This document shows, piece by piece, positions 1 through 64,000 of a DNA stretch of 64,000 nt (its first letter is position 1; every line of letters starts with the position of its first letter). The translations under genes and the position numbers were made by a program. Origin of the DNA: Sphingomonadaceae bacterium (GTDB taxonomy: Bacteria; Pseudomonadota; Alphaproteobacteria; Sphingomonadales; Sphingomonadaceae); the NCBI GenBank assembly GCA_029268145.1, contig JAJUHA010000007.1, positions 1-64,000 on the forward strand, in the 5' to 3' direction. Under the pieces are notes generated by a model. The model worked only from the letters and a program-made list of their open reading frames with translations, did no database searches and had not been told where the DNA came from.

Positions 1-1
1 G

Positions 2-427
2 GCCGGACGCGCCGCGACGGCTGCTGCCACCGCCGGGCCCCGGCCGGCGGAGCCGGCAGTCGAGGAGCCGGCGATCGAGGAGCCGGCGGCCCATCCCGAG
101 CCGGCGCCTGCGGTGCCTGCGGCCCTCGCCCCGACCGGGAGCGCGGACGAGGAGGATGTGCTGGACCTTCCCGAACCGGTCGCCTCTGCCCCGCGCGTCG
201 TCGAGCTGCCGCTTCCCGAGCCGGAGGTCCGGGGCGCCAACCCCGAGCTCGGCGAGGCCGTCGCCGGCGAGGAGGTGCGCCGGCAGACCCTGTTCGAGCG
301 GCTGATGAACCGGTCGAAGAAGCCGAAGCCCGAGCCCGTTGCCACGCTCGCCCCCGAGCCCGAACCCGCGGCGGAGGCGGACGACGGCGTGACCATCCCG
401 CCCTTCCTCCGGGTGCAGCGCAACTAG
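2..427 (+). CDS. ftsZ: Cell division protein FtsZ, C-terminal part (5' end outside window)
   Basis: The frame is open from the first bases of the window to the TAG at 425-427, so only the last 141 residues are present and the start lies upstream. The visible part is a long Ala/Pro/Glu-rich low-complexity stretch, as in the FtsZ C-terminal linker. It is followed by the block QTLFERLMNRSKK and a terminal peptide IPPFLRVQRN. The TLFERM-type block and the IPxFLR-Q tail match the end of alphaproteobacterial FtsZ, where the tail binds FtsA and other membrane tethers. The tubulin-like GTPase core is not in the window, so the call rests on the tail alone. The next gene, dgt, converges on it 36 bp away. 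Confidence 0.8.
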   Translation, partial: AGRAATAAATAGPRPAEPAVEEPAIEEPAAHPEPAPAVPAALAPTGSADEEDVLDLPEPVASAPRVVELPLPEPEVRGANPELGEAVAGEEVRRQTLFERLMNRSKKPKPEPVATLAPEPEPAAEADDGVTIPPFLRVQRN

Positions 428-463
428 CCGCCGGGCCCGCCCGCCGCGGGGCCGGCGGCCGCC

Positions 464-1630
464 CTAGAACAGGCTTTCCTCGACCGGCATCGGGCTTCGC
501 CCGGTCAGCTCGCGGTGGGTGCGGATGGCGTAGCGGTCGGTCATGCCGGCGACGAAATCGCCGACGATCCGCCCGGCGAGCGCGGCCGGCGCTGCGGCGT
601 GCAGGGCCTGCCAGCGCCCGGGCAGCCGCTCCGGCGCGGCGGCGAGCGCGGCGTGGAGCTCGCCGACGATGGTCGCGGCGGGCCCGCGCAACCGCTGCAC
701 CGAGGGCGCCTCGTACATCCGCGCCCGCAGGAAGGCCCGCAGCGGCCGCAGATCGGCCTCGAGGGCGGGGCCGAAGGCGGCGGTCGCCTGGCCGGCGCGG
801 CGGATGTCGTCGGGGAATTCGGGCGCCAGCGCCTTCAGCCGGTCGCGGGTCTCGGCGAGCAGGCTGTCGACCATCGCGCCGATGAGCTCGCGGACCAGCT
901 GCGGCACCAGGAGCGCGCGTCTCGTCTCGCGCGGCCAGGCGCCGAGCACCTGCCGCCACAGCGTGCCGACCAGCGGCACTTCGGCCGCGGCCTCCTCGAC
1001 GTCGACCAGGCCGGCGCGCACGGCATCGTCGAGGTCGTGGGCGTTGTAGGCGATGTCGTCGGCGAGCGCGGCGAGCTGGGCTTCGAGGGCGGGCCAGCTG
1101 TCGAGCGCCAGGGGGAAGGCGGCGTCGGCTTCGGCCAGCGCCCAGCCCGGCGCTGCCACCGGGCCATTGTGCTTGGCGATTCCCTCGAGCACTTCCCACG
1201 AGAGGTTGAGCCCGGGGAAGGCGGGCGTGCGCAGCTCGAGCGCGGTCAGCAGCCGCAGCGCATGGCCATTGTGGTCGAACCCACCGACGGGCGCCATCGC
1301 CCGGTCCAGCGCCTCCTCCCCCGAATGGCCGAAGGGCGGGTGGCCGACGTCATGGGCGAGCGCCACCACCTCGGCGAGATCCTCGTTGACGGCGAGAACC
1401 CGGGCGAGCGTGCGGGCGATCTGCGCCACCTCGAGGCTGTGGGTGAGCCGCACCCGGAAATGATCCCCCTCCGGCGCCACGAACACCTGGGTCTTGTCCC
1501 GCAGGCGGCGGAAGGCGGTGCAGTGGATCAGCCGGTCGCGATCCCGCGCGAAGGCGTCACGCAGGCGCGACGGCGGCTCGGGGTGCAGCCGTCCGCGCGA
1601 GCGGGCCGGGTGGCAGGCATGGGGGACCAT
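464..1630 (-). CDS. dgt: Deoxyguanosinetriphosphate triphosphohydrolase-like protein (HD domain)
   Basis: The 388-residue protein is a dNTP triphosphohydrolase, which cleaves dNTPs to deoxynucleoside and triphosphate. The family signature RDRDRLIHCTAFRRL is at about residues 30-43. The HD metal-binding site is formed by THSLEVAQ (His64), LAHDVGHPPFGHSGEEAL (His93, Asp94) and a later Asp in the DDIAYNAHDLDD helix. The length fits the short bacterial dGTPase-like proteins rather than the roughly 500-residue E. coli Dgt. I chose the ATG at 1628-1630 because homology begins a few residues after it, although the frame stays open upstream to 2005. It follows the racemase gene on the same strand after 41 bp. 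Confidence 0.93.
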   Translation of the reverse strand: MVPHACHPARSRGRLHPEPPSRLRDAFARDRDRLIHCTAFRRLRDKTQVFVAPEGDHFRVRLTHSLEVAQIARTLARVLAVNEDLAEVVALAHDVGHPPFGHSGEEALDRAMAPVGGFDHNGHALRLLTALELRTPAFPGLNLSWEVLEGIAKHNGPVAAPGWALAEADAAFPLALDSWPALEAQLAALADDIAYNAHDLDDAVRAGLVDVEEAAAEVPLVGTLWRQVLGAWPRETRRALLVPQLVRELIGAMVDSLLAETRDRLKALAPEFPDDIRRAGQATAAFGPALEADLRPLRAFLRARMYEAPSVQRLRGPAATIVGELHAALAAAPERLPGRWQALHAAAPAALAGRIVGDFVAGMTDRYAIRTHRELTGRSPMPVEESLF

Positions 1631-1671
1631 GGCGCCGTTCTGCCACAGCTGCTTGCCCGGCGCGACCGCGG

Positions 1672-2802
1672 CTAGCGGCCGAGTGCGCCCGAGGCGCGCA
1701 GCGCCGCGATCCGGTCGGCCGGATAGCCCAGCTCGGCAAGCAGCGCCTCGGTATCGGCGCCCGGCGCGGGCTGCGGCGTGGGCGCGGCCGTCGCGGTTGC
1801 CGAATAGCGCGGCGCGGGCATGGGCTGCACCATGCCCCCCACTTCGCCGAAGGTGCCGCGCGCCACATTGTGCGGGTGCATGGGCGCTTCCGCCATGGAG
1901 AGCACGGGCGCGAAGCAGACGTCGGTCATCTCCATCAGCCGGCACCAGTGGTCGCGCGGCTGGGTCGCGAACAGGGCGGCGAGCTTCGTCTTGAGCGCCG
2001 GCCACTGCGCCTGGTCCATCTGGGCGTCGAACGCGGGGTCGGCATCGAGCCCCGTCAGCCGCCGGAGCTCGGCGTAGAACTGCGGCTCGATCGACCCGAT
2101 GGCGATGTAGCGGCCGTCGGCGCAGGCATAGCTGTCGTAGAAATGGGCGCCGGTGTCGAGCAGGTTGACGCCGCGCTCGTCCTTCCAGGCGCCGAGACCG
2201 CGGAAGCCCCAGATCATGCCCATCAGCACGGCCGCCCCCTCGGTCATGGCGCAGTCGATCACCTGCCCCTCGCCCGAGCCGCGCGCGTGGAGGATGGCCG
2301 CGACCATCGCGAAGGCGAGCAGCATGCCGCCGCCGCCGAAGTCGCCGACCATGTTGATGGGCGGAGTCGGCTTCTCGCCCGCCCGGCCATAGGCGTGGAG
2401 CGCGCCGGCAAGCGCGATGTAGTTGATGTCGTGGCCGGCGGCCTGCGCATAGGGCCCGGTCTGGCCCCAGCCGGTCATCCGGCCATAGACGAGGCGGGGA
2501 TTGTCGCCGAGCAGCACCTCGGGCCCGAGGCCGAGCCGCTCCATCACGCCAGGCCGCAGCCCCTCGATGAGGCCATCGGCGGTCCGGGCGAGATCGCGCA
2601 CCACCGCAACACCGTCCGGCGACTTGAGGTCGACGACGATCGAGCGCCGGCTGCGCCCCAGCACCGGTTCCGGCGCCTGCCGGCCGGGGCGATCCACCCG
2701 GATCACCTCGGCGCCATGGTCGGCGAGCATCATGCCCGCGAACGGCCCCGGCCCGATGCCCGCCATCTCGATGATCCGCACGCCCCTGAGCGGCCCTGCC
2801 AT
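1672..2802 (-). CDS. CaiB/BaiF family CoA transferase, alpha-methylacyl-CoA racemase type
   Basis: A 376-residue family III CoA-transferase-fold protein. The N-terminal signature GPGPFAGMMLADHGAEVI sits at residues 17-34. Residues expected for alpha-methylacyl-CoA racemase are visible: His124 in AGHDINY and Asp154 in MVGDFGGGG, matching the catalytic His/Asp pair of mycobacterial MCR. Such enzymes epimerise 2-methyl-branched acyl-CoAs before beta-oxidation, so racemase is a better guess than a true CoA transferase, which would carry a catalytic Asp in a different context. The ATG at 2800-2802 begins the conserved region directly, though the frame is open to 3339. It lies between queF and dgt on the same strand. 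Confidence 0.88.
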   Translation of the reverse strand: MAGPLRGVRIIEMAGIGPGPFAGMMLADHGAEVIRVDRPGRQAPEPVLGRSRRSIVVDLKSPDGVAVVRDLARTADGLIEGLRPGVMERLGLGPEVLLGDNPRLVYGRMTGWGQTGPYAQAAGHDINYIALAGALHAYGRAGEKPTPPINMVGDFGGGGMLLAFAMVAAILHARGSGEGQVIDCAMTEGAAVLMGMIWGFRGLGAWKDERGVNLLDTGAHFYDSYACADGRYIAIGSIEPQFYAELRRLTGLDADPAFDAQMDQAQWPALKTKLAALFATQPRDHWCRLMEMTDVCFAPVLSMAEAPMHPHNVARGTFGEVGGMVQPMPAPRYSATATAAPTPQPAPGADTEALLAELGYPADRIAALRASGALGR

Positions 2803-2849
2803 GCCGTCCTCCCTCGTTCCGCCGTGCCTGCTAGCGGCCGCGGCGGCGC

Positions 2850-3302
2850 TCATACCCTCCCGCGATAGGGAGGAACCCCCTGGTCCGGGATCCAGAGGCC
2901 CGAAGGCGGATCCCCGGTCTGCCAGAAGACGTCGATGGGGATTCCGCCGCGCGGGTACCAGTAGCCGCCGATCCGGAGCCAGATCGGCGCCATTTCGGCG
3001 ACCAGCCTGCGGCCGATCCCGACGGTGACCGCCTCGTGGAAGCCGGCGTGGTTGCGGAAGCTGCCGAGGAAGAGCTTCAGCGCCTTCGATTCGACGATGC
3101 GGGCGTCGGGGACATAGTCGATGACGAGGTGGGCGAAGTCGGGCTGGCCGGTGACCGGGCACAGCGAGGTGAACTCGGGGCAGGTGAAGCGGACGAGATA
3201 CGGAGAGCCGGGGTGGGGGTTTGGCGGACAGTCGAGCACGGCGGCCTCGGGCGAGGCCGGGAGACTGCTTGCCTGCCCGAGATGGTGGAAGGGGTCGGCC
3301 AC
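2850..3302 (-). CDS. queF: NADPH-dependent 7-cyano-7-deazaguanine reductase QueF
   Basis: QueF reduces preQ0 to preQ1 in the queuosine pathway. At 150 residues this is the short, unimodular type. The catalytic Cys48 and Asp55 are in [13 protein letters not shown], and the QueF motif [15 protein letters not shown] follows at residues 71-85. The C-terminal block [19 protein letters not shown] is typical of the type I enzyme. tgt and queA, the next steps of the same pathway, are at 32.9-35.0 kb, so this genome can install queuosine from preQ1. The gene reads away from tRNA-Thr. Confidence 0.95.
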
Positions 3303-3329
3303 GGGGTTGCCGCCTAGCCCGGACGCGCC

Positions 3330-3358
3330 TTGAAACCAAGGGCTGCCGCTGGTAAGCG
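3330..3358 (+). promoter_or_regulatory. Possible sigma70-type promoter of tRNA-Thr
   Basis: TTGAAA at 3330-3335 is followed after 17 bp by TAAGCG at 3353-3358, about 22 bp before the tRNA. The -35 is good and the -10 is weak, so this is a suggestion from spacing only. Confidence 0.3.
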
Positions 3359-3380
3359 CCGCGCTCCCGATCGGGTCCGG

Positions 3381-3456
3381 GCCGCTTTAGCTCAGCCGGT
3401 AGAGCACATCATTCGTAATGATGGGGTCGTCAGTTCGAGTCTGACAAGCGGCACCA
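3381..3456 (+). tRNA. tRNA-Thr(CGT)
   Basis: A full cloverleaf can be folded by eye. The acceptor arms GCCGCTT (3381-3387) and AAGCGGC (3446-3452) pair. The D arm is GCTCAGCCGGTAGAGC. The anticodon stem CATCA/TGATG encloses the loop TTCGTAA with anticodon CGT at 3414-3416. The T arm is GTCAG-TTCGAGT-CTGAC. Discriminator A and an encoded CCA end the gene at 3456. It decodes ACG. The minus-strand reading frame of the neighbouring regulator runs into it (stop at 3392-3394). Confidence 0.97.
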
Positions 3457-5239
3457 TGCGGCTTGCGCAAGCCTCTGACCTGGAAAGGAATCTGGCAGCC
3501 CACCTCCTCCCTTCCCACCTTTGCCCGCACATTCGGACGCCGTGAGCAGGGGTTCGCGGCCAACGGTGCCGCCGCGGGGGCCGCTTGGGCCTTGGTTCCG
3601 CCCGTGCCGCATCCGCCGGGCGCCCGCCGCGGCACGCGCCCCTTGCAACCCGTGCGGACCGGCCGGTCCGCTGCCATGGCGCCGCGGCTCCGGCGGCGGG
3701 GCGGCGATCCAGTCCCCACCGCGCGCTCACGCGGACACTGGCACCACCGCCTGCGGAAGGGCACGGCTGGAAGACGTTGCTCTGGCGAGGGCCCGACCAT
3801 CGGATCCAGCTGAAATCGCCCTGGTGCGGATCGGGAGGGACGCCGCGCCGGCGCCAGTAGCTGGCAAGCCCGGTCCGCTCGGCAAGCAGCCGGAAGCGGC
3901 CGTCCGCGCGCATCGCTGCGGTTGCCGGCACGAACAGCGGCATGGTTCGCCGCCAGGCAAGGTCGTGCACCATCAGCTGCCTGGGCTGGGCGAACAGGCT
4001 GCCCACCCGGGGACCGACCCGCAGCAGCGCAATCTCGGCGAGTTCGAACGCAGCATCCACCTCCTCCATCACCGAAAGGGCCATGATCCCGATCACGGCC
4101 GAGGCGTAGGATCGGGCTGCCGCGTCGGCAAGCGCGCGCCTTGCTGCATCGACCGCACCTGCCGAGCGGCTGTCCAGGGCGTCGAGGGTGACGGACCACA
4201 GCATGCGCGCCGGCGGCGCGAGGCCGTCTGGCAGTGCCGGCTCGTCATCCAGCATCGCCCGCGCGGATGCTGCTCGCCCGGTGAAGGCGAACAGCATCAT
4301 CCGTGCATTCCACACCGCGGGATGGCGCGGCCACAGCTGGAGCGTGGCATCGATGCGGCGGTCCGCGGCAGCGACATCTCCGAAGATCCAGGCCTTGAGC
4401 GCCCGCCGGAAGCCGAACAGCGGCGACAGCGGGTCATGCGCAAGGGCCACTTCGTTGACCGCAAGCGACTCCGCCGTCCGACCCACGGATTGCATGAGCA
4501 TCTCCAGGTGCGAGAGGGCAAGGAGCGTATCTGGCGCCACGCCGAGCACGTCCCGCAAGCGGTCCTCGGCACCGGCCCAATCCCCATATTCGGGCGAAAG
4601 GGTTGCAACTGCTGCGAGCGCATCGCCCTGTGCGGGGTCGATCGCCAGCGCTCGTGCCGCCGCCTCGCGTGCCGCCTCGACCGCCGCGCTTACGGCATTC
4701 GGCCCGGCATATTCGGCCAGGTTGCGGTAGGCGGTGGCGAGAAGGCCCCAGGCGAGCGCGTTGCCCGGCCTGAGCCTGGTCGCCGCCTGCAGCGGCTCGA
4801 CCGCCTGCGCCTGATCAGGCAGGGCAGCGCTCAGTGCATGCCGCCCCCGGGCAATGGCCGCAGCAAAGGCCACCTCGGCTTCCGACGACCAGGAAACCCC
4901 GCGCGTCAGCCGATAGCCGGTGCGCGGGATGGTCTCGACCAGCTGCGCCTCGCCAACGCGCGCCAGCGCCTGGCGCAGCTGGCTCACCGCCCGATTGACC
5001 GACTTCTCGGCGACGAAGCCCATGCCCCAGCAACGCCGCACAAGCGCCTCGCGCGCAACCACCCGACCCCCGGCCTCGGCGAGCGCCACCAGCACCAGCA
5101 TCGCAAGCGGCTCGATCACGCGTTCGCCCGCCGGCCCGGCGATCAGTCTGCGCGCCGGCGACTCGGCGAGCGCGCCGCACCCGAAATCCGGAACTTCAGC
5201 GAGCGCGGCCGCCCGCAGCAAGGTGCTTCCACCGCGCAT
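3392..5239 (-). CDS. Winged-helix DNA-binding protein with TPR-like region; anomalous C-terminal extension
   Basis: Residues about 25-112 form an OmpR/CadC-type winged helix, ending in the typical VETIPRTGYRL. Residues about 130-420 form an alpha-helical TPR-like region with repeated A-rich helices such as NALAWGLLATAYRNLAEYAG. There is no receiver domain and no clear membrane segment, which matches the sphingomonad 'winged HTH plus TPR' regulators. Similarity to that family fades near LASYWRRRGVPPDP (about 3810-3850), where such proteins usually stop. The remaining about 145 codons are Arg/Pro/Ala-rich, look non-coding, and run into tRNA-Thr. The start at 5239 has AGAGGG upstream; an ATG at 5293 is an alternative. 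It diverges from the PEP-CTERM gene, its most likely target. Targets and signal are unknown. Confidence 0.7.
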   Translation of the reverse strand: MRGGSTLLRAAALAEVPDFGCGALAESPARRLIAGPAGERVIEPLAMLVLVALAEAGGRVVAREALVRRCWGMGFVAEKSVNRAVSQLRQALARVGEAQLVETIPRTGYRLTRGVSWSSEAEVAFAAAIARGRHALSAALPDQAQAVEPLQAATRLRPGNALAWGLLATAYRNLAEYAGPNAVSAAVEAAREAAARALAIDPAQGDALAAVATLSPEYGDWAGAEDRLRDVLGVAPDTLLALSHLEMLMQSVGRTAESLAVNEVALAHDPLSPLFGFRRALKAWIFGDVAAADRRIDATLQLWPRHPAVWNARMMLFAFTGRAASARAMLDDEPALPDGLAPPARMLWSVTLDALDSRSAGAVDAARRALADAAARSYASAVIGIMALSVMEEVDAAFELAEIALLRVGPRVGSLFAQPRQLMVHDLAWRRTMPLFVPATAAMRADGRFRLLAERTGLASYWRRRGVPPDPHQGDFSWIRWSGPRQSNVFQPCPSAGGGASVRVSARWGLDRRPAAGAAAPWQRTGRSARVARGACRGGRPADAARAEPRPKRPPRRHRWPRTPAHGVRMCGQRWEGRRWAARFLSRSEACASRMVPLVRLELTTPSLRMMCSTG

Positions 5240-5369
5240 CCCCGAACACCCTCTGGCCTGGACGACCCGGGGCCGTCCGAATATTTCCACCATGTAACAG
5301 CCGCCCGCCAAGGGCCGCAGAGGGCGCCGCGCCCCGATGGGATGGCGCGCGAAGCAGGAGGGCAGAACC

Positions 5370-6026
5370 ATGTGGAGTCCCGTGCGCCAGAGCCTGATGG
5401 GGCTTGCGCTTGCAGCAGCGGCGGTGCCGATGGCCTCGGCCGACGCCGCGACCGTCGCGGTCTCGGGGAGCCGGCAGCACATCAACATCCTCAATCCTCC
5501 GGGAACCGGCCGCTGTGCCGCAATCCCGCGGGTGCCGCCCTATGCTGCCACGGTTGACATCGTCCCGGGGCCTGGCGTGCCGTCGTCCACCGGCGTTGAG
5601 GGGCGCTTCGGCAGCTTCGAGGGGACGATGAGCCACTGCATCGTGACCGCACCGCCAACACCCTTTGAGGAAGGCATCTTCAGCTGGAGCTTTGCCAGCG
5701 GCGACATCCTCGAGGGAGTCTATACCGGCATGGTCCTTGCGACCGGCATTCCCAACGCCTTCGACGCAACCATCGACTATGTCGTCACGGGCGGAACCGG
5801 CCGGTTCCTCGGAGCGTCGGGCGTGATGTTCGAGAGCGGGTCCTTCGAGCGCCTGCCCAACCCGGTCGGCGCTGGGTTCATCACCGACTGGGCCGGCACG
5901 TTCACTGGCGAGCTGCGCCTGCCCGCAATCCCGGAGCCGGCGACCTGGGCGCTTCTCGTCGCGGGGTTCGGGATTGTCGGAGCCAGTCTCCGGCGGCACC
6001 AGCGGCTGGGCGTGCATCGGGCCTGA
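5370..6026 (+). CDS. PEP-CTERM sorting domain protein (secreted, function unknown)
   Basis: A 218-residue exported protein. The ATG at 5370 is preceded by AGGAGG at 5356-5361, a strong site that decides against the upstream ATG at 5337. Residues 1-24 form a signal peptide (SLMGLALAAAAVPMASADA). The C-terminus carries IPEPATWALLVAGFGIVG followed by an Arg-rich end, the exosortase/archaeosortase recognition and anchor segment found in sphingomonads. The middle part (about 150 residues) resembles no enzyme I recognise, but the Gly-rich 'VVTGGTGRFLGASG' block is seen in other secreted beta-rich proteins. No exosortase gene is in the window. It diverges from the winged-helix/TPR regulator across 130 bp. 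Confidence 0.8.
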   Translation: MWSPVRQSLMGLALAAAAVPMASADAATVAVSGSRQHINILNPPGTGRCAAIPRVPPYAATVDIVPGPGVPSSTGVEGRFGSFEGTMSHCIVTAPPTPFEEGIFSWSFASGDILEGVYTGMVLATGIPNAFDATIDYVVTGGTGRFLGASGVMFESGSFERLPNPVGAGFITDWAGTFTGELRLPAIPEPATWALLVAGFGIVGASLRRHQRLGVHRA

Positions 6027-6317
6027 CCCGGCGCGGCTCGCGCGGGGCAAGGGGCGCGCCTCGTCCGCGAAATCCCAAAATCTTCCCCGAGGATCGCACC
6101 GCTGCGGGGCCCGGGCTTCGGAGGCTGTGCGAAAGCCTGCCCTTGAGGAGCCCCGTCCGGCCCGGGTCCCCGCCTGCGGCGACGCCAACAGGCGGCACCA
6201 TGGCGGGTGCCGGCAGGCGGCCGGGCTTGACCGCGCGCCCGGCGGGCCCTTCGATCCCGGCCGGAGTCGTCCGGCCGCCGTCCGCGCCGGGCCGGCGGCC
6301 TGCCGCGGGGATTCGCC
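6027..6317. other. Non-coding interval between PEP-CTERM gene and LysR gene
   Basis: These 291 bp are very GC-rich. The reading frames present have no start signal and no recognisable similarity. I see no clear terminator hairpin with a T-tract and no confident promoter. Confidence 0.4.
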
Positions 6318-7196
6318 ATGGAGATGCACCAGGTCCGCTACTTCCTCGCCGTCGCGCGGGAACTCAACTTCACCCGCGCGGCCGAAGCCTGCCATGTCAC
6401 CCAGCCCTCGCTGACCCGGGCGATCCAGAAGCTCGAGGAGGAGTTCGGCGGCCTCCTGTTCCGCCGCGAGCGGGGGCTCACCCACCTGACCGAGCTCGGC
6501 CGGCTGATGCTGCCGCACCTCGAGCGCAGCTATGCCGCCGCCCAGCAGGCCCGCGCCCTGGCCCGGCAGGTCGGGCGCGGCGAGCTTGCGCCGCTTTCGG
6601 TGGGGCTCGCGCCCGATGTCCATCTCGATGGCCTGCCCGGCCTGTTCCAGGATCTGGGCGGCGCCTTCCGCGGGTTCACCCTCGCACTCCTGGTGCGCGA
6701 GGCGGACCTGCTTCTCGAGGCGGCCATGGCCGGCGATCTCGACGTCGTCATCGGGGCCTTCGCGAACGACCTGCCGGCGCGGATCGACCGCTGGCTGCTG
6801 CGCGAGGAGCGCATCGGGCTCCTGTGCCCGGCCGGGCACCCCGCGGCCGAGGGTGCTGGTCTCGAGGCCGACGCGCTTGCCGACCTTCCGCGCATTGCCA
6901 TCACCTGCCCTGCCGTGAGCGGTGCAGCCGCCGAGCGGTGGCACGACGTGGGGGAGGAGTCCGCAGCGCACCGGGCGGGGAGCCTTGCCGCCGCGGCCTT
7001 TCTCGTCGCCGGCGGGCTCGGGGTGGCCCTCGTGCCCGAGGGCCTGCCGCGGCCGCCGGGCACCGTCTGGCGCCCGGTGGCGGGGCTCGGGCCTGACCGC
7101 CGGGTCGACGTGCTGGCGGTGGCCGGGCGCCAGCGCCCGCCGGCGGTCGATGCCTTCCTCAAGTCGGTGCGGGCGCGCGGCTGGGAACTGGCCTAG
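6318..7196 (+). CDS. LysR-family transcriptional regulator
   Basis: A 292-residue LysR-type regulator. Residues 1-60 hold the winged helix-turn-helix (QVRYFLAVARELNFTRAAEA, then QPSLTRAIQKLEEEFGGLLF). Residues about 90-290 form the periplasmic-binding-protein-like effector domain. The two visible Cys residues (in LLCPAGHP and ITCPAVSG) are not spaced like the OxyR redox pair, so a peroxide sensor cannot be claimed. It converges with the peroxiredoxin gene, and their stop codons share the palindrome CTAG at 7193-7196. A LysR-box-like repeat lies in front of the peroxiredoxin at 7932-7948. Effector unknown. Confidence 0.93.
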   Translation: MEMHQVRYFLAVARELNFTRAAEACHVTQPSLTRAIQKLEEEFGGLLFRRERGLTHLTELGRLMLPHLERSYAAAQQARALARQVGRGELAPLSVGLAPDVHLDGLPGLFQDLGGAFRGFTLALLVREADLLLEAAMAGDLDVVIGAFANDLPARIDRWLLREERIGLLCPAGHPAAEGAGLEADALADLPRIAITCPAVSGAAAERWHDVGEESAAHRAGSLAAAAFLVAGGLGVALVPEGLPRPPGTVWRPVAGLGPDRRVDVLAVAGRQRPPAVDAFLKSVRARGWELA

Positions 7197-7840
7197 GCGG
7201 ACAGGGCGCGAAGGCGCGCGACCACGTCGGCGGGCTCGGCCCGGATGCGGAAATCGACATGGGCATGCGCGAAGCGCAGGATGCCACCGCGGTCGACGAG
7301 GAAGGTTGCCGGGACGGGGACGAACTCGCCGGCGCCCCCGGTCAGCCGGTCGAGATCGAGCCCGGCATCCCGGTAGCGCCGCTGGAGCTCCTGCGGCAGC
7401 GGGACGGCGAGCCCCAGCGCCATCGCGGCCCCATGGTCGACATCGCAGAGGATGAGCGGGTCGGGGCCCACGATTTCCCGCAGCCGCTCGGCCCGGCCGC
7501 CCGTCTCGGGCGTGACGAGGGCGAGCCGGCCGCCGGCGGCATGAAGGTCGGGAAGGGCCTGTCGCCAGGCTTCCATTTCGGCGCGGCAGTAGGGGCACCA
7601 GCCGCCGCGCTGGAAGGAGAGCACCAGCGGCCCCTCGGCAAGGCGATCGGCGAGCCGGGTCCAGCGGCCCCGCGAATCCGGCAGCGCGAGCGCGGGCAGG
7701 CGTTCCCCGGCCGCGGGGACGGCGGCTGCCGCGCCGCTGGCGAGAAGTCCCGCGACCATCCGGTCGTAGGCCGGTTCCCACACCGCACGGGCGATCCGGG
7801 TTTCGGCAAGCGTCTCGGCGAGGGTGGCTGCGCGCGACAT
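7193..7840 (-). CDS. Peroxiredoxin-like (AhpC/TSA-type) protein
   Basis: A 215-residue thioredoxin-fold protein. The redox site is SFQRGGWCPYCRAEMEAW at residues 75-92, with Cys82 and Cys85 in a CPYC arrangement. This matches the AhpC/TSA-like 'peroxiredoxin-like' family rather than classical 2-Cys peroxiredoxins, which have a single PxxxTxxC cysteine here. An N-terminal helical region of about 45 residues precedes the fold. The C-terminal part has the usual VPATFLVDRGGILRFAHAHVD strand-turn. The ATG at 7838-7840 was chosen on similarity; the frame is open upstream to 8137. It probably reduces peroxides or works as a thiol oxidoreductase. It diverges from the YHS gene. Confidence 0.87.
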   Translation of the reverse strand: MSRAATLAETLAETRIARAVWEPAYDRMVAGLLASGAAAAVPAAGERLPALALPDSRGRWTRLADRLAEGPLVLSFQRGGWCPYCRAEMEAWRQALPDLHAAGGRLALVTPETGGRAERLREIVGPDPLILCDVDHGAAMALGLAVPLPQELQRRYRDAGLDLDRLTGGAGEFVPVPATFLVDRGGILRFAHAHVDFRIRAEPADVVARLRALSA

Positions 7841-7893
7841 GCGGCCGTCATGGACCGGTTGCCGGGCGGGGGGAAGGCTGTGGGGCGGATGGT

Positions 7894-7948
7894 TTCGATA
7901 GCAGCAAGGCATCGCGCCCGGATAGCCGGCGCCTATCGAATGCATAGG
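7894..7948. promoter_or_regulatory. Inverted repeats in the peroxiredoxin/YHS divergent intergenic region
   Basis: TTCGATAG at 7894-7901 and CTATCGAA at 7933-7940 are perfect inverted copies. The second overlaps CCTAT-N7-ATAGG at 7932-7948, which has the spacing of a LysR-type operator half-site pair. A further GATAG lies at 7921-7925. The sites sit between the divergent starts at 7840 and 8028 and could control both. The binding protein is inferred, not shown. Confidence 0.4.
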
Positions 7949-8027
7949 AAGGTGGCATTTCACCAGCAGGCGCGCCCCCGGCATGGTCTCCGCAGTCGAA
8001 GCCTTGTCACTGCAGGAGCCCCGGAAG

Positions 8028-8486
8028 ATGCGACGTCCCTTGACCCTTGTCCTTGCCAGCGCCGCGCTCGCCCTTGCCGCGGTGTCGATCCCCGCCCTCG
8101 GCGCACGACCTCCGGTCCACACCGGAATCTTCGGCAATGTCGCGCTCGGCGGGCATGACCCGGTCGCCTATTTCCGCGCGGGTCGCCCGGTGCCGGGCTC
8201 GCGGGACTTCACCGCCAGCCATGGCGGCGCCCGCTATCGCTTCGCCACCGCGGCCTACCGCGACGCCTTCCTCGCCGATCCGGCGCGCTACCTCCCGCAA
8301 TATGGCGGCTACTGCGCCTGGGCGGTGGCGCAGGGCTACACGGCGCCGGGCGACCCGAAGGTCTGGAAGATCGTCAACGGCCGGCTCTACCTCAACTATG
8401 ACGCCGAGGTCGGCCGCCGCTGGGAAGAGGACATCCCCGGCCATATCCGCCGGGCCGACGCCAACTGGCCGGAGGTGCTCGGCTGA
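8028..8486 (+). CDS. YHS domain-containing exported protein
   Basis: A 152-residue protein with a signal peptide (residues 1-24, LTLVLASAALALAAVSIPALG) and a YHS domain at about residues 35-110. The domain signature GHDPVAYFRAGRPVPGS and a Cys in YGGYCAWAV are visible. YHS domains bind metals or act as small structural modules; the periplasmic single-domain type has no settled function. The start at 8028 has AGGAG at 8014-8018. Its stop overlaps the start of the next gene (TGATG), so it is translated together with the DoxX-like gene. Confidence 0.85.
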   Translation: MRRPLTLVLASAALALAAVSIPALGARPPVHTGIFGNVALGGHDPVAYFRAGRPVPGSRDFTASHGGARYRFATAAYRDAFLADPARYLPQYGGYCAWAVAQGYTAPGDPKVWKIVNGRLYLNYDAEVGRRWEEDIPGHIRRADANWPEVLG

Positions 8487-8953
8487 TGCGCGCCCGGGCC
8501 GCCCTCCCCATCCTGCTGGTCCTCTGGATCAGCTTCGTCTTCCTCCAGTCGCTCTTTTTCAAGTTCAGCGGCTCGCCCGAGACGGCGCACATCTTCGGGA
8601 CGCTCGACCGCTGGGCCTCCGGCCTCGGGCTTCCGGGCCTGTTCGCGCCAGGTGGACTCTTCTCGGCGCATGTCGTCGGCGCGGTCGAGCTGGTGGCAAG
8701 CCTGATGCTGCTTGCCTCGCTCGTGCGACGGCTGCGCCGGCTCCGGCTGCCGGGCGCGCTGCTGGCGCTCGGCGTGATCTCGGGCGCCATCCTGTTCCAC
8801 CTGTTCACGCCGCTCGGCGTCGCCGTCCCCAATGCCGATGGATCGAGCGACGGCGGGCTGCTGTTCGCCATGGCGGTGAGCGTCTGGCTTTCGGCGGCGG
8901 GGCTGCTGTGGCTCAGCCGGGACCTGCTGGCCGGCCCGCTTCGGCGGGCCTGA
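8486..8953 (+). CDS. DoxX-like membrane protein
   Basis: A 155-residue inner-membrane protein with four hydrophobic segments (about residues 5-25, 55-80, 87-108 and 125-150). The motif FLQSLFFKFSGSPE after the first segment is typical of DoxX/DoxX-like proteins. These occur next to redox and peroxide-stress genes, which agrees with the YHS protein and peroxiredoxin beside it. It starts inside the stop of the YHS gene and is followed after 4 bp by the DedA-like gene. Function in this organism is unknown. Confidence 0.8.
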   Translation: MRARAALPILLVLWISFVFLQSLFFKFSGSPETAHIFGTLDRWASGLGLPGLFAPGGLFSAHVVGAVELVASLMLLASLVRRLRRLRLPGALLALGVISGAILFHLFTPLGVAVPNADGSSDGGLLFAMAVSVWLSAAGLLWLSRDLLAGPLRRA

Positions 8954-8957
8954 TCCG

Positions 8958-9584
8958 ATGTCCGCGCTTCCCGATGTCACGGCGTGGCTGGCCGGGCTTG
9001 CCGCTTGCCCTGCCCTGTTCTTCGTCGCGGTCGTCGCCGCCACCCTCGTCCTCGAGGATGCGACGGCGATCGCGGTCGGAGCGCTGGTGGCGGCCATGCA
9101 GGTGGACATGGCGCTCGCGCTTGCGGCGCTGCTCTTCGGCACCGTGCTCGGCGACCTGCTGCTGCACGGCGCCGGGCGGCTGGGGCGCGGCCATCCCTGG
9201 GTCGCGCGGAGGCTGGCACGGGCGCCGCGGGTGGCGGGGCTTGCCCGCTCGGTCTGGCTGGTTGCCGCCGCCCGGTTCGTGCCGGGCCTGCGCCTTCCCG
9301 CCTATGTCGGGAGCGGCGCGGCTGGCATGCCCGTCGCCCGCTTCGCGCTGGTGGTGACGCTCACCGGCCTCGTCTGGACTCCGCTCCCGTTCCTTGCCGG
9401 GGGGCAGCTCGCCGGACCCCCGCTCTGGGGCGTTCTGGCCGCTGTCGTCCTGCTGCCGCTCGTCACCCGGCGATGCCTTCGACGCGCGTGGCCACGGCGG
9501 GGACCGGCGGCCGGGGCCGGGCTGCCGGGCCAGGACCGGGCCGGCCGATGGGGTGTCCCGGGTGCGACGGGAGGAGGCCGGTGA
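8958..9584 (+). CDS. DedA/VTT-family membrane protein
   Basis: A 208-residue polytopic membrane protein. Recognisable VTT/SNARE-associated domain elements are the acidic LEDATAIAVGAL near residue 33, a Gly-rich re-entrant FGTVLGDLLLHGAGRLG (about 61-77), and RFVPGLRLPAYVGSGAAGMP (about 106-125). The last resembles the R-F-x-P-G-x-R motif of DedA proteins, which are implicated in undecaprenyl-phosphate or lipid translocation. The C-terminal 35 residues are Arg/Gly-rich and lack similarity. The stop is inside a GTGA overlap with the TPR gene. Confidence 0.85.
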   Translation: MSALPDVTAWLAGLAACPALFFVAVVAATLVLEDATAIAVGALVAAMQVDMALALAALLFGTVLGDLLLHGAGRLGRGHPWVARRLARAPRVAGLARSVWLVAAARFVPGLRLPAYVGSGAAGMPVARFALVVTLTGLVWTPLPFLAGGQLAGPPLWGVLAAVVLLPLVTRRCLRRAWPRRGPAAGAGLPGQDRAGRWGVPGATGGGR

Positions 9585-10783
9585 GGAGCGCGGTGACGGG
9601 CCTTTCCCACGGGTCGGCCTCTGCGGCCGCGATCGCCTGTCTCGACGAGCTGCGCGCGGAACTCCTCGTCTATGGCCGGAACGCGGCAGTGGTGTTCGAG
9701 GCCGTCCGCCACGATCCCGAGTTCGCGGCTGCCCACGCCCTTGCGGCCGCGATGCATCTGCTGGCGATGTCGGCCAGCGGCCGGGCGCAGGCCCTGCCGT
9801 TCGTGGCGCAGGCGCAGGCGTTCGCCCGGTCCGCGCCGCCCCGCGAGCAGCTGCTGGCTGCAGCCGTTGCGCGCTGGGCGGCGGGGGATGCGGATGGCTG
9901 CGTCCGGCGCCTCTCCGCCCTCGTCGAGGCATGGCCGCAGGACCTCGTCGCAGCGCGGCTCCTTCAGGTCCACCAGCTCGAGCGCGGGCAGTTCGCCGCG
10001 ATGCGCCGCACCACGGCCCTGCTGGTGGCGGCGAACCCGGATGTCAGCCATGCGAGGGGTATGCACGCCTTCGCGCTTGCCGAGACGGGCGCGGTGGAGG
10101 CTGCGGATCGGCTGGGGCGCGCGGCGGCCGACGCCGCGTTCGACCCCTGGGCCGAGCATGCCGTCGCCCATGTGTTCGCCTCGCGGGGAAGGCCGGGCGC
10201 TGCCCTTGCCTGGCTGCTGCCGCGGGCCGATCGCTGGTCGCGCTGCTCCTCCTTCCTCCATACCCACAACTGGTGGCATGTCGCGCTTGCCCATCTTGCC
10301 CTCGGCGAGCGCGCGGCGGCGCTCGCCCTGTTCGACTCCCGCATCTGGGGCGTGCGCAAGACCCATTGCCAGGACCAGCTGAATGCGGTTTCGCTGCTGG
10401 CCCGGCTGGAGCTGGCCGGGGTCGATGTCGGCGACCGCTGGTCCGACCTCGCGGATTTCCTCGCGCCGCGGACAAAGGACCATGTCAGCGGCTTCCTCGA
10501 CCTCCACACCCTGCTCGGCCTTGCCCGGGCCGGGCGCGACGGGGAGGTGGAGGCCATGCGCCGGAGCCTCGTCGACAAGGCGCGGACATCGGCCGACGAG
10601 GTCTGGCGGGAGATCGTGCCGACGGCAGCGGACGGGCTCGTCGCCCACGCCCGCCGGCAATGGGCGGCCGCGGCCCGCCTTCTCGGCCGTACCCTGCTGC
10701 GGCTTTCGGCGCTTGGCGGAAGCTCGGTCCAGCGCGACCTCTTCGTCCAGCTCCACGCCCATGCCCGGCGCGCGCCGGCATGA
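9581..10783 (+). CDS. Tetratricopeptide protein resembling eukaryotic TTC38
   Basis: A 400-residue helical repeat protein without signal peptide or membrane segment. The block HTHNWWHVALAHLALGERAA (about residues 226-245) followed by AALALFDSRIW, NAVSLLARLELAGVDVGDRW and KDHVSGFLDLHTLL reproduces the order of conserved blocks in TTC38. No enzymatic activity is established for that family. It starts with GTG inside the DedA stop (GTGA); AGGAGG at 9572-9577 is only 3 bp away, so a GTG at 9593 is a possible alternative. It ends in an ATGA overlap with the ATP-grasp gene, so the two proteins are probably made in a fixed ratio. Confidence 0.82.
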   Translation: MRSAVTGLSHGSASAAAIACLDELRAELLVYGRNAAVVFEAVRHDPEFAAAHALAAAMHLLAMSASGRAQALPFVAQAQAFARSAPPREQLLAAAVARWAAGDADGCVRRLSALVEAWPQDLVAARLLQVHQLERGQFAAMRRTTALLVAANPDVSHARGMHAFALAETGAVEAADRLGRAAADAAFDPWAEHAVAHVFASRGRPGAALAWLLPRADRWSRCSSFLHTHNWWHVALAHLALGERAAALALFDSRIWGVRKTHCQDQLNAVSLLARLELAGVDVGDRWSDLADFLAPRTKDHVSGFLDLHTLLGLARAGRDGEVEAMRRSLVDKARTSADEVWREIVPTAADGLVAHARRQWAAAARLLGRTLLRLSALGGSSVQRDLFVQLHAHARRAPA

Positions 10784-11883
10784 CGGCGGGCCTCGAGATC
10801 GAGGCGGCCATGCCGCCGCTCGCCGACGCCCCGCCCCTCTCGGCGTTCGAGTTCTGGCCGCAATGGCTCTTCTATCCGCCCGTCTGGGCCTGGGTCCTGT
10901 TCCTGATGCTGCGTCACCGGAGCGTGCGCGCGCCGCTTCTCGCCAATCCGTCGTTCGAGGCCGGCGGGCTCGTCGGCGAGTCGAAGTCGGCCATCCTCGA
11001 CCTCGTCGGCCCCGGGGCGCGCCGCTGGTTCGCCCCCCACATCGGCTTCGACCGGACCGCGGCGGCCGCCGGCGCGGACATGCGTCGGCTCGAGGCGGCG
11101 CTGGCAGCCGCTGGGCTCGGGCTGCCGCTCGTCGCCAAGCCCGATCTCGGCTGCCGCGGCGCAGGGGTTCGCCCGGTGCGCGACGTCGGCGAGCTCCGCG
11201 CCTATCTCGAGCGCTTTCCGCCGGGCGCGCGGCTGGTGCTGCAGGAGCTGGTCGACTGGGAGGGCGAGGCCGGCATCTTCTGGGCGCGCGCGCCGGGCGC
11301 GCCGCAGGGGCGCATCCTGTCGCTCACCCTCAAGCATTTCCCGCACGTGACCGGAGACGGGCGCGCGACGCTGCGGCAGCTGATCCGCGCCGACCGCCGG
11401 GCCGGCCGGATCGCCCACCTCTATCTCGACCGCCACGCCGGGCGGCTCGACCATGTCGTGCCCGAGGGCGAGCGGGTGCGCCTGGCCTTTGCCGGGAGCC
11501 ACAGCCGCGGCGCCATCTTCCGCGATGGCACCCCTCTCGTCACGCCGGAGATGGAGGCGCGGTTCGCGCGCATCGCGGCGGCAATTCCCGAATTCTGGTT
11601 CGGGCGCTTCGACGTCCGCTTCCGGCGCTTTGCCGATCTCGCCGCCGGCACGGGCTTTCGCATCCTCGAGGTCAATGGCGCCGGCGCCGAGGCGACGCAC
11701 ATCTGGGACAGCCGCACCCGCCTGCGCGACGCCTATCTGAGCCTGTTCCGGCAATGGAGCCTGGCGTTCGCGATCGGCGCGGCAAACGCAAGGCGGGGGC
11801 ATCGGCCGGAGCCATTCTCCACCTTCCTTGCCCGCTGGCAGCGCGAGCGGCGCCTCGTCCGCCACTATCCGGCGACGGCCTAG
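10780..11883 (+). CDS. ATP-grasp domain protein (carboxylate-amine/thiol ligase-like, substrate unknown)
   Basis: A 367-residue protein. The N-terminus has an aromatic hydrophobic stretch (EFWPQWLFYPPVWAWVLFLM, about 23-42) that may contact the membrane. It is followed by FEAGGLVGESKSAIL. ATP-grasp features follow in order: a Lys strand PLVAKPDLGCRGAGV, LQELVDWEGEAGIF, HFPHVTGDGRATLRQLI (resembling the cyanophycin-synthetase-type VTGDG motif), and RFDVRF with the metal-binding FRILEVNGAGAEATHIWD. Such enzymes form an acyl-phosphate and ligate an amine or thiol. D-Ala-D-Ala ligase itself is ruled out by the motifs. It starts in an ATGA overlap with the TTC38-like gene. The substrate cannot be read from the sequence. 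Confidence 0.78.
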   Translation: MTAGLEIEAAMPPLADAPPLSAFEFWPQWLFYPPVWAWVLFLMLRHRSVRAPLLANPSFEAGGLVGESKSAILDLVGPGARRWFAPHIGFDRTAAAAGADMRRLEAALAAAGLGLPLVAKPDLGCRGAGVRPVRDVGELRAYLERFPPGARLVLQELVDWEGEAGIFWARAPGAPQGRILSLTLKHFPHVTGDGRATLRQLIRADRRAGRIAHLYLDRHAGRLDHVVPEGERVRLAFAGSHSRGAIFRDGTPLVTPEMEARFARIAAAIPEFWFGRFDVRFRRFADLAAGTGFRILEVNGAGAEATHIWDSRTRLRDAYLSLFRQWSLAFAIGAANARRGHRPEPFSTFLARWQRERRLVRHYPATA

Positions 11884-11961
11884 CCCCGGCCGGACATGGG
11901 CGCCTGCAACCGCCACCCGCTTGTGCGACACACACGGTCCGGCCTTCACCAGCCGGGGGAG

Positions 11962-12038
11962 TGGCGCACCCGAGAGGATTCGAACCTCTGGCCTCTGCCT
12001 TCGGAGGGCAACGCTCTATCCAGCTGAGCTACGGGTGC
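11962..12038 (-). tRNA. tRNA-Arg(CCG)
   Basis: Read on the minus strand, the acceptor arms GCACCCG and CGGGTGC pair. The D arm is GCTCAGCTGGATAGAGC, and the anticodon stem TTGCC/GGCAG holds the loop CTCCGAA with anticodon CCG. The T arm is AGAGG-TTCGAAT-CCTCT. Discriminator G and an encoded CCA (11962-11964) complete 77 nt. It decodes CGG. Confidence 0.97.
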
Positions 12039-12073
12039 GTGGGCCGGCGCGATGGGCATTCGGGGAGGCGAAG

Positions 12074-12580
12074 TCAAGCCGGAAGGGCGACCTCGACCTC
12101 GTCACCGGGCGCGAGACGGGGGAGCAGCGGCAAGAGGGTTTCGCGCGCGGTGGCAAGGCAGCCCTCGGTCGGGCGGCCATCGGCTGCAGCGAGGTGCCAG
12201 AAGATGGCGCTGCCCCGGCCGGGCACCACCGGCGCATCGTTCCAGCCGAGGACGAGGATGATGTCGTAGAGCGAGTCCGCGCGCCACAGCAGCTCGGCGC
12301 CGAACGGGTGGGGGTGCACGACCGGGCGGTTGTAGGCAGGATCGGCGGGCGTGTCGCTCCAGCCATCCTCCGGCCGCAGCCAGCGCCACGGCAGCTGCAG
12401 CGCCGGCAGCGCGATCCGGTCGGGGCGGAGCAGGACCCCGCGCAGCGGGAGGCGCGCCGCCGGAGTCGCGCCATCGCCCTCGCGCTTTGCCGCGGCCGGC
12501 ACGATCCCGCCGCGGCCGACGGTGACCGGCGCGCGCACGTCTCCCGCCTCGAGCCAGCCGCCCGCGACCCGCAGCCTCAC
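12074..12580 (-). CDS. YkuD-type L,D-transpeptidase-like protein
   Basis: A 168-residue protein of the COG3786-like L,D-transpeptidase group. Motifs in order are VTVGRGGIVPAAAKREGDGA (about residues 17-36), NRPVVHPHPFGAELLW, and GSAIFWHLAAADGRPTEGCLA near residues 123-143. The last gives the catalytic His and Cys (H...TEGC). No signal peptide is visible, as is common for this subgroup. These proteins are thought to form 3-3 or related peptide bonds, but substrates of this group are not settled. It starts with GTG at 12578-12580 inside the ribA stop (GTGA), so it is translationally coupled to ribA, itself coupled to xthA. Confidence 0.8.
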   Translation of the reverse strand: MRLRVAGGWLEAGDVRAPVTVGRGGIVPAAAKREGDGATPAARLPLRGVLLRPDRIALPALQLPWRWLRPEDGWSDTPADPAYNRPVVHPHPFGAELLWRADSLYDIILVLGWNDAPVVPGRGSAIFWHLAAADGRPTEGCLATARETLLPLLPRLAPGDEVEVALPA

Positions 12581-13650
12581 AGCTGGTGGCCCTGGCGGCG
12601 CCGCTTGGTCTCGAGATAGGCGGCATTGTGCGGGTTGGCGGGAAGGACGAGCGGCACCCGCTCGACGACCGCGATCCCCTGCTCCTCGAGCGCGCCGGTC
12701 TTGGCAGGATTGTTGGTGAGAAGGCGGATCCGGTCGACCTTCATGCTGCGCAGCATGGCCGCGGCCAGGTCGAAGTCCCGCTCCTCGGCGGCGAAGCCCA
12801 GCCGGAGATTGGCGTCGACGGTGTCGAAGCCCTGGTCCTGCAGCGCATAGGCGCGCAGCTTGTTCATGAGGCCGATGCCGCGACCTTCCTGCTGGAGGTA
12901 GAGGAGGATGCCGCCCTCGCGCGCGAGCGCCGCGATCGCGGCGCGCAGCTGCGGGCCGCAGTCGCACTTGAGGCTGCCGAGCACGTCGCCGGTGAGGCAG
13001 GCGCTGTGCAGGCGCACCAGCGGCGCCGGACCGGGCGCGCCGACGAGGAGGGCGAGATGCTCGGGCCCGCCATCCTCGGGGCGGAACGCGACGACCTCGC
13101 AGTCCTGCGCGCCGTCGAGCGGAAGCCGGGCGCGGCTGACGATGGCGAGCCGCGGGGCGCGGCGCCAGGCCAGTGCGGCCGCGGCGTCGACGGCGAGCAT
13201 GTCGGGCTGCGGTGGCGGGTCGGCGACGACGAAGGCGGCGGGAAGGAGGGCCGCGCGCTTCAGCAGGGCGAGCGCGGCTTCGCCGGCGCGGCCGTGGCGG
13301 CCGGGCGCGCGCGTCGGGAAGGGCCCCTTGAACGGGGCGGCGAGGTCATCGGCGGGGTCGGCGGTCGCGATGCTGGTGACGAGATCGTGCCAGGGCATGC
13401 GGGTGACGAAGACGGCGCGCGCCCCGGCCGCGGCGCGCGGGTTGGTGATGCGCAGCGTTGCGGCGCGCTCGGGGGTCAGCAGGAGATCGGCGCGGCCGGC
13501 ACCTTCCAGGGCGGCGAGCGAGGCCGGGCGGGCCAGCTCGGCCGGCAGGACGTGGAGCGCGGCCGCAGCATCGGTGACGCGGATGGCGACCCCGCGCCGG
13601 AGATCGTCGACGGCGCGGGCAAGCGCGAGATCGGTGGCGGCGCCGCTCAC
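12577..13650 (-). CDS. ribA: GTP cyclohydrolase II
   Basis: A 357-residue protein that opens the riboflavin pathway by converting GTP to the 2,5-diaminopyrimidinone phosphate. The GCH-II domain is in the C-terminal half. RLHSACLTGDVLGS and LKCDCG give the three zinc cysteines, LQQEGRGIGL the GTP-binding loop, and DTVDANLRLGF and LLTNNPAKTGAL the ends of the active site. The N-terminal about 150 residues do not show the acidic motif expected of a DHBP synthase and look like a degenerate extension, as in other sphingomonad RibA proteins. The GTG start at 13648-13650 overlaps the xthA stop by 4 bases. Confidence 0.93.
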   Translation of the reverse strand: MSGAATDLALARAVDDLRRGVAIRVTDAAAALHVLPAELARPASLAALEGAGRADLLLTPERAATLRITNPRAAAGARAVFVTRMPWHDLVTSIATADPADDLAAPFKGPFPTRAPGRHGRAGEAALALLKRAALLPAAFVVADPPPQPDMLAVDAAAALAWRRAPRLAIVSRARLPLDGAQDCEVVAFRPEDGGPEHLALLVGAPGPAPLVRLHSACLTGDVLGSLKCDCGPQLRAAIAALAREGGILLYLQQEGRGIGLMNKLRAYALQDQGFDTVDANLRLGFAAEERDFDLAAAMLRSMKVDRIRLLTNNPAKTGALEEQGIAVVERVPLVLPANPHNAAYLETKRRRQGHQL

Positions 13651-14435
13651 AGGTCGAAGGTGGCGATGAGGGGCACATGGTCGGACGGGCGCGGCCAGCC
13701 CCGGGCCTCGCGCAGCGTCTCGACCCCGCGCGCGGCGCCGGCAAGCGTCGGCGAGCACCAGACATGGTCGAGGCGGCGGCCGCGGTCGGAGGCGTCCCAG
13801 TCCCGCGCGCGGTAGCTCCACCAGCTGTAGAGCCGCTCCGGCGGGGGCACGAAGCGGCGGCCGAGGTCGACCCAGCCGTGGCTCGCCTGGAGCTGGCCGA
13901 GCGCCTCGACCTCGACCGGCGTGTGCGAGACCACGTCGAGCAGGGCCTTGTGGTCCCAGACATCCTCGGGGAGCGGCGCGATGTTGAGATCGCCGACCAG
14001 AATGGCCGGTTCGCGGCTGGCGCCCGACCAGTCGGTCATGCGGGCGAGGAAGTCGAGCTTCTGGCCGAACTTGGGGTTGACCGAGCGGTCGGGGATGTCC
14101 CCGCCGGCCGGGACATAGACATTGTGCAGCACCACGCCCGAGGGCAGGCGGACGGCGAGATGCCGGGCCTCGCCATTGGCCTGCCAGTCGTGCCGCGCGA
14201 CCGGGGCGAGCGGGATTCGCGACGCGATGGCCACGCCATGGTGCATGCGCTGGCCGTGGAGGTGGAGATGGGGAAGGCCGAGCGATTCGAAGAGCGCGCG
14301 GGGAAACTCCGCGTCGGCGCACTTGGTCTCCTGCAGGCAGAGAATGTCGACCGGATGGCGCGCCAGCAGCGTCTCGACGATGTGCGGGCGCGCGCGGATG
14401 CTGTTGATGTTGAGGCTCGCGATGGTGAGCGGCAT
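13647..14435 (-). CDS. xthA: Exodeoxyribonuclease III (AP endonuclease)
   Basis: A 262-residue Mg-dependent exonuclease III/AP endonuclease for base-excision repair. The endonuclease/exonuclease/phosphatase fold is clear: SLNINSIRARP at the N-terminus, LCLQETKCAD (metal-binding Glu, about residue 36), NVYVPAGGD, VGDLNIAP (about 144-151, catalytic Asp and Asn), YSWWSYR, RRLDHVWCS and the C-terminal catalytic His in PSDHVPL. Length equals the usual family length. It heads the xthA-ribA-ykuD run. The upstream 356-bp gap holds a hairpin and a G-quadruplex motif. Confidence 0.96.
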   Translation of the reverse strand: MPLTIASLNINSIRARPHIVETLLARHPVDILCLQETKCADAEFPRALFESLGLPHLHLHGQRMHHGVAIASRIPLAPVARHDWQANGEARHLAVRLPSGVVLHNVYVPAGGDIPDRSVNPKFGQKLDFLARMTDWSGASREPAILVGDLNIAPLPEDVWDHKALLDVVSHTPVEVEALGQLQASHGWVDLGRRFVPPPERLYSWWSYRARDWDASDRGRRLDHVWCSPTLAGAARGVETLREARGWPRPSDHVPLIATFDL

Positions 14436-14527
14436 GGGCGTTCCATGACGCCCGGTGGGCGGCGGCGCAAGGCGGCCCCGGCCGGAGGAAGCTTCTGCCG
14501 CGCTGCCCCCGCCCCGCCTTCGCCTGG

Positions 14528-14548
14528 CCCCCGCCCCCGCCCCCGCCC
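14528..14548 (-). other. G-quadruplex motif upstream of xthA
   Basis: The minus strand carries four G-runs of 3, 5, 5 and 5 bases separated by single C residues. One-base loops make this a very stable G4 type. It is 93 bp upstream of the xthA start on the sense strand of that gene. Confidence 0.6.
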
Positions 14549-14551
14549 GAT

Positions 14552-14600
14552 ACGCATTGGGCCCTGCTCCGGGGGCATGGAGCAGGGCCCGTTTATGCGT
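14552..14600 (-). terminator. Long hairpin, possible lolA terminator or leader structure
   Basis: GGGCCCTGCTCC (14559-14570) and GGAGCAGGGCCC (14579-14590) form a perfect 12-bp stem with an 8-nt loop. ACGCAT (14552-14557) and ATGCGT (14595-14600) extend it by 6 bp across a small internal loop. No U-tract follows on either strand, so intrinsic termination is uncertain; the structure itself is clear. Confidence 0.5.
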
Positions 14601-14791
14601 TCGTCACGCAAGGGAGAGGACAGGGCCGGGCAACAGGGGGCAAATCCCGGCGGGCCTCTCCTGTTCCCCGTCTAGCGGCCTCAGCCTTTCCGGACGGTGA
14701 ACGGCGGAAGATTGCCCGAACGGACCTGTGCAATCAAGCCTTGTTTTCCGGACCGGCCCGGCGAGGACGCTTCCGCGTCGCGCGGGCATGT

Positions 14792-15481
14792 TCAGCCGCT
14801 CGGGCGGAGGCTGCGGCGGCGCGGATCGCGGAACCGGAAGAGCGACTCGGCGACGTCGACATTCCACCGGATTTCCGACAGTTCCACCTGGGTCAGGTTG
14901 CCCTGGCCGTCGATGACCCGCCACCCCGTGAGGCGAAGGCCCCCCGGCGCCGCCGGATCCCGCGCCAGGAAGAAGCGGATGCGGCCAAGCTCGGGGCGGC
15001 GCGGATCCTGCGCTTCGACCGTGACGGCGCCGGGGATGGGCGACTCGGCGTCCGACACGAGTCGCGCGACTCGCGCGAGGTCGGCTTCCGGGTCGAGGAG
15101 GACGCCGAGCGGAGTCTGCCGGATCGGCCACTGCGAGACCTGGGCGACCTCGAAGTCGACGAAGGAGAGGCGCTGGCCATCGGCGACGACGAGGAAGCTG
15201 GCGCCCGGGCCATAGTCGAAGCGGATCCGCCCCGGGCGCTTCATCGCCATGGTGCCCGACGCGACCCGGCCGTCCTGCGCCGTCTGGCGGAAGCGCGCCG
15301 TCATGGTGCGGGTTGTGGCAAGCGCGCGCTGGACCTCGGCCAGCGTGGCCGCCGGTGCTGCCGCCCGCGCCGGAGCGGCGGCGGGAACGGGGGCCGCGAG
15401 CGCGGCGCCCGCTGCAAGCGCCGCGACGAGCCCCGCGGCAATCCCCGCGAGGCGCCCGCGCCGGACCGGCCTGTCGTTCAT
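14792..15481 (-). CDS. lolA: Outer-membrane lipoprotein carrier protein LolA-like
   Basis: A 229-residue periplasmic protein. It has a twin-Arg-like charged N-terminus and hydrophobic signal segment (LAGIAAGLVAALAAGAALA, about residues 11-29). The LolA fold follows: MTARFRQTAQDGRVASGTMA, KRPGRIRFDYG, VVADGQRLSFVD and PLGVLLDPEADL. LolA receives lipoproteins from LolCDE and delivers them to the outer membrane. The ATG at 15479-15481 sits in an ATGA overlap with the end of gph. The terminal Arg-rich tail is slightly longer than usual. Confidence 0.9.
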   Translation of the reverse strand: MNDRPVRRGRLAGIAAGLVAALAAGAALAAPVPAAAPARAAAPAATLAEVQRALATTRTMTARFRQTAQDGRVASGTMAMKRPGRIRFDYGPGASFLVVADGQRLSFVDFEVAQVSQWPIRQTPLGVLLDPEADLARVARLVSDAESPIPGAVTVEAQDPRRPELGRIRFFLARDPAAPGGLRLTGWRVIDGQGNLTQVELSEIRWNVDVAESLFRFRDPRRRSLRPSG

Positions 15482-16185
15482 GGCGCTTCCCGTTCCGCCG
15501 GCGCCGTGAACATCGGTTGAACGCGGGCGAGTGCCTGCGGAAGGTCGGCGAACCGGTCGATCCGTTCGGCTGCCGGCAGTTCGGCATGCGGCACCTCGCA
15601 GTAGCCGAAGGTGACGAGGATGAACGGGACTCCGGCGGCGGCGGCAGTGGCAGCGTCGGTCGGCGAGTCGCCGACGAAGGCGGCGCGCGATGGCGTGCCG
15701 CCGGCAGCCGCGAGCGTGTCGAGGAGGTGGCGCGGATCGGGCTTGCGCCAGGGCCGCGAATCGGCGCCGAGCACGGCGGCGAAGCGCTGCGACCAGCCGA
15801 GCGCCTCGAGGAGGGCCTGGGTCAGGCTCTCGGGCTTGTTGGTGCAGATGGCGAGCCGCAGGCCACGGTCGGCCAGGGTGGCGAGGGTCGCCTCGACTCC
15901 GGGGAAGGGCCGGCTCATGACCGCGATGTTGGCGCGATAGTGGGCGAGGAAGTGCGGCAGGCCCTCCCTGACGAGCGGCGCGACCTCCTCCGGTGGGCCG
16001 GACGCGGCGAGCCCGCGCTCGAGCAGGCGCGCGGCCCCCGCCCCCACCATGGCGCGCACCGACTCCGCCGGCACGGGCGGCCGGCCGAGCTGGCCTAGCG
16101 CATGGTTGAGCGCGGCGGCGAGATCGGGCGCCGTGTCGACGAGGGTGCCGTCGAGATCGAAGGCGATGGTGGCGGGACGCGACAT
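15478..16185 (-). CDS. gph: Phosphoglycolate phosphatase (HAD family)
   Basis: A 235-residue HAD hydrolase. Motif I is FDLDGTLVDTAPDL (residues 9-22, nucleophile Asp10). Motif II is in AICTNKP, and motifs III/IV include the Lys of RKPDP and VGDSPTDAATA. The cap region and length match phosphoglycolate phosphatase, which clears 2-phosphoglycolate formed from oxidised DNA ends or oxygenase activity. Its stop overlaps the lolA start, so the two are co-translated. It diverges from glmU across 101 bp. Confidence 0.9.
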   Translation of the reverse strand: MSRPATIAFDLDGTLVDTAPDLAAALNHALGQLGRPPVPAESVRAMVGAGAARLLERGLAASGPPEEVAPLVREGLPHFLAHYRANIAVMSRPFPGVEATLATLADRGLRLAICTNKPESLTQALLEALGWSQRFAAVLGADSRPWRKPDPRHLLDTLAAAGGTPSRAAFVGDSPTDAATAAAAGVPFILVTFGYCEVPHAELPAAERIDRFADLPQALARVQPMFTAPAEREAP

Positions 16186-16286
16186 GGCCGAGGCCGTGCC
16201 GGAGCCGGGCGCGCAAGGGAAGCCGGGAAACGCCGCCAGCGCGCAGGCCGGTGGAACCGGGGCGGCGGCTGTGGCAGGGGCGCGCC

Positions 16287-17633
16287 ATGCCCAACCGCCC
16301 TGCTCCCGCCGTGATCGTCCTTGCCGCGGGCAAGGGCACGCGGATGCGCTCGGACCTGCACAAGGTTCTCCACCCCGTCGGCGGGAGGCCGATGCTGCTG
16401 CACCTGCTTGCCACCGTCGCGGCGCTGGAGCCGGCGCGGATCGTGGTCGTGGTCGGCGACCGGGCCGGGCAGGTCGAGGCGGCGGTCGCGCCGCTTAGCG
16501 TTGCGATCGCGGTCCAGGAGCCCCAGCTCGGCACCGGGCACGCGGTGCAGCAGGCGGAGGCGGCGCTTCGCGGCCACGACGGGCCCGTGCTCATCCTGTT
16601 CGGCGACGTGCCGCTGGTGCGCGCGGCGACGCTTGGCCGGCTGCTCGACGCGGTGACGCCGGATGCGCCGATCGCGGTGCTTGGCTTCCGCCCGGCCGTG
16701 CCGGGAGCCTATGGCCGGATTCTCGCCGACGCCGACGGGCGGATCGCGCGGATGGTCGAGGCGCGCGACGCGAGCCCCGAGGAGCTTGCCATCCCGCTGT
16801 GCAACGCCGGGATGATGGCGGTCGACGGCGCGCGGCTGTGGCCGCTGCTCGCGCGGGTCGGCAATGCCAACGCCGCCGGCGAATATTATCTTCCCGACAT
16901 CGTCATGCTGGCGCGCGCCGACGGGCTTGGCGCGACCGTCATCGAGGCCGAGGAGGCCGAGCTGGTCGGAGTCAACAGCCGGGCCGATCTTGCCCTGGTG
17001 GAGGCCGCCTTCCAGGCGCGGCGACGGCGCGAGGTGATGGAGGCGGGGGTGACGCTGGTGGCGCCCGAGACCGTCTTCCTCGCCCATGACACGCAGTTCG
17101 GGCGGGACTGCCTGGTCGAGCCCTTCGTCGTGTTCGGGCCCGCCGTGACGCTGGGCGACCGCGTGGTGGTGCATGCGCATTCGCATCTGGAGGGAGCGCG
17201 GCTGGGCGATGGCTGCGCGGTCGGCCCGTTCGCGCGGCTGCGGCCCGGAACCCTGCTCGAGGCGGGGGCGAAGGTGGGCAACTTCGTCGAGACCAAGAAG
17301 GCGCGGCTGGGGGCCGGGGCCAAGGCCAACCATCTGGCCTATCTGGGCGACGCCGAGGTGGGCGCGGGCGCGAACGTCGGCGCGGGGACGATCACCTGCA
17401 ACTATGACGGGTTCGACAAGTTCCGCACCGTGATCGGCGACGGCGCCTTCATCGGCTCGAACAGCGCGCTGGTCGCGCCGGTGACGGTGGGGGCGGGGGC
17501 GATCGTGGGCGCGGGCTCGGTCATCACCCGCGATGTCGCCGCCGATTCGCTCGCGGTGGCGCGCGGCCGGCAGGAGGGGCACGCCGGCTGGGCGGCGCGG
17601 TTCCGGGCCGGCAAGGCGCGCAAGGGCGATTGA
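16287..17633 (+). CDS. glmU: Bifunctional GlmU (N-acetylglucosamine-1-phosphate uridyltransferase / acetyltransferase)
   Basis: A 448-residue enzyme making UDP-GlcNAc for peptidoglycan and lipid A. The N-terminal pyrophosphorylase domain has IVLAAGKGTRMRSDLHKVLH and later GTGHAVQQAE and FGDVPLV. The C-terminal left-handed beta-helix has hexapeptide repeats and VGNFVETKKARLGAGAKANH and GTITCNYDGFDK near residues 330-380. The start at 16287 begins the conserved domain; the frame is open to 16251. Its stop TGA overlaps the -35 element of the downstream vapBC promoter. Confidence 0.97.
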   Translation: MPNRPAPAVIVLAAGKGTRMRSDLHKVLHPVGGRPMLLHLLATVAALEPARIVVVVGDRAGQVEAAVAPLSVAIAVQEPQLGTGHAVQQAEAALRGHDGPVLILFGDVPLVRAATLGRLLDAVTPDAPIAVLGFRPAVPGAYGRILADADGRIARMVEARDASPEELAIPLCNAGMMAVDGARLWPLLARVGNANAAGEYYLPDIVMLARADGLGATVIEAEEAELVGVNSRADLALVEAAFQARRRREVMEAGVTLVAPETVFLAHDTQFGRDCLVEPFVVFGPAVTLGDRVVVHAHSHLEGARLGDGCAVGPFARLRPGTLLEAGAKVGNFVETKKARLGAGAKANHLAYLGDAEVGAGANVGAGTITCNYDGFDKFRTVIGDGAFIGSNSALVAPVTVGAGAIVGAGSVITRDVAADSLAVARGRQEGHAGWAARFRAGKARKGD

Positions 17634-17657
17634 CACGATATGTTATCGTGATATCGA
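17630..17657 (+). promoter_or_regulatory. vapBC promoter with nested palindromic operator
   Basis: TTGACA at 17630-17635 and TATCGA at 17652-17657 have a 16-bp spacer. CACGATA-TGT-TATCGTG (17634-17650) is a perfect 7-bp inverted repeat, and CGATAT (17636-17641) with ATATCG (17651-17656) is a second one sharing bases with it. Both cover the promoter, as expected of an autoregulatory antitoxin operator. The predicted transcript start falls at or near the ATG at 17664, so the mRNA may be leaderless. Confidence 0.55.
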
Positions 17658-17918
17658 ATGGCCATGCGCACGCTCATCGACCTTCCCGACGAGGACATCG
17701 CCTGGCTTGACCAGCTGGCGCTTGGAACGGGCAGGTCCCGTGCCGCGCTCGTGCGCGAGGCCGTCGCCCGTTTCCGTCGCGACCGTGCCGGGGACTCGCT
17801 CGACCGCGCCTTCGGCGCCTGGACCGGACGCGCCGACATCGGCGACGGGGTTGCCTACCAGGACCGGCTGCGCCGGGAGTGGGATCGCGATCGGGCTGGC
17901 CCGGATCCGGGGCCGTGA
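17658..17918 (+). CDS. Ribbon-helix-helix antitoxin (VapB/CopG type)
   Basis: An 86-residue protein. MRTLIDLPDEDIAWLDQLA, from the second Met (residue 3), gives the beta-strand and first helix of a ribbon-helix-helix domain, and SRAALVREAVARFR the second helix. The C-terminal 40 residues are charged and should bind and block the toxin. No Shine-Dalgarno sequence is visible before either ATG (17658 or 17664). The next gene starts in its stop codon (GTGA), the usual antitoxin-toxin arrangement. It probably represses its own promoter through the palindromes at 17634-17656. Confidence 0.83.
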   Translation: MAMRTLIDLPDEDIAWLDQLALGTGRSRAALVREAVARFRRDRAGDSLDRAFGAWTGRADIGDGVAYQDRLRREWDRDRAGPDPGP

Positions 17919-18286
17919 CCGACGTCTCCTTCGACACCAATATCCTGATCGACTTCCTGAACGGGATCGAGGCCAGCCGGGGGGAACTTCGGCGCGTGCG
18001 GCGGCGGTGGATCAGCCGGATCAGCTGGATCGAGGTGATGGCGGGGATCGACGAAGGGACGGTGACCGTGGTGGAGGATTTCCTCGCCCAGTTCTCGATC
18101 GACGAGGTCACCGAGGACGTCGGCCGCCTTGCCGCCGCGATGCGTCGCGAGCGGGCCAGCCTGCGCCTGCCGGACGCCATCGTACTTGCCACGGCGCAGG
18201 CCCGCGGCCGAATCCTCGTGACCCGCAACACGCGCGACTTCCCGGCCAGCATGCCGGGCATTCGCGTTCCCTACCAGCTTCCCTGA
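17915..18286 (+). CDS. PIN-domain toxin (VapC type)
   Basis: A 123-residue PIN-domain ribonuclease. The four acidic residues are in place: Asp in SFDTNILIDFL (residues 5-15), Glu in SWIEVMAG, Asp in LRLPDAIVLATA and the Asp in TRNTRDFP. VapC toxins cleave tRNA or rRNA when released from the antitoxin. The GTG at 17915-17917 was chosen because homology starts there and it overlaps the antitoxin stop; an upstream ATG at 17879 would lengthen the protein by 12 unlikely residues. It lies 13 bp before glmS. Confidence 0.87.
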   Translation: MTDVSFDTNILIDFLNGIEASRGELRRVRRRWISRISWIEVMAGIDEGTVTVVEDFLAQFSIDEVTEDVGRLAAAMRRERASLRLPDAIVLATAQARGRILVTRNTRDFPASMPGIRVPYQLP

Positions 18287-18299
18287 AAGGTCCCGGTCC

Positions 18300-20119
<1,820 letters not shown>

Positions 20120-20123
<4 letters not shown>

Positions 20124-20491
20124 GGCGGGTGGAAGGCGGGTGCCACTGCGGGGCCGTGCGGTTCGCGGCCGACGCGGCTGCGGATGCGGTCCTCCTTGAC
20201 TGCAACTGCTCGATCTGCGCGATGACCGGCTATCTCCATCTCATCGTGCCCGGCAGGGACTTCCGGCTGCTGCGGGGCGCGGACGCGCTCGTCGAATACC
20301 GCTTCGGGACGGGGGCGGCGCGGCACCTCTTCTGCCGGACCTGCGGAGTGAGGAGCTTCTATCATCCGCGCTCGCACCCCGATGGCATCAGCATCAACGC
20401 CCGCTGCCTCGACGGCGGCGTGCCCGACCTGCCGGTCCGGCCCTTCGACGGCCGCAACTGGGAGGCGGCGCGGGCCGCGCTCGAGGGCTGA
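20120..20491 (+). CDS. GFA-family zinc protein
   Basis: A 123-residue glutathione-dependent formaldehyde-activating (Gfa/CENP-V) family protein. The zinc cysteines are in GGCHCGAVRF (residues 7-16), CNCSICAMTG (about 34-43) and FCRTCGVRSFY (about 75-85). The block HPDGISINARCLD is also typical. Despite the name, most members have no proven formaldehyde chemistry. It is translationally coupled to glmS. Confidence 0.9.
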
Positions 20492-20533
20492 GGCCGTCAT
20501 GCAGGCGTCATCGGCGGCTGGCAGGCACGGGCC

Positions 20534-22015
20534 ATGACGCGCCTTGCCCTCCTCCTCGCCGCCCTGCTCCTCGCCGCCTGCGCGACGCGGCCGGCCGCGC
20601 CCCTGGCCGAGGCGCCGCCGCGCAACATCGTCGTCATGATCTCCGACGGGGCGGGCTATGCGACGCTGCGGGCGACGCGGCTGTGGACGGGAAGGCCGCT
20701 CGCGGTCGAGGACTCCGGCTTCGCCCACGCGCCCATGGCGGTCACCCAGCTTTCGACCCGCAACAGGCCGCTGCCGGCCCCCGAGGGCCTCGCCCAGGAT
20801 CCGGAGCTGCTGTTCACGCCGGCGCGCGCCTGCGATTCCACCCCCGTGCCCGGGGAGACGCCCGCGCTCTACGGGATGGGCGTGAGATACCCGCGCGGCT
20901 TTCGCGGCTATGAGTGGAGCCGGCGCACCGCGCCCGACAGCGCCAACACCATGTCGGCGCTGATGACGGGCGTGCGGAGCTACAACAATGCCATTAACGT
21001 CGACGGAAGCGGAGCGCCGCTGCCCACCCTGGCCGCGGCGGCGGCAGCGAGCGGGCGGGCCGTGGGGGTGGTCACGACCGCCTCGCTTTCGGATGCGACG
21101 CCGGCCGCCGGCGCCGGCGCGCACGCGCCGAGCCGGGCGATGCGCCCCGAGCTTGCCGCCCAGATGTTCGGCAATGGTCGCGCCGTCGTCATCGCAGGCG
21201 CCGGCAACCCCGACTGGACCAACGATGCCACGCCGGCGCCGAAGCCCAGCCACGCCTGGATCGGCGCGGACACCTGGGCCGCGCTCAAGGCGGGCGCGCC
21301 GGTGCCGCCGGCCGGCGTGACCTGGACGCTCGTCGAGGACGCCGCGCGGGTGAAGGCGATGGCCGCCGGCGCCGAGCCGGTGCCGGATCGGCTCGCCATC
21401 GTCGCGAGAGCGGCGGAGGGCACGCAGCAGTATCGCGGCCGCCTCGCGCCCTCGACCGACCCGCCGTTTGCGACCCCGCTGATCGAAGGGCAGCCGGCGC
21501 TCGCCGACATGACGCTTGCGGCGCTGCGGCGCCTCGAGCGCGACGACGGCGGCTTCTTCCTGGTGGTGGAGGAATCGAACACCGACCGGGCGGCCCATGC
21601 CAACAACCTCGGCCGCGTCATCGAGGCGCGCCTCGCCTTCGAGGAGGCGGTGGCCGCCGTGGTCACCCACCTCGGGCCGCGGCTTTCCGAAACCCTCATC
21701 CTGGTGACGGCCGACCACGACCATCTGCTCATGGGCCCCGATGGCGCGACGGTCGCGTTCCAGCCGCTGGTCGACGCCGGCGCGGGGCGGCTGCCCGGGC
21801 ACCGCTGGCTGGGGAACGGGCATTCCAGCCTTGCCGTGCCGCTGTTCGTGCGCGGGCCCGGCGCGGCGGCCGTGCTGGCGGCGACCGATGGCGGCCCGGC
21901 GGCGGACGGCCGCGCGCCCCTCCGTGAGGCGGCCTGCCCGGTCACCGGGCCGGTGCTCGACCAGGCCGCGGTGGGCCGCGCGCTCCTCCGCCTCGTCTCC
22001 GCACCCCGCCGCTAG
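20534..22015 (+). CDS. Alkaline phosphatase, lipoprotein
   Basis: A 493-residue phosphomonoesterase of the PhoA superfamily. The N-terminus is a lipoprotein signal (LLLAALLLAAC, lipid-attached Cys16). The first metal-binding Asp is in VVMISDGAGY (Asp38). The nucleophile Ser136 follows Asp135 in TAPDSANTMSALMTG. Further metal ligands are in LVVEESNTDRAAHANN (about 341-356), VTADHDH and GNGHSS. ADATPA-type SDATPAAGAGAH is present. The enzyme probably releases phosphate from organic esters at the membrane surface. The 42-bp gap before it separates it from the GFA gene. Confidence 0.92.
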   Translation: MTRLALLLAALLLAACATRPAAPLAEAPPRNIVVMISDGAGYATLRATRLWTGRPLAVEDSGFAHAPMAVTQLSTRNRPLPAPEGLAQDPELLFTPARACDSTPVPGETPALYGMGVRYPRGFRGYEWSRRTAPDSANTMSALMTGVRSYNNAINVDGSGAPLPTLAAAAAASGRAVGVVTTASLSDATPAAGAGAHAPSRAMRPELAAQMFGNGRAVVIAGAGNPDWTNDATPAPKPSHAWIGADTWAALKAGAPVPPAGVTWTLVEDAARVKAMAAGAEPVPDRLAIVARAAEGTQQYRGRLAPSTDPPFATPLIEGQPALADMTLAALRRLERDDGGFFLVVEESNTDRAAHANNLGRVIEARLAFEEAVAAVVTHLGPRLSETLILVTADHDHLLMGPDGATVAFQPLVDAGAGRLPGHRWLGNGHSSLAVPLFVRGPGAAAVLAATDGGPAADGRAPLREAACPVTGPVLDQAAVGRALLRLVSAPRR

Positions 22016-22077
22016 CCGCGCAGCGGCGCGGCGTCCGGGCGTTGGCCTTGCGGCGGGTTCCGTCCTAGGACGCGGCG

Positions 22078-23418
22078 ATGGACGACTTCGACTATTTCGT
22101 GATCGGCGCCGGATCGGGCGGGGTGCGTTCGGCGCGGATCGCTGCCGGCCATGGCGCCAGGGTGGGAATCGCCGAGGAGCACCGGGTGGGCGGCACCTGC
22201 GTCATTCGCGGCTGCGTGCCCAAGAAGCTGCTCGTCATCGGCGCCCATTTCGCCGAGGACCTCGAGGATGCCGCGCGCTTCGGCTGGCGGATCGAGGGCC
22301 GGCGCTTCGACTGGCCGACGCTCAGGGACAATGTGCTCGCCGATGTCGACCGGCTCGAGCGGGCCTACCAGGCCACGCTCGACAGCCATGGCGTCAAGAC
22401 CTTCCACGTCCGCGCCGAGCTTGCCGGGCCGAACCGGGTGCGGGTGGGCGGGCGCGAAGTGACGGCCCGGCATGTCCTCATCGCCACCGGCGCCCGGCCG
22501 CAGGTGCCGGCGGAGATTCCAGGCGCGGAGCTTGGCATCACGTCGAACGAGGTCTTCCACCTCGAGGCCCTGCCGGAGCGGATCGCGATCGTCGGCGGCG
22601 GCTACATCGCCAACGAGTTCGCAGGGATCTTCCACGAGCTGGGCAGCCGGGTGACGCAGATCGTCCGCGGGCCCCGGCTGCTGAAGGGGTGGGAGCCGGC
22701 GCTCGCCGACCGGCTGCTCCAGATCTCGCTCGGCAAGCACATCGACATCCGCCTCGGCTGCGCGCCGACAGCCGTGGAGCGGCAGGCCGATGGCAGCCTC
22801 AGGGTCGCGCTCGCCTCGGGCCAGGCGGTCGAGGTCGATGCGCTGCTGTGGGCGGTGGGCCGGATTCCCAATGCCGATGGCCTCGGGCTGGAGGCGCTGG
22901 GCGTGGAGCGGCGCAACCGCGGCGAGATCGCGGTCGATGACCGCAGCACCACCCGCCTGCCCTGGCTGCACGCGGTTGGCGACGTGACCGACCGGATGCA
23001 GCTCACCCCCATCGCCATCCGCGAGGGCCATGCGCTCGCCGACCGGCTGTTCGGCGGCAGGGACTGGAAGGTCGACTATGCCAACGTGCCCTCCGCCGTC
23101 TTCAGCCACCCGCCGCTCGCCTCGGTGGGCCTGACCGAGCCCGAGGCGCGCGAGCGGCTTGGCGGGGTCAGGGTCTTCACGTCCGACTTCCGGCCGATGA
23201 AGAACGTGCTTGCCGGCCGCGACGAGCGCGCGCTCTACAAGCTCGTCGTCGACGCCGCGACCGACCGGCTGGTCGGCGCCCACCTGATCGGGCCGGATGC
23301 GCCCGAGATCCTCCAGGCGCTCGCCATCGCGGTCAGGGCGGGGCTCACCAAGGCCGATCTGGACGCAACCGTCGCGCTCCACCCGACCATGGCCGAGGAG
23401 CTGGTGCTGATGCGCTGA
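22078..23418 (+). CDS. gor: Glutathione-disulfide reductase
   Basis: A 446-residue FAD/NADPH disulfide reductase. The N-terminal FAD motif is VIGAGSGGVRSAR, and the redox disulfide is GGTCVIRGCVPKK with Cys41 and Cys46. The central NADPH motif is IVGGGYIANEFAG, and the C-terminal interface supplies the active-site His-Glu in ALHPTMAEELV. The CxxxxC spacing and the RGCVPKKL context favour glutathione reductase over lipoamide or mercuric reductase. It converges with the PEP-CTERM gene across 73 bp. Confidence 0.94.
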   Translation: MDDFDYFVIGAGSGGVRSARIAAGHGARVGIAEEHRVGGTCVIRGCVPKKLLVIGAHFAEDLEDAARFGWRIEGRRFDWPTLRDNVLADVDRLERAYQATLDSHGVKTFHVRAELAGPNRVRVGGREVTARHVLIATGARPQVPAEIPGAELGITSNEVFHLEALPERIAIVGGGYIANEFAGIFHELGSRVTQIVRGPRLLKGWEPALADRLLQISLGKHIDIRLGCAPTAVERQADGSLRVALASGQAVEVDALLWAVGRIPNADGLGLEALGVERRNRGEIAVDDRSTTRLPWLHAVGDVTDRMQLTPIAIREGHALADRLFGGRDWKVDYANVPSAVFSHPPLASVGLTEPEARERLGGVRVFTSDFRPMKNVLAGRDERALYKLVVDAATDRLVGAHLIGPDAPEILQALAIAVRAGLTKADLDATVALHPTMAEELVLMR

Positions 23419-23465
23419 GACCCGGCGCGGCGGTCGGCCCTCTCGGCCTGCCTCGCGCCCCCGCC

Positions 23466-23480
23466 GGCGCCCCGGGCGCC
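23466..23480. terminator. Short hairpin between convergent genes
   Basis: GGCGCC-CCG-GGCGCC is a perfect 6-bp stem between the convergent gor and PEP-CTERM genes. There is no T-tract, so its role as a bidirectional terminator is only suggested by position. Confidence 0.25.
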
Positions 23481-23491
23481 AGCGCGCGAGC

Positions 23492-25027
23492 TCAGGCTTC
23501 GGCGGCGAGGGGCCGGCGGCGGCGCAGGGCCCCGCCGACCAGCCCGAAGCCCGCCACGAGCATCGCCCAGGTGCCGGGCTCCGGCACGGCGGTCAGGCGG
23601 AACAGGTGGGTCCAGCCATCGTCCTCGGCGCTGGCGAGAAGGTAGCTGTTGCCGTCCCAGCTGTCGGAGGCGTGGATGAAGGTCAGCCCCTCGAACTCGG
23701 CATACTGGTCGCCGGCCGCGAGATCGTAGATGAGCCCGGCGAACAGCGGGTTCCCGGGATTGGAGATGTTCCAGGCCGCGATCGACCGGCCCCGCTCGAT
23801 CCCGGCGAAGAGCCAGCGCTGCTGGCCGATCATGCCGACCGTGACATTCTCGGGCTCGATCGAGAGCCGGGTGCGCCGGTCGGAATTGAGGCCGAGGAGA
23901 CCGAGCGTCGTCACCAGATTCTCGACCTGGTTGCCCGAATCCCAGACGAGCGTGCCATCGAGCGTGCGGATGGAGACCGAACGGCCGCCCGAATAGGCCA
24001 CCGTGTCGGCAAGGCCGTCGTCCGTGAGGTCGAGGTGCCAGAAGGTCTGCGGGGTCACGTTGGCCGGGCTCAGCGCGGCAAGCGTCGCCGCCGGCACCTT
24101 CGTCGGATCGACCGGCATGGTCCGGTTGTTGCCGAGATTCTCGCCCTCGTTCGCCATGGCGAGGTAGGTGACGCCGCCATGGTCGAAGGCGGCGATGCCG
24201 TCGGGCTGCCAGAGCGCGCTCACGCCCGCGAGCCCGAGCGAGTTCGGCGTGCCCGAGGATGAGCGGTGGGTGAAGAAGGTGGAGGGCAGCGTCGGATCCT
24301 TGAGGCCGAGGGGCACGAGCTCGCTGATCGTCTCGGTCGACAGATCGACGATCGCGAGCATGTTGTTTTCCTGGAGCGTGACGATTGCCTTCTGGCCGTC
24401 GGCGGTGATGGTCACGAACTCGGGCTCGATGTCCTCGGCGAAGGCGACGCCCGGCCGGAACAGGGCGCCGCCGGCGCGATAGGCCGTCTCGCCGGCGGCA
24501 AAGCCGGCGAAGTCGAGCGTGGTGACCGCGCGGGTCGCGACATCGACGATCGCGATCTGGCCGGGGCCGCCGCCGACCTCGGGATCGCCCTCGATCGCGA
24601 CCACCAGCCGCGCGCCATCGGGCGTGAAGGTCATCTGGTCGGGGGTGGTGCCGACCGTCACGTCGCCGCCGATCTGGCTGCCGGTGGCCGCGTCGAAGAA
24701 GCGGATCCGGCCCGCCGTGCCGACCAGCCCGCCGACTGCCACGATGCCGTTCTTCACGGAGACGTTGGTGGCAGCGTCATTGCCCGCCGACAGCCGCAGG
24801 GTGCGGACATAGGTGCCGGAAGAGGTCAGGACGTCGACCCCCTTCTCGCCGGAGACGAAGATGTAGCCGGAGCCGGGATCGAAGGCATTGATCTCGGCGC
24901 CCTCGCCCTGGCCGGGCGTGTTGTGGCGGAACGACCAGACCCGGTCGACGCCGATTCCGCTGGTGGTCGCGGACGCAGCGGCCGCAAGGCCGAGAAGCGC
25001 AGCACCGGCAAGAAGACGAAAAGCCAT
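23492..25027 (-). CDS. Choice-of-anchor I domain protein with PEP-CTERM anchor
   Basis: A 511-residue exported protein. A signal peptide (LLAGAALLGLAAAASA, residues 4-19) precedes a beta-propeller-like region of the choice-of-anchor I / alkaline phosphatase-associated type, with repeats such as TPDQMTFTPDGARLVVAIEG, EPEFVTITADGQKAIVTLQE and AEFEGLTFI. The C-terminus has VPEPGTWAMLVAGFGLVGGA and an RRRR tail, the exosortase sorting signal. Such proteins are surface-anchored and of unknown activity. It diverges from the carotenoid oxygenase across 153 bp. Confidence 0.9.
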   Translation of the reverse strand: MAFRLLAGAALLGLAAAASATTSGIGVDRVWSFRHNTPGQGEGAEINAFDPGSGYIFVSGEKGVDVLTSSGTYVRTLRLSAGNDAATNVSVKNGIVAVGGLVGTAGRIRFFDAATGSQIGGDVTVGTTPDQMTFTPDGARLVVAIEGDPEVGGGPGQIAIVDVATRAVTTLDFAGFAAGETAYRAGGALFRPGVAFAEDIEPEFVTITADGQKAIVTLQENNMLAIVDLSTETISELVPLGLKDPTLPSTFFTHRSSSGTPNSLGLAGVSALWQPDGIAAFDHGGVTYLAMANEGENLGNNRTMPVDPTKVPAATLAALSPANVTPQTFWHLDLTDDGLADTVAYSGGRSVSIRTLDGTLVWDSGNQVENLVTTLGLLGLNSDRRTRLSIEPENVTVGMIGQQRWLFAGIERGRSIAAWNISNPGNPLFAGLIYDLAAGDQYAEFEGLTFIHASDSWDGNSYLLASAEDDGWTHLFRLTAVPEPGTWAMLVAGFGLVGGALRRRRPLAAEA

Positions 25028-25180
25028 GGGACCCCCTCCACGCCTGAGAATGACGGGGCATCCCTAGGTCGGGCGGATGACCGGTTCGTGACCGGCGGGT
25101 TTCGCCTCCGTGACAGGGCGGGACGGCTTGGGGCTGGTCCCGGTTCGGGCTATGGGACGCGGGGGCGAGGGAGACGGGAC

Positions 25181-26608
25181 ATGGCGAGCACGGTCGAGTC
25201 GGCCATTCGCGGCGTGGTGGGCGCGGGGTTTGCCGCGCTTGCGGGCTTCAACCGGGGCCGGATGGCGCCCGAGCCCAACCGCTGGATGAACGGCGTGTTT
25301 GCGCCGCTCACCGAGGAAGTGACGCTCGAGGGGCTGGAGGTGCGCGGGGCGATCCCCGAGGCGCTGGACGGCCTCTATGTGCGCAACGGCGCCAACCCGC
25401 TCGGCATCGAGCACCAGCCCAGCCACCACTGGTTCCTCGGCGAGGGCATGGTCCATGGCGTGCGAATCAAGGACGGCAAGGCGCTGTGGTACCGCAACCG
25501 CTTCGTCCGCTCGAATGCGGTCTCGGCCTTCCTCGGCGAGGCGCCGGCGCCGGGCGAGCGCCATCCGCTGACCGACGTCGCCAACACCAACGTGGTCGCG
25601 ATCGGCGGGCGGACCTACGCGATCGTCGAGGCCGCGGGCCACCCGGTCGAGCTCGGGCCCGATCTCTCGACGCTGCGCCACGACCCCTTCGGCGGCACGC
25701 TCACCACCCCCTTCTCCGCCCATCCGCACCGCGACCCGGCGACGGGCAGGCACCATGCCATCTGCTACGAGGGCGCGCCCGACGGGCGGGTCTGGCATGT
25801 CACGGTCTCGCCCGCCGGCCTCGTCGAGCGGGCCGAGGAGATCGCGGTTGCCGACGGCCCGTCGATCCACGACTGCGCCATCACCGAGCGGCACATCCTC
25901 GTCTTCGACCTTCCCGTCACCTTCGCGATGGACCGCTACCTGAAGGGCTATCGCTTCCCGCTGGCCTGGAACCCGAGGCATCCCGCCCGCGTCGGCGTGC
26001 TCGGGCTCGATGCGCCGGGGGCGAGCATCCGCTGGTGCGCGGTCGACCCCTGCTATGTCTTCCACCCGGCCAATGCCTTCGAGGCCGACGACGGCACCAT
26101 CGTCTGCGACCTGGTGGTGCACGACCGGATGTTCTGGCGCTCGACCTCCGGGCCGGATGCCGAGCGCATCACCTTCGAGCGCTGGACCATCGACCCTGCG
26201 GCCGGCACGGTCGCGCGCCGCGTGCGCGACGACCGGCCGCAGGAATTCCCCCGGATCGACGAGCGGCGGACCGGCCGGCGCCACGGCCATGTCTTCGCGG
26301 CCGAGGTGGACACGGCGAGCGTGGTGGCGACCTCGCGACTCCTCGCCCATGATGTCGAGGCCGGCACCAGCCGCGCCCATGATTTCGGCCCTGGCGCGAT
26401 GGTGGGCGAGTTCGTCCATGTGCCGCGCGGGGAGGGCGAGCTGGACGGCTGGCTGATGGGCCTTGTCGCCTGGCCCGGCGAAGGCCGCAGCGCGCTCATG
26501 ATCCTCGACGCAGCCGACGTCTCGGCGCGGCCGGTCGCCGAGGTGCGCATCCCCAGGCGGATCCCGCCCGGCTTCCACGGCAACTGGATTCCCGCCACCG
26601 CGGCCTGA
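25181..26608 (+). CDS. Carotenoid oxygenase family protein
   Basis: A 475-residue non-haem iron dioxygenase of the RPE65/carotenoid-cleavage family. The four iron-binding histidines fit the motifs [27 protein letters not shown] and, at the very end, PGFHGNW. The opening LYVRNGANP and [12 protein letters not shown] are also family marks. Such enzymes cleave carotenoids, apocarotenoids or stilbene-type substrates; the substrate cannot be told here. The ATG at 25181 was chosen because homology begins about 30 residues later; the frame is open to 24266 on shadow sequence. Confidence 0.92.
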
Positions 26609-26649
26609 GGCTTGCCCGCCTGCGTCTTCGGGTGCATGAGGCGCGCCCG

Positions 26650-28023
26650 ATGACGAGAAGCTGGACCCCTTCCTCGTGGCGCACGGCCGAGGCGCGGCAG
26701 ATGCCCGCCTGGCCCGACCCGGCGCGCGCGGCGGCCGTCGAGGCCGAGATGCGGAGCTATCCGCCGCTCGTCTTCGCCGGCGAGGCGCGCGACCTCAAGG
26801 CGCGCCTGGCCGAGGTGGTGGCGGGCCGCGCCTTCCTGCTCCAGGGCGGGGACTGCGCCGAGAGCTTCGCCGAGTTCCACCCCAACACCATCCGCGACAC
26901 CTTCCGCGTGCTGCTGCAGATGGCCGTCACGCTTACCTTCGCCAGCCACATGCCGGTGGTGAAGGTGGGGCGCATGGCCGGGCAGTTCGCCAAGCCGCGC
27001 TCGGCCGACATGGAGGAGCAGGGCGGGGTGGCGCTCCCCTCCTACCGCGGCGACATCGTCAACGACATCGGCTTCGACCCCGAGGCCCGGGTGCCCGATC
27101 CCGAGCGGCAGAAGCGCGCCTACATGCAGGCGGCGGCCACGCTCAACCTGCTGCGCGCGCTTGCGACCGGGGGCTATGCCAATCTTCACCAGGTCCACAA
27201 GTGGAACCTCGACTTCATGGCCCGCTCGCCCTGGGCCGAGCGCTACGCCGAGGTGGCAACGCGGATCGGCGAGGCGCTCGCCTTCATGGAGGCATGCGGG
27301 ATCTCGCCCGACACGGTGCCGCAGCTCAAGGGCACCGAATTCTACACGAGCCACGAGGCGCTGCTCCTCGGCTACGAGGAAGCCATGACCCGGCAGGACA
27401 GCCTGACCGGCGACTGGGTGGACACCTCGGCCCATTTCCTCTGGATCGGGGACCGGACGCGCTTTCAAGGCTCGGCCCATGTCGAGTTCCTGCGCGGCGT
27501 GGTGAACCCCATCGGCATCAAGTGCGGGCCGACCCTCACGGCAGATGATCTCCTGCGCCTCATCGACACGCTCAATCCGGCGAACGAGCCCGGGCGCCTC
27601 ACCCTCATCTCCCGCTTCGGCGCCGACCGGGTGGAGGCGCATCTGCCCGGCCTCGTCCGCGCCGTCCGGCGCGAGGGACGGCATGTCGTCTGGTCGTGCG
27701 ATCCGATGCACGGCAACACCATCAAGTCCGCCTCGGGCCTCAAGACCCGGCCGTTCGATCGCATCCTCGCCGAGGTGCGGCAGGTGTTCGCCGTCCATCG
27801 CGCCGAAGGGACGCACCCGGGCGGAATCCACATCGAGATGACCGGCCAGAACGTGACCGAGTGCACGGGCGGCGCGATCGCGGTCACCGACGAGGCGCTG
27901 GCCGACCGCTACCACACCCACTGTGACCCGAGGCTCAATGCCAGCCAGGCGCTCGAGCTCGCCTTCCTGCTCGCCGAGGAGCTGGCCGAAGCGCGCAAGC
28001 GCCGCCCTGCCGCGGCAGCCTGA
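26650..28023 (+). CDS. 3-deoxy-7-phosphoheptulonate synthase, class II
   Basis: A 457-residue DAHP synthase that condenses PEP and erythrose-4-phosphate at the head of the shikimate pathway. Class II signatures are [12 protein letters not shown] (metal Cys), [35 protein letters not shown] and [10 protein letters not shown], with [12 protein letters not shown] near the C-terminus. The fold is the plant/mycobacterial type, unrelated in sequence to E. coli AroFGH. The ATG at 26650 is preferred over 26632. It converges with the phosphonate transporter across 7 bp. Confidence 0.95.
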
Positions 28024-28030
28024 GCCCCGC

Positions 28031-29509
28031 TCAGCCGATCCGGGCGCGGGCCCAGGCGCTGAACGCATCCACGGCGATCACGGCGAGCGCGAGGAGCAGC
28101 AGGATCGCGCCGACGACGTGCCAGTTCGACCAGTCGACGGCGAGCTTGAGCTCATGGCCGATGCCGCCGGCCCCCACGATCCCGAGCACCGAGGCAGCGC
28201 GGACATTGTATTCGAGCATGAAGAGCACCGATCCGGCGAGCGCGGGCAGCGCAACGGGCCAGACCGCGTGGACGAAGCGCTTCATGCCCGAGGCGCCGAG
28301 CTCGGCGAGCGCTCCCGCTGCCGCGGTCTCCGCCCCCTCGAACGCCTCGTAGAAGAACTTTGTGAGGTAGCCGACCGAGTAGGCGACGAGGCCGAGCACC
28401 CCGGCCATGGCACCGAGCCCGACGGCGGCGACGAACAGCAGCGCCCAGACGATCGAGGGCACCGCGCGCCAGAGGTTGAGGGCGGCGCGGACCGGCCAGC
28501 CGATCCAGGGCGGCACGATGTTGCGCGCAGCGAGTGCCGCCAGGGGCAGGGCGAGGACCGTTGCCAGTACGGTGCCGAGCACCGCCATGCGCAGCGTGTC
28601 GAGGAGCGAGGCGGCAAGCGCGCCCCAGGGGATCTCGCCGAGCTGGGCCGAGCTGGGGACGAGCCGGGCAAGGAAGCGCAGCGCCTCTGCGGCCGCGCCG
28701 TCGAGGCTGGCGGTCGCGCCGGCCATCACCCCCCAGGAGAGGGCGACGGCAAGCGCCGTGAGCGCGAGGAAGCTGGCGCCGGGTGGAAGCCGGGTGGCGC
28801 GCGCGGGGGCAGGGGGTGGCGGGGGCTGGGCCGCGGCGGCGCCGGGCGCGCCCGCGCCATGGGCGACGACATGGCCGGACTGGAGGCGGACGATGCTGTC
28901 GGCATGGGCTTGCGCCAGCGCGACATCGTGGAGGACCGAGACGAGGGTGAGGCCCCGCTCGCGCCGGAGCTCGTCGAGAAGCCCCATGATGGCCGCCGCA
29001 TTGGCCGGGTCGAGGCTCGCGACCGGCTCGTCGGCGAGCAGGATGTCGGGGTCCTGCATCAGCGCGCGGGCGATCGCCACCCGTTGCGCCTCGCCGCCCG
29101 AGAGGGTCCTGACTGGCGCGTCGAGTCGGTGGCCGAGGCCGACGCGGCGCAGCAGCGCTTCCGCGCGCTGGCGCTCCGCGGCCGGAAAGCGGAAGGACTG
29201 CAGCAGCGAGACCCGCGCGAGGCAGCCGTGCAGCACGTTCCGGAGCGCCGAGGCGCGCGGGACGAGGCGGAGATCCTGGTGGATGCGCGCCACCCGCCCG
29301 CCGATCTCGACCCGGCCGGCCGACGGCGCAAGCCGCCCCGCGAGCACGGCGACGAGCGAGGACTTGCCCGAGCCCGACGGGCCGATGAGCGCGACATGCG
29401 CGCCCTGCGGGACCTCGAGATCGACGCCGGCAAGCGCGCGCACTGCGCCCGCGGGCGTCGGATAGTCGAGGGTGAGCCCCGAGGCCCGGATGGCGACGGG
29501 CGCGGCTAT
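28031..29509 (-). CDS. Fused phosphonate ABC transporter ATPase-permease (PhnC-PhnE)
   Basis: One frame encodes both subunits. The ATPase half has GPSGSGKSSL (Walker A), TLSGGEAQRVAIARAL (signature) and ILLADEPVASLD (Walker B). It is followed by a Pro/Ala linker (PPPPPAPARA, coded at about 28805-28830). The permease half of about 260 residues has six hydrophobic segments and the PhnE loop GAGGIGHELK. No ATG, GTG or TTG is in frame where homology starts (VAIRASGLTLDY, codon at 29497). The choices are ATA at 29507-29509 overlapping the phnD stop, GTG at 29441-29443 (loses the first strand), or GTG at 29711-29713 deep in phnD. I report the ATA position as a boundary, not as a proven start. Confidence 0.8.
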   Translation of the reverse strand: MAAPVAIRASGLTLDYPTPAGAVRALAGVDLEVPQGAHVALIGPSGSGKSSLVAVLAGRLAPSAGRVEIGGRVARIHQDLRLVPRASALRNVLHGCLARVSLLQSFRFPAAERQRAEALLRRVGLGHRLDAPVRTLSGGEAQRVAIARALMQDPDILLADEPVASLDPANAAAIMGLLDELRRERGLTLVSVLHDVALAQAHADSIVRLQSGHVVAHGAGAPGAAAAQPPPPPAPARATRLPPGASFLALTALAVALSWGVMAGATASLDGAAAEALRFLARLVPSSAQLGEIPWGALAASLLDTLRMAVLGTVLATVLALPLAALAARNIVPPWIGWPVRAALNLWRAVPSIVWALLFVAAVGLGAMAGVLGLVAYSVGYLTKFFYEAFEGAETAAAGALAELGASGMKRFVHAVWPVALPALAGSVLFMLEYNVRAASVLGIVGAGGIGHELKLAVDWSNWHVVGAILLLLALAVIAVDAFSAWARARIG

Positions 29510-30432
29510 TTCACCAGCCCCGCGATGGGAAGCCCCGTCCGCTCGATGGCGCGGACCGTGGCTGCCACATGCCGGTTCTCGTCGACGATGGCGAGACCGG
29601 AGGCGCCATAGACGTCGGAGAGGAGCGCCGGGCTGGTTCGCGTCATGTCGAGGAGGGCCGCCTGCACCGCCTTCGCCTCGGCCGGCGTGAGCGCCGAAGA
29701 GACGGCGACGCAATGGGTGGGCACGCCCGGCGTGCGGGCGAGGATGCGCAGGCCTGCCTGCTTCGCCTCGGGGAGATAGACCGCCCGCTTCGGCCCCTCG
29801 ACCGTGTAGTCGGAGACGGCGCAGACATCGCCCCGGCCGGCGAGCAGCTGCTCGAGCGCCTGGGTGTAGCCGCCGGCGTAGGCGACCGAGCGGAACGCCT
29901 CCTCGGGCGGCTGCTTCGGCTTCAGCATGCCTTCCGCGATCATCCGGTCGTAGGGGAAGACGAAGCCCGAGGTGGAGGTGTTGGAGGTGAACACCATCCG
30001 GAGCGACTTCGCCTGCCGCTTCAGGTCGGCGAAGTTCCTGAGCGGGCTTTCCCGCGGCACGACGAAGACGCTGTCATAGTCGGTCCGGGCGCGGCCCCTC
30101 GTGTCGGTGCGGACTTCGGCGAGGATGAGCCGGGCGCCGCCGTCCCGCCTTGCGAGCAGGAAGGGGAGCGAGGAGAGCCAGGCGATGTCGGCGCGGCGCG
30201 AGACCAGCGCCTGGACGGAGGCGGCATAGGCGAGCGGCACCAGCACCTCGACCGGCCGGCCGAGCCGCCGGGTGAGCGCCTCCGTCATGTCGTCGGCCGC
30301 CCTGCGGATCTGCGCCGGGTCCTTCTGCGGCTGGAAGGCGAAGACGAGCGGGCGCTGCTGGGAGAGGGCCGGGGCGGCGAGGCCGAGGCCGGCCGCGGCG
30401 AGGAGCGAGCGGCGGTCGAACGAAGGAGTCAA
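29506..30432 (-). CDS. phnD: Phosphate/phosphite/phosphonate-binding periplasmic protein (PhnD type)
   Basis: A 308-residue solute-binding protein. The N-terminus has a signal peptide with paired Arg (DRRSLLAAAGLGLAAPALS, residues 6-24). PhnD-family features are FAFQPQKDPAQI, VPLAYAASVQALVSRRADIAWL, VFTSNTSTSGFVFP and VCAVSDYTVEG. Ligands in this family are phosphonates, phosphite or methylphosphonate; no lyase or phosphite dehydrogenase gene is nearby to say which. The start is TTG at 30430-30432 with AAAGG seven bases upstream. It leads the minus-strand unit phnD-phnCE, and diverges from the P450. Confidence 0.88.
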   Translation of the reverse strand: MTPSFDRRSLLAAAGLGLAAPALSQQRPLVFAFQPQKDPAQIRRAADDMTEALTRRLGRPVEVLVPLAYAASVQALVSRRADIAWLSSLPFLLARRDGGARLILAEVRTDTRGRARTDYDSVFVVPRESPLRNFADLKRQAKSLRMVFTSNTSTSGFVFPYDRMIAEGMLKPKQPPEEAFRSVAYAGGYTQALEQLLAGRGDVCAVSDYTVEGPKRAVYLPEAKQAGLRILARTPGVPTHCVAVSSALTPAEAKAVQAALLDMTRTSPALLSDVYGASGLAIVDENRHVAATVRAIERTGLPIAGLVK

Positions 30433-30575
30433 GGGCGGACCTTTCTGAGAACTGGTCGCAACTAGAGGCGTGTCTGGCCCGAGGCAAGCGCTTTTCCGCG
30501 CGCTTCGCGGCGGGCGCGTTGCAGCAGGCCTGCCGCATGCGTATATCTGGTCCGCACTTTTCCGGGAGTCGGCAG

Positions 30576-31952
30576 ATGAACGTGCCCGTCCGCGCCGAGG
30601 AGCTCTACCCCGCGCTCGCCCCCGTCACCTTCGAGCAGCTTGCCCATGTGCCGGGGCCGAAGCCGGCCAGGTCGCGCACGCTGCGCACCCTCCAGTTCCT
30701 GAAGGACCCGCGCGGCAGCATCAACCGGCTGGCCGAGGCCTATGGGCCGGTGTTCCGCCGGCAGGACCATTTCGGCTGGGGCGTGACGCTGCTCGGGCCC
30801 GAGGCCAATGAGCTGGTGCTGTTCAACAAGGACCGGATCTTCTCGTCCAAGCTCGGCTGGGATCCGGTGCTCGACAAGCTCTTCCCCAATGGCCTGATGC
30901 TGATGGACTTCGAGCATCACCGGCTGCACCGGAAGACGCTCTCGGTCGCGTTCAAGCCGGCGCCGATGCGGGCCTATCTGGACGGGCTGACCGAGGGCAT
31001 CGACCGCACGGTCGCCCGTTGGCCGGCCGATGCGCCGATGAAGTTCTACCCCGCGATCAAGGACCTGACGCTCGATCTCGCGGCCGGCTCCTTCCTCGGC
31101 GTGCCCTGGGGCCCCGAGGCGCGCGAAATCAACCGCGCCTTCATGGACATGGTGCTGGCGGCAGTGGCGGTGGTCAGGAAGCCGCTGCCCTTCACACAGA
31201 TGCGCCGCGGCGTGAAGGGCCGCGCCTACATGTCGGCCTATTTCGCCCGCGAGATCCCGAAGCGGCGCGGCCAGACAGCCGACGACATCTTCACCCAGAT
31301 CTGCAATGCCGAGGACGAGAACGGCAGGCTGCTGACCGATCAGGAAATCATCGATCACATGAACTTCCTGATGATGGCCGCGCACGACACGCTGACCTCG
31401 TCGCTCACCAGCCTCGTCTATTATCTCGGCATCAACCCCGAGTGGCAGGAGAAGCTGCGCGAGGAAGTGGACGGCGTCTCCGCCCGCCATGGCGCGCGGC
31501 TCCCGCACGAGGCGCTCGGCGAGCTCGAGCTGGTCGAGATGGCGTTCAAGGAGGCGCTGCGGCTGGTCCCGCCGGTGCCGATGATCCCGCGCCGGGCGCT
31601 CAGGGACTTCGAGTTCATGGGCTATCGCATCCCGGCCGGATCGGGCGTGGGGGTGAACCCGATGTACACCCACATGATGCCCGAGCACTGGCCCGATCCG
31701 GAGCGTTTCGACCCGCTGCGCTTCACCACCCAGATGTCGGCCAACCGGCACAAATATGCCTGGGTGCCCTTCGGTGGCGGCGCGCACATGTGCCTTGGCC
31801 TCCACTTCGCCTACATGCAGGCCAAGGCCTTCATGTTCCGCCTGCTCTCCGACCGGCGGATCCTCTTCCCCGAGGGCTATTGCGCCGAGTTCCGGATGGT
31901 GCCGATTCCGCGGCCGAAGGACGGGCTGCCCGTGTCGCTGCCGAAGCGGTGA
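30576..31952 (+). CDS. Cytochrome P450
   Basis: A 458-residue haem monooxygenase without membrane anchor. The I-helix oxygen-activating motif is MMAAHDTLTSS (about residues 267-277), the K-helix motif is KEALR, and the haem-binding loop FGGGAHMCLGLHFAYMQAK carries the axial Cys near residue 408. The start at 30576 has GGGAG at 30563-30567. It overlaps the next hydrolase gene by 4 bases (GTGA). Substrate and redox partner are not evident; no ferredoxin lies in the window. Confidence 0.94.
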   Translation: MNVPVRAEELYPALAPVTFEQLAHVPGPKPARSRTLRTLQFLKDPRGSINRLAEAYGPVFRRQDHFGWGVTLLGPEANELVLFNKDRIFSSKLGWDPVLDKLFPNGLMLMDFEHHRLHRKTLSVAFKPAPMRAYLDGLTEGIDRTVARWPADAPMKFYPAIKDLTLDLAAGSFLGVPWGPEAREINRAFMDMVLAAVAVVRKPLPFTQMRRGVKGRAYMSAYFAREIPKRRGQTADDIFTQICNAEDENGRLLTDQEIIDHMNFLMMAAHDTLTSSLTSLVYYLGINPEWQEKLREEVDGVSARHGARLPHEALGELELVEMAFKEALRLVPPVPMIPRRALRDFEFMGYRIPAGSGVGVNPMYTHMMPEHWPDPERFDPLRFTTQMSANRHKYAWVPFGGGAHMCLGLHFAYMQAKAFMFRLLSDRRILFPEGYCAEFRMVPIPRPKDGLPVSLPKR

Positions 31953-32935
31953 GGCGGCTCCTCGTCGGCCTCGCGGTCGCCGCCGGCCTCCTCGCGCTCG
32001 GCTTTCTTGCCCTGCGCACGCCCGACATTCCGGCCGAGACGCTGCGCGCCCGCTACGCCAGCCCGGCCTCGCGGTTCCTCGTGCTCGAGCCGGGCTTCGC
32101 CGTCCATGTCCGCGACGAGGGCCCGCGCGATGCCCCCGTCCTCCTCCTGCTGCACGGCTCCAACGCCTCGCTCCACACCTGGGAGCCGTGGGTCGCGCGG
32201 CTCGGGCGGGACCATCGGATCGTCAGCCTCGACCTTCAGGGCCATGGCCTCACCGGCCCCATCCCGTCCGGCTGCTACACCGGGACCTGCATGGCCGAGA
32301 CGGTCGAACGCGTGCGGGCGCGCCTGGGGATCGACCGGATGGTGGTCGGCGGCAACTCGATGGGCGGGCTGGTGGCCATCCGCTACGCGCTGGCCCACCC
32401 CGACCGAGTCTCGGCGCTCATCCTCGTCGACTCGGCCGGCGCCCGGTTCCGCACCGGCGGCAGCCGGCCGCTCGGCTTCCGGATCGCCGCAATGCCGGGC
32501 GCACGCACGCTGGCCGAGCACATCACGCCGCGCGCCATGATCGCGCGCTCGCTCGACCAGTCGACGAGCGTGAAGGCCGCCGCCACGCCCGAGAAGGTGG
32601 ACCGCTACTGGGAGCTGCTGCGCCACCCCGGCAACCGTGCCGCGACCATCGCCCGCTTCTCGGCCCCGCGCGAGCCGTTCGACGCGGAGACGCTGAAGCC
32701 GCTTGCCGCGCTTCCCGCCCTCATCCTCTGGGGCCGCGAGGACCGGCTCTTCCCACCCGAGGCCGCGCAATGGTTCAAGGCCGCGCTGCCGCAGGCCAGG
32801 CTCGTCATCCTCGACGGCGTCGGCCACATCCCGCAGGAGGAAGCGCCCGACGCGAGCGCCGAGGCCGCGCGCGCCTTCCTCGCGGTTCATGCACCGACGC
32901 CGGCGCGGATCGCGGCGCTTCAGTCCCCGGCCTGA
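31949..32935 (+). CDS. Membrane-anchored alpha/beta hydrolase
   Basis: A 328-residue hydrolase with an N-terminal hydrophobic segment ([19 protein letters not shown], about residues 4-22) that probably anchors it in the membrane. The oxyanion motif is LLLHGSNAS, the nucleophile elbow GGNSMGG, the acid in [10 protein letters not shown], and the His in VGHIPQEE. It starts with GTG inside the P450 stop, so the pair is likely to act together on a hydrophobic substrate. Its 3' end overlaps tgt by 16 bp in convergent orientation. Confidence 0.9.
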
Positions 32936-34035
32936 ACCCAGTCGCGGGCAAAGGCGGCCGCCCGGCCCTCGGCGATGGCCAGCCGGAGCCCCTGCATCAT
33001 CTGCTGATAGTGCCAGAGATTGTGCTCGGTCGTCAGCATCGGCCCGAGCATCTCGCCGGCCCGGAACAGATGGTGGAGATAGGCGCGGCTGAAGCGGGCG
33101 CAGACCGGGCAGGGGCAGCGCGGGTCGAGCGGCTCGGCGTCCTCGGCGAAGCGGGCGTTCCTGAGGTTGAGCGTGCCGCCTCGCGTGAAGGCCTGGGCGG
33201 TGCGGCCCGAACGGGTGGGAAGCACGCAGTCGAACATGTCGACGCCCCGCAGCACGGCGCCCAGGATGTCGGCGGGCTTGCCCACCCCCATCAGGTAGCG
33301 CGGCCGGTCCGCGGGGAGCTGGCCGGGCGCGTAGTCGAGCACCTCGAACATCGCCTGCTGGCCCTCGCCGACTGCAAGCCCGCCGATCGCATAGCCCTCG
33401 AAGCCGATCGCCACGAGCCGCTCGGCGGACTCGCGCCGGAGATCCGCGAACAGCGCCCCCTGCTGGATGCCGAACAGGGCTGCGCCCTGACCCTCCCGCC
33501 GCAGGAATGCGTCCCGGGAGCGTGCTGCCCAGCGCATCGAGAGCTGCATCGAGCGCGCGGCCGCCTCGTGGCTGGCCGGGTGCTTCGTGCATTCGTCGAA
33601 GGCCATGACGATGTCGCTTCCGAGCAGCCGCTGGATCTCGATGGAGCGTTCGGGGCTGACGAAGTGGCGCGAGCCGTCGAGGTGGGAGCGGAACTCCACG
33701 CCCTCCTCGCTGACCTTCACGAGATCGCCGAGGCTCATCACCTGGAAGCCGCCGGAGTCGGTCAGGATGGGGTGCGGCCAGTCCATGAAGCGGTGGAGGC
33801 CGCCGAGCCGTGCCACGCGCTCGGCGCCCGGGCGCAGCATGAGGTGGTAGGTGTTGCCGAGGAGGATGTCGGCGCCCGCGGCGCGGACGTCGGCCGGCTT
33901 CATGCCCTTGACGGTCGCCGCCGTTCCGACCGGCATGAAGGCGGGCGTCTGGATGGGCCCGCGCGGAGTCTCGAGCGTGCCGAGGCGGGCCCGGCCGTCG
34001 GTCGCGTGGACGGTGAAGCGGAAGGCCTCAGCCAT
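32920..34035 (-). CDS. tgt: tRNA-guanine(34) transglycosylase
   Basis: A 371-residue enzyme that swaps guanine for preQ1 in the anticodon wobble position. The catalytic Asp is in [12 protein letters not shown] (about residue 93), the nucleophile Asp in [11 protein letters not shown], and the zinc site CPCPVCARF with a His in EHNLWHY. Length is standard. The ATG at 34033-34035 overlaps the queA end by 8 bp. With queA and queF (2.9 kb) it forms the late queuosine pathway. Confidence 0.96.
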
Positions 34036-35044
34036 GGGGGAGGAGCAGCGAGCTGTCGCCATAGCTGTAGAAGCGGTAGCCGGTGCGGATGGCGTGGGCA
34101 TAGGCGGCCTGCATCCGCTCGAGGCCCATCAGCGCCGCGACCAGCATGAAGAGGGTCGATTTCGGCAGGTGGAAGTTCGTCATGAGCCCGTCGATGGCGC
34201 GGAAGCGGTGGCCAGGCGTGATGAAGAGGTCGGTCGTGCCGGTGAAGGGCTGGAGGCCCGAGGCCTCGAGCAGGCGCAGCGACGTGGTGCCGACGGCGAG
34301 GATCCGGCGCCCCTCGGCCCTCGCGGCGCGGAGCCGCGCGGCGACTTCGGGCGAAACGCTTCCCCACTCCGCGTGCATCCGGTGGTCCTCGGTGCGGCGC
34401 GCCTTCACGGGCAGGAAGGTGCCGGCGCCGACATGGAGCGTGACCGCCTCGCGGACGATGCCGGCAGCGTCGAGCCGGGCGAGCAGCTCGGGCGTGAAGT
34501 GGAGCCCGGCGGTGGGCGCGGCGACCGCGCCGTCCTTCGCGGCATAGACGGTCTGGTAGTCGGCCCGGTCGCGGGCGTCGATGGCGCGCCGGCGGGCGAT
34601 GTAGGGCGGGAGCGGCATGGCGCCCGCCCGCTCCAGCGCCGCCTCGAGCGGGCCGTCGCAGGCGAAGCGCCAGTGGACCTCGCCGTCGGCCAGCTTTTCC
34701 ACCACCTCGCCCTCGAGGCCCGCGCCGAAATCCACCCTGTCCCCGGGGCTGAGGCGCCGGGCGTTGCGCACGAGGGCGCGCCACTCGCGGGGCCCGAGGC
34801 GCAGATGCAGGGTGACGCCGATGGCCGCTGCGCCCTTGCGGCCGGACAGCTGGGCGGGGAGGACGCGGGTGTCGTTGAAGACCAGCACGTCGCCGGGGCG
34901 GAGCAGGGCCGGGAGGTCGCGGACCTGGTGGTCGGACAGGCCGGAGGGTGTCACGCGGAGCAGCCGGGCGGAATCGCGCGGGGCGGCCGGGCGGAGCGCG
35001 ATCCGGTCTTCGGGCAGGTCGAAGTCGAAGGCGGCGACGTCCAC
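34028..35044 (-). CDS. queA: S-adenosylmethionine:tRNA ribosyltransferase-isomerase
   Basis: A 338-residue enzyme that transfers the ribosyl part of SAM to preQ1-t[18 protein letters not shown] at the N-terminus, [28 protein letters not shown] (about residues 160-171), [11 protein letters not shown] and [17 protein letters not shown] are family motifs. The GTG start at 35042-35044 comes 3 bp after the isomerase stop. Order ppi-queA-tgt is compact, and overlaps suggest one transcript. Confidence 0.96.
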
Positions 35045-35047
35045 GGC

Positions 35048-35731
35048 TCAGGGCCGGGGTGGCGGAGGCAGGGCCGAGGGCGGCAGATCGGCCGGGAGCG
35101 CGGGGGCGGGCCTGGGGAAGGGCGGCGGCGGCTTGCCGTCGGCGGCGATCGAGGCCTGCAGGATCCGCGCCGGGTCGGCCGGCGGCTCGCCGCGGGGGAT
35201 GGCGTCCACCCATTCCATCCCCGCGATCACCCGGCCGAACACGGTGTACTGGCGGTCGAGCCGCAGGACGGGCTGGAAGGTGATGAAGAACTGGCTGTTG
35301 GCGCTGTCGCGATCCTCGGTGCGGGCCATGGAGACTGCGCCGCGCATGTGGGGGAGGTTGTTGAACTCGGCCTTGAGGTCGGGAAGCTCCGAGCCACCCT
35401 CGCCGGTGCCCTTCGGGTCGCCGGTCTGGGCCATGAAGCCCTCGATCACGCGGTGGAAGACGAGACCGTCGTAGAAGCCGCGCCGCACCAGCGTCTTCAC
35501 CCGCTCGACATGGGCGGGGGCCGCGTCGGGCCGCAGCAGGATGGTGACCCGGCCTCCGGTCGAGAGGTCGAGGTAGAGGATGTTCTCGGGGTCGTTCGGG
35601 TCGGGCCGTGGAACGCTGCTTCCCGGCCTTGCGCCCGGCGTTCCGGGCGGCGGCGGTTCCGCCGGCGCCGCCGCCAGCAGCGGCGGGGCGAGCAGGGCGG
35701 CAAGGCCGAGAAGGGCGATGCGGCGGCGCAT
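35048..35731 (-). CDS. Peptidylprolyl isomerase, cyclophilin type, exported
   Basis: A 227-residue cyclophilin with a signal peptide (IALLGLAALLAPPLLAAAPA). Domain motifs are VERVKTLVRRGFYDGLVFHRVIEGFMAQTGDP (about residues 74-105, catalytic Arg in FHRVI) and NSQFFITFQPV, then FGRVIAGMEWVD. A Pro-rich C-terminal tail of about 40 residues is unusual. It should assist folding in the periplasm. coaD precedes it by 14 bp, queA follows by 3 bp. Confidence 0.92.
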   Translation of the reverse strand: MRRRIALLGLAALLAPPLLAAAPAEPPPPGTPGARPGSSVPRPDPNDPENILYLDLSTGGRVTILLRPDAAPAHVERVKTLVRRGFYDGLVFHRVIEGFMAQTGDPKGTGEGGSELPDLKAEFNNLPHMRGAVSMARTEDRDSANSQFFITFQPVLRLDRQYTVFGRVIAGMEWVDAIPRGEPPADPARILQASIAADGKPPPPFPRPAPALPADLPPSALPPPPRP

Positions 35732-35745
35732 GGTGCAGCGCCGGG

Positions 35746-36279
35746 TCAGGCCGCGCCGGTGACGCGACGCTGAACGACGCCCTGCTCCGCAAGCCGGCGG
35801 GTGACGTCGGCGGCGATTGCCGGGCTCACGAACCGGTCGATCGCACCCCCGTAGCTGGCGATCTCCTTGACCAGGCGCGAGGCGATCGGCTGGAGCGCCA
35901 CGTCAGCCATCAGGAAGACCGTTTCGATCGTGCTCGAGAGCTGCTGGTTCATGCCCGCCATCTGGAACTCATATTCGAAGTCGGCAACCGCCCTGAGGCC
36001 GCGGATGATGACCTGGGCGCCGACCGACTCGGCGAAGTGGATGAGCAGCGCATCGAAGGGCACGACCTCGACATTGGCGAGGCCCGCCGTCTCGCGGCGG
36101 ACATGGGCAACCCGCTCGTCAAGCGTGAACAGCGGCGACTTGGACGGATTCGTGGCCACGCCGACGATGAGCCTGTCGACCAGCTTCGCCCCGCGGCGGA
36201 TGATGTCCATGTGGCCGAGCGTGACCGGATCGAAGGTGCCGGGATAGACCCCGACCACGGTCTTGCCCACCTCCGTCAC
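35746..36279 (-). CDS. coaD: Phosphopantetheine adenylyltransferase
   Basis: A 177-residue nucleotidyltransferase for the penultimate step of CoA synthesis. YPGTFDPVTLGHMDIIRRG (T/HxGH motif, residues 13-31), FTLDERVAHVRRE and RGLRAVADFEYEFQMAGMNQ are decisive. The start is GTG at 36277-36279, with an AGGGGGGA site upstream; a second in-frame GTG at 36270 is possible. The 14-bp tandem repeat at 36304-36374 lies just upstream. Confidence 0.95.
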   Translation of the reverse strand: MTEVGKTVVGVYPGTFDPVTLGHMDIIRRGAKLVDRLIVGVATNPSKSPLFTLDERVAHVRRETAGLANVEVVPFDALLIHFAESVGAQVIIRGLRAVADFEYEFQMAGMNQQLSSTIETVFLMADVALQPIASRLVKEIASYGGAIDRFVSPAIAADVTRRLAEQGVVQRRVTGAA

Positions 36280-36303
36280 TGGTCCCCCCTCACGGATCGC
36301 GCC

Positions 36304-36374
36304 TCAATGGTCGTGCGCCAATGGTCGTGCGCCAATGGTCGTGCGTCAATGGTCGTGCGTCAATGGTCGCGCTC
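36304..36374. repeat. 14-bp tandem repeat, five copies, between ispA and coaD
   Basis: Units begin at 36305, 36319, 36333, 36347 and 36361 with consensus CAATGGTCGTGCGY. The first four are nearly identical (C/T variation at the junction); the fifth diverges inside ispA. On the minus strand the unit repeats the last codons and TGA of ispA (GACCATTGA). Period 14 is not a multiple of 3, so each added copy falls outside the gene. Confidence 0.93.
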
Positions 36375-37256
36375 GATGGCGAAGCGGGCGATGCCGCGCA
36401 GCAGGTCCGCCTCGGCGCCGAAGCCCTGGAGATGGTGGATCGCCTGGTCGATCAGCATCTCGGCCTGGGCCCGCGCCCGCTCGATCCCGAGCAGCGAGAC
36501 GAAGGTGGACTTGCCGCGCGCCTCGTCCTTGCGGAGCGCCTTGCCGGCGGCGTGCACGTCGCCCTCGACGTCGAGCAGGTCGTCGGCGATCTGGAAGGCG
36601 AGGCCGAGGTCGCGCGCGTAGCCGCGCAGCTTCATCCTGAGCGGCTGGGCCACCTTTCCCATGATGGCGCCGGCCTCGCAGGAAAAGCCGATGAGCGCGC
36701 CGGTCTTGAGCTGCTGCAGCCGGGTGGTCGTCTGCAGGTCGAAGCAGGCCCCTTCGGCCGCGAGATCCATGGCCTGGCCGCCGGCCATGCCCGCCGGGCC
36801 CGAGGCGCGGGCGAGTTCGAGCGCCAGCTCGGCGCGGACGAACGGGTCCTCGTGGGTGGCCTCGTCGGCGATGAGTTCGAAGGCGATGGCGAACAGGGCG
36901 TCACCCGTGAGCACTGCGGTCGCCTCGTCGAAGGCCCGGTGGACCGTCGGCTTGCCGCGGCGCAGGTCGTCATCGTCCATGCAGGGGAGGTCGTCGTGGA
37001 CCAGGCTGTAGACATGCACCGCCTCGATGGCGAGCGCGACCCGCAGCGCGCGCTCGCGATCGACGTGGAAGAGATCGCAGCTCGCCACCACGAGAAGGGG
37101 CCGCATCCGCTTGCCGCCGCCGATGATGGCATGGCGCATCGCCTCGTAGAGCCGGGCGCGCGGATCGTCGGGCACGGCGAGCAGCCGGTCGAAGCGCGCG
37201 TCGACCTGCTCGCCGATCGCGTCGAGCACCGGCTTCAGCTGGATCCCCGGCCGCAT
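36360..37256 (-). CDS. ispA: Polyprenyl (farnesyl-type) diphosphate synthase
   Basis: A 298-residue trans-prenyltransferase. [11 protein letters not shown], the first Asp-rich motif [14 protein letters not shown] (residues about 84-97) and the second DDLLDVEGD are all intact, with a [14 protein letters not shown] block. The two-residue insertion in the first Asp motif marks the bacterial FPP synthase type. It supplies the substrate for the hopanoid genes at 57-60 kb, and perhaps carotenoids. It follows xseB with an ATGA overlap at 37256, the common xseB-ispA order. The stop codon is part of the tandem repeat. Confidence 0.94.
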
Positions 37257-37516
37257 CAGGCGCCGAAGGGCCTGTCCCCGGCGGGCGCGCCGTCGGCTCC
37301 GATCTGGAGTTCGCGGATCCGCGCCTCGGCGCTGGCAAGCCGGGCCTCGCACTGCGCCTTGAGCGCCTGGCCCTCCTCATAGAGCGCGATCGCCCGCTCG
37401 AGCGGCACTTCGCCGGATTCGAGCTCGCGCACGATGGTCTCCAGCCGCTTCAGCGCCTCCTCGAAACTCAGGGCCGCCCTGTCGTCGCCCGTCGTTCCCT
37501 GACCTTCAGCCGCCAC
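37256..37516 (-). CDS. xseB: Exodeoxyribonuclease VII small subunit
   Basis: An 86-residue protein. The coiled-coil core LSFEEALKRLETIVRELESG and EVPLERAIALYEEGQALKAQCEARL matches XseB, which binds XseA (not in the window) to degrade single-stranded DNA. The usual partner gene downstream is ispA, as here. It diverges from the alcohol dehydrogenase across 97 bp. Confidence 0.95.
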   Translation of the reverse strand: MAAEGQGTTGDDRAALSFEEALKRLETIVRELESGEVPLERAIALYEEGQALKAQCEARLASAEARIRELQIGADGAPAGDRPFGA

Positions 37517-37613
37517 GTCCGGCGTCTCCCCATTTCGCTTGCGCCCGCCCTTTGGACGGGGGCACCATGAGGGTCAACAGGAACCTTGGCGGAAGGGCAG
37601 GGGAGGAGGCGGC

Positions 37614-38729
37614 ATGACGGGCGGCGGGGCGGGCAGGATGACGGTGGCAGCAGTCGTCACGCGCGGGGCGCCCTTCGCGCTCGTCGAGGCCGAGATCCCC
37701 GAGCCGGGGCCGGGCGAGATCCGCGTGGCCGTGAAGGCCGCCGGCATCTGCCACACCGACCTTGCCTTCCGCGACCTCGAGCTCGGCACGCCGCTTCCCA
37801 TGGTGCTCGGCCACGAGGGCGCCGGCATCGTCGACCAGGTGGGCCCGGGCGTCGAGGGCGTCCGGCCCGGCGACCGGGTGGCGCTGTCCTACGACAGCTG
37901 CGGCCTGTGCCCAGTCTGCCGCGAGGGCGCGCCGCAATATTGCGAGGAGTTCGGCCTGCGGAACATCGCCGGCCTCGGGCCCGACATGGCGCCGCGGCTG
38001 CGCCTCGCCGGCGGCGGGCCGCTGTTCGCCAGCTTCTTCGGCCAGTCGAGCTTCGCCCCCCTCGCCATCACCCGGCCGCGCAACACCGTGCGCATCCCCG
38101 CGGGGCTTCCCTTCCACCTCGCCGCGCCGCTCGGCTGCGGCATGCAGACCGGCGCCGGCGCCATCCTCAACACGCTCGGCGGTCGCCCCGGCCAGTCGCT
38201 CGCCGTGCTCGGTGCCGGCGCGGTCGGCCTTGCCGCGGTCATGGCCGCGCGGGTGGCGGGCATGGACCCCATCGTCGCGGTCGACCGGGTGCCGGCCCGG
38301 CTCGATCTGGCACGCGCGCTGGGCGCGACCCACGGCTTCCTCTCGGGCGACGGGCTGGCCGCGGAGCTGGCCGCCATCCGCCCCGGCTTCGACGCCGTCC
38401 TCGACACGACCGGCGTGCCCGCGCTCATCGAGCTTGGCATCGCCGCGCTTGCCACGCGCGGGACGATGCTCGTGCTCGGGATCTCGCCGCCCGGCGCGCA
38501 GGCCGCGTTCGCGCTTTCGGGCTTCCTCGGCGGCAAGCGCATCCAGGGGCTGATCGAGGGCGATGCCGACCCGCAGGCCTTCGTGCCGAAGCTTGCCGCC
38601 CTCCACCTCGAGGGCCGCTTCCCGCACGACCGGCTGGTCGGGACCTTTCCGTTTGCCGAGATCAACCGCGCCGCGCACGCCATGGAGAGCGGCGAGACGG
38701 TAAAGCCGGTGCTGCTGTTCGGCGACTGA
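37614..38729 (+). CDS. Zinc-dependent alcohol dehydrogenase
   Basis: A 371-residue medium-chain dehydrogenase. The catalytic zinc ligands are Cys and His in AAGICHTDLAF and LGHEGAGIV. The structural zinc cysteines are in DSCGLCPVCREGAPQYCEEF, and the Rossmann motif is VLGAGAVGLAAVMAA. The Asp in IVAVDRVPARL suggests NAD preference. The family context is nearest to aryl-alcohol dehydrogenases. The ATG at 37614 has GGGAGGAGG immediately upstream, which settles the start against 37539. Confidence 0.93.
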   Translation: MTGGGAGRMTVAAVVTRGAPFALVEAEIPEPGPGEIRVAVKAAGICHTDLAFRDLELGTPLPMVLGHEGAGIVDQVGPGVEGVRPGDRVALSYDSCGLCPVCREGAPQYCEEFGLRNIAGLGPDMAPRLRLAGGGPLFASFFGQSSFAPLAITRPRNTVRIPAGLPFHLAAPLGCGMQTGAGAILNTLGGRPGQSLAVLGAGAVGLAAVMAARVAGMDPIVAVDRVPARLDLARALGATHGFLSGDGLAAELAAIRPGFDAVLDTTGVPALIELGIAALATRGTMLVLGISPPGAQAAFALSGFLGGKRIQGLIEGDADPQAFVPKLAALHLEGRFPHDRLVGTFPFAEINRAAHAMESGETVKPVLLFGD

Positions 38730-38732
38730 GCC

Positions 38733-39320
38733 TCAGGGCGCGCGGCGCAGCACAGGCAGCATGCGGGCGAGCACGTCGTCGCGGTCGAGCAGCTGGTGCT
38801 TGAGCGCGCCGGCGACATGCAGGGCGACGAGAAGGATCGCGCCGATCGCCAGCGCCTCGTGCGCTTCGCCCGCGGCGGTGGCGAGGCCGGGGTCGGTCCC
38901 GGTCGGGAGGCGGGGCCAGGCGAGGAGGCCGAACCACAGCGTCGGCAGCTCCCCCGGGCGTGCCGAGACCATCGCCCAGCCGGCGAACGGAATGGCCAGC
39001 AGCAGCAGGTGGAAGCCCCAGTGGGTGCCGCGCGCCAGACGCCGCTCGGTCGGTGTCATGTGGGCGGGCAGCGGCGGGAAGCCCTCGACCAGCCTGAGCC
39101 CGAGCCGGAGGAGCGAGAGGAGCAGGATGGCCAGTCCGAAGCTCTGGTGCAGCCGGATCAGCCGAAGCCCCAGCGCGCGGTCGGCAGGGAGGGGCGATCC
39201 GAGGAGGTCCGAGGCGAGGAAACCGCCCGCCAGGTTGGCCAGCACGAGCGCGGCGATGAGCCAGTGCAGCGCGATCGCGAGGGTGGAATAGCCGGGACCG
39301 TGCGGGGGGGCTTCGTGCAC
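38733..39320 (-). CDS. Cytochrome b561-type membrane protein
   Basis: A 195-residue four-helix haem protein. Histidines in LAIALHWLIAA (about residue 19), RLHQSFGLAILL (about 58), GTHWGFHLLLLAIPFAGW and VALHVAGALKHQLLDRDDV are at the positions that bind two b haems. It probably transfers electrons from quinol or to a periplasmic partner. The start is GTG at 39318-39320 with no clear ribosome site. It converges with the alcohol dehydrogenase. Confidence 0.88.
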   Translation of the reverse strand: MHEAPPHGPGYSTLAIALHWLIAALVLANLAGGFLASDLLGSPLPADRALGLRLIRLHQSFGLAILLLSLLRLGLRLVEGFPPLPAHMTPTERRLARGTHWGFHLLLLAIPFAGWAMVSARPGELPTLWFGLLAWPRLPTGTDPGLATAAGEAHEALAIGAILLVALHVAGALKHQLLDRDDVLARMLPVLRRAP

Positions 39321-39380
39321 CCGGCCCGGATAGCCTGCGGCCCCGGCGAATCCCAGCCCGGCCGGCGGGGCGCGCGTGCG

Positions 39381-40133
39381 TCAGGCGGCAGGCCGGGCCT
39401 GCAGGTCGGCGAACAGTTCGCGCATCTGCCCGAGCGAGAAGAGATGGGCGTAGATGAGGCCCATCATCCCGTTCTGGACCATCTTGCGGGCCTGGTCGCC
39501 GCGGATGTTCTGCAGCTTCTTCTCGTCGACCATGCGGAAGCCCGAGAAATTGGCCGGCTCGGCCATGCCGGGGTTCTGGATCGAGGCCTGGCCGTCCATG
39601 AGGAGGCCGAGCTTGCCGAGCTCTTCCATGAAGCCCCGGGTGCGCGCGACCGCCGCCTCGAACTCCTCGCAGAACTTGAGGATGCCCTTGGTCGTCTCGG
39701 ACGGCTCGGTGCCGTCGAAGAGCTTCTGCTCACCATCCTCGGCGACGAGGCCCCAGCTGTCGTCGAAGACGAGGCTGAGCATCTGCGAATCGGGCTGGAG
39801 GCGGGCGAGCATGAAGGGATGGCGGCGGATGTAGGCGGGGATGTAGGCGCGCGGCCGCCACTGGCCGTCGGGCTCGAGGAAGAGATTCTCGCCCTCGCGC
39901 AGGCCGACGAGGGCGAGCGGGACGGCGACCTGGTCGGTGCCGAAGACGATTGGGTAGTTGCGCTGGGCGAGCGCGAACTCGTCGACGGTGATCGGAACCG
40001 CGTGGGTGAGGCGCGCGAACTCGAGGTTGGGGCGGGGCTTCAGCCCGAAGCCGGCGTGCAGCTCCGAGCTGAGCGGCACCAGGTTGCGGTAGAAGAGGGG
40101 AAGCTGCGGCTGCGCCTGCGGTTGGGTGGCCAT
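39381..40133 (-). CDS. SapC family protein
   Basis: A 250-residue cytosolic protein of the SapC family, named from a Campylobacter S-layer locus and common in sphingomonads. LPLFYRNLVPLSSELHAGFG at the N-terminus, ALAQRNYPIVFG, RPRAYIPAYIRRHPFML and GFRMVDEKKLQNI are typical. No signal peptide is present. Activity is not known; homologues often sit near TonB receptors, which are absent here. Confidence 0.9.
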   Translation of the reverse strand: MATQPQAQPQLPLFYRNLVPLSSELHAGFGLKPRPNLEFARLTHAVPITVDEFALAQRNYPIVFGTDQVAVPLALVGLREGENLFLEPDGQWRPRAYIPAYIRRHPFMLARLQPDSQMLSLVFDDSWGLVAEDGEQKLFDGTEPSETTKGILKFCEEFEAAVARTRGFMEELGKLGLLMDGQASIQNPGMAEPANFSGFRMVDEKKLQNIRGDQARKMVQNGMMGLIYAHLFSLGQMRELFADLQARPAA

Positions 40134-40251
40134 GGGGGAAGGGGATCCTCTGCTCGGTCGCGGCGCGGCGTGGGCGCCGGTTCTGTCCGTGCCGGGCGCC
40201 CTAGCGCTGCGGCGGCGGCAAAGGCAAGCCGGGCGTTGGCGCGCCCGCGCC

Positions 40252-41691
40252 TCAGGCGAAGAGCTTGCCCGGATTCAGGATGTCTGCGGGGTCGAGCGCG
40301 GCCTTGATCGCCCGCATCGCCGCCAGCCGGCCGGGATCGCCGAGCCGGGCGAGCTCGGCCGCCTTGGCCGTGCCGATCCCGTGCTCGGCCGAGATGGTGC
40401 CGCCGAAGCCGACGACCGTGTCGTGGAGCAGCCGCCGCGCCGCAGGGCCATGGCGGGCCAGCCAGTCGGAGGCGTCCGCCCCCGCCGGTGCGCGCAGGTT
40501 CCAGTGCAGGTTGCCGTCGCCCAGATGGCCGAAGACGAGCGGCCGGGCGCCGGGGAAGGCGCGGGCGAAGGCCGCGCGCGCGGCGGAATCGAAGGCCGGC
40601 ACGTCGGCCACGGCGACTGCGACGTCATTCTTGAGCGAGGGGCCGTCCGCCTTCTCGGCAACCGGCAGGCTTTCCCGCAGCGCCCACAGCGCCTGCGCCT
40701 GCGCGCCCGTGCCGGCGAGCGTGCCATCGAGGATCTCGCCCGCCGCGAGCGCATCGGCGAGGGCCGATGCGAGCCGGTCGGCAAGCGGCGCGCCGGCGTC
40801 GGCGTCGGTCAGCTCGACGAGGCAGTTGAGCGGCGCCGGCTCGGCGAGCGGGGGCCGCGCGCCGGGCAGGTGGGCAAGGACGAGGGCGAGCCCATCGGCG
40901 GGGACCAGCTCGAAGGATTCGACCCGCTCGCCGACCGCCTGCCGCAGCCGGCCGAGAAGCGCGAGCGCGGCGGCAAGGTCGGCAACGCCCACCCAGGCGA
41001 CCGCCGAGGCAGCGGGCAGCGGCACCAGCCGGAGCGCGGCGGCCGTGACGATTCCGAGCGTGCCTTCAGCCCCGATCAGCAGCTGCTTCACGTCGTAGCC
41101 GGCGGTGTCCTTCCGGAGCGGGGTGAGCTGGTCGAGGACCGTGCCGTCGGGAAGCACCGCCTCGAGGCCGAGCACGAGGTTGCGCATGGTGCCATGGCGC
41201 AGCACCTGGGTGCCGCCGGCGTTGGTCGAGACGAGGCCGCCGATCGTGGCGCTGCCCTTGGCGCCGAGCGAAAGAGGAAACATGGTGCCCGCTTCGCGCG
41301 CCGCCTCGTGGACATGGGCGAGGATCGCGCCGGCCTCGGCGACGAGGCAGAGGCCGGCCGCATCGACCGCGCGGATCCGCGCCATGCGCTGCATCGAGAC
41401 GAGGATGGTGGGGCGCTCCGGGGCGGGCTCGGGGACCGAGCCGCCGACGAGGCCGGTGTTGCCGCCCTGGGGCACGAGCGCGGCGCCATGGGCGTGCGCC
41501 GCCCTGACCAGCGCCACCACCTCGGCCGTGGTGCGCGGGCGCGCGAGGAGATGGGCGACGCCGCGCTTCTGGCCGCGCCAGTCGAGGAGGTGCGGGGCGA
41601 GCGCCTCGGGGTCGGCCGTCGCGAGGCCGGGCGGAAGGGCGGCGAGCAGCGCCGCGACGGGGCTCTCGGGGGTGGCGGGGGCCGTCGCCAC
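40252..41691 (-). CDS. FAD-binding 2-hydroxyacid dehydrogenase (GlcD/D-2-hydroxyglutarate dehydrogenase type)
   Basis: A 479-residue flavoprotein. The PCMH-type FAD domain has VPQGGNTGLVGGSVPE (about residues 72-87), SLGAKGSATIGGLVSTNAGG and LLIGAEGTLGIVTAA. The C-terminal domain has HLGDGNLHWN and SAEHGIGTAKAAEL, which carry the catalytic His residues. The family oxidises D-lactate, glycolate or D-2-hydroxyglutarate; the C-terminus favours 2-hydroxyglutarate, but this is not certain. The GTG start is at 41689-41691. It follows phaR by 6 bp. Confidence 0.92.
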   Translation of the reverse strand: MATAPATPESPVAALLAALPPGLATADPEALAPHLLDWRGQKRGVAHLLARPRTTAEVVALVRAAHAHGAALVPQGGNTGLVGGSVPEPAPERPTILVSMQRMARIRAVDAAGLCLVAEAGAILAHVHEAAREAGTMFPLSLGAKGSATIGGLVSTNAGGTQVLRHGTMRNLVLGLEAVLPDGTVLDQLTPLRKDTAGYDVKQLLIGAEGTLGIVTAAALRLVPLPAASAVAWVGVADLAAALALLGRLRQAVGERVESFELVPADGLALVLAHLPGARPPLAEPAPLNCLVELTDADAGAPLADRLASALADALAAGEILDGTLAGTGAQAQALWALRESLPVAEKADGPSLKNDVAVAVADVPAFDSAARAAFARAFPGARPLVFGHLGDGNLHWNLRAPAGADASDWLARHGPAARRLLHDTVVGFGGTISAEHGIGTAKAAELARLGDPGRLAAMRAIKAALDPADILNPGKLFA

Positions 41692-41697
41692 CGCGCG

Positions 41698-42267
41698 TCA
41701 GTCCCTCGACAGGCGGTCGAGCCGGGCCTTCAGCGCCTGGAGCTCGTCCTTCAGCTCCTGGATGTTGTCGGGCTCGTGCCGCGCCGGGGCGGGCACGTTC
41801 AAGAGCGGGTTGGCGTTGCGCCACATGTCGGCTGCGGCCTGCATCATCTGCATGTTCTGCCGGACCAGCGCCTCGAACGCGGCCGAGGCTGGTGCATTGC
41901 CGCTCATCAGCCCGGCGAAGGCGGTGCGGAACTGTTCCTGGTTGCGGCGGAAGGCCTCCATCGACGCCTCGAGATAGAGCGGCACCACCGACTGCATCTG
42001 GTCACCATACATGGCGATGATCTGGCGCAGGAAGGAGGCCGGCAGCATGGTCGCGCCGCGCGTCTCCTCCTCCATGATGATCTGGGTGAGGACATTGTGG
42101 GTGATGTCCTCGCCCGACTTGGCGTCGATCACCTTGAACTCCCGCCCCTCGCGGGTCATCGTCGAGAGATGGTCGAGGGTGATGTAGGAGGAGGTCTCGG
42201 TGTTGTAGAGCCGGCGGTTGGCATATTTCTTGACGATGACCGGTTCCGCCCCGTTCGCTTCCGACAT
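41698..42267 (-). CDS. phaR: Polyhydroxyalkanoate synthesis repressor PhaR
   Basis: A 189-residue regulator. The N-terminal DNA-binding domain has IVKKYANRRLYNTETSSYIT, with LDHLSTMTREGREFKVIDAKSGEDIT next. The Gln/Met-rich middle binds PHA granules. PhaR represses phasin and its own gene until polymer forms. The ATG at 42265-42267 has AAGGG eight bases upstream; the TTG before it is less likely. It diverges from the PHA synthase-like gene over 90 bp, so the short gap is the likely control region of both. Confidence 0.95.
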   Translation of the reverse strand: MSEANGAEPVIVKKYANRRLYNTETSSYITLDHLSTMTREGREFKVIDAKSGEDITHNVLTQIIMEEETRGATMLPASFLRQIIAMYGDQMQSVVPLYLEASMEAFRRNQEQFRTAFAGLMSGNAPASAAFEALVRQNMQMMQAAADMWRNANPLLNVPAPARHEPDNIQELKDELQALKARLDRLSRD

Positions 42268-42357
42268 CAATCGACCCTTCTTCCGGCTGGTGGCGGAGCC
42301 TTCCTGCCCGCGCCTTCGCTGCGCGGCTTAGCATGTGCAGCATGAAAGCGCAAAGCC

Positions 42358-43440
42358 ATGCGCGGGCGGTCTGAACCGCGGGCAGCCGGCGCCGCGCCCG
42401 GCGGCGGGCCGCGCGGGCCGCACCCGCTGCCGCTCTTCCTCGGGCTCCTGCTGCGCGAAAGCGGCGGCGATCCTGCCCGGCTGCGGGCCATGCTCGACGG
42501 GCTTGCCCGCTACCAGCAGGCGCCCGCGCCCCCGGAGACGCGCTGGCCGGCGCCGCTGGCCCGGGCCGGTAGCGCCAGCCTGCGCCCGCTTGCCGGGCCT
42601 GCCGATGGCCCGCCCGTCCTGCTCCTTCCCTCGATCATCAACGGCGCTGAGGTGCTCGACCATGGCCCGCGCCAGTCGCTCGCCCGGGCGCTCGGCGCGG
42701 CGGGCGCGCGCGTGCTGCTGCTCGACTGGGGCGACCTTGCCGGCGAGCGCCGGCTCGGCCTTTCTGGGCTCGTCAGCCGGCGGATCGCGCCGCTCGTCGC
42801 GCGGCTGGGCCGCCCGGTCGGCGTGGTCGGCTACTGCCTTGGCGGAACGCTGGGGATCGGCCTTGCCGCGGCCTTCCCGGCCCTCGTGTCGCGGCTTGCC
42901 CTGATCGCTGCGCCGTGGCGCTTCGCTGGCTACCCTGCCGAGGCGCGGGCGGGCGCGCGGGCCGCCTGGTCCGGGATCGAGGCGGCCGGCCGCGCGCTTG
43001 GCGCCGTGCCGATGGCGCTCCTCAATCCGCTGTTCTGGGCGATCGATTCCGCCGCGGTTGCAGCGAAGTTCGAGCGACTCGGGCGGGTGCCGCCCGCGCC
43101 CGAGGCGCTGGCGGCCTTTGCCGCGCTCGAGGACTGGGCCGGGACCGGCCCGCCGCTCCCGCTTCCGGCCGCACGGGACATCTTCGCGCATGGCATCGGC
43201 CGGGACCGGTTCGGCCGCGGCCGCTGGCGCATCGCCGGCCGGCCGGTCCGCGCCGAGGCGCTTCGCCTGCCGCTCCTCGACATCCGCGGCACGACGGACC
43301 GGCTGGTGCCCGAGGCGACGGCGCCGGCGGTGCCGGGCATGGCGCGGCTTCGGCTGGAGACCGGCCATGTCGGCATGATCGTCGGCCGCCGGCGCGCGGC
43401 GCTGCTGCAACCGCTTTCCACCTTCCTCCTGAGCGACTAG
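42358..43440 (+). CDS. Short PHA synthase-like alpha/beta hydrolase
   Basis: A 360-residue alpha/beta hydrolase-fold protein. The nucleophile elbow is [12 protein letters not shown] (about residues 157-168) with Cys instead of Ser, as in PHA synthases. The acid is in [12 protein letters not shown] and the His in TGHVGMIVG at the C-terminal end. It lacks the long N-terminal domain of class I synthases, and at this length resembles class III PhaC, which needs a PhaE partner not seen here. It diverges from phaR and is followed after 28 bp by a thiolase. Confidence 0.8.
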
Positions 43441-43468
43441 AGCAGCGCGCGGCTTCGAGGAGGATGCA

Positions 43469-44641
43469 ATGGTGGACGTGGTCATCACCGCCGCGCGGCG
43501 GACGGCGGTCGGGAGCTTCATGGGCAGCTTCGGCGCGACGCCGGCGCACCAGCTGGGCGCCGAGGCGATTCGCGCCGCGCTTGCCGACAGCGGCGTCGCC
43601 GGCGCGGAGGTGGGCGAGGTGATCCTGGGCCAGGTGCTGACGGCAGCGCAGGGCCAGAACCCGGCGCGCCAGGCCGCCATGGCCGCCGGCGTTCCGCAGG
43701 AGGTGCCGGCCTGGGGCGTGAACCAGGTGTGCGGCTCGGGCCTGCGCGCCGTGGCGCTTGCCGCCCAGGCCATCCGCAACGGCGACCATGCCGTGATGGT
43801 CGCCGGCGGGCAGGAATCCATGTCGCTCTCGCCCCATGCCCAGACGCTGCGGCCCGGCACCAAGATGGGCGCGATCGAGTTCGTCGACACGATGATCCGG
43901 GACGGGCTGTGGTGCGCCTTCAACGGCTACCACATGGGGATCACGGCCGAGAATGTCGCCGAACGCTACCAGATCGGCCGCGACGCGCAGGATGCCTTTG
44001 CCGCGGCCTCGCAGAACAAGGCGGAAGCCGCGCGCAAGGCCGGCCGCTTCCGCGACGAGATCGTGCCGGTCACGGTGAAGGGCCGCAAGGGCGACACGGT
44101 GGTCGACACCGACGAATATATCCGCGACGGTGCAACCGTGGAGGCGATGGCCGGCCTCAGGCCGGCGTTCCGCAAGGACGGCACGGTGACGGCCGCCAAC
44201 GCCTCGGGGATCAACGATGGTGCCGCGGCGCTCGTTCTCATGTCGGCCGAGGAAGCGGCAAGGCGCGGCGCGCCCGTCCTGGCGCAGGTGAAGAGCTGGG
44301 CCTCGGCCGGGGTGGACCCGGCCGTCATGGGGCTGGGCCCGGTGCCGGCCACGAGGAAGGCGCTGGAGAAGGCCGGCTGGACGGTCGGCGATCTCGACCT
44401 CGTCGAGGCGAACGAGGCCTTCGCCGCGCAGGCGCTGGCAGTGGGCCAGGAGCTCGGCCTCGATCCCGAACGGCTCAACGTGAATGGCGGGGCGATCGCC
44501 ATCGGTCACCCGATCGGCGCGTCCGGGGCGCGAATCCTTGTCACTCTGCTTCACGAGATGCAGAAGCGGGACGCGAGGAAGGGGCTCGCCACGCTGTGCA
44601 TCGGCGGCGGCATGGGGATTGCGCTCACGGTCGAACGCTGA
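43469..44641 (+). CDS. Acetyl-CoA C-acetyltransferase (biosynthetic thiolase)
   Basis: A 390-residue thiolase. The acyl-binding Cys is in [16 protein letters not shown] (about residue 89), the His in [17 protein letters not shown], and the second catalytic Cys in [11 protein letters not shown]. It makes acetoacetyl-CoA, the first step of PHB synthesis; the reductase PhaB is not adjacent. GAGGAGG lies six bases before the ATG at 43469. Position after the PHA synthase-like gene supports a role in polymer formation. Confidence 0.95.
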
Positions 44642-44649
44642 GCCGGGAG

Positions 44650-45234
44650 ATGCCGGGCGAGGCCGAGGCCGGCGCAATCCCCGGGGCCCTTTCGGCGCCG
44701 CGCCCGCTGCGGCCGGTGGCACCGGGCCCGGCCGAGACCATCCTCTGGGAGGGGCGCCCTTCGGTCGGCGCCGGGCGCCTGCTCGAGCTCCTGTTCCTGC
44801 TCATCCTGCTCGGCCTGTTCACCTGGGTGGCCGTGCTCCTCATCCTTCCCCATCTGGCGGGCTCGGCCTTCGCCGGCCAGCCGGGGCCCGAGGCGCTGCC
44901 GCTCGTCCTGGCGCTCGTCGTCGGCACCGTCGTCATCATCGCGCTTCCGGTGTGGCTGCGCTCCTCGGCGCGCGGCCGCGCGCGCTACATGCTCACCAAC
45001 CGGCGCGCCCTCGTCTGGCTGGGGCGCAGCATCCTCGGCGAGGTCATCCTGTTCGGCGCCGAGATGGAGGTGACGCCCACCGGGCTCGGCTTCTGGGCGC
45101 CGGGCCTCTACCTCGACTGGCGGCTGAAGGATGAGCGGCCCGACCAGCTCCGCTTCGAGCGGCTGCCCGACCCGGAGGCCGTCGCTGCCCTTGCCGAGGC
45201 GCATGGCGCGCGCCGGCTGCCACCCCCGGCCTAG
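44650..45234 (+). CDS. PH-domain-like membrane protein, function unknown
   Basis: A 194-residue protein with two adjacent hydrophobic segments (about residues 38-65 and 76-98). A soluble C-terminal part resembles bacterial PH (bPH2-type) domains: ARYMLTNRRALVWLGRS, then a strand-rich region LGFWAPGLYLDWRL. The ATG at 44650 has poor Shine-Dalgarno spacing, so the start may be off. Its stop shares the palindrome CTAG with the convergent GST gene. I cannot say what it does. Confidence 0.7.
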   Translation: MPGEAEAGAIPGALSAPRPLRPVAPGPAETILWEGRPSVGAGRLLELLFLLILLGLFTWVAVLLILPHLAGSAFAGQPGPEALPLVLALVVGTVVIIALPVWLRSSARGRARYMLTNRRALVWLGRSILGEVILFGAEMEVTPTGLGFWAPGLYLDWRLKDERPDQLRFERLPDPEAVAALAEAHGARRLPPPA

Positions 45235-45863
45235 GCGGCCGTGCTGGGACGCGCCTTCATCGCCTGCTGCCAGGCGGCAAGCGTCGGGTGGCCGTCCTCC
45301 GCCTTCAGCCCCACCCAGCGGGCGAAGTCGAGGCAGACGATCGCGCTGATGTCGGCCACGGTGTAGCGCTCCCCGGCGACGAACGGGCTTGCCGCAAGGC
45401 GCGCCTCGAGCATGTCGAGAAAGCCGCGGGCGAGCAGCAGGCCGCGTTCCGCCAGCTCGGGGATCTGCGGGGTCGGCGGGCCGGCCCCGGGGGCGGCGCG
45501 GTTGGCGAAGGCCGGGCGGCTGTTGCGGAAGGCGGCGGCGATGTTGAAGAGCCCCTCGAACTCGATCCGCCGCTGCCACGCCTCGATCCGCGCGATCTCG
45601 AGCGCATCCCGGCCGAACAGGTTGGGCTCGGGCTGGAGCGCCTCGAAATAGCGGCAGATGGCGATCGATTCGTCGAGGATGGTGCCGTCGTCGAGCACGA
45701 GGGTGGGCACCACGCCGCGCGGGTTCACGGCGAGATAGGCGGGCGCGAGATTCTCCCCCTTCTGGATGTCGACCTCCACCCGCGGCACCTCGATCCCCTT
45801 CTCGGCGAGGAAGATCCGCACCCGGCGCGGGTTGGGCGCGAGCGCCATGTCGTAGAGCTTCAT
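45231..45863 (-). CDS. Glutathione S-transferase
   Basis: A 210-residue GST. The thioredoxin-like half has MKLYDMALAPNPRRVRIFLAEKG, NPRGVVPTLVLDDG (cis-Pro) and LDESIAICRYFEAL. The helical half ends with the conserved VADISAIVCLDFARWVG. Ser/Tyr/Cys choice at the active site near residue 9-12 is not clear (APNPRR). The ATG at 45861-45863 has GGGGCAGGG before it. Convergent with the PH-like gene. Confidence 0.92.
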   Translation of the reverse strand: MKLYDMALAPNPRRVRIFLAEKGIEVPRVEVDIQKGENLAPAYLAVNPRGVVPTLVLDDGTILDESIAICRYFEALQPEPNLFGRDALEIARIEAWQRRIEFEGLFNIAAAFRNSRPAFANRAAPGAGPPTPQIPELAERGLLLARGFLDMLEARLAASPFVAGERYTVADISAIVCLDFARWVGLKAEDGHPTLAAWQQAMKARPSTAA

Positions 45864-46042
45864 CCCTGCCCCTTTCCTTTCCGGCGCCGATCGCCTATCG
45901 CGCGCGGCCATGCTGCACCACCTCTCTCTCCTGCGACGCGGCTGACCGCCGCGCGCACTCCGCGCGCGGCGGGCGGGCGGCTGGCGGCCGTCCGGACGAT
46001 CGGGCGACGAGCCGCCCGGGTTTCCAGCCGATGGAGAGTGGA

Positions 46043-46618
46043 ATGATCAGCATGATCATCAGGCCGCGCGAGGCGGCAGACCTTGGCGAAGTGGAGGCGC
46101 TCGTCGCCCGCTGCTTTCCCCCCGAACGCCAGCGGCGGACGGCAGCCCTGCTGCGCGGCGCCTCGGACCCGCTGCCGGGCCTTGCCTTCGTCGCCGCCGA
46201 GACCGACGTGACCGGCCGGATCGGCCGGATCGTCGGCGCGGTCGCCTGCCACCCGGTCGTCTGGGAAGGGGCAGGCGGCAGCCGGCGCACCCTTGCGCTG
46301 CTCGGCCCGCTGGTGAGCCACCCCGAGCGGCGCGGCGAGGGGATCGGCCTTGCGCTGATGGCCCGGACAATCGCCGCGCTCGACCGGCTCCGGGCCGACT
46401 CGATGCTGATCGGCGATGCCCCCTATTATGGCCGGTTCGGCTATGGCGCGGAGGCGACTGCCGGCTGGCGCCTTCCCGGCCCGGTAGAGCCGGAGCGGCT
46501 GCTGCTCCGCGCGCGCGACCCCGAGGCCTGGGCGGGCCCGGCACGGGTGGTGCCCGCCCGCCTCCGGCCGGTGCGGCCGCGCATGGCCCCGCCCGACCCC
46601 GGCCTGCGGGCGGCCTGA
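46043..46618 (+). CDS. GNAT family N-acetyltransferase
   Basis: A 191-residue acyltransferase of the YhbS-like group. IIRPREAADLGEVEALV starts the fold, LGPLVSHPERRGEGIGLALM carries the acetyl-CoA pyrophosphate loop, and LIGDAPYYGRFGYGAEA is the typical end strand. The chosen start has GGAGAGTGGA directly before it; 46031 and 46052 are alternatives. It opens a run of four plus-strand genes ending with cca. Substrate unknown. Confidence 0.85.
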   Translation: MISMIIRPREAADLGEVEALVARCFPPERQRRTAALLRGASDPLPGLAFVAAETDVTGRIGRIVGAVACHPVVWEGAGGSRRTLALLGPLVSHPERRGEGIGLALMARTIAALDRLRADSMLIGDAPYYGRFGYGAEATAGWRLPGPVEPERLLLRARDPEAWAGPARVVPARLRPVRPRMAPPDPGLRAA

Positions 46619-46663
46619 CGCAGCGCTTGAACCCCGGTCCGGCCTCGGGCAATCGCTGCGGCG

Positions 46664-47269
46664 ATGACCGCGGACCCGGCCGACACTCCGATCCGCCGCG
46701 AGCTGCCCTCGCTTGCCGGCCTGTCGCTCGCCGATGCAGCGCGCGCGCTGGCCGAGAAGCGCCTGCCCCCGGTCGACGCGTGGAACCCGCCGCACTGCGG
46801 CCATTCCGACATGCGGATCGCGCGCGACGGCACCTGGTTCCATGGCGGCACCCCCATCGGCCGGCCGGCGCTGGTGCGGCTCTTTTCCACCATCCTGCGG
46901 CGCGAGCCCGATGGCCGCTTCGTGCTGGTCACGCCGGTCGAGAAGCTCGACATCGATGTCGAGGATGCCCCGCTCGTCGCCGTCGAGGTGAAGAGCGAGG
47001 GGCAAGGCCGTGAGCGCGACCTTCTCTTCCGCCTCGCGACCGACGAGATCGTCATCGCCGGGCCTGATCACCCGCTGCGCTTCGCCAGCGAACTGCCGGG
47101 CGTGCCGCGCCCCTATCTCCATGTCCGCGGGCGGATCGGCAACGGGATCGAGGCGCTGATCGGGCGCGGCGCCTTCTACGAGCTTGCCGAATGGGCGCTT
47201 GCCGAGCAGGCGGACGGGCAGCCGCTCGGGCTCTGGAGCGGGGGCGCCTTCTTTGCCTTCCCTGCTTGA
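46664..47269 (+). CDS. DUF1285 domain protein
   Basis: A 201-residue protein. Family marks include PPVDAWNPPHCGHSDMRIARDG, TWFHGGTPIGRPALVRLFSTIL and the C-terminal GRGAFYELAEWALAEQADG. A double PH-like fold is known for one member, but function is not. In alphaproteobacteria it often precedes a NUDIX gene and cca, the same order as here, so the link is conserved. Confidence 0.9.
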   Translation: MTADPADTPIRRELPSLAGLSLADAARALAEKRLPPVDAWNPPHCGHSDMRIARDGTWFHGGTPIGRPALVRLFSTILRREPDGRFVLVTPVEKLDIDVEDAPLVAVEVKSEGQGRERDLLFRLATDEIVIAGPDHPLRFASELPGVPRPYLHVRGRIGNGIEALIGRGAFYELAEWALAEQADGQPLGLWSGGAFFAFPA

Positions 47270-47855
47270 CCTGATCGAGGCCCGGCTCGGCCAGCCGGGG
47301 GCCGCGCTGCTCGACGGGGACTGGGCGATCGGCGGCTCGGCCACGCCCGAGCCCGCGCCGCCGTCGCGTGCCGTGCCGGCGGCGGTGCTGGTTCCGGTCA
47401 TCGCCCGGCGCGAGCCCTCGCTGCTCCTCACCGAGCGCACCCCGCACCTGCGCACCCATGCCGGCCAGGTCGCCTTTCCGGGCGGGCGGATCGACCCCGG
47501 CGATGCCGGCCCGGTTGCCGCGGCGCTGCGCGAGGCCGAGGAGGAGGTGGGGCTTGCGCCCGGCCTCGTGCGGGTGCTCGGCCTTGCCGACCGCTACCTC
47601 ACCGGCACCGGCTATGCGGTCACGCCCGTGATTGGTGCGATTCCGCCCGATCCGCCGCTCCGCCTCAACGCCGAGGAGGTCGCCGGCGTGTTCGAGGTGC
47701 CGCTCGCCTTCGCGCTCGACCCGGCCAACCATCAGCTGCGCGAGGCCGAATGGCAGGGGCGGCTGCGGCGCTTCTACGTCATCGAGTGGCAGGACCGGAC
47801 CATCTGGGGCGCGACGGCGGCGATGCTGGTCAACCTCGCCGCCCGCCTCGCCTGA
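47253..47855 (+). CDS. NUDIX hydrolase, CoA pyrophosphatase type
   Basis: A 200-residue hydrolase. The Nudix box is at residues 73-95 (GGRIDPGD to REAEEEVGL). The region before it, RTPHLRTHAGQVAFPGG, is the CoA-specific UPF0035 motif. It probably cleaves CoA or acyl-CoA to phosphopantetheine and ADP. I choose TTG at 47253, which overlaps the DUF1285 stop by 17 bp; no ATG/GTG is in frame at the start of homology. The stop overlaps the cca start (TGATG). Confidence 0.9.
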   Translation: MPSLLDLIEARLGQPGAALLDGDWAIGGSATPEPAPPSRAVPAAVLVPVIARREPSLLLTERTPHLRTHAGQVAFPGGRIDPGDAGPVAAALREAEEEVGLAPGLVRVLGLADRYLTGTGYAVTPVIGAIPPDPPLRLNAEEVAGVFEVPLAFALDPANHQLREAEWQGRLRRFYVIEWQDRTIWGATAAMLVNLAARLA

Positions 47856-49054
47856 TGCGGGGCATGGCGCGGGTCGATCCGGGGATCTGGCGCAGCCGCC
47901 CGCAGATGAGCCGGCTGCTCTCGGCGCTCGACGCCGGTTCGGGCGCGACCCGGGTGGTGGGCGGCGCCGTGCGCGACGGCCTGCTCGGCCTCCCGGTGGC
48001 CGACATCGACTTCGCCACCAGGCTCGCGCCCGGCGCCGTCATCGCCGCGCTCGAGGCGGCGGGGCTGAAGGCCGTGCCCACCGGCCTGTCCCACGGCACC
48101 GTCACGGCGGTGGCCGGCGGCCGCGGCTACGAGGTCACCACGCTGCGCGAGGATGTCGAGACCGACGGGCGGCGGGCCCGGGTCGCCTTCACCGACGACT
48201 GGCGCGCCGACGCCGCCCGCCGCGACTTCACCATCAACGCGCTCTACGCCGACCCGCTCACCGGCGAGGTCATGGACTGGTTCGGCGGGGTCGACGACCT
48301 TGCCGCCAGGGTGGTGCGCTTCATCGGCGACCCGCTCGCGCGCATCGCCGAGGACCATCTGCGGATCCTGCGCTTCTTCCGCTTCTCCGGCCGCTATGCC
48401 GACACGCTCGACCCGGCCGGCCTTGCCGCCTGCGCAGCGCGCGCCGGCGATCTCCTGACCCTGTCGCGCGAGCGGGTGCGCGACGAGCTCCTCAGGATCC
48501 TGGCCGGCCCCGCGCCCGACCGGATCCTCGCCGTGATGCGCGACCATGGCATCCTCGCCATCATCCTGCCCGAGGCCGGCGACGTCGAGCGGCTGTCGCG
48601 CCTGCTGGCGGCCGAGGCGCGGGCCGGGGCCATGCCTTCACCCCTCCGGCGGCTGGCTGCGCTGCTCCCCGAGGATCCGGCGCTTGCTCCCGCGCTCGCC
48701 GGCCGGCTGCGCCTGGCCAATGCCGAACGGGCCCGGCTGGCCGCCATCCTGGCGCCCGGCACCGTCCCGCCCGATCCGCGCGCGCTCGCCTTTCGCATCG
48801 GCGCCGAGGCGACGATCGACCGCCTGCTCCTGACCGACGACCCGCGCGCGGCGGAGTGGCTGCCGCGCCTCGTCGCCTGGCATCCGCCGCGGCTTCCCGT
48901 CTCGGGCCGCGACCTCATCGCGATGGGCCTTCCGCCCGGGCCGCAGGTGTCGCGCGCCCTCGCCGAGGTGGAGGCGCGCTGGATCGCCGCCGGCTTCCCG
49001 CCCGATCGCGCGGAGGTGCTGGCGCTCGCCCGCGCGGTGCTCGGCGTTCGCTAG
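47855..49054 (+). CDS. cca: CCA tRNA nucleotidyltransferase
   Basis: A 399-residue class II polymerase-beta-type nucleotidyltransferase. TRVVGGAVRDGLLGLPVADIDFAT (about residues 31-54) gives the GG motif and catalytic DxD. Next come RRDFTINALYADP and DLAARVVRFIGDPLARIAEDHLRILRFFRF. The enzyme adds or repairs CCA on tRNA 3' ends. All three tRNA genes here already encode CCA. ATG 47855 overlaps the NUDIX stop by one base; ATG 47864 is possible. Confidence 0.93.
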   Translation: MRGMARVDPGIWRSRPQMSRLLSALDAGSGATRVVGGAVRDGLLGLPVADIDFATRLAPGAVIAALEAAGLKAVPTGLSHGTVTAVAGGRGYEVTTLREDVETDGRRARVAFTDDWRADAARRDFTINALYADPLTGEVMDWFGGVDDLAARVVRFIGDPLARIAEDHLRILRFFRFSGRYADTLDPAGLAACAARAGDLLTLSRERVRDELLRILAGPAPDRILAVMRDHGILAIILPEAGDVERLSRLLAAEARAGAMPSPLRRLAALLPEDPALAPALAGRLRLANAERARLAAILAPGTVPPDPRALAFRIGAEATIDRLLLTDDPRAAEWLPRLVAWHPPRLPVSGRDLIAMGLPPGPQVSRALAEVEARWIAAGFPPDRAEVLALARAVLGVR

Positions 49055-49063
49055 CCGGGCGCC

Positions 49064-49972
49064 TCAGCGCTCGGCGAGCGCGGCGTCGAGCAGGCGATAC
49101 CAGTCGCTGCGGTCGAGCCGCACGCGGAACAGGTCGGGCGCGTCGCGCAGCTCGGCCGGTTCCTGCGTGCCGAACAGGGGCACGGGCTGCGCGGCATGGG
49201 CGGCGACGAAGGCCGCGGCGACGGCCGCCCGCCCCACCCCCTGCTGCCCGGCGATCGCGTCGAGCTGGCGGAGGGTTGCCCGCGCGGTCACGCTTGCCGC
49301 GAGGTCCGGGCGGTCGCCGATCTGGCCTTCGGCGAGGGGCGCGGCGGCAAGCACGGTCGCGCCGAGCTCCGTCGCAAGGTCGAGCGAGCCATCGAGCAGC
49401 GCGCCGATCTCGAGCGCCGAGAAGGGCAGTTCGATCGCGGCAATGGGGCATTCGAGATGGGCGGCGAGCGCGCGCAGCGCGGCCGGCGGATGGTTCGCGA
49501 CCCCGACCGCGCCGGCAAGGCCGCGCGCCACCAGCCGCGCCAGCGCGGCCGCCGTCTCCCGCGGGTGCGCGAGCCGGTCGGGCCGCTCGAGCAGGAAGAG
49601 ATCGGCTCGCGCCACGCCGAGGCGGGCGAGCGTCGCGGCAAGCGCCGCCTCCAGGCTTTCGGCCCGGCTGTCGGGCACGGCGCCCGGCGTCACGCCGCCG
49701 CGCACGGCAAGCAGCCAGCCCTCGCGCAGCGCGGGTTCGGCCCGGAACAGCGCGCCCAGGCGCTCGGCTGCTTCGCCGAAGCGAAGGCCACTTCCGGGGA
49801 ACGGCAGGTCCGACACGCAGAGCATGCCGAAGCCGGCCGCCCGCGCTGCTGCGACCGCCTGCGCGAGGCTGTCGGGCCGGGCCGCGCTTGCGGGCCGGAC
49901 GTTCCAGGCGAGCGGGACGAAGGCGGGGCCATCCGTCCCGAGCGGACGCGGCGCGGCGTGGAGCTGGATCAT
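49064..49972 (-). CDS. Aldo/keto reductase-like protein
   Basis: A 302-residue TIM-barrel protein of the aldo/keto reductase family. Elements such as GDRPDLAASVTARATLRQLD and GVANHPPAALRALAAHLECP are visible. The classical catalytic set (Asp-Tyr-Lys-His) is not clearly readable: DLFLLERPD replaces the usual H-W motif, so this may be a divergent or inactive member. It converges with cca across 9 bp. Confidence 0.72.
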   Translation of the reverse strand: MIQLHAAPRPLGTDGPAFVPLAWNVRPASAARPDSLAQAVAAARAAGFGMLCVSDLPFPGSGLRFGEAAERLGALFRAEPALREGWLLAVRGGVTPGAVPDSRAESLEAALAATLARLGVARADLFLLERPDRLAHPRETAAALARLVARGLAGAVGVANHPPAALRALAAHLECPIAAIELPFSALEIGALLDGSLDLATELGATVLAAAPLAEGQIGDRPDLAASVTARATLRQLDAIAGQQGVGRAAVAAAFVAAHAAQPVPLFGTQEPAELRDAPDLFRVRLDRSDWYRLLDAALAER

Positions 49973-50041
49973 GCGGCCCAGATGGCAGAAGCGCGGCCCG
50001 GGTGCGAGCCCTCTGCGCGCGGAAGGGGACGCCGGGCCCGG

Positions 50042-50359
50042 TCAGTCCCGCCTGCCGCCCCGGCCGATCAGGCGCACCATGGCGAGGTCCGCGACCGGGA
50101 AGACATGGCTCCAGCCCTCGCGCCGGGTCGAGGCCTGGGCGATCGGCCCGGAGAGCCGGACGCGGACGGCGCTGCGGATCACGGAGCCGGAGCGCAGGTG
50201 AAGATCGACCGCCTCGACATTGGCCGACTGGAGGGCGGACCAGGCGGCGAGCAGGAGCGCCGGCCCCACCGCGCCGGGGCCGGAAGGATCGCGCGCGACG
50301 GCGGGCCCGTCGACTGCCTCGACCGGACCGAGAAACTGGCTGTGGCCTGACAGATCCAT
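50042..50359 (-). CDS. Small protein of unknown function
   Basis: A 105-residue protein starting at ATG 50357-50359 with GAGGTG upstream. It is strand-rich, with AVDLHLRSGSVIRSAVRVRL and a C-terminal SHVFPVADLAMVRLIGRGG, and has no signal peptide or membrane segment. The pattern could be a small regulatory or PilZ-like beta-barrel, but I see no defining motif. Likely real because of its start signal and its strand bias. Confidence 0.55.
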   Translation of the reverse strand: MDLSGHSQFLGPVEAVDGPAVARDPSGPGAVGPALLLAAWSALQSANVEAVDLHLRSGSVIRSAVRVRLSGPIAQASTRREGWSHVFPVADLAMVRLIGRGGRRD

Positions 50360-50475
50360 CGCGTCACCTCGCCCGGCGGAGTCACGGCCGGAGCGGCCTT
50401 GGATTGAGGAGCCGGGAGCGGCGGCAAGGTTGCCGATGGCGGGCGCCTCTCCTATAGCCCGGCGGCCCTTCGCTC

Positions 50476-50567
50476 GGAGTCGTGGGTGAGTGGCTGAAAC
50501 CAGCGGTTTGCTAAACCGCCGTACGGGGATACCCGTACCGAGGGTTCGAATCCCTCCGACTCCGCCA
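50476..50567 (+). tRNA. tRNA-Ser(GCT)
   Basis: Class II tRNA of 92 nt with CCA. Acceptor GGAGTCG (50476-50482) pairs with CGACTCC (50557-50563). Anticodon stem GCGGT/ACCGC holds TTGCTAA with anticodon GCT at 50510-50512. A long variable arm (TACGGG-GATA-CCCGTA) and T arm GAGGG-TTCGAAT-CCCTC follow. It decodes AGC/AGU. Confidence 0.97.
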
Positions 50568-50597
50568 GCGGTTCGGGCGCGAGGGGCGCCGGCGTGC

Positions 50598-51626
50598 CTA
50601 GGGTGCGAGCGCGGCGATCCACGCCCGGACGAGCGCGATGCCCTCCGCATCCGGGAGCGTCCGGCCCAGTTCGGGCATCATCACGCCGGGCTCGCGCGAC
50701 TCCATCCGGTAGAGGAGGATCGAGCGCTCCGGCTGGCCCGGCGCAATGGCCACCTCGCGCCCGCCCGAGCCACGCCCGGCCGCAACCGGGCGCTTGCCGA
50801 CGCCGAGCGCGACCCGGTCCGTCTCCTCCCAGTCGAGATAGAGGCCGGAGTTGGAGGCGCTGCCCGCGCGCGCGTGGCAGTGGCCGCAATTGGCATCCAG
50901 CCAGCCCCGCGCCCGAAGCTCGAGCGGCGCGGTGGCGTCGTCCGGCCGGGGCACGGCGCGCACTGCGGCGAGGCGCTCGCTGCCCTCGAGCAGGCCCATG
51001 CGGGCAAGGCGGGCAAGATCGCCAGTTGCCGCGAGGTTGCGCGCCTTGACGCCGAGCGGCTGGAGCGTGGTGCCGACGGCGTGGCAGGTCTTGCACTGGT
51101 TGACGTTGGGAACCGCCCAGGCGAGCGCATGGACTTCCCCGCCGGCGGCGAAGCGGACCGGCACGCGGGCGCCGGCGCGGCGGAGGCGGGCCTCGCGCCC
51201 GTCCGCGTCCCACACATAGGGCAGCGCCACCCACCCGTCGGCCCGGCGCACCAGAAGCCGCGTCTCCATGGTGACGGCGGGCCCGGCGGCGGACGCCGGA
51301 TAGCCGAAGCTCTTCACCAGCACCGTTCCGACCGGAAGGTCGAGGAGCCCGTCTCCCCGGAGCCTTGCGCGCGTGCCGGGCGGAAGGGCGATGGCGCGCG
51401 CCTTCGCGGCATGGTCCGAGAAGAGCGGCGCCGCCACCGTGTAGGGCACGACGCCAGGGGCCAGGCGCCTGCCCTCCATCTCGGCGAAGAGGCCGGTCTG
51501 GGAGAGCGTTGCCGGCGGGCTCCCGGCCTGGAGCGCGGCAAACGCGACGGCCGCGGCGGCAGGCGCCGGCAGCAGGGCCAAGAAGGATGCCGCCAGCAGC
51601 AGGAGCCGCCCCAGCAGCCGGCGCAT
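50598..51626 (-). CDS. Diheme c-type cytochrome, SO2930 type
   Basis: A 342-residue periplasmic protein with signal peptide (LLLLAASFLALLPAPAAA). Two haem-binding motifs are present, NQCKTCHAVGTT (about residue 178) and ANCGHCHARAG (about 243), with Met ligands in the C-terminal part (GVMMPELG). This matches the SO2930-like diheme family. It is made with the beta-helix protein encoded just upstream on the same strand (4-bp gap), its normal partner. The electron partner is unknown. TTG 51641 is an alternative start. Confidence 0.88.
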   Translation of the reverse strand: MRRLLGRLLLLAASFLALLPAPAAAAVAFAALQAGSPPATLSQTGLFAEMEGRRLAPGVVPYTVAAPLFSDHAAKARAIALPPGTRARLRGDGLLDLPVGTVLVKSFGYPASAAGPAVTMETRLLVRRADGWVALPYVWDADGREARLRRAGARVPVRFAAGGEVHALAWAVPNVNQCKTCHAVGTTLQPLGVKARNLAATGDLARLARMGLLEGSERLAAVRAVPRPDDATAPLELRARGWLDANCGHCHARAGSASNSGLYLDWEETDRVALGVGKRPVAAGRGSGGREVAIAPGQPERSILLYRMESREPGVMMPELGRTLPDAEGIALVRAWIAALAP

Positions 51627-51630
51627 GGCG

Positions 51631-52872
51631 CTAGCGTCCAAGCCCCGGCTGGTCGGCCGGGAGGACGACGGGGGCCGGCTCGGGCGGTGGTGGCGCCGCG
51701 GGTGCCGGCTTGGGCGCGGGGGTCGCCTTCTCCGGCGGAGCGCCGGCGACGCCGAGGTTCAGGCTGAGCGCCGGCACGTCGAGGAAGTGGACATGGACCG
51801 GCTCCTGCTGCTCGCGCCCGCCGGTGGTGAAGCGGTCCACGCCGTCCCACAGGCCGGGCGGCAGGGTGCCGCCGACGGCTGCCGCAATCTCCTGCCCGCC
51901 GGGGAAGGCCGGGGCGAAGCCGTTCCTGCCCACCGTGTTGCCGCGCACCACGACATCTCGCGGAAGGGGGTTGTAGCCCGGGCTGTCGAAGGGCTGGGCA
52001 TAGGCGATCACCAGGAAGGCGGCGCTGGCGTTCCCCGAGACGGTGTTGCCGAAGACATGGACGTTGCGGTTGGCCATCACCATGATGCCCGTGCCCACCG
52101 GCACCGAGGCGACGATGTTGCCGGGCGGCGCGAAATTGGGCGTGTCGTTGTCGATGACGCGGTTGCCGAACACCCGGGTCGAATGGCCGCCCATCTGCGG
52201 CAGGTTGGGAAGGTCGAAGACGAGGATGCCGCCGGTGTTATTCCGGACCGTGTTGCCGGAGACGTCGGCGTGCATGCTGTTCTCGATCTCGATCCCCGCC
52301 ACATTGTATTCGGCAAGGCTGTCGCGGACGATGATGTTCCGCGACTGGCCGACATAGATGCCGGCGTCGGACGCGCCCCTCACCGTCACCCGCTCGATCA
52401 AGACGTTGGTCGAGGAGACCGGATAGACGCCATAGGCGCCGTTGGTGGGCTTTGGCCCGCCGGTCCATTCCACTTCGAGATCCTGGAAGCTCACCCGGTC
52501 CGACCCCTTGGACTTGATGCCGTCCCCCCTGGTGTCGCGGACGGTCAGGTTGCGGACGAGCACCCGGCTCGAGGTGATCATGAGGCCCTCGCCGGCGCCT
52601 TCCTGGCCGGAGAAGTCGAGGATGGTCCTGCCTGCACCGGCGCCTTCGACCGTGACGCCGGGGACATCGAGCGAGAGGCCGGTCGTGAAGGCGAAGGTGC
52701 CGGCGGCGAAGCGCACCGTGTCTCCGGGCTTCGCGTCGATGAGCGCTTCCTGCGCCCGCTCGCCCGCGTGCGGGCCCGGGGCCACCAGCAGCACGCGGCC
52801 CGCCGGCGCCGCCCCCGCCCCGCCTGCCGTCACCAGCGCTGCAAGCACCGCAAGCCCGGTCATCACCCGCAT
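51631..52872 (-). CDS. Exported right-handed parallel beta-helix protein (SO2929 type)
   Basis: A 413-residue protein with a signal peptide (MTGLAVLAALVTAGGAGAAP, from residue 4). Pectate-lyase-like repeats follow: LDVPGVTVEGAGAGRTILDF, VLVRNLTVRDTRGDGIKSKG, VLIERVTVRGASDAGIYVGQ, AGIEIENSMHADVSGN. The family pairs with SO2930-like cytochromes. The C-terminal 50 residues form an Ala/Pro-rich tail that may extend through the wall or anchor it. The start has GGGGAGG upstream. Substrate is unknown. Confidence 0.87.
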   Translation of the reverse strand: MRVMTGLAVLAALVTAGGAGAAPAGRVLLVAPGPHAGERAQEALIDAKPGDTVRFAAGTFAFTTGLSLDVPGVTVEGAGAGRTILDFSGQEGAGEGLMITSSRVLVRNLTVRDTRGDGIKSKGSDRVSFQDLEVEWTGGPKPTNGAYGVYPVSSTNVLIERVTVRGASDAGIYVGQSRNIIVRDSLAEYNVAGIEIENSMHADVSGNTVRNNTGGILVFDLPNLPQMGGHSTRVFGNRVIDNDTPNFAPPGNIVASVPVGTGIMVMANRNVHVFGNTVSGNASAAFLVIAYAQPFDSPGYNPLPRDVVVRGNTVGRNGFAPAFPGGQEIAAAVGGTLPPGLWDGVDRFTTGGREQQEPVHVHFLDVPALSLNLGVAGAPPEKATPAPKPAPAAPPPPEPAPVVLPADQPGLGR

Positions 52873-52979
52873 CCCGTCCTCCCCTTGGCATCCGCGCCCA
52901 AGACTGCGGCGGGGCGCGGCCGTTGTCCAGCGCCTGGCGAGCCGCTAGGGCGGCGACCTTCCCCGACGAGGAGACACGG

Positions 52980-54068
52980 GTGGCGCATCCGCTGAATGGA
53001 GCCGACTGGAAGGTGCTCGCGCGCGTGCTGGGCGAGGCCGGCGGCGGCGTGCCGGCCGCGCGGCTCCTGCCCATCCGCGCCGCAATCCTGGGCCGGCTGC
53101 CCTTCACCCTCCTCGAGAAGGCCGTCACCGCCGCCCGCGTGCCGCCGCTTGCCGAGCTGCCGCCGCCGCTCTTCATCCTCGGCCACTGGCGCTCGGGGAC
53201 GACCCATCTCGTCAACATCCTCGGCCATGGCGCGTTCGCCTATGTGCCTCCGGTCGCGGTCGGCATGCCTTCGGAGATGCTGACGCTCGGCCGGATGCTC
53301 CGCCCGCTGCTCGAGCGCGCGCTCCCCGAGAGCCGGTTCATCGACCAGGTCGCCGTCACGCCGACCAGTCCGCAGGAGGACGAGATCGCGATCGCCAACC
53401 TCTCGGCCATCTCCTTCTACCACGGCATCTACTTCCCCGCCGCCTTCGACCGCTTCGTCAACCGCGGCCTCTTCTTCGACGGGGCGACCAGGGCCGACAT
53501 CGCCGAATGGACCGAGGCCTTCACCCTGTTCGTCCGCAAGATCAGCTGGGCGGCGGGCGGGCGGCCGGCCCTCGTCAAGAACCCCGTCTACACCGGCCGC
53601 GCGGCGCTGCTGAAATCGCTCTTCCCCCGCGCGAAATTCGTCCACATCCACCGCGACCCGTTCGACCTCTTCCTCTCGATGCGGAACTTCTGGGCCAGGC
53701 TGTTCGAGGCGCTCGCGCTCCAGCCCTTCGACCATGTCGACATCGACGAGGTGGTGCTGGCCATCTACGAGCGGATGATGGCCGCCTTCGAAGCGCAGAC
53801 GCAGGGCTGGGCCGCGCCGGACTTCGTCGAGGTCGCCTATGCCGACCTCGACGCCCGGCCGATGGAGACGGTGGAGCAGATCTACGCCACGCTCGAGCTT
53901 CCCGGCTTTGCTGCTGCCGCGCCGAAGTTCGCCGCCTATCTCGAGACGGTGCGGAGCTACGAGAAGAACCGCTTCCGCGGCGACGCCGAGGCCGTCGCCC
54001 GGGTGGCGGAGCGCTGGGCCCGCTGGATTTCGAAATGGGGCTACGCGACGCCCGTGCCCGCCGCCTGA
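52980..54068 (+). CDS. Sulfotransferase family protein
   Basis: A 362-residue sulfotransferase. The 5'-phosphosulfate loop of PAPS binding is FILGHWRSGTTHL (about residues 65-77). The 3'-phosphate motif is VHIHRDPFDLFLSMRNFW, and the LVKNPVYTGR block precedes it. The GTG start at 52980 has GAGGAG six bases upstream, better than the TTG at 52923. Its end overlaps the next gene by 34 bp, which in turn overlaps hpnA. It probably sulfates a lipid or glycolipid; the context suggests a hopanoid link, which is inference. Confidence 0.88.
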   Translation: MAHPLNGADWKVLARVLGEAGGGVPAARLLPIRAAILGRLPFTLLEKAVTAARVPPLAELPPPLFILGHWRSGTTHLVNILGHGAFAYVPPVAVGMPSEMLTLGRMLRPLLERALPESRFIDQVAVTPTSPQEDEIAIANLSAISFYHGIYFPAAFDRFVNRGLFFDGATRADIAEWTEAFTLFVRKISWAAGGRPALVKNPVYTGRAALLKSLFPRAKFVHIHRDPFDLFLSMRNFWARLFEALALQPFDHVDIDEVVLAIYERMMAAFEAQTQGWAAPDFVEVAYADLDARPMETVEQIYATLELPGFAAAAPKFAAYLETVRSYEKNRFRGDAEAVARVAERWARWISKWGYATPVPAA

Positions 54069-55003
54069 GCGCGCCGGCGTGTGCCGCGGGGCTCGCCCTC
54101 CTCGCGCTCCTCGCGGGCTGCGGGCGCGAGGCCGGCGGGCCGGCGCGCTTTGCGCCCTCCGACTGCCGGGTCGTGAAGGTGACCGACGCCGCGACCGGCC
54201 GGCCGATCGCGGGCATCGAGGACATCGCCCTCTCCGGCCCGCGGCTCATCCTCTCGGCGCCGGCTGCGGCGAGGCTGGTGCCCGCCGGCGCGATCGCCGG
54301 CGGCCTCCGGCCCCATGGCATCGCCGCCGAGGGCGCCCGCCTTGCGGTCGTCAACCGCCGCATCGGCGCCAGTGGCCGGGTCGACCCGGTCGTCCTCGAG
54401 CTCGAGCTTGCCGGCGGCCGCGCCCGGCTTGCCGGCCTCCGGCGCGGGCCGGGCTTCTGCGCGCTCAACGATGTCGCCTTCTGGCAGGGTGGCCTGCTGG
54501 CCACGCGCGATCGCGACCGCTGCCCGCAAGGCCTGGCCGGCGAGCTTCTCGTGCGGCCGGAAAGCGGCAGCCTCGTCGTCCTCGACGATGCCGGCATGCG
54601 GGTGCTGGCCGAGGGCCTCGCCTATGCCAATGGCGTGGCGGTGCTTCCCGACGGGGGCATCGCCGTTGCCGAGACGCGCGCCGGCCGGGTCCGCCTCTCC
54701 GACGGGCGGATGCTGGCCGTGCCGGGCCACCCCGACAATCTGACGGTCGCGGCGAACGGCCGCCTTGTCGTCGGCGTCATCCCGAGCCTGTGGCGCTTCG
54801 GCCTGCACCTCACCGGCCATCGGGCGCGCGCGCCCTCGCGTCTCGTCGCGCTCGATCCGGCCTCGGGCGCGGTCGAATGGCTGTTCGACGACCCGGAAGG
54901 CCGGCTGCTGCCGGGCATCACCGTCGGCCTGCTGGCCGAGGGCATGCTGGTTGCCGGCGCGGTCAGGGCCCAGGGACTGCTCGTCTGCGGAGGGAAGGGA
55001 TGA
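54035..55003 (+). CDS. Lipoprotein with beta-propeller (SMP-30/gluconolactonase-like) fold
   Basis: A 322-residue protein. The lipoprotein signal is AGLALLALLAGC (lipid Cys at about residue 29). The following repeats, such as GIAAEGARLAVVNRR, YANGVAVLPDGGIAVAETRA and HPDNLTVAANGRLVVGVIPS, match SMP-30/SGL or arylesterase-type propellers, including the NGVAVL motif. Calcium-binding residues are plausible but not provable. The ATG at 54035 is inside the sulfotransferase gene; no later start fits the signal. It overlaps hpnA (ATGA). Confidence 0.82.
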   Translation: MGLRDARARRLSAPACAAGLALLALLAGCGREAGGPARFAPSDCRVVKVTDAATGRPIAGIEDIALSGPRLILSAPAAARLVPAGAIAGGLRPHGIAAEGARLAVVNRRIGASGRVDPVVLELELAGGRARLAGLRRGPGFCALNDVAFWQGGLLATRDRDRCPQGLAGELLVRPESGSLVVLDDAGMRVLAEGLAYANGVAVLPDGGIAVAETRAGRVRLSDGRMLAVPGHPDNLTVAANGRLVVGVIPSLWRFGLHLTGHRARAPSRLVALDPASGAVEWLFDDPEGRLLPGITVGLLAEGMLVAGAVRAQGLLVCGGKG

Positions 55004-55968
55004 GACGGCTTCTCGTGACGGGTGCGGGCGGGTTTCTCGGCGGCCACCTCTGCCGTCTTGCCGCGGAGCGGGGGTGGGAGGTGACGGGCCTCGACCTCCG
55101 CTTTCCCGAGGGCTTTCCGCACCGGGCCATCACCGGCTCGGTCACGCGCGCCGCCGACGTGGCGGCGGCGCTGGAAGGGGCCGATGCCGTCATCCACGCA
55201 GCCGCCGTGACGGGTCTGTGGGCGCCCTCGCGCGAGGACTGGTTCCGGGTCAACCTCGGCGGCAGCGAGTGCGTCGCCGCCGCCGCCCGCGCCGCCGGCG
55301 CCCGGCTGGTCCATGTCTCTTCCTTCACCACGCTGGTGACCGGCGCGCGCGGGGCGCGGCGGACGGTGGACGAGACCGAGGAGCTTCCCCCCACAGCGCT
55401 GATGGGCGGCTATCCGGCCTCCAAGCGCATGGCGGAGCTTGCCGTGCTTGCCGAAGTGGCGCGCGGGCTCGATGCCGTCATCGTGCTGCCCACCGCGCCC
55501 GTCGGGCCCGGCGATCCGGGGCCGACTCCGCCGATGCGCCTGATGCGCGATCTCGTCCTCGGCCGGCTGCCGGCCCTCCTCGAGACGCGGATGAACCTCG
55601 TCGCGGTGGACGCCCTCGCTGAGGGCGTGCTCGCCGCGCTGGAACGCGGCCTGACCGGCCGGCGCTACCTGCTCGCCGGCGAGAATGCGTGGCTCTCCGA
55701 GATCGCGGCCGAAGCGGCGCGGCTTGCCGGGGTTGGCGCGCCGCGGGCGCGGGTGCCCTATGCGCTCGCCCACCTCGCCGGGATGGCGAGCGAGTTCGGC
55801 GCCTGGCTCGGCGGCCGCCCGGCGGGCGCGCCGCTCACCGGGATCCGGCTCGCCGGGAGGCCGCTCGATTTCGCGAACGCGCGCGCGCGGGCCGAGCTGG
55901 GCTTCGACCCGCCCGGCTGGCGGGAGACGGTCGCGCGGGCGGTGGCCGCGGTTCAGGCGGAAGGATAG
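55000..55968 (+). CDS. hpnA: Hopanoid-associated sugar epimerase HpnA-like (NAD-dependent)
   Basis: A 322-residue short-chain dehydrogenase/reductase. The Rossmann motif is VTGAGGFLGGHL (residues 6-17), the active site GGYPASKRMAEL (about 138-149, Tyr and Lys), and HVSSFTTLV supplies the Ser. In hopanoid loci HpnA is a predicted sugar-nucleotide epimerase of the polar side chain. Identity as HpnA rests on context and overall resemblance. It starts in the lipoprotein stop and converges with hpnB with a 16-bp overlap. Confidence 0.8.
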   Translation: MRRLLVTGAGGFLGGHLCRLAAERGWEVTGLDLRFPEGFPHRAITGSVTRAADVAAALEGADAVIHAAAVTGLWAPSREDWFRVNLGGSECVAAAARAAGARLVHVSSFTTLVTGARGARRTVDETEELPPTALMGGYPASKRMAELAVLAEVARGLDAVIVLPTAPVGPGDPGPTPPMRLMRDLVLGRLPALLETRMNLVAVDALAEGVLAALERGLTGRRYLLAGENAWLSEIAAEAARLAGVGAPRARVPYALAHLAGMASEFGAWLGGRPAGAPLTGIRLAGRPLDFANARARAELGFDPPGWRETVARAVAAVQAEG

Positions 55969-57125
55969 ACCCGGCCCTTCCACTGCCCGCCCACCCCCCG
56001 CCAGTGGCGCAGCGCCGAAAGCCAGGTGAAGGCCGCGTAGAAGCCGGCCGCGAGCGGAAGCGTCAGCGCCACCACGCCCGGCAGGCCGCAGTGGCGCACC
56101 ATGGGCCGGTAGGTGAGGGTCATGACGAGCCAGGCAAGGCCTCCCGCCGCTGCCGCCGTGCCCTGGCCGTGGAGGGGCCAGCCGAGCCACAGGAGCGGCG
56201 GCGCGAGGTAGACGAGCGCGAGCCCGGCAAGCGTGCCCATGAGCAGCAGGGAGGAGTGGCGGAGCTGGGCATAGGCCGTGCGGGCGACCATGTCGCGCAC
56301 GCTCGCAAGCGGCCGGTTGTCGCGCAGGCTGACCGCCTCGGCGAAGCCGTCGGCGAGCACCAGTTCGATCCGCCGGCCCGTCGGCCCGGCCTTGACCAGG
56401 CCGGCGAGCGTGCAGTCGTCGATGAGCGCGCCCCTGAGCGCCGCGAAGCCGCCGCTCGCCTCGAGCACGGTGCGGCGGATCAGCACCACCCCGCCGGCCG
56501 CGCCGGCCACCCGGCTTGCCGGATCATTCACGGCAGCGAACGGGTAGAGCTTCGCGAAGAAGTAGAGGAAGGCGGGGATGAGGAGCCCGCCCCAGACGCC
56601 GCGGCAGTCGAGCCGCGCCATCACCGAGAGGAGCGCCAGATCCGCGGCTTCGGCCCGCGCCACGAGACGGGCGAGCAGTTCGGGGCCGTGGCGGATGTCG
56701 GCATCGGTCAGCAGCAGCCAGCGCGCCCCGGGTGCGAGGGTGCCTGCCGCCTCGCGCGCCGTCTCGAGCGCCCAGAGCTTGCCCGACCAGCCCGGCGGCA
56801 GCGGCCGGCCCGGGACGATGTGGACGGGGCGCGGGGGCGCGCAGCCGGCGGCGGCCTGCGCCGCCTCGGCCGTGCCGTCGTCCGAGCCGTCGTCGACGAG
56901 GATGAGGCGCATCCGGCCCGGATAGGTGGAGGCCATGTGCGCGGCGACCACGTCGCCCACCTGCGCGGCCTCGTTGCGCGCCGGGATGAGGACGGCCACC
57001 TCCGGCCATTCCGCCGGCGCCGGCGCAGGGAGGAGGCGCTCGCGCAGGCGCCAGAAGCCGCGGCGGAACAGCGCCAGCCAGGCCCAGGCGAGAAGAGAGG
57101 CGATGGCGGCGAGGGTGAGGAGCAC
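55953..57125 (-). CDS. hpnB: Hopene-associated glycosyltransferase HpnB
   Basis: A 390-residue membrane glycosyltransferase of family 2. One N-terminal TM segment precedes VAVLIPARNEAAQVGD and LILVDDGSDDGTAEAA (about residues 39-80). The DADI motif is in LLLTDADIRHG, and a later acceptor motif is RGALIDDCTLAGLVK. The C-terminal half has three to four TM segments, with YRPMVRHCGLPG between them. The start is GTG at 57123-57125 because no ATG fits. It is the only hopanoid gene here on the opposite strand, and diverges from hpnC over 69 bp. Confidence 0.9.
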   Translation of the reverse strand: MLLTLAAIASLLAWAWLALFRRGFWRLRERLLPAPAPAEWPEVAVLIPARNEAAQVGDVVAAHMASTYPGRMRLILVDDGSDDGTAEAAQAAAGCAPPRPVHIVPGRPLPPGWSGKLWALETAREAAGTLAPGARWLLLTDADIRHGPELLARLVARAEAADLALLSVMARLDCRGVWGGLLIPAFLYFFAKLYPFAAVNDPASRVAGAAGGVVLIRRTVLEASGGFAALRGALIDDCTLAGLVKAGPTGRRIELVLADGFAEAVSLRDNRPLASVRDMVARTAYAQLRHSSLLLMGTLAGLALVYLAPPLLWLGWPLHGQGTAAAAGGLAWLVMTLTYRPMVRHCGLPGVVALTLPLAAGFYAAFTWLSALRHWRGVGGQWKGRVYPSA

Positions 57126-57194
57126 GCCCGCGCCATGGCCGCCCGGGGGGAGAGGGCGCAAGCCCGGGCGTTTCCCTGCCGCCCCGGGGCAGCT

Positions 57195-58058
57195 ATGGCA
57201 GGGCCAATGCAGATCTTCCGCGACAGCGACATCGAGGCGGGAAGCGGCAAGGGGGCGGCCGACGAGAATTTCCCCGTCGGCTCGCGCCTCGTCGCGCCGA
57301 ATCTGCGCCCGCATTTCCGCGCCTACTATGCCTTTGCCCGCGCGACCGACGACATCGCGGACTCGCCCGACCTTTCGCCGCAGGAGAAGATCCGCCGGCT
57401 CGACGCCTTCGAGGCCGTGCTCGAGGGGCGCGCCCGGGGCCTTGCCAAGGCCGAGGCGCTCGCTGCCAGCCTCGCTGCAACCGGCATCGCCACCGCCCGC
57501 GCGACCGACCTTCTCGTTGCCTTCCGCGCCGACGCGACCAGGTCCCGCTACGCGAGCTTCGCCGAGCTTCTCGCCTATTGCCGCCACTCGGCCGACCCGG
57601 TCGGGCGCTTCCTGCTCGATCTCCATGGCGAGACGCCCTCGCTCTACCCCGCCGCCGACGCGCTCTGCACGGCGCTCCAGATCCTAAACCACCTGCAGGA
57701 CATGGGCACGGACCTCGCCCGGCTCGACCGGGCCTATGTGCCGCTCGACTGGCTGGCGGCGGAAGGGGAGACGGTCGCAGCGCTTGCCGCGCGCCGCGTC
57801 TCGCCGGGCCTGAGGCGGGTGATGAACCGGCTGCTCGACGAGGTCGACCGCCTGCTCGACACGGCAGATGGCCTGGCAGCCTTGCGCAGCCGCTCGCTCG
57901 CCGGCGAGGCGGCTGCCATCCGCGCGCTCGCCCGCCGGCTTGCCGGCCGGCTCCGCCGCGAGGATCCGCTGGCCTCCCGGGTCGCGCTGTCGAAGGCCGA
58001 TTTCGCCGCCGCGCTGGGGCGCGGCCTCGTTGCCGGCCTGTTCCGGCGGGCGGCATGA
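57195..58058 (+). CDS. hpnC: Squalene synthase-like protein HpnC
   Basis: A 287-residue member of the squalene/phytoene synthase fold. GSGKGAADENFPVGSRLV at residues 16-33 and the Asp-rich FARATDDIADS (about 48-58) are HpnC marks. The second motif ILNHLQDMGTDLARL replaces the usual DxxxD with QDMGTD. HpnC takes presqualene diphosphate to hydroxysqualene in the three-step route. ATG 57207 is an alternative start. It leads hpnC-D-E-shc-hpnG. Confidence 0.9.
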   Translation: MAGPMQIFRDSDIEAGSGKGAADENFPVGSRLVAPNLRPHFRAYYAFARATDDIADSPDLSPQEKIRRLDAFEAVLEGRARGLAKAEALAASLAATGIATARATDLLVAFRADATRSRYASFAELLAYCRHSADPVGRFLLDLHGETPSLYPAADALCTALQILNHLQDMGTDLARLDRAYVPLDWLAAEGETVAALAARRVSPGLRRVMNRLLDEVDRLLDTADGLAALRSRSLAGEAAAIRALARRLAGRLRREDPLASRVALSKADFAAALGRGLVAGLFRRAA

Positions 58059-58951
58059 CGGGGCTTGCCGCGCTCCTGCCCCGCGCCGCCGAGGGCGACC
58101 CGGCCGCCCTTGCGCGGGCCATCACCCACGCCTCGGGCACCAGCTTCGGCCCGGGCATGGCGATCCTGCCCCGCCCGCGGCGCCAGGCGATGCACGCCGT
58201 CTACGCCTTCTGCCGCATGGTCGACGACATCGCCGACGGGCCCTTCGCGCCCGTCGAGAAGCACGCCGCGCTCGACGCCTGGCGCGCCGAGATCGAGGCC
58301 CTCTACGCCGGCCGCCCGGCGAGCGCGATCGGCCATGCCCTGCTCCCTGGCGTGGCGGCCTTCGCCCTGCCCAAGAGCGAGTTCGACCTCCTCATCGAGG
58401 GGATGGCGATGGACGCCGACGGGCCCATCGTCGCGCCGGGCCGCACCATGCTCCAGCGCTACACGCGGCGGGTGGCCGGCGCGGTCGGCGCGCTTTCGAT
58501 CCGCATCTTCGGCGCCTTCGCCGGGCCGGTCTCCGACCGGTTCGCGCTTGCGCTCGGCGATGCCTTCCAGCTCACCAACATCCTGCGCGACATCGAGGCC
58601 GATGCCGCGATCGGCCGGCTCTATCTTCCCGCCGATCTGCTCGCCGCGCACGGCATTCCGGCCGATCCGGCGCGCGTTCCGGGCCACCCGGCGCTTCCGG
58701 CGCTCGCCCGCGCCCTCGGCGGCGAAGCGCGCGCCGCCTATGACGAGGCGCGCCGGCTTGCGCCGGCCCACAGCCGCCTGCGGCTTGCCCCCGCGCTCGT
58801 CATGATGGGGGCCTATGAGGCCTATCTCGACCGGATGGAGGCGCTCGGCTGGGCCCGGCCGCTTCCCGAGCCGCTGCTTTCGCGGCGCACCAAGCTGGCG
58901 CGCGGCCTCGCCCTTGCCCTGCTCGGACCCGGCGCGCCGCGGAGCCGATGA
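58055..58951 (+). CDS. hpnD: Presqualene diphosphate synthase HpnD
   Basis: A 298-residue prenyl-coupling enzyme joining two farnesyl diphosphates. YAFCRMVDDIADGPF (residues about 49-63) and TNILRDIEADAAIGRLYLP (about 174-192) are the two Asp-rich motifs. QRYTRRVAGAVGAL is also typical of HpnD. Its start is in an ATGA overlap with hpnC, and its end overlaps hpnE by 4 bp. Confidence 0.93.
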   Translation: MTGLAALLPRAAEGDPAALARAITHASGTSFGPGMAILPRPRRQAMHAVYAFCRMVDDIADGPFAPVEKHAALDAWRAEIEALYAGRPASAIGHALLPGVAAFALPKSEFDLLIEGMAMDADGPIVAPGRTMLQRYTRRVAGAVGALSIRIFGAFAGPVSDRFALALGDAFQLTNILRDIEADAAIGRLYLPADLLAAHGIPADPARVPGHPALPALARALGGEARAAYDEARRLAPAHSRLRLAPALVMMGAYEAYLDRMEALGWARPLPEPLLSRRTKLARGLALALLGPGAPRSR

Positions 58952-60237
58952 CCGCCACCGCCCATGTCGTCGGCGCCGGCCTCGCCGGCCTGTCCGCCGC
59001 GCTTGCCCTCGCGCAGGCGGGCTGGCGCGTGACCGTCTGGGAGATGGCGCGCCAGGCCGGCGGCCGCTGCCGCAGCTACGAGGATGCGAAGCTCGGCTGC
59101 CGGATCGACAATGGCAACCATCTCGTCCTCTCCGGCAACCGCTCGACGCTTGCCTATCTCGCCCGCGCGGGTGCCCCCGATGCGCTCGTCATGGCGCCTG
59201 CCGCCCGCTTCCCCTTCGTCGATCTCGCTTCGGGCGAGCGCTGGGTGGTGCACATCAACGACGGCCCGCTTCCCTGGTGGCCGCTGCGCGCGTCGCGCCG
59301 CCCCGCCGGTGTCGGCCTCGGCGCGGTGCTTTCCTCGCTTCCGCTCCTCTGGGCGGACCGGGACGCGACCATCGCCGAGGCGGTGCGGGCCAGTGGCCCG
59401 GCGCATGCCCGCTTCTGGGAGCCGATGAGCCTTGCCGTCATGAACCTGCCGCCCGCGCTCGCCTCGGCCCGGCTCATGCGGGCGACCGTCTTCGAGGCCT
59501 GGCGCGACGGCCGCCTCGCCCGCCCGATGTTCGCAGCCCACGGCCTTGGCGCCGCGCTCGTCGACCCGGCGCTTGCCGCGCTTCGCCGCGCCGGCGCCGA
59601 TGTCCGCTTCGGCGCGCAGGTTCGCGGGCTCCGCGTCGAGGGCGGGCGCGTTGCGGGCCTTGCGGCTGCCGGCGAGGACATCCCGCTCGGCCCGCGCGAC
59701 GCGGTGGTGCTCGCCGTGCCGCCAGCGCGGCTGAACGCCCTGTTTCCCGCGGCCCGCGCACCCGAGGAGTCCTCCTCCATCCTCAACGCCCATTTCCGCC
59801 TCGCCGCGCCCGTCGCCGGCCCGCCGCTCCTCGGCGTCACCGGAGCGCGGACCCAGTGGATCTTCGTGAAGGGGGAGGTGGTCTCGCTCACCATCTCGGC
59901 TGCGGGCTTCGTCGAAGGCGCCGACGCCGAGGAGGAAGCGCTGCTGGCGCTTCTGTGGGCCGAGACCCGCGCCGCGCTCGGCCTCGCCGACAGCCTCCGG
60001 CCGCTCGCCGCCCGCCTCGTCCACGAACGCCGCGCCACCTTCCTCCAGACGCCGGCCAATGTCCGCCGCCGGGCGCGCGCCTTGACAGGCCTTGCCAACC
60101 TCGTTCTTGCCGGAGACCATATCGCGACCGGCCTGCCCGCCACCATCGAGGGCGCGGTGCGGTCGGGCGAGACCGCGGCCCGGCTGCTGGGGCGACCCGG
60201 CGCCGAGGCGGGCGCAGCATCAGGGAGCGGACGATGA
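58948..60237 (+). CDS. hpnE: Hydroxysqualene dehydroxylase HpnE
   Basis: A 429-residue FAD-dependent enzyme that reduces hydroxysqualene to squalene. The N-terminal dinucleotide motif is HVVGAGLAGLSAALALAQAG (residues 6-25), followed by GGRCRSYEDAKLGCRIDNGN. The C-terminal FAD motif is NLVLAGDHIATGLPATIEGA. The fold is that of phytoene desaturase/amine oxidase. A 16-bp gap separates it from the shc start. Confidence 0.93.
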   Translation: MTATAHVVGAGLAGLSAALALAQAGWRVTVWEMARQAGGRCRSYEDAKLGCRIDNGNHLVLSGNRSTLAYLARAGAPDALVMAPAARFPFVDLASGERWVVHINDGPLPWWPLRASRRPAGVGLGAVLSSLPLLWADRDATIAEAVRASGPAHARFWEPMSLAVMNLPPALASARLMRATVFEAWRDGRLARPMFAAHGLGAALVDPALAALRRAGADVRFGAQVRGLRVEGGRVAGLAAAGEDIPLGPRDAVVLAVPPARLNALFPAARAPEESSSILNAHFRLAAPVAGPPLLGVTGARTQWIFVKGEVVSLTISAAGFVEGADAEEEALLALLWAETRAALGLADSLRPLAARLVHERRATFLQTPANVRRRARALTGLANLVLAGDHIATGLPATIEGAVRSGETAARLLGRPGAEAGAASGSGR

Positions 60238-60253
60238 ACCCGGGGACCGTCTG

Positions 60254-62191
60254 ATGAACATTGCCGTCGATGGTGGAACGTTCGGCCGCGAGGCGCGGCG
60301 GACCCTCATCCGCGAGCGGGCCGAGGCGCTCTACGCCTTCCGCAGGGACGATGGCCACATCGTCTTCGACCTCGAGGCCGACACCACCATTCCCGCCGAA
60401 TATGTCCTGCTCAGGCACTTCCTCGGCGAGGTGGACTCCGAGACCGAGCGCCGGATTGCCCTCTATCTGCGCGCCGAGCAGTCGGAGGACGGCTCCTGGC
60501 CGCTGTTCAGGGCCGGTGCCGGCGATCTTTCCGCCACCGTCAAGGCCTACTGGGCCCTGAAGCTCATCGGCGACCCGATCGAGGCGCCGCACATGGTGCG
60601 CGCGCGGGCCTGGATCCTCGCCCGCGGCGGGGCCGCCAGGGCCAATGTCTTCACCCGCATCGCCCTTGCCCTCTTCGGCCACATCCCCTGGCGCGGCGTC
60701 CCCGTCATCCCGGTCGAGGTGATGCACCTGCCGCTGTGGTTTCCCTTCCACATCTCCAAGGTGGCCTACTGGTCGCGCACGGTGATGGTGCCGCTCTTCG
60801 TGCTGACCGCGCTCAAGGCGCGCGCCGCCAACCCCACCGGCCGCGGGCTTGCCGAGCTGTTCGTGGTGCCGCCCGACAAGGTCCGGCAGTATCAGGTGAA
60901 CCCCAATGGCACGAGGGTGGGCGAGGCCTTCCTCCTGCTCGACCGGGTGCTGCGCGCGCTCGAGCCCTTCATCCCCGGCCCCATCCGCCGCTCGGCCATC
61001 CGCAAGGCCGAGGCCTTCGTCCTCGAACACCTGAACGGCGAGGACGGGCTGGGCGCCATCTACCCGGCCATGGCCAATGCCGTCATGATGTTCCGCACGC
61101 TCGGCTACCCGGACGATCACCCGGCCATGGCAACGGCCCGGCGCGCGATCGAGCTTCTCAAGGTCGAGCGCGGCGAGCAGATCTGGTTCCAGCCCTGCGT
61201 CTCCCCGGTGTGGGACACGGCGCTCAGCGCCCACGCCCTCCTCGAGACCGGGGACCGCGACGATCCCCGCCTCATCGGCCTCCTCGACTGGCTGAAGGAC
61301 CGGCAGATCCTCGACCATCGCGGCGACTGGAAGGTGCGCCGGCCGCATGTCCGCCCCGGCGGCTGGGCCTTCCAGTACGCCAACCCCGACTATCCGGACG
61401 TCGACGACACCGCCGTCGTCGCCATGGCGATGCACCGCCAGGGCGACCCGAGATATGCCGAGGCGATCGAACGGGCCTGCGAGTGGATCGTCGGCATGCA
61501 GTCCTCGAACGGCGGCTGGGGCGCCTTCGAGCCCGAGAACGAGCATTTCTACCTGAACGCCATCCCGTTTGCCGACCATGGCGCGCTGCTCGATCCGCCG
61601 ACGGTCGACGTGACGGCGCGCTGCGTCGGGCTTCTCGCCCAGGTGGACCGCGCGCGCTACGCCGAGCCGATCGCCCGGGCGCTCGCCTGGATCCGCTCCG
61701 AGCAGGAGGCGGACGGCAGCTGGTTCGGCCGCTGGGGCGCCAACTACATCTACGGCACCTGGTCGGTGCTGGTGGCGCTGAAGGCCGCGGGCGTGGATCC
61801 TGCCGAACCCTGGGTGCGCAGGGCCGTGGAGTGGCTGAAGGCGCAGCAGCGCGACGACGGCGGCTGGGGCGAGGGCCTCGAGACCTACGAGCCGGGCGTG
61901 CGCGGCTTCGCCATCGAATCGACCGCAAGCCAGACGGCCTGGGCGCTGCTTGGCCTCATGGCGGCCGGCGAGGTGGATGCGCCGGAAGTGGCGCGCGGCA
62001 TCCGCTGGCTCGAGACGGCCCCGCGCGAGGACGGCCCGCGCTGGGCCGAGCGCATGTACACCGGCACCGGCTTCCCGCGGGTCTTCTACCTGAAATACCA
62101 TGGCTATGCCGCCTTCTTCCCGCTCTGGGCGGTGGCGCGCTATCAGGCGCTCAAGGATTCGAACGCGCGCGACCTGTCGTGGGGCATGTGA
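60254..62191 (+). CDS. shc: Squalene--hopene cyclase
   Basis: A 645-residue triterpene cyclase. The catalytic acid motif is DVDD at residues 382-385 (in DYPDVDDTAVV). QW repeats include QSSNGGWGAFEPEN, QEADGSWFGRWG and QQRDDGGWGEGL, and WFQPCVSPVWDTALSAHAL is characteristic. The enzyme cyclises squalene to hop-22(29)-ene/hopanol at the inner membrane. The ATG at 60254 starts four residues before the usual first helix. The stop overlaps the GTG of hpnG. Confidence 0.97.
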   Translation: MNIAVDGGTFGREARRTLIRERAEALYAFRRDDGHIVFDLEADTTIPAEYVLLRHFLGEVDSETERRIALYLRAEQSEDGSWPLFRAGAGDLSATVKAYWALKLIGDPIEAPHMVRARAWILARGGAARANVFTRIALALFGHIPWRGVPVIPVEVMHLPLWFPFHISKVAYWSRTVMVPLFVLTALKARAANPTGRGLAELFVVPPDKVRQYQVNPNGTRVGEAFLLLDRVLRALEPFIPGPIRRSAIRKAEAFVLEHLNGEDGLGAIYPAMANAVMMFRTLGYPDDHPAMATARRAIELLKVERGEQIWFQPCVSPVWDTALSAHALLETGDRDDPRLIGLLDWLKDRQILDHRGDWKVRRPHVRPGGWAFQYANPDYPDVDDTAVVAMAMHRQGDPRYAEAIERACEWIVGMQSSNGGWGAFEPENEHFYLNAIPFADHGALLDPPTVDVTARCVGLLAQVDRARYAEPIARALAWIRSEQEADGSWFGRWGANYIYGTWSVLVALKAAGVDPAEPWVRRAVEWLKAQQRDDGGWGEGLETYEPGVRGFAIESTASQTAWALLGLMAAGEVDAPEVARGIRWLETAPREDGPRWAERMYTGTGFPRVFYLKYHGYAAFFPLWAVARYQALKDSNARDLSWGM

Positions 62192-62862
62192 CGCCGGCGG
62201 TCCGGCTCGGCATCGTCTGCGGCCTCGCCTCGGAGGCCTCTGCACTCGGTTTCCCGGGACTCGCCGTCTCGGGCGCGCGGCCCGAACGGGCGGACGCGCA
62301 GGCCCGGGAGCTGGCGCGGCAGGGGGCGAAGGCGCTGCTTTCCGTCGGGCTTGCGGGTGCGCTTGCACCTGGCCTCGCGCCCGGAGACCTGCTGGTGCCG
62401 GCGCGGGTGGTGACGGCAGAGGGCCGCGCGTTCGCTGCCGATGCGGGGCTCGCCGCCGCGCTCGGCCTCGCGCTCGACCCGTGCGCCCTGCTCGGCTCCG
62501 ACACGCTGGTTGCAACCGTGGCGGACAAGGCCGCGCTGCACGCCGCAACCGGCGCCGTTGCCGTCGACATGGAAAGCCATGCCGTCGCGCGTGCGGCCCG
62601 GGCGACCGGCCTTCCGTTCCTGGCGCTGCGCGTCATCGCCGACCCGGCTGACGCCGCCATTCCGCGGGCGGCGCGCGCGAGCGTGCGCTCCGACGGAAAG
62701 GTCGATGTGGTCGGCACCCTGCTGCGCCTCCTCGCCCGCCCGCAGGATCTTCCCGCCCTCATCGCGCTCGGCCGCGCCTCGGCGGCTGCGCACGCCCGGC
62801 TGCGCGATCTTGCCCCCCGGCTTGCGCGACTCGCCGCCACCGCCCATCTCTCCGGCGGATGA
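62188..62862 (+). CDS. hpnG: Hopanoid-associated phosphorylase HpnG
   Basis: A 224-residue nucleoside-phosphorylase-fold protein. [14 protein letters not shown] (residues 7-20), [22 protein letters not shown] (about 47-68) and [12 protein letters not shown] (about 128-139) fit. HpnG removes adenine from adenosylhopane, leading to phosphoribohopane. hpnH, which forms adenosylhopane, is not in the window. GTG start inside the shc stop (GTGA); ATGA overlap with msrB. Confidence 0.88.
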
Positions 62863-63269
62863 GCGACAGCCTGACCCTCCGCTTCCCGGTCCAGCTCTCC
62901 GACGCGGAGTGGCGCCGCCGCCTCACGCCCGAGCAGTATCGGGTGATGCGCCGCCACGGCACCGAGCCGCCTGGCTCGTGCGGCCTTCTTCGGGAGAAGC
63001 GCCCCGGCACCTTCCGCTGCGCCGGCTGTGGCCATGCGCTGTTCGCGAGCGCGGGGAAGTTCGAGAGCGGCACCGGCTGGCCGAGCTTCGACCAGCCGCT
63101 GCCCGGCGCGGTCGGCACGGCGCGCGACACGAGCTTCGGCATGGTGCGCGAGGAGGTGCACTGCGCGCAGTGCGGCAGCCACCTCGGCCATGTCTTCCCC
63201 GACGGCCCGCCGCCGACGGGTCTCCGCTACTGCATCAACGGCGTGGCGCTGACTTTCGAGCCGGCCTGA
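62859..63269 (+). CDS. msrB: Peptide methionine (R)-S-oxide reductase
   Basis: A 136-residue repair enzyme for oxidised methionine. Zinc cysteines are in [13 protein letters not shown] and [29 protein letters not shown] gives the substrate pocket, and the catalytic Cys is in RYCINGVAL near residue 125. The resolving Cys position could be an added N-terminal residue (SCGLLREK). It is the last gene of the hopanoid run, coupled to hpnG by an ATGA overlap. Confidence 0.95.
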
Positions 63270-63312
63270 GGCCGGCCCCGCCGGCCGGGCCGTAACCGAG
63301 TCCGCGAACGAA

Positions 63313-63999
<687 letters not shown>

Positions 64000-64000
64000 C

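Follow-up and report, generated by a model that had tools for sequence, protein, structure and literature searches.

Hopanoids are sterol-like lipids that serve as major membrane lipids and as geological biomarkers. The known genes that tailor them, hpnH, hpnG, hpnO, hpnI/J/K, hpnP and hpnR, presumably share the side chain as their target, and none of them transfers sulfate. Indeed, the hpn scheme includes no sulfotransferase in the accessible part of a survey of hopanoid chemistry, which also states the functions of hpnA and hpnB as unestablished (PMC12583986). Here we describe a module of three genes, encoding a sulfotransferase (STF), a paraoxonase-family lipoprotein (PON) and an HpnA-like extended SDR, which occurs in the same clusters as these tailoring genes and presumably acts on the same part of the molecule but, unlike them, includes a sulfotransferase. 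In the searchable literature (preprints and most subscription journals lay outside the search), we found no report of sulfated hopanoids or of a hopanoid sulfotransferase, and no description of an STF-PON-SDR hopanoid module or of a two-clade split of 'hpnA' by STF. The enzyme families are already known; what appears to be new is that they come together in a hopanoid-associated module and that 'hpnA' divides by STF presence.

Gene layout at the locus

Within the window, the whole 64,000-nucleotide stretch of DNA analysed here, the STF, PON and SDR genes follow one another on the plus strand (Table 1). The sequence-only reading had reported that the STF gene overlaps the lipoprotein gene by 34 bp and the lipoprotein gene overlaps the third gene by 4 bp (ATGA), and both overlaps are confirmed by the coordinates. 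It had also put the three genes directly before the hopanoid genes, which is correct insofar as they abut the edge of the cluster. However, because hpnB lies on the minus strand, convergent with the SDR gene and sharing 16 bp with it at the 3' ends, the three do not run directly into the hopanoid genes, which restart on the plus strand (hpnC-D-E-shc-hpnG) at 57207 and end at 62862. The STF, PON and SDR genes are their own small operon abutting the hopanoid genes, not the first genes of these. The HpnH gene of the host genome is found at another site (C13), outside the hopanoid cluster of the window.

Table 1. Genes of the module and of the adjoining hopanoid cluster (window positions)
Feature	Position	Strand	Profile or structural match	Start, stop and upstream motif
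STF, PAPS-dependent Sulfotransfer_3 sulfotransferase (predicted), 362 aa	52980..54068	+	PF13469, 101.7 bits (cut-off 27)	GTG 52980, TGA 54068; GAGGAG 5' of start
PON ('SGL'), paraoxonase (PON1)-family six-bladed propeller lipoprotein (predicted), 322 aa, lipobox LLAGC	54035..55003	+	PON1 profile, fold	ATG 54035, TGA 55003
SDR, HpnA-like extended SDR of the STF-module clade, 322 aa	55000..55968	+	TIGR03466, 227.8 bits (below cut-off 367.65)	ATG 55000, TAG 55968; GGAGGG 5' of start
hpnB, hopene-associated glycosyltransferase	55953..57125	-	TIGR03469, 457.6 bits (above cut-off 379)	
hpnC, squalene synthase	57207..58058	+	TIGR03464, 252.8 bits (above cut-off 250.45)	
hpnD, presqualene diphosphate synthase	58055..58951	+	TIGR03465, 267.7 bits (slightly below cut-off 278.6)	
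hpnE, hydroxysqualene dehydroxylase	58948..60237	+	TIGR03467, 317.7 bits (above cut-off)	
shc/hpnF, squalene-hopene cyclase	60254..62191	+	TIGR01507, 761 bits (above cut-off)	
hpnG, hopanoid-associated phosphorylase	62179..62862	+	TIGR03468, 174.5 bits (slightly below cut-off 187); PF01048 match	

On the other side of the module, at 50598-52872, lies a divergent pair of genes for an SO2930-type diheme cytochrome c (TIGR03806) and a parallel beta-helix protein (TIGR03805), beginning 107 bp upstream of STF. This pair stands at the same place in two further genomes of the genus (L053, L054) and was not seen there in others.

The sulfotransferase and the lipoprotein

STF scores well over the Sulfotransfer_3 cut-off, and its predicted structure (mean pLDDT 87) has M. 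tuberculosis STF1 and M. avium STF9 as its nearest folds in a fold search. With these enzymes it shares the PAPS-binding motifs and the predicted fold: the 5'-PSB loop GHWRSGTTHL and the 3'-PB residues R225/S233 are conserved across 22 distant homologues, down to 37% identity, with R71, G73-T75, R225 and S233 invariant and S72 nearly invariant. Unlike STF1 and STF9, with which it has 15-18% identity, STF belongs to a group of its own that is tied to hopanoid genes and carries an invariant PQEDE and a conserved YHG motif. LGS1 and retinol dehydratase appear among the weaker fold matches, which are generic to the superfamily. Motifs and modelled fold together predict a PAPS-dependent sulfotransferase of a hopanoid-associated clade. 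The host genome has a second Sulfotransfer_3 gene (L001, at G000:C17:9888-10631), outside the hopanoid region.

The lipoprotein had initially been taken for an SGL propeller. A Pfam search gave no SGL match and an NHL match below threshold only, while a profile of 24 homologues picked up serum paraoxonase PON1 (E 3e-38) and the top fold-search matches of the predicted structure (pLDDT 88) were all PON1 (Foldseek E 4e-15, TM 0.74); on these grounds an SMP-30/gluconolactonase (SGL) identity is rejected and PON preferred. The conserved residues E62/D63, H94, N145, N199, D234/N235 and C44/C318 align to E53/D54, H115, N168, N224, D269/N270 and C42/C353 of PON1, where we take E53, N168, N224, D269 and N270 to be the catalytic calcium ligands and H115/H134 to be the His dyad. 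The putative calcium ligands E62, N145, N199, D234 and N235 are kept in 36-38 of 38 homologues and H94, the H115 equivalent, in 36 of 38, and the position of H134 is occupied by an arginine (R107/R108 region, with R108 invariant). Going by the titles of crystal entries, crystal structures exist for PON1 variants carrying H134R. Profile and model thus assign the lipoprotein to the paraoxonase family, with the calcium site retained. It resembles PON1, a lactonase/arylesterase, in its six-bladed propeller, its calcium ligands, its H115 equivalent and its ring-closing cysteines, but differs from it in the arginine, in being a bacterial lipoprotein or membrane-anchored protein, and in overall sequence (about 20% identity).

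The third gene and canonical HpnA

The third gene had been named hpnA, and like HpnA (TIGR03466, hopanoid-associated sugar epimerase) its product has an extended SDR fold with GxxGFxG and YxxxK motifs (GAGGFLG and YPASK in the window) and adjoins hpnB. Its score on the HpnA model, however, falls far below the cut-off (Table 1). Canonical HpnA was present in 20/20 STF-less, shc-positive relatives at 435-493 bits, whereas the module SDRs of the 17 shc-positive relatives with the module reached 183-311 bits, and module SDRs in general 183-350 bits against the cut-off of 368. Fourteen of these 17 genomes lacked canonical HpnA, which was found only in G203, G007 and G228 (in the latter as contig-end fragments; 20/20 vs 3/17, Fisher 1e-7). 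Similarly, HpnA exceeded the cut-off in only 3 of 32 named STF-bearing genomes.

In a tree of 90 SDR sequences, for which the canonical HpnA of STF-less genomes was drawn from Alphaproteobacteria, canonical HpnA formed one clade (support 99) without the window protein, and all module SDRs fell into a separate group (97), including those of Gammaproteobacteria, Cyanobacteria and Verrucomicrobiota. Moreover, unlike HpnA, the module SDR is accompanied by STF and usually by PON, and both SDR types coexist in G007, G203 and the genomes of loci L111 and L133. Score, tree and coexistence in single genomes rule out a true HpnA; judged by its sequence, the third gene encodes an SDR of a sister clade that travels with STF. 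The module mostly takes the place of canonical HpnA, and this replacement is partial. A further HpnA-like SDR clade (L206-L213) is found in several module-bearing genomes beside two conserved genes of ~560 aa, away from STF and hpn genes.

Co-occurrence with squalene-hopene cyclase

A search of the order sample detected STF in 16 of 396 genomes, and shc was present in 15 of these 16, compared with 36/396 overall (Fisher 1.6e-16; all Fisher tests here, including that on canonical HpnA, ignore ancestry). The sole shc-less STF-positive genome is 64% complete. Counted by genus, the values were 11/12 STF genera vs 19/84 (4e-8). One shc genome scored as STF-negative (G233) carries the SDR and PON genes together with a truncated STF gene where a contig ends (L275). 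The class sample, in which all STF matches exceeded 500 bits, gave shc in 10/10 STF-positive genomes against 107/385 overall (2e-6). Among named genomes of several phyla, shc accompanied a close STF in 32/32 cases and a distant STF in 4/18 (3e-9), with the boundary set at 400 bits on a custom profile after the data had been seen; in the STF tree, one branch divides close from distant STFs (support 76).

The module is therefore conserved and almost confined to hopanoid-making bacteria of several phyla. An early idea that it is unrelated to hopanoids came from G007, a further relative whose module is distant from its own hopanoid genes, and was dropped given that every near-complete module genome has shc. 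Within the genus, one genome without the module (G113) also lacks shc and HpnH, which suggests that the whole hopanoid set has been lost or gained there.

Neighbourhoods of the module

Gene calling outside the window relied on a simple codon-usage script, so that starts are approximate, and calls at high-GC loci may be incomplete (L053; the PON gene in L053, L054 and L119). In the order sample, the arrangement STF-PON-SDR was kept in 14/14 STF-bearing genomes outside the genus, usually with the overlaps, and it extends to other phyla; the neighbourhood comparison proposed with the sequence-only reading thus turns out in its favour. Since the order recurs in all of these genomes, and recurs together with hpnB-C-D-E in other families, the arrangement is not due to chance. 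Among the 67 close-STF loci, 45 or more showed the full order and 61 had the SDR. Of the 54 close-STF loci spanning at least 10 kb, 40 contained hpn genes, with one genome (L092/L123) counted twice, and their HpnH and HpnN calls were over the profile cut-offs; of the distant-STF loci, 6/29 had hpn-type matches, all apparently generic glycosyltransferase or MMPL matches.

The hopanoid genes flanking the module vary between lineages. In Parvularculaceae (Amphiplicatus, Marinicaulis, Parvularcula) the order is STF-PON-SDR-hpnB-C-D-E-(shc)-hpnG, whereas families f2 and f7 have hpnG-hpnH-hpnN-hpnM-STF-PON-SDR. The module likewise adjoins hpnN/hpnM in Geminicoccaceae, Skermanella stibiiresistens and Azospirillum, and single loci read hpnN-hpnM-STF-PON-SDR-hpnB-C-D-E-shc-hpnG-hpnH (L274), shc-hpnG-hpnH-hpnN-hpnM-STF-PON-SDR (L094) and, in A. 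brasilense Sp7 (L267; STF on plasmid ABSP7_p1, 183,664-184,740), SDR-hpnM-STF-PON-hpnN-shc-hpnG-hpnH. Next to hpnH/hpnG it is found in Litchfieldella (Halomonadaceae) and in a Myxococcales MAG (L134; shc..STF-STF-hpnH-hpnG). Reduced forms also occur: STF stands alone beside hpnN/hpnM in a Phycisphaera MAG, and Cyanobacteria and some Gammaproteobacteria have an STF/SDR pair without a PON gene. Because PON and SDR are missing beside STF in some lineages (L115, L127-L129, L134), the three genes are not an obligate trio. In roughly one in four of the long loci, and in several families (f6, G007), the module lies away from hpn genes.

At positions 10001-19732 of the Parvularcula maris locus (L139), the gene order is that of the window including shc, which most other Parvularculaceae loci lack there; a transfer between lineages is possible. 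In other loci of this family (L100-L109, L143), the genes before the module encode a TamA-like Omp85 protein and a long protein of ~1270 aa, and genes for a phytanoyl-CoA dioxygenase-like protein and a universal stress protein often follow it.

Proposed function and alternative explanations

Given a neighbourhood conserved across phyla and an STF clade that tracks shc almost perfectly, a hopanoid-linked role, as the sequence-only reading had suggested, is very likely, and we regard the association of the module with hopanoids as nearly certain. Our main reading, to which we give a probability of roughly 0.6, is that STF-PON-SDR serves to tailor hopanoids and falls outside the hpn scheme as described so far, with STF most likely sulfating the hopanoid side chain from PAPS; that the sulfate is stably retained seems to us about equally probable. 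HpnH and HpnG would build the polyol side chain from hopene, and STF would most likely move the sulfuryl group from PAPS to a side-chain hydroxyl in the cytoplasm. Guessing from family and position, the SDR likely oxidises, reduces or epimerises a side-chain carbon, either before or after sulfation, and the PON lipoprotein probably processes or binds the lipid at the periplasmic side, near HpnM/HpnN, the hopanoid transport proteins that are encoded in many module clusters and would act at the export side. The data themselves establish the gene order and its conservation, the protein families, the link with shc and the partial replacement of canonical HpnA; the hopanoid as sulfate acceptor, the sequence of steps and what SDR and PON do are inferred.

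The module could instead sulfate another molecule whose presence correlates with hopanoids, such as a glycan, a carotenoid or a lipid A-like lipid, with co-regulation as the reason for its place in hopanoid clusters. The substrates of Sulfotransfer_3 enzymes vary, and the unlinked modules of family f6 and G007 would fit such a role. We nevertheless consider it unlikely, as, across several phyla, no near-complete module genome is without shc, and the module is repeatedly placed beside hpnN, hpnM, hpnH, hpnG and shc. A very unlikely explanation is that the third gene encodes a normal HpnA that evolves fast, with STF and PON genes as chance neighbours. The SDR does occupy the usual HpnA site beside hpnB, and its low scores may in part reflect divergence, as the canonical HpnA of STF-less bacteria was sampled within Alphaproteobacteria; however, the separate grouping (97 vs 99 support), the genomes with both SDR types and the conservation of STF-PON-SDR even away from hpn genes argue against it, and tree and coexistence largely refute it.

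Sulfation might also be transient. Sulfotransferases in strigolactone synthesis (LGS1) and retinol dehydratase use sulfate as a leaving group, and by analogy SDR and PON could subsequently turn the side chain into an anhydro, unsaturated or lactone form. The company of an SDR and a lactonase/arylesterase-type protein, the generic fold matches to these two enzymes and the fact that no stable sulfated hopanoid is known are all in line with this scenario, but several lineages have STF without PON or SDR nearby, and we think it rather improbable. Returning to stable sulfation, the comparative data suggest that a sulfated hopanoid, undetected until now, is made by many of the hopanoid-making bacteria with the module. 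Whether sulfated hopanoids form an unseen lipid class, which in many Alphaproteobacteria would come from a dedicated STF-PON-SDR module and in scattered Gammaproteobacteria, Cyanobacteria, Planctomycetota, Verrucomicrobiota and Myxococcota from reduced forms of it, and which standard positive-ion and periodate methods would miss, is in our view an even bet. If true, hopanoids would, through the module, also come with a charged head group, as anionic bacterial counterparts of sulfated sterols; the module could also explain strains without the expected side chains and would give a reason for the absence of HpnA in many hopanoid producers.

Comparison with published hopanoid chemistry

In a Rohmer (periodate) degradation survey of 52 strains of cultivated Alphaproteobacteria, only three strains with bacteriohopanepolyol genes were without a Rohmer product, namely A. 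brasilense Sp7, Skermanella aerolata 5416T-32 and Microvirga massiliensis (PMC12583986). The first two of these were checked for STF, and both carry it. For A. brasilense Sp7, the survey gives adenosylhopane alone by LC-MS (PMC12583986), even though the STF locus includes hpnG. This would fit a downstream product missed by the methods, for example a sulfate ester, and also simple non-production; the Rohmer outcome has an ordinary explanation if adenosylhopane is the sole product made. We therefore treat the Sp7 chemistry as a lead and not as proof, the published data being compatible with a sulfated hopanoid and going no further (PMC12583986). As this well-studied strain carries the STF locus, the idea of hopanoid sulfation is directly testable in it. 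The STF of S. aerolata (L127) has no module partners nearby, and canonical HpnA is present in that genome.
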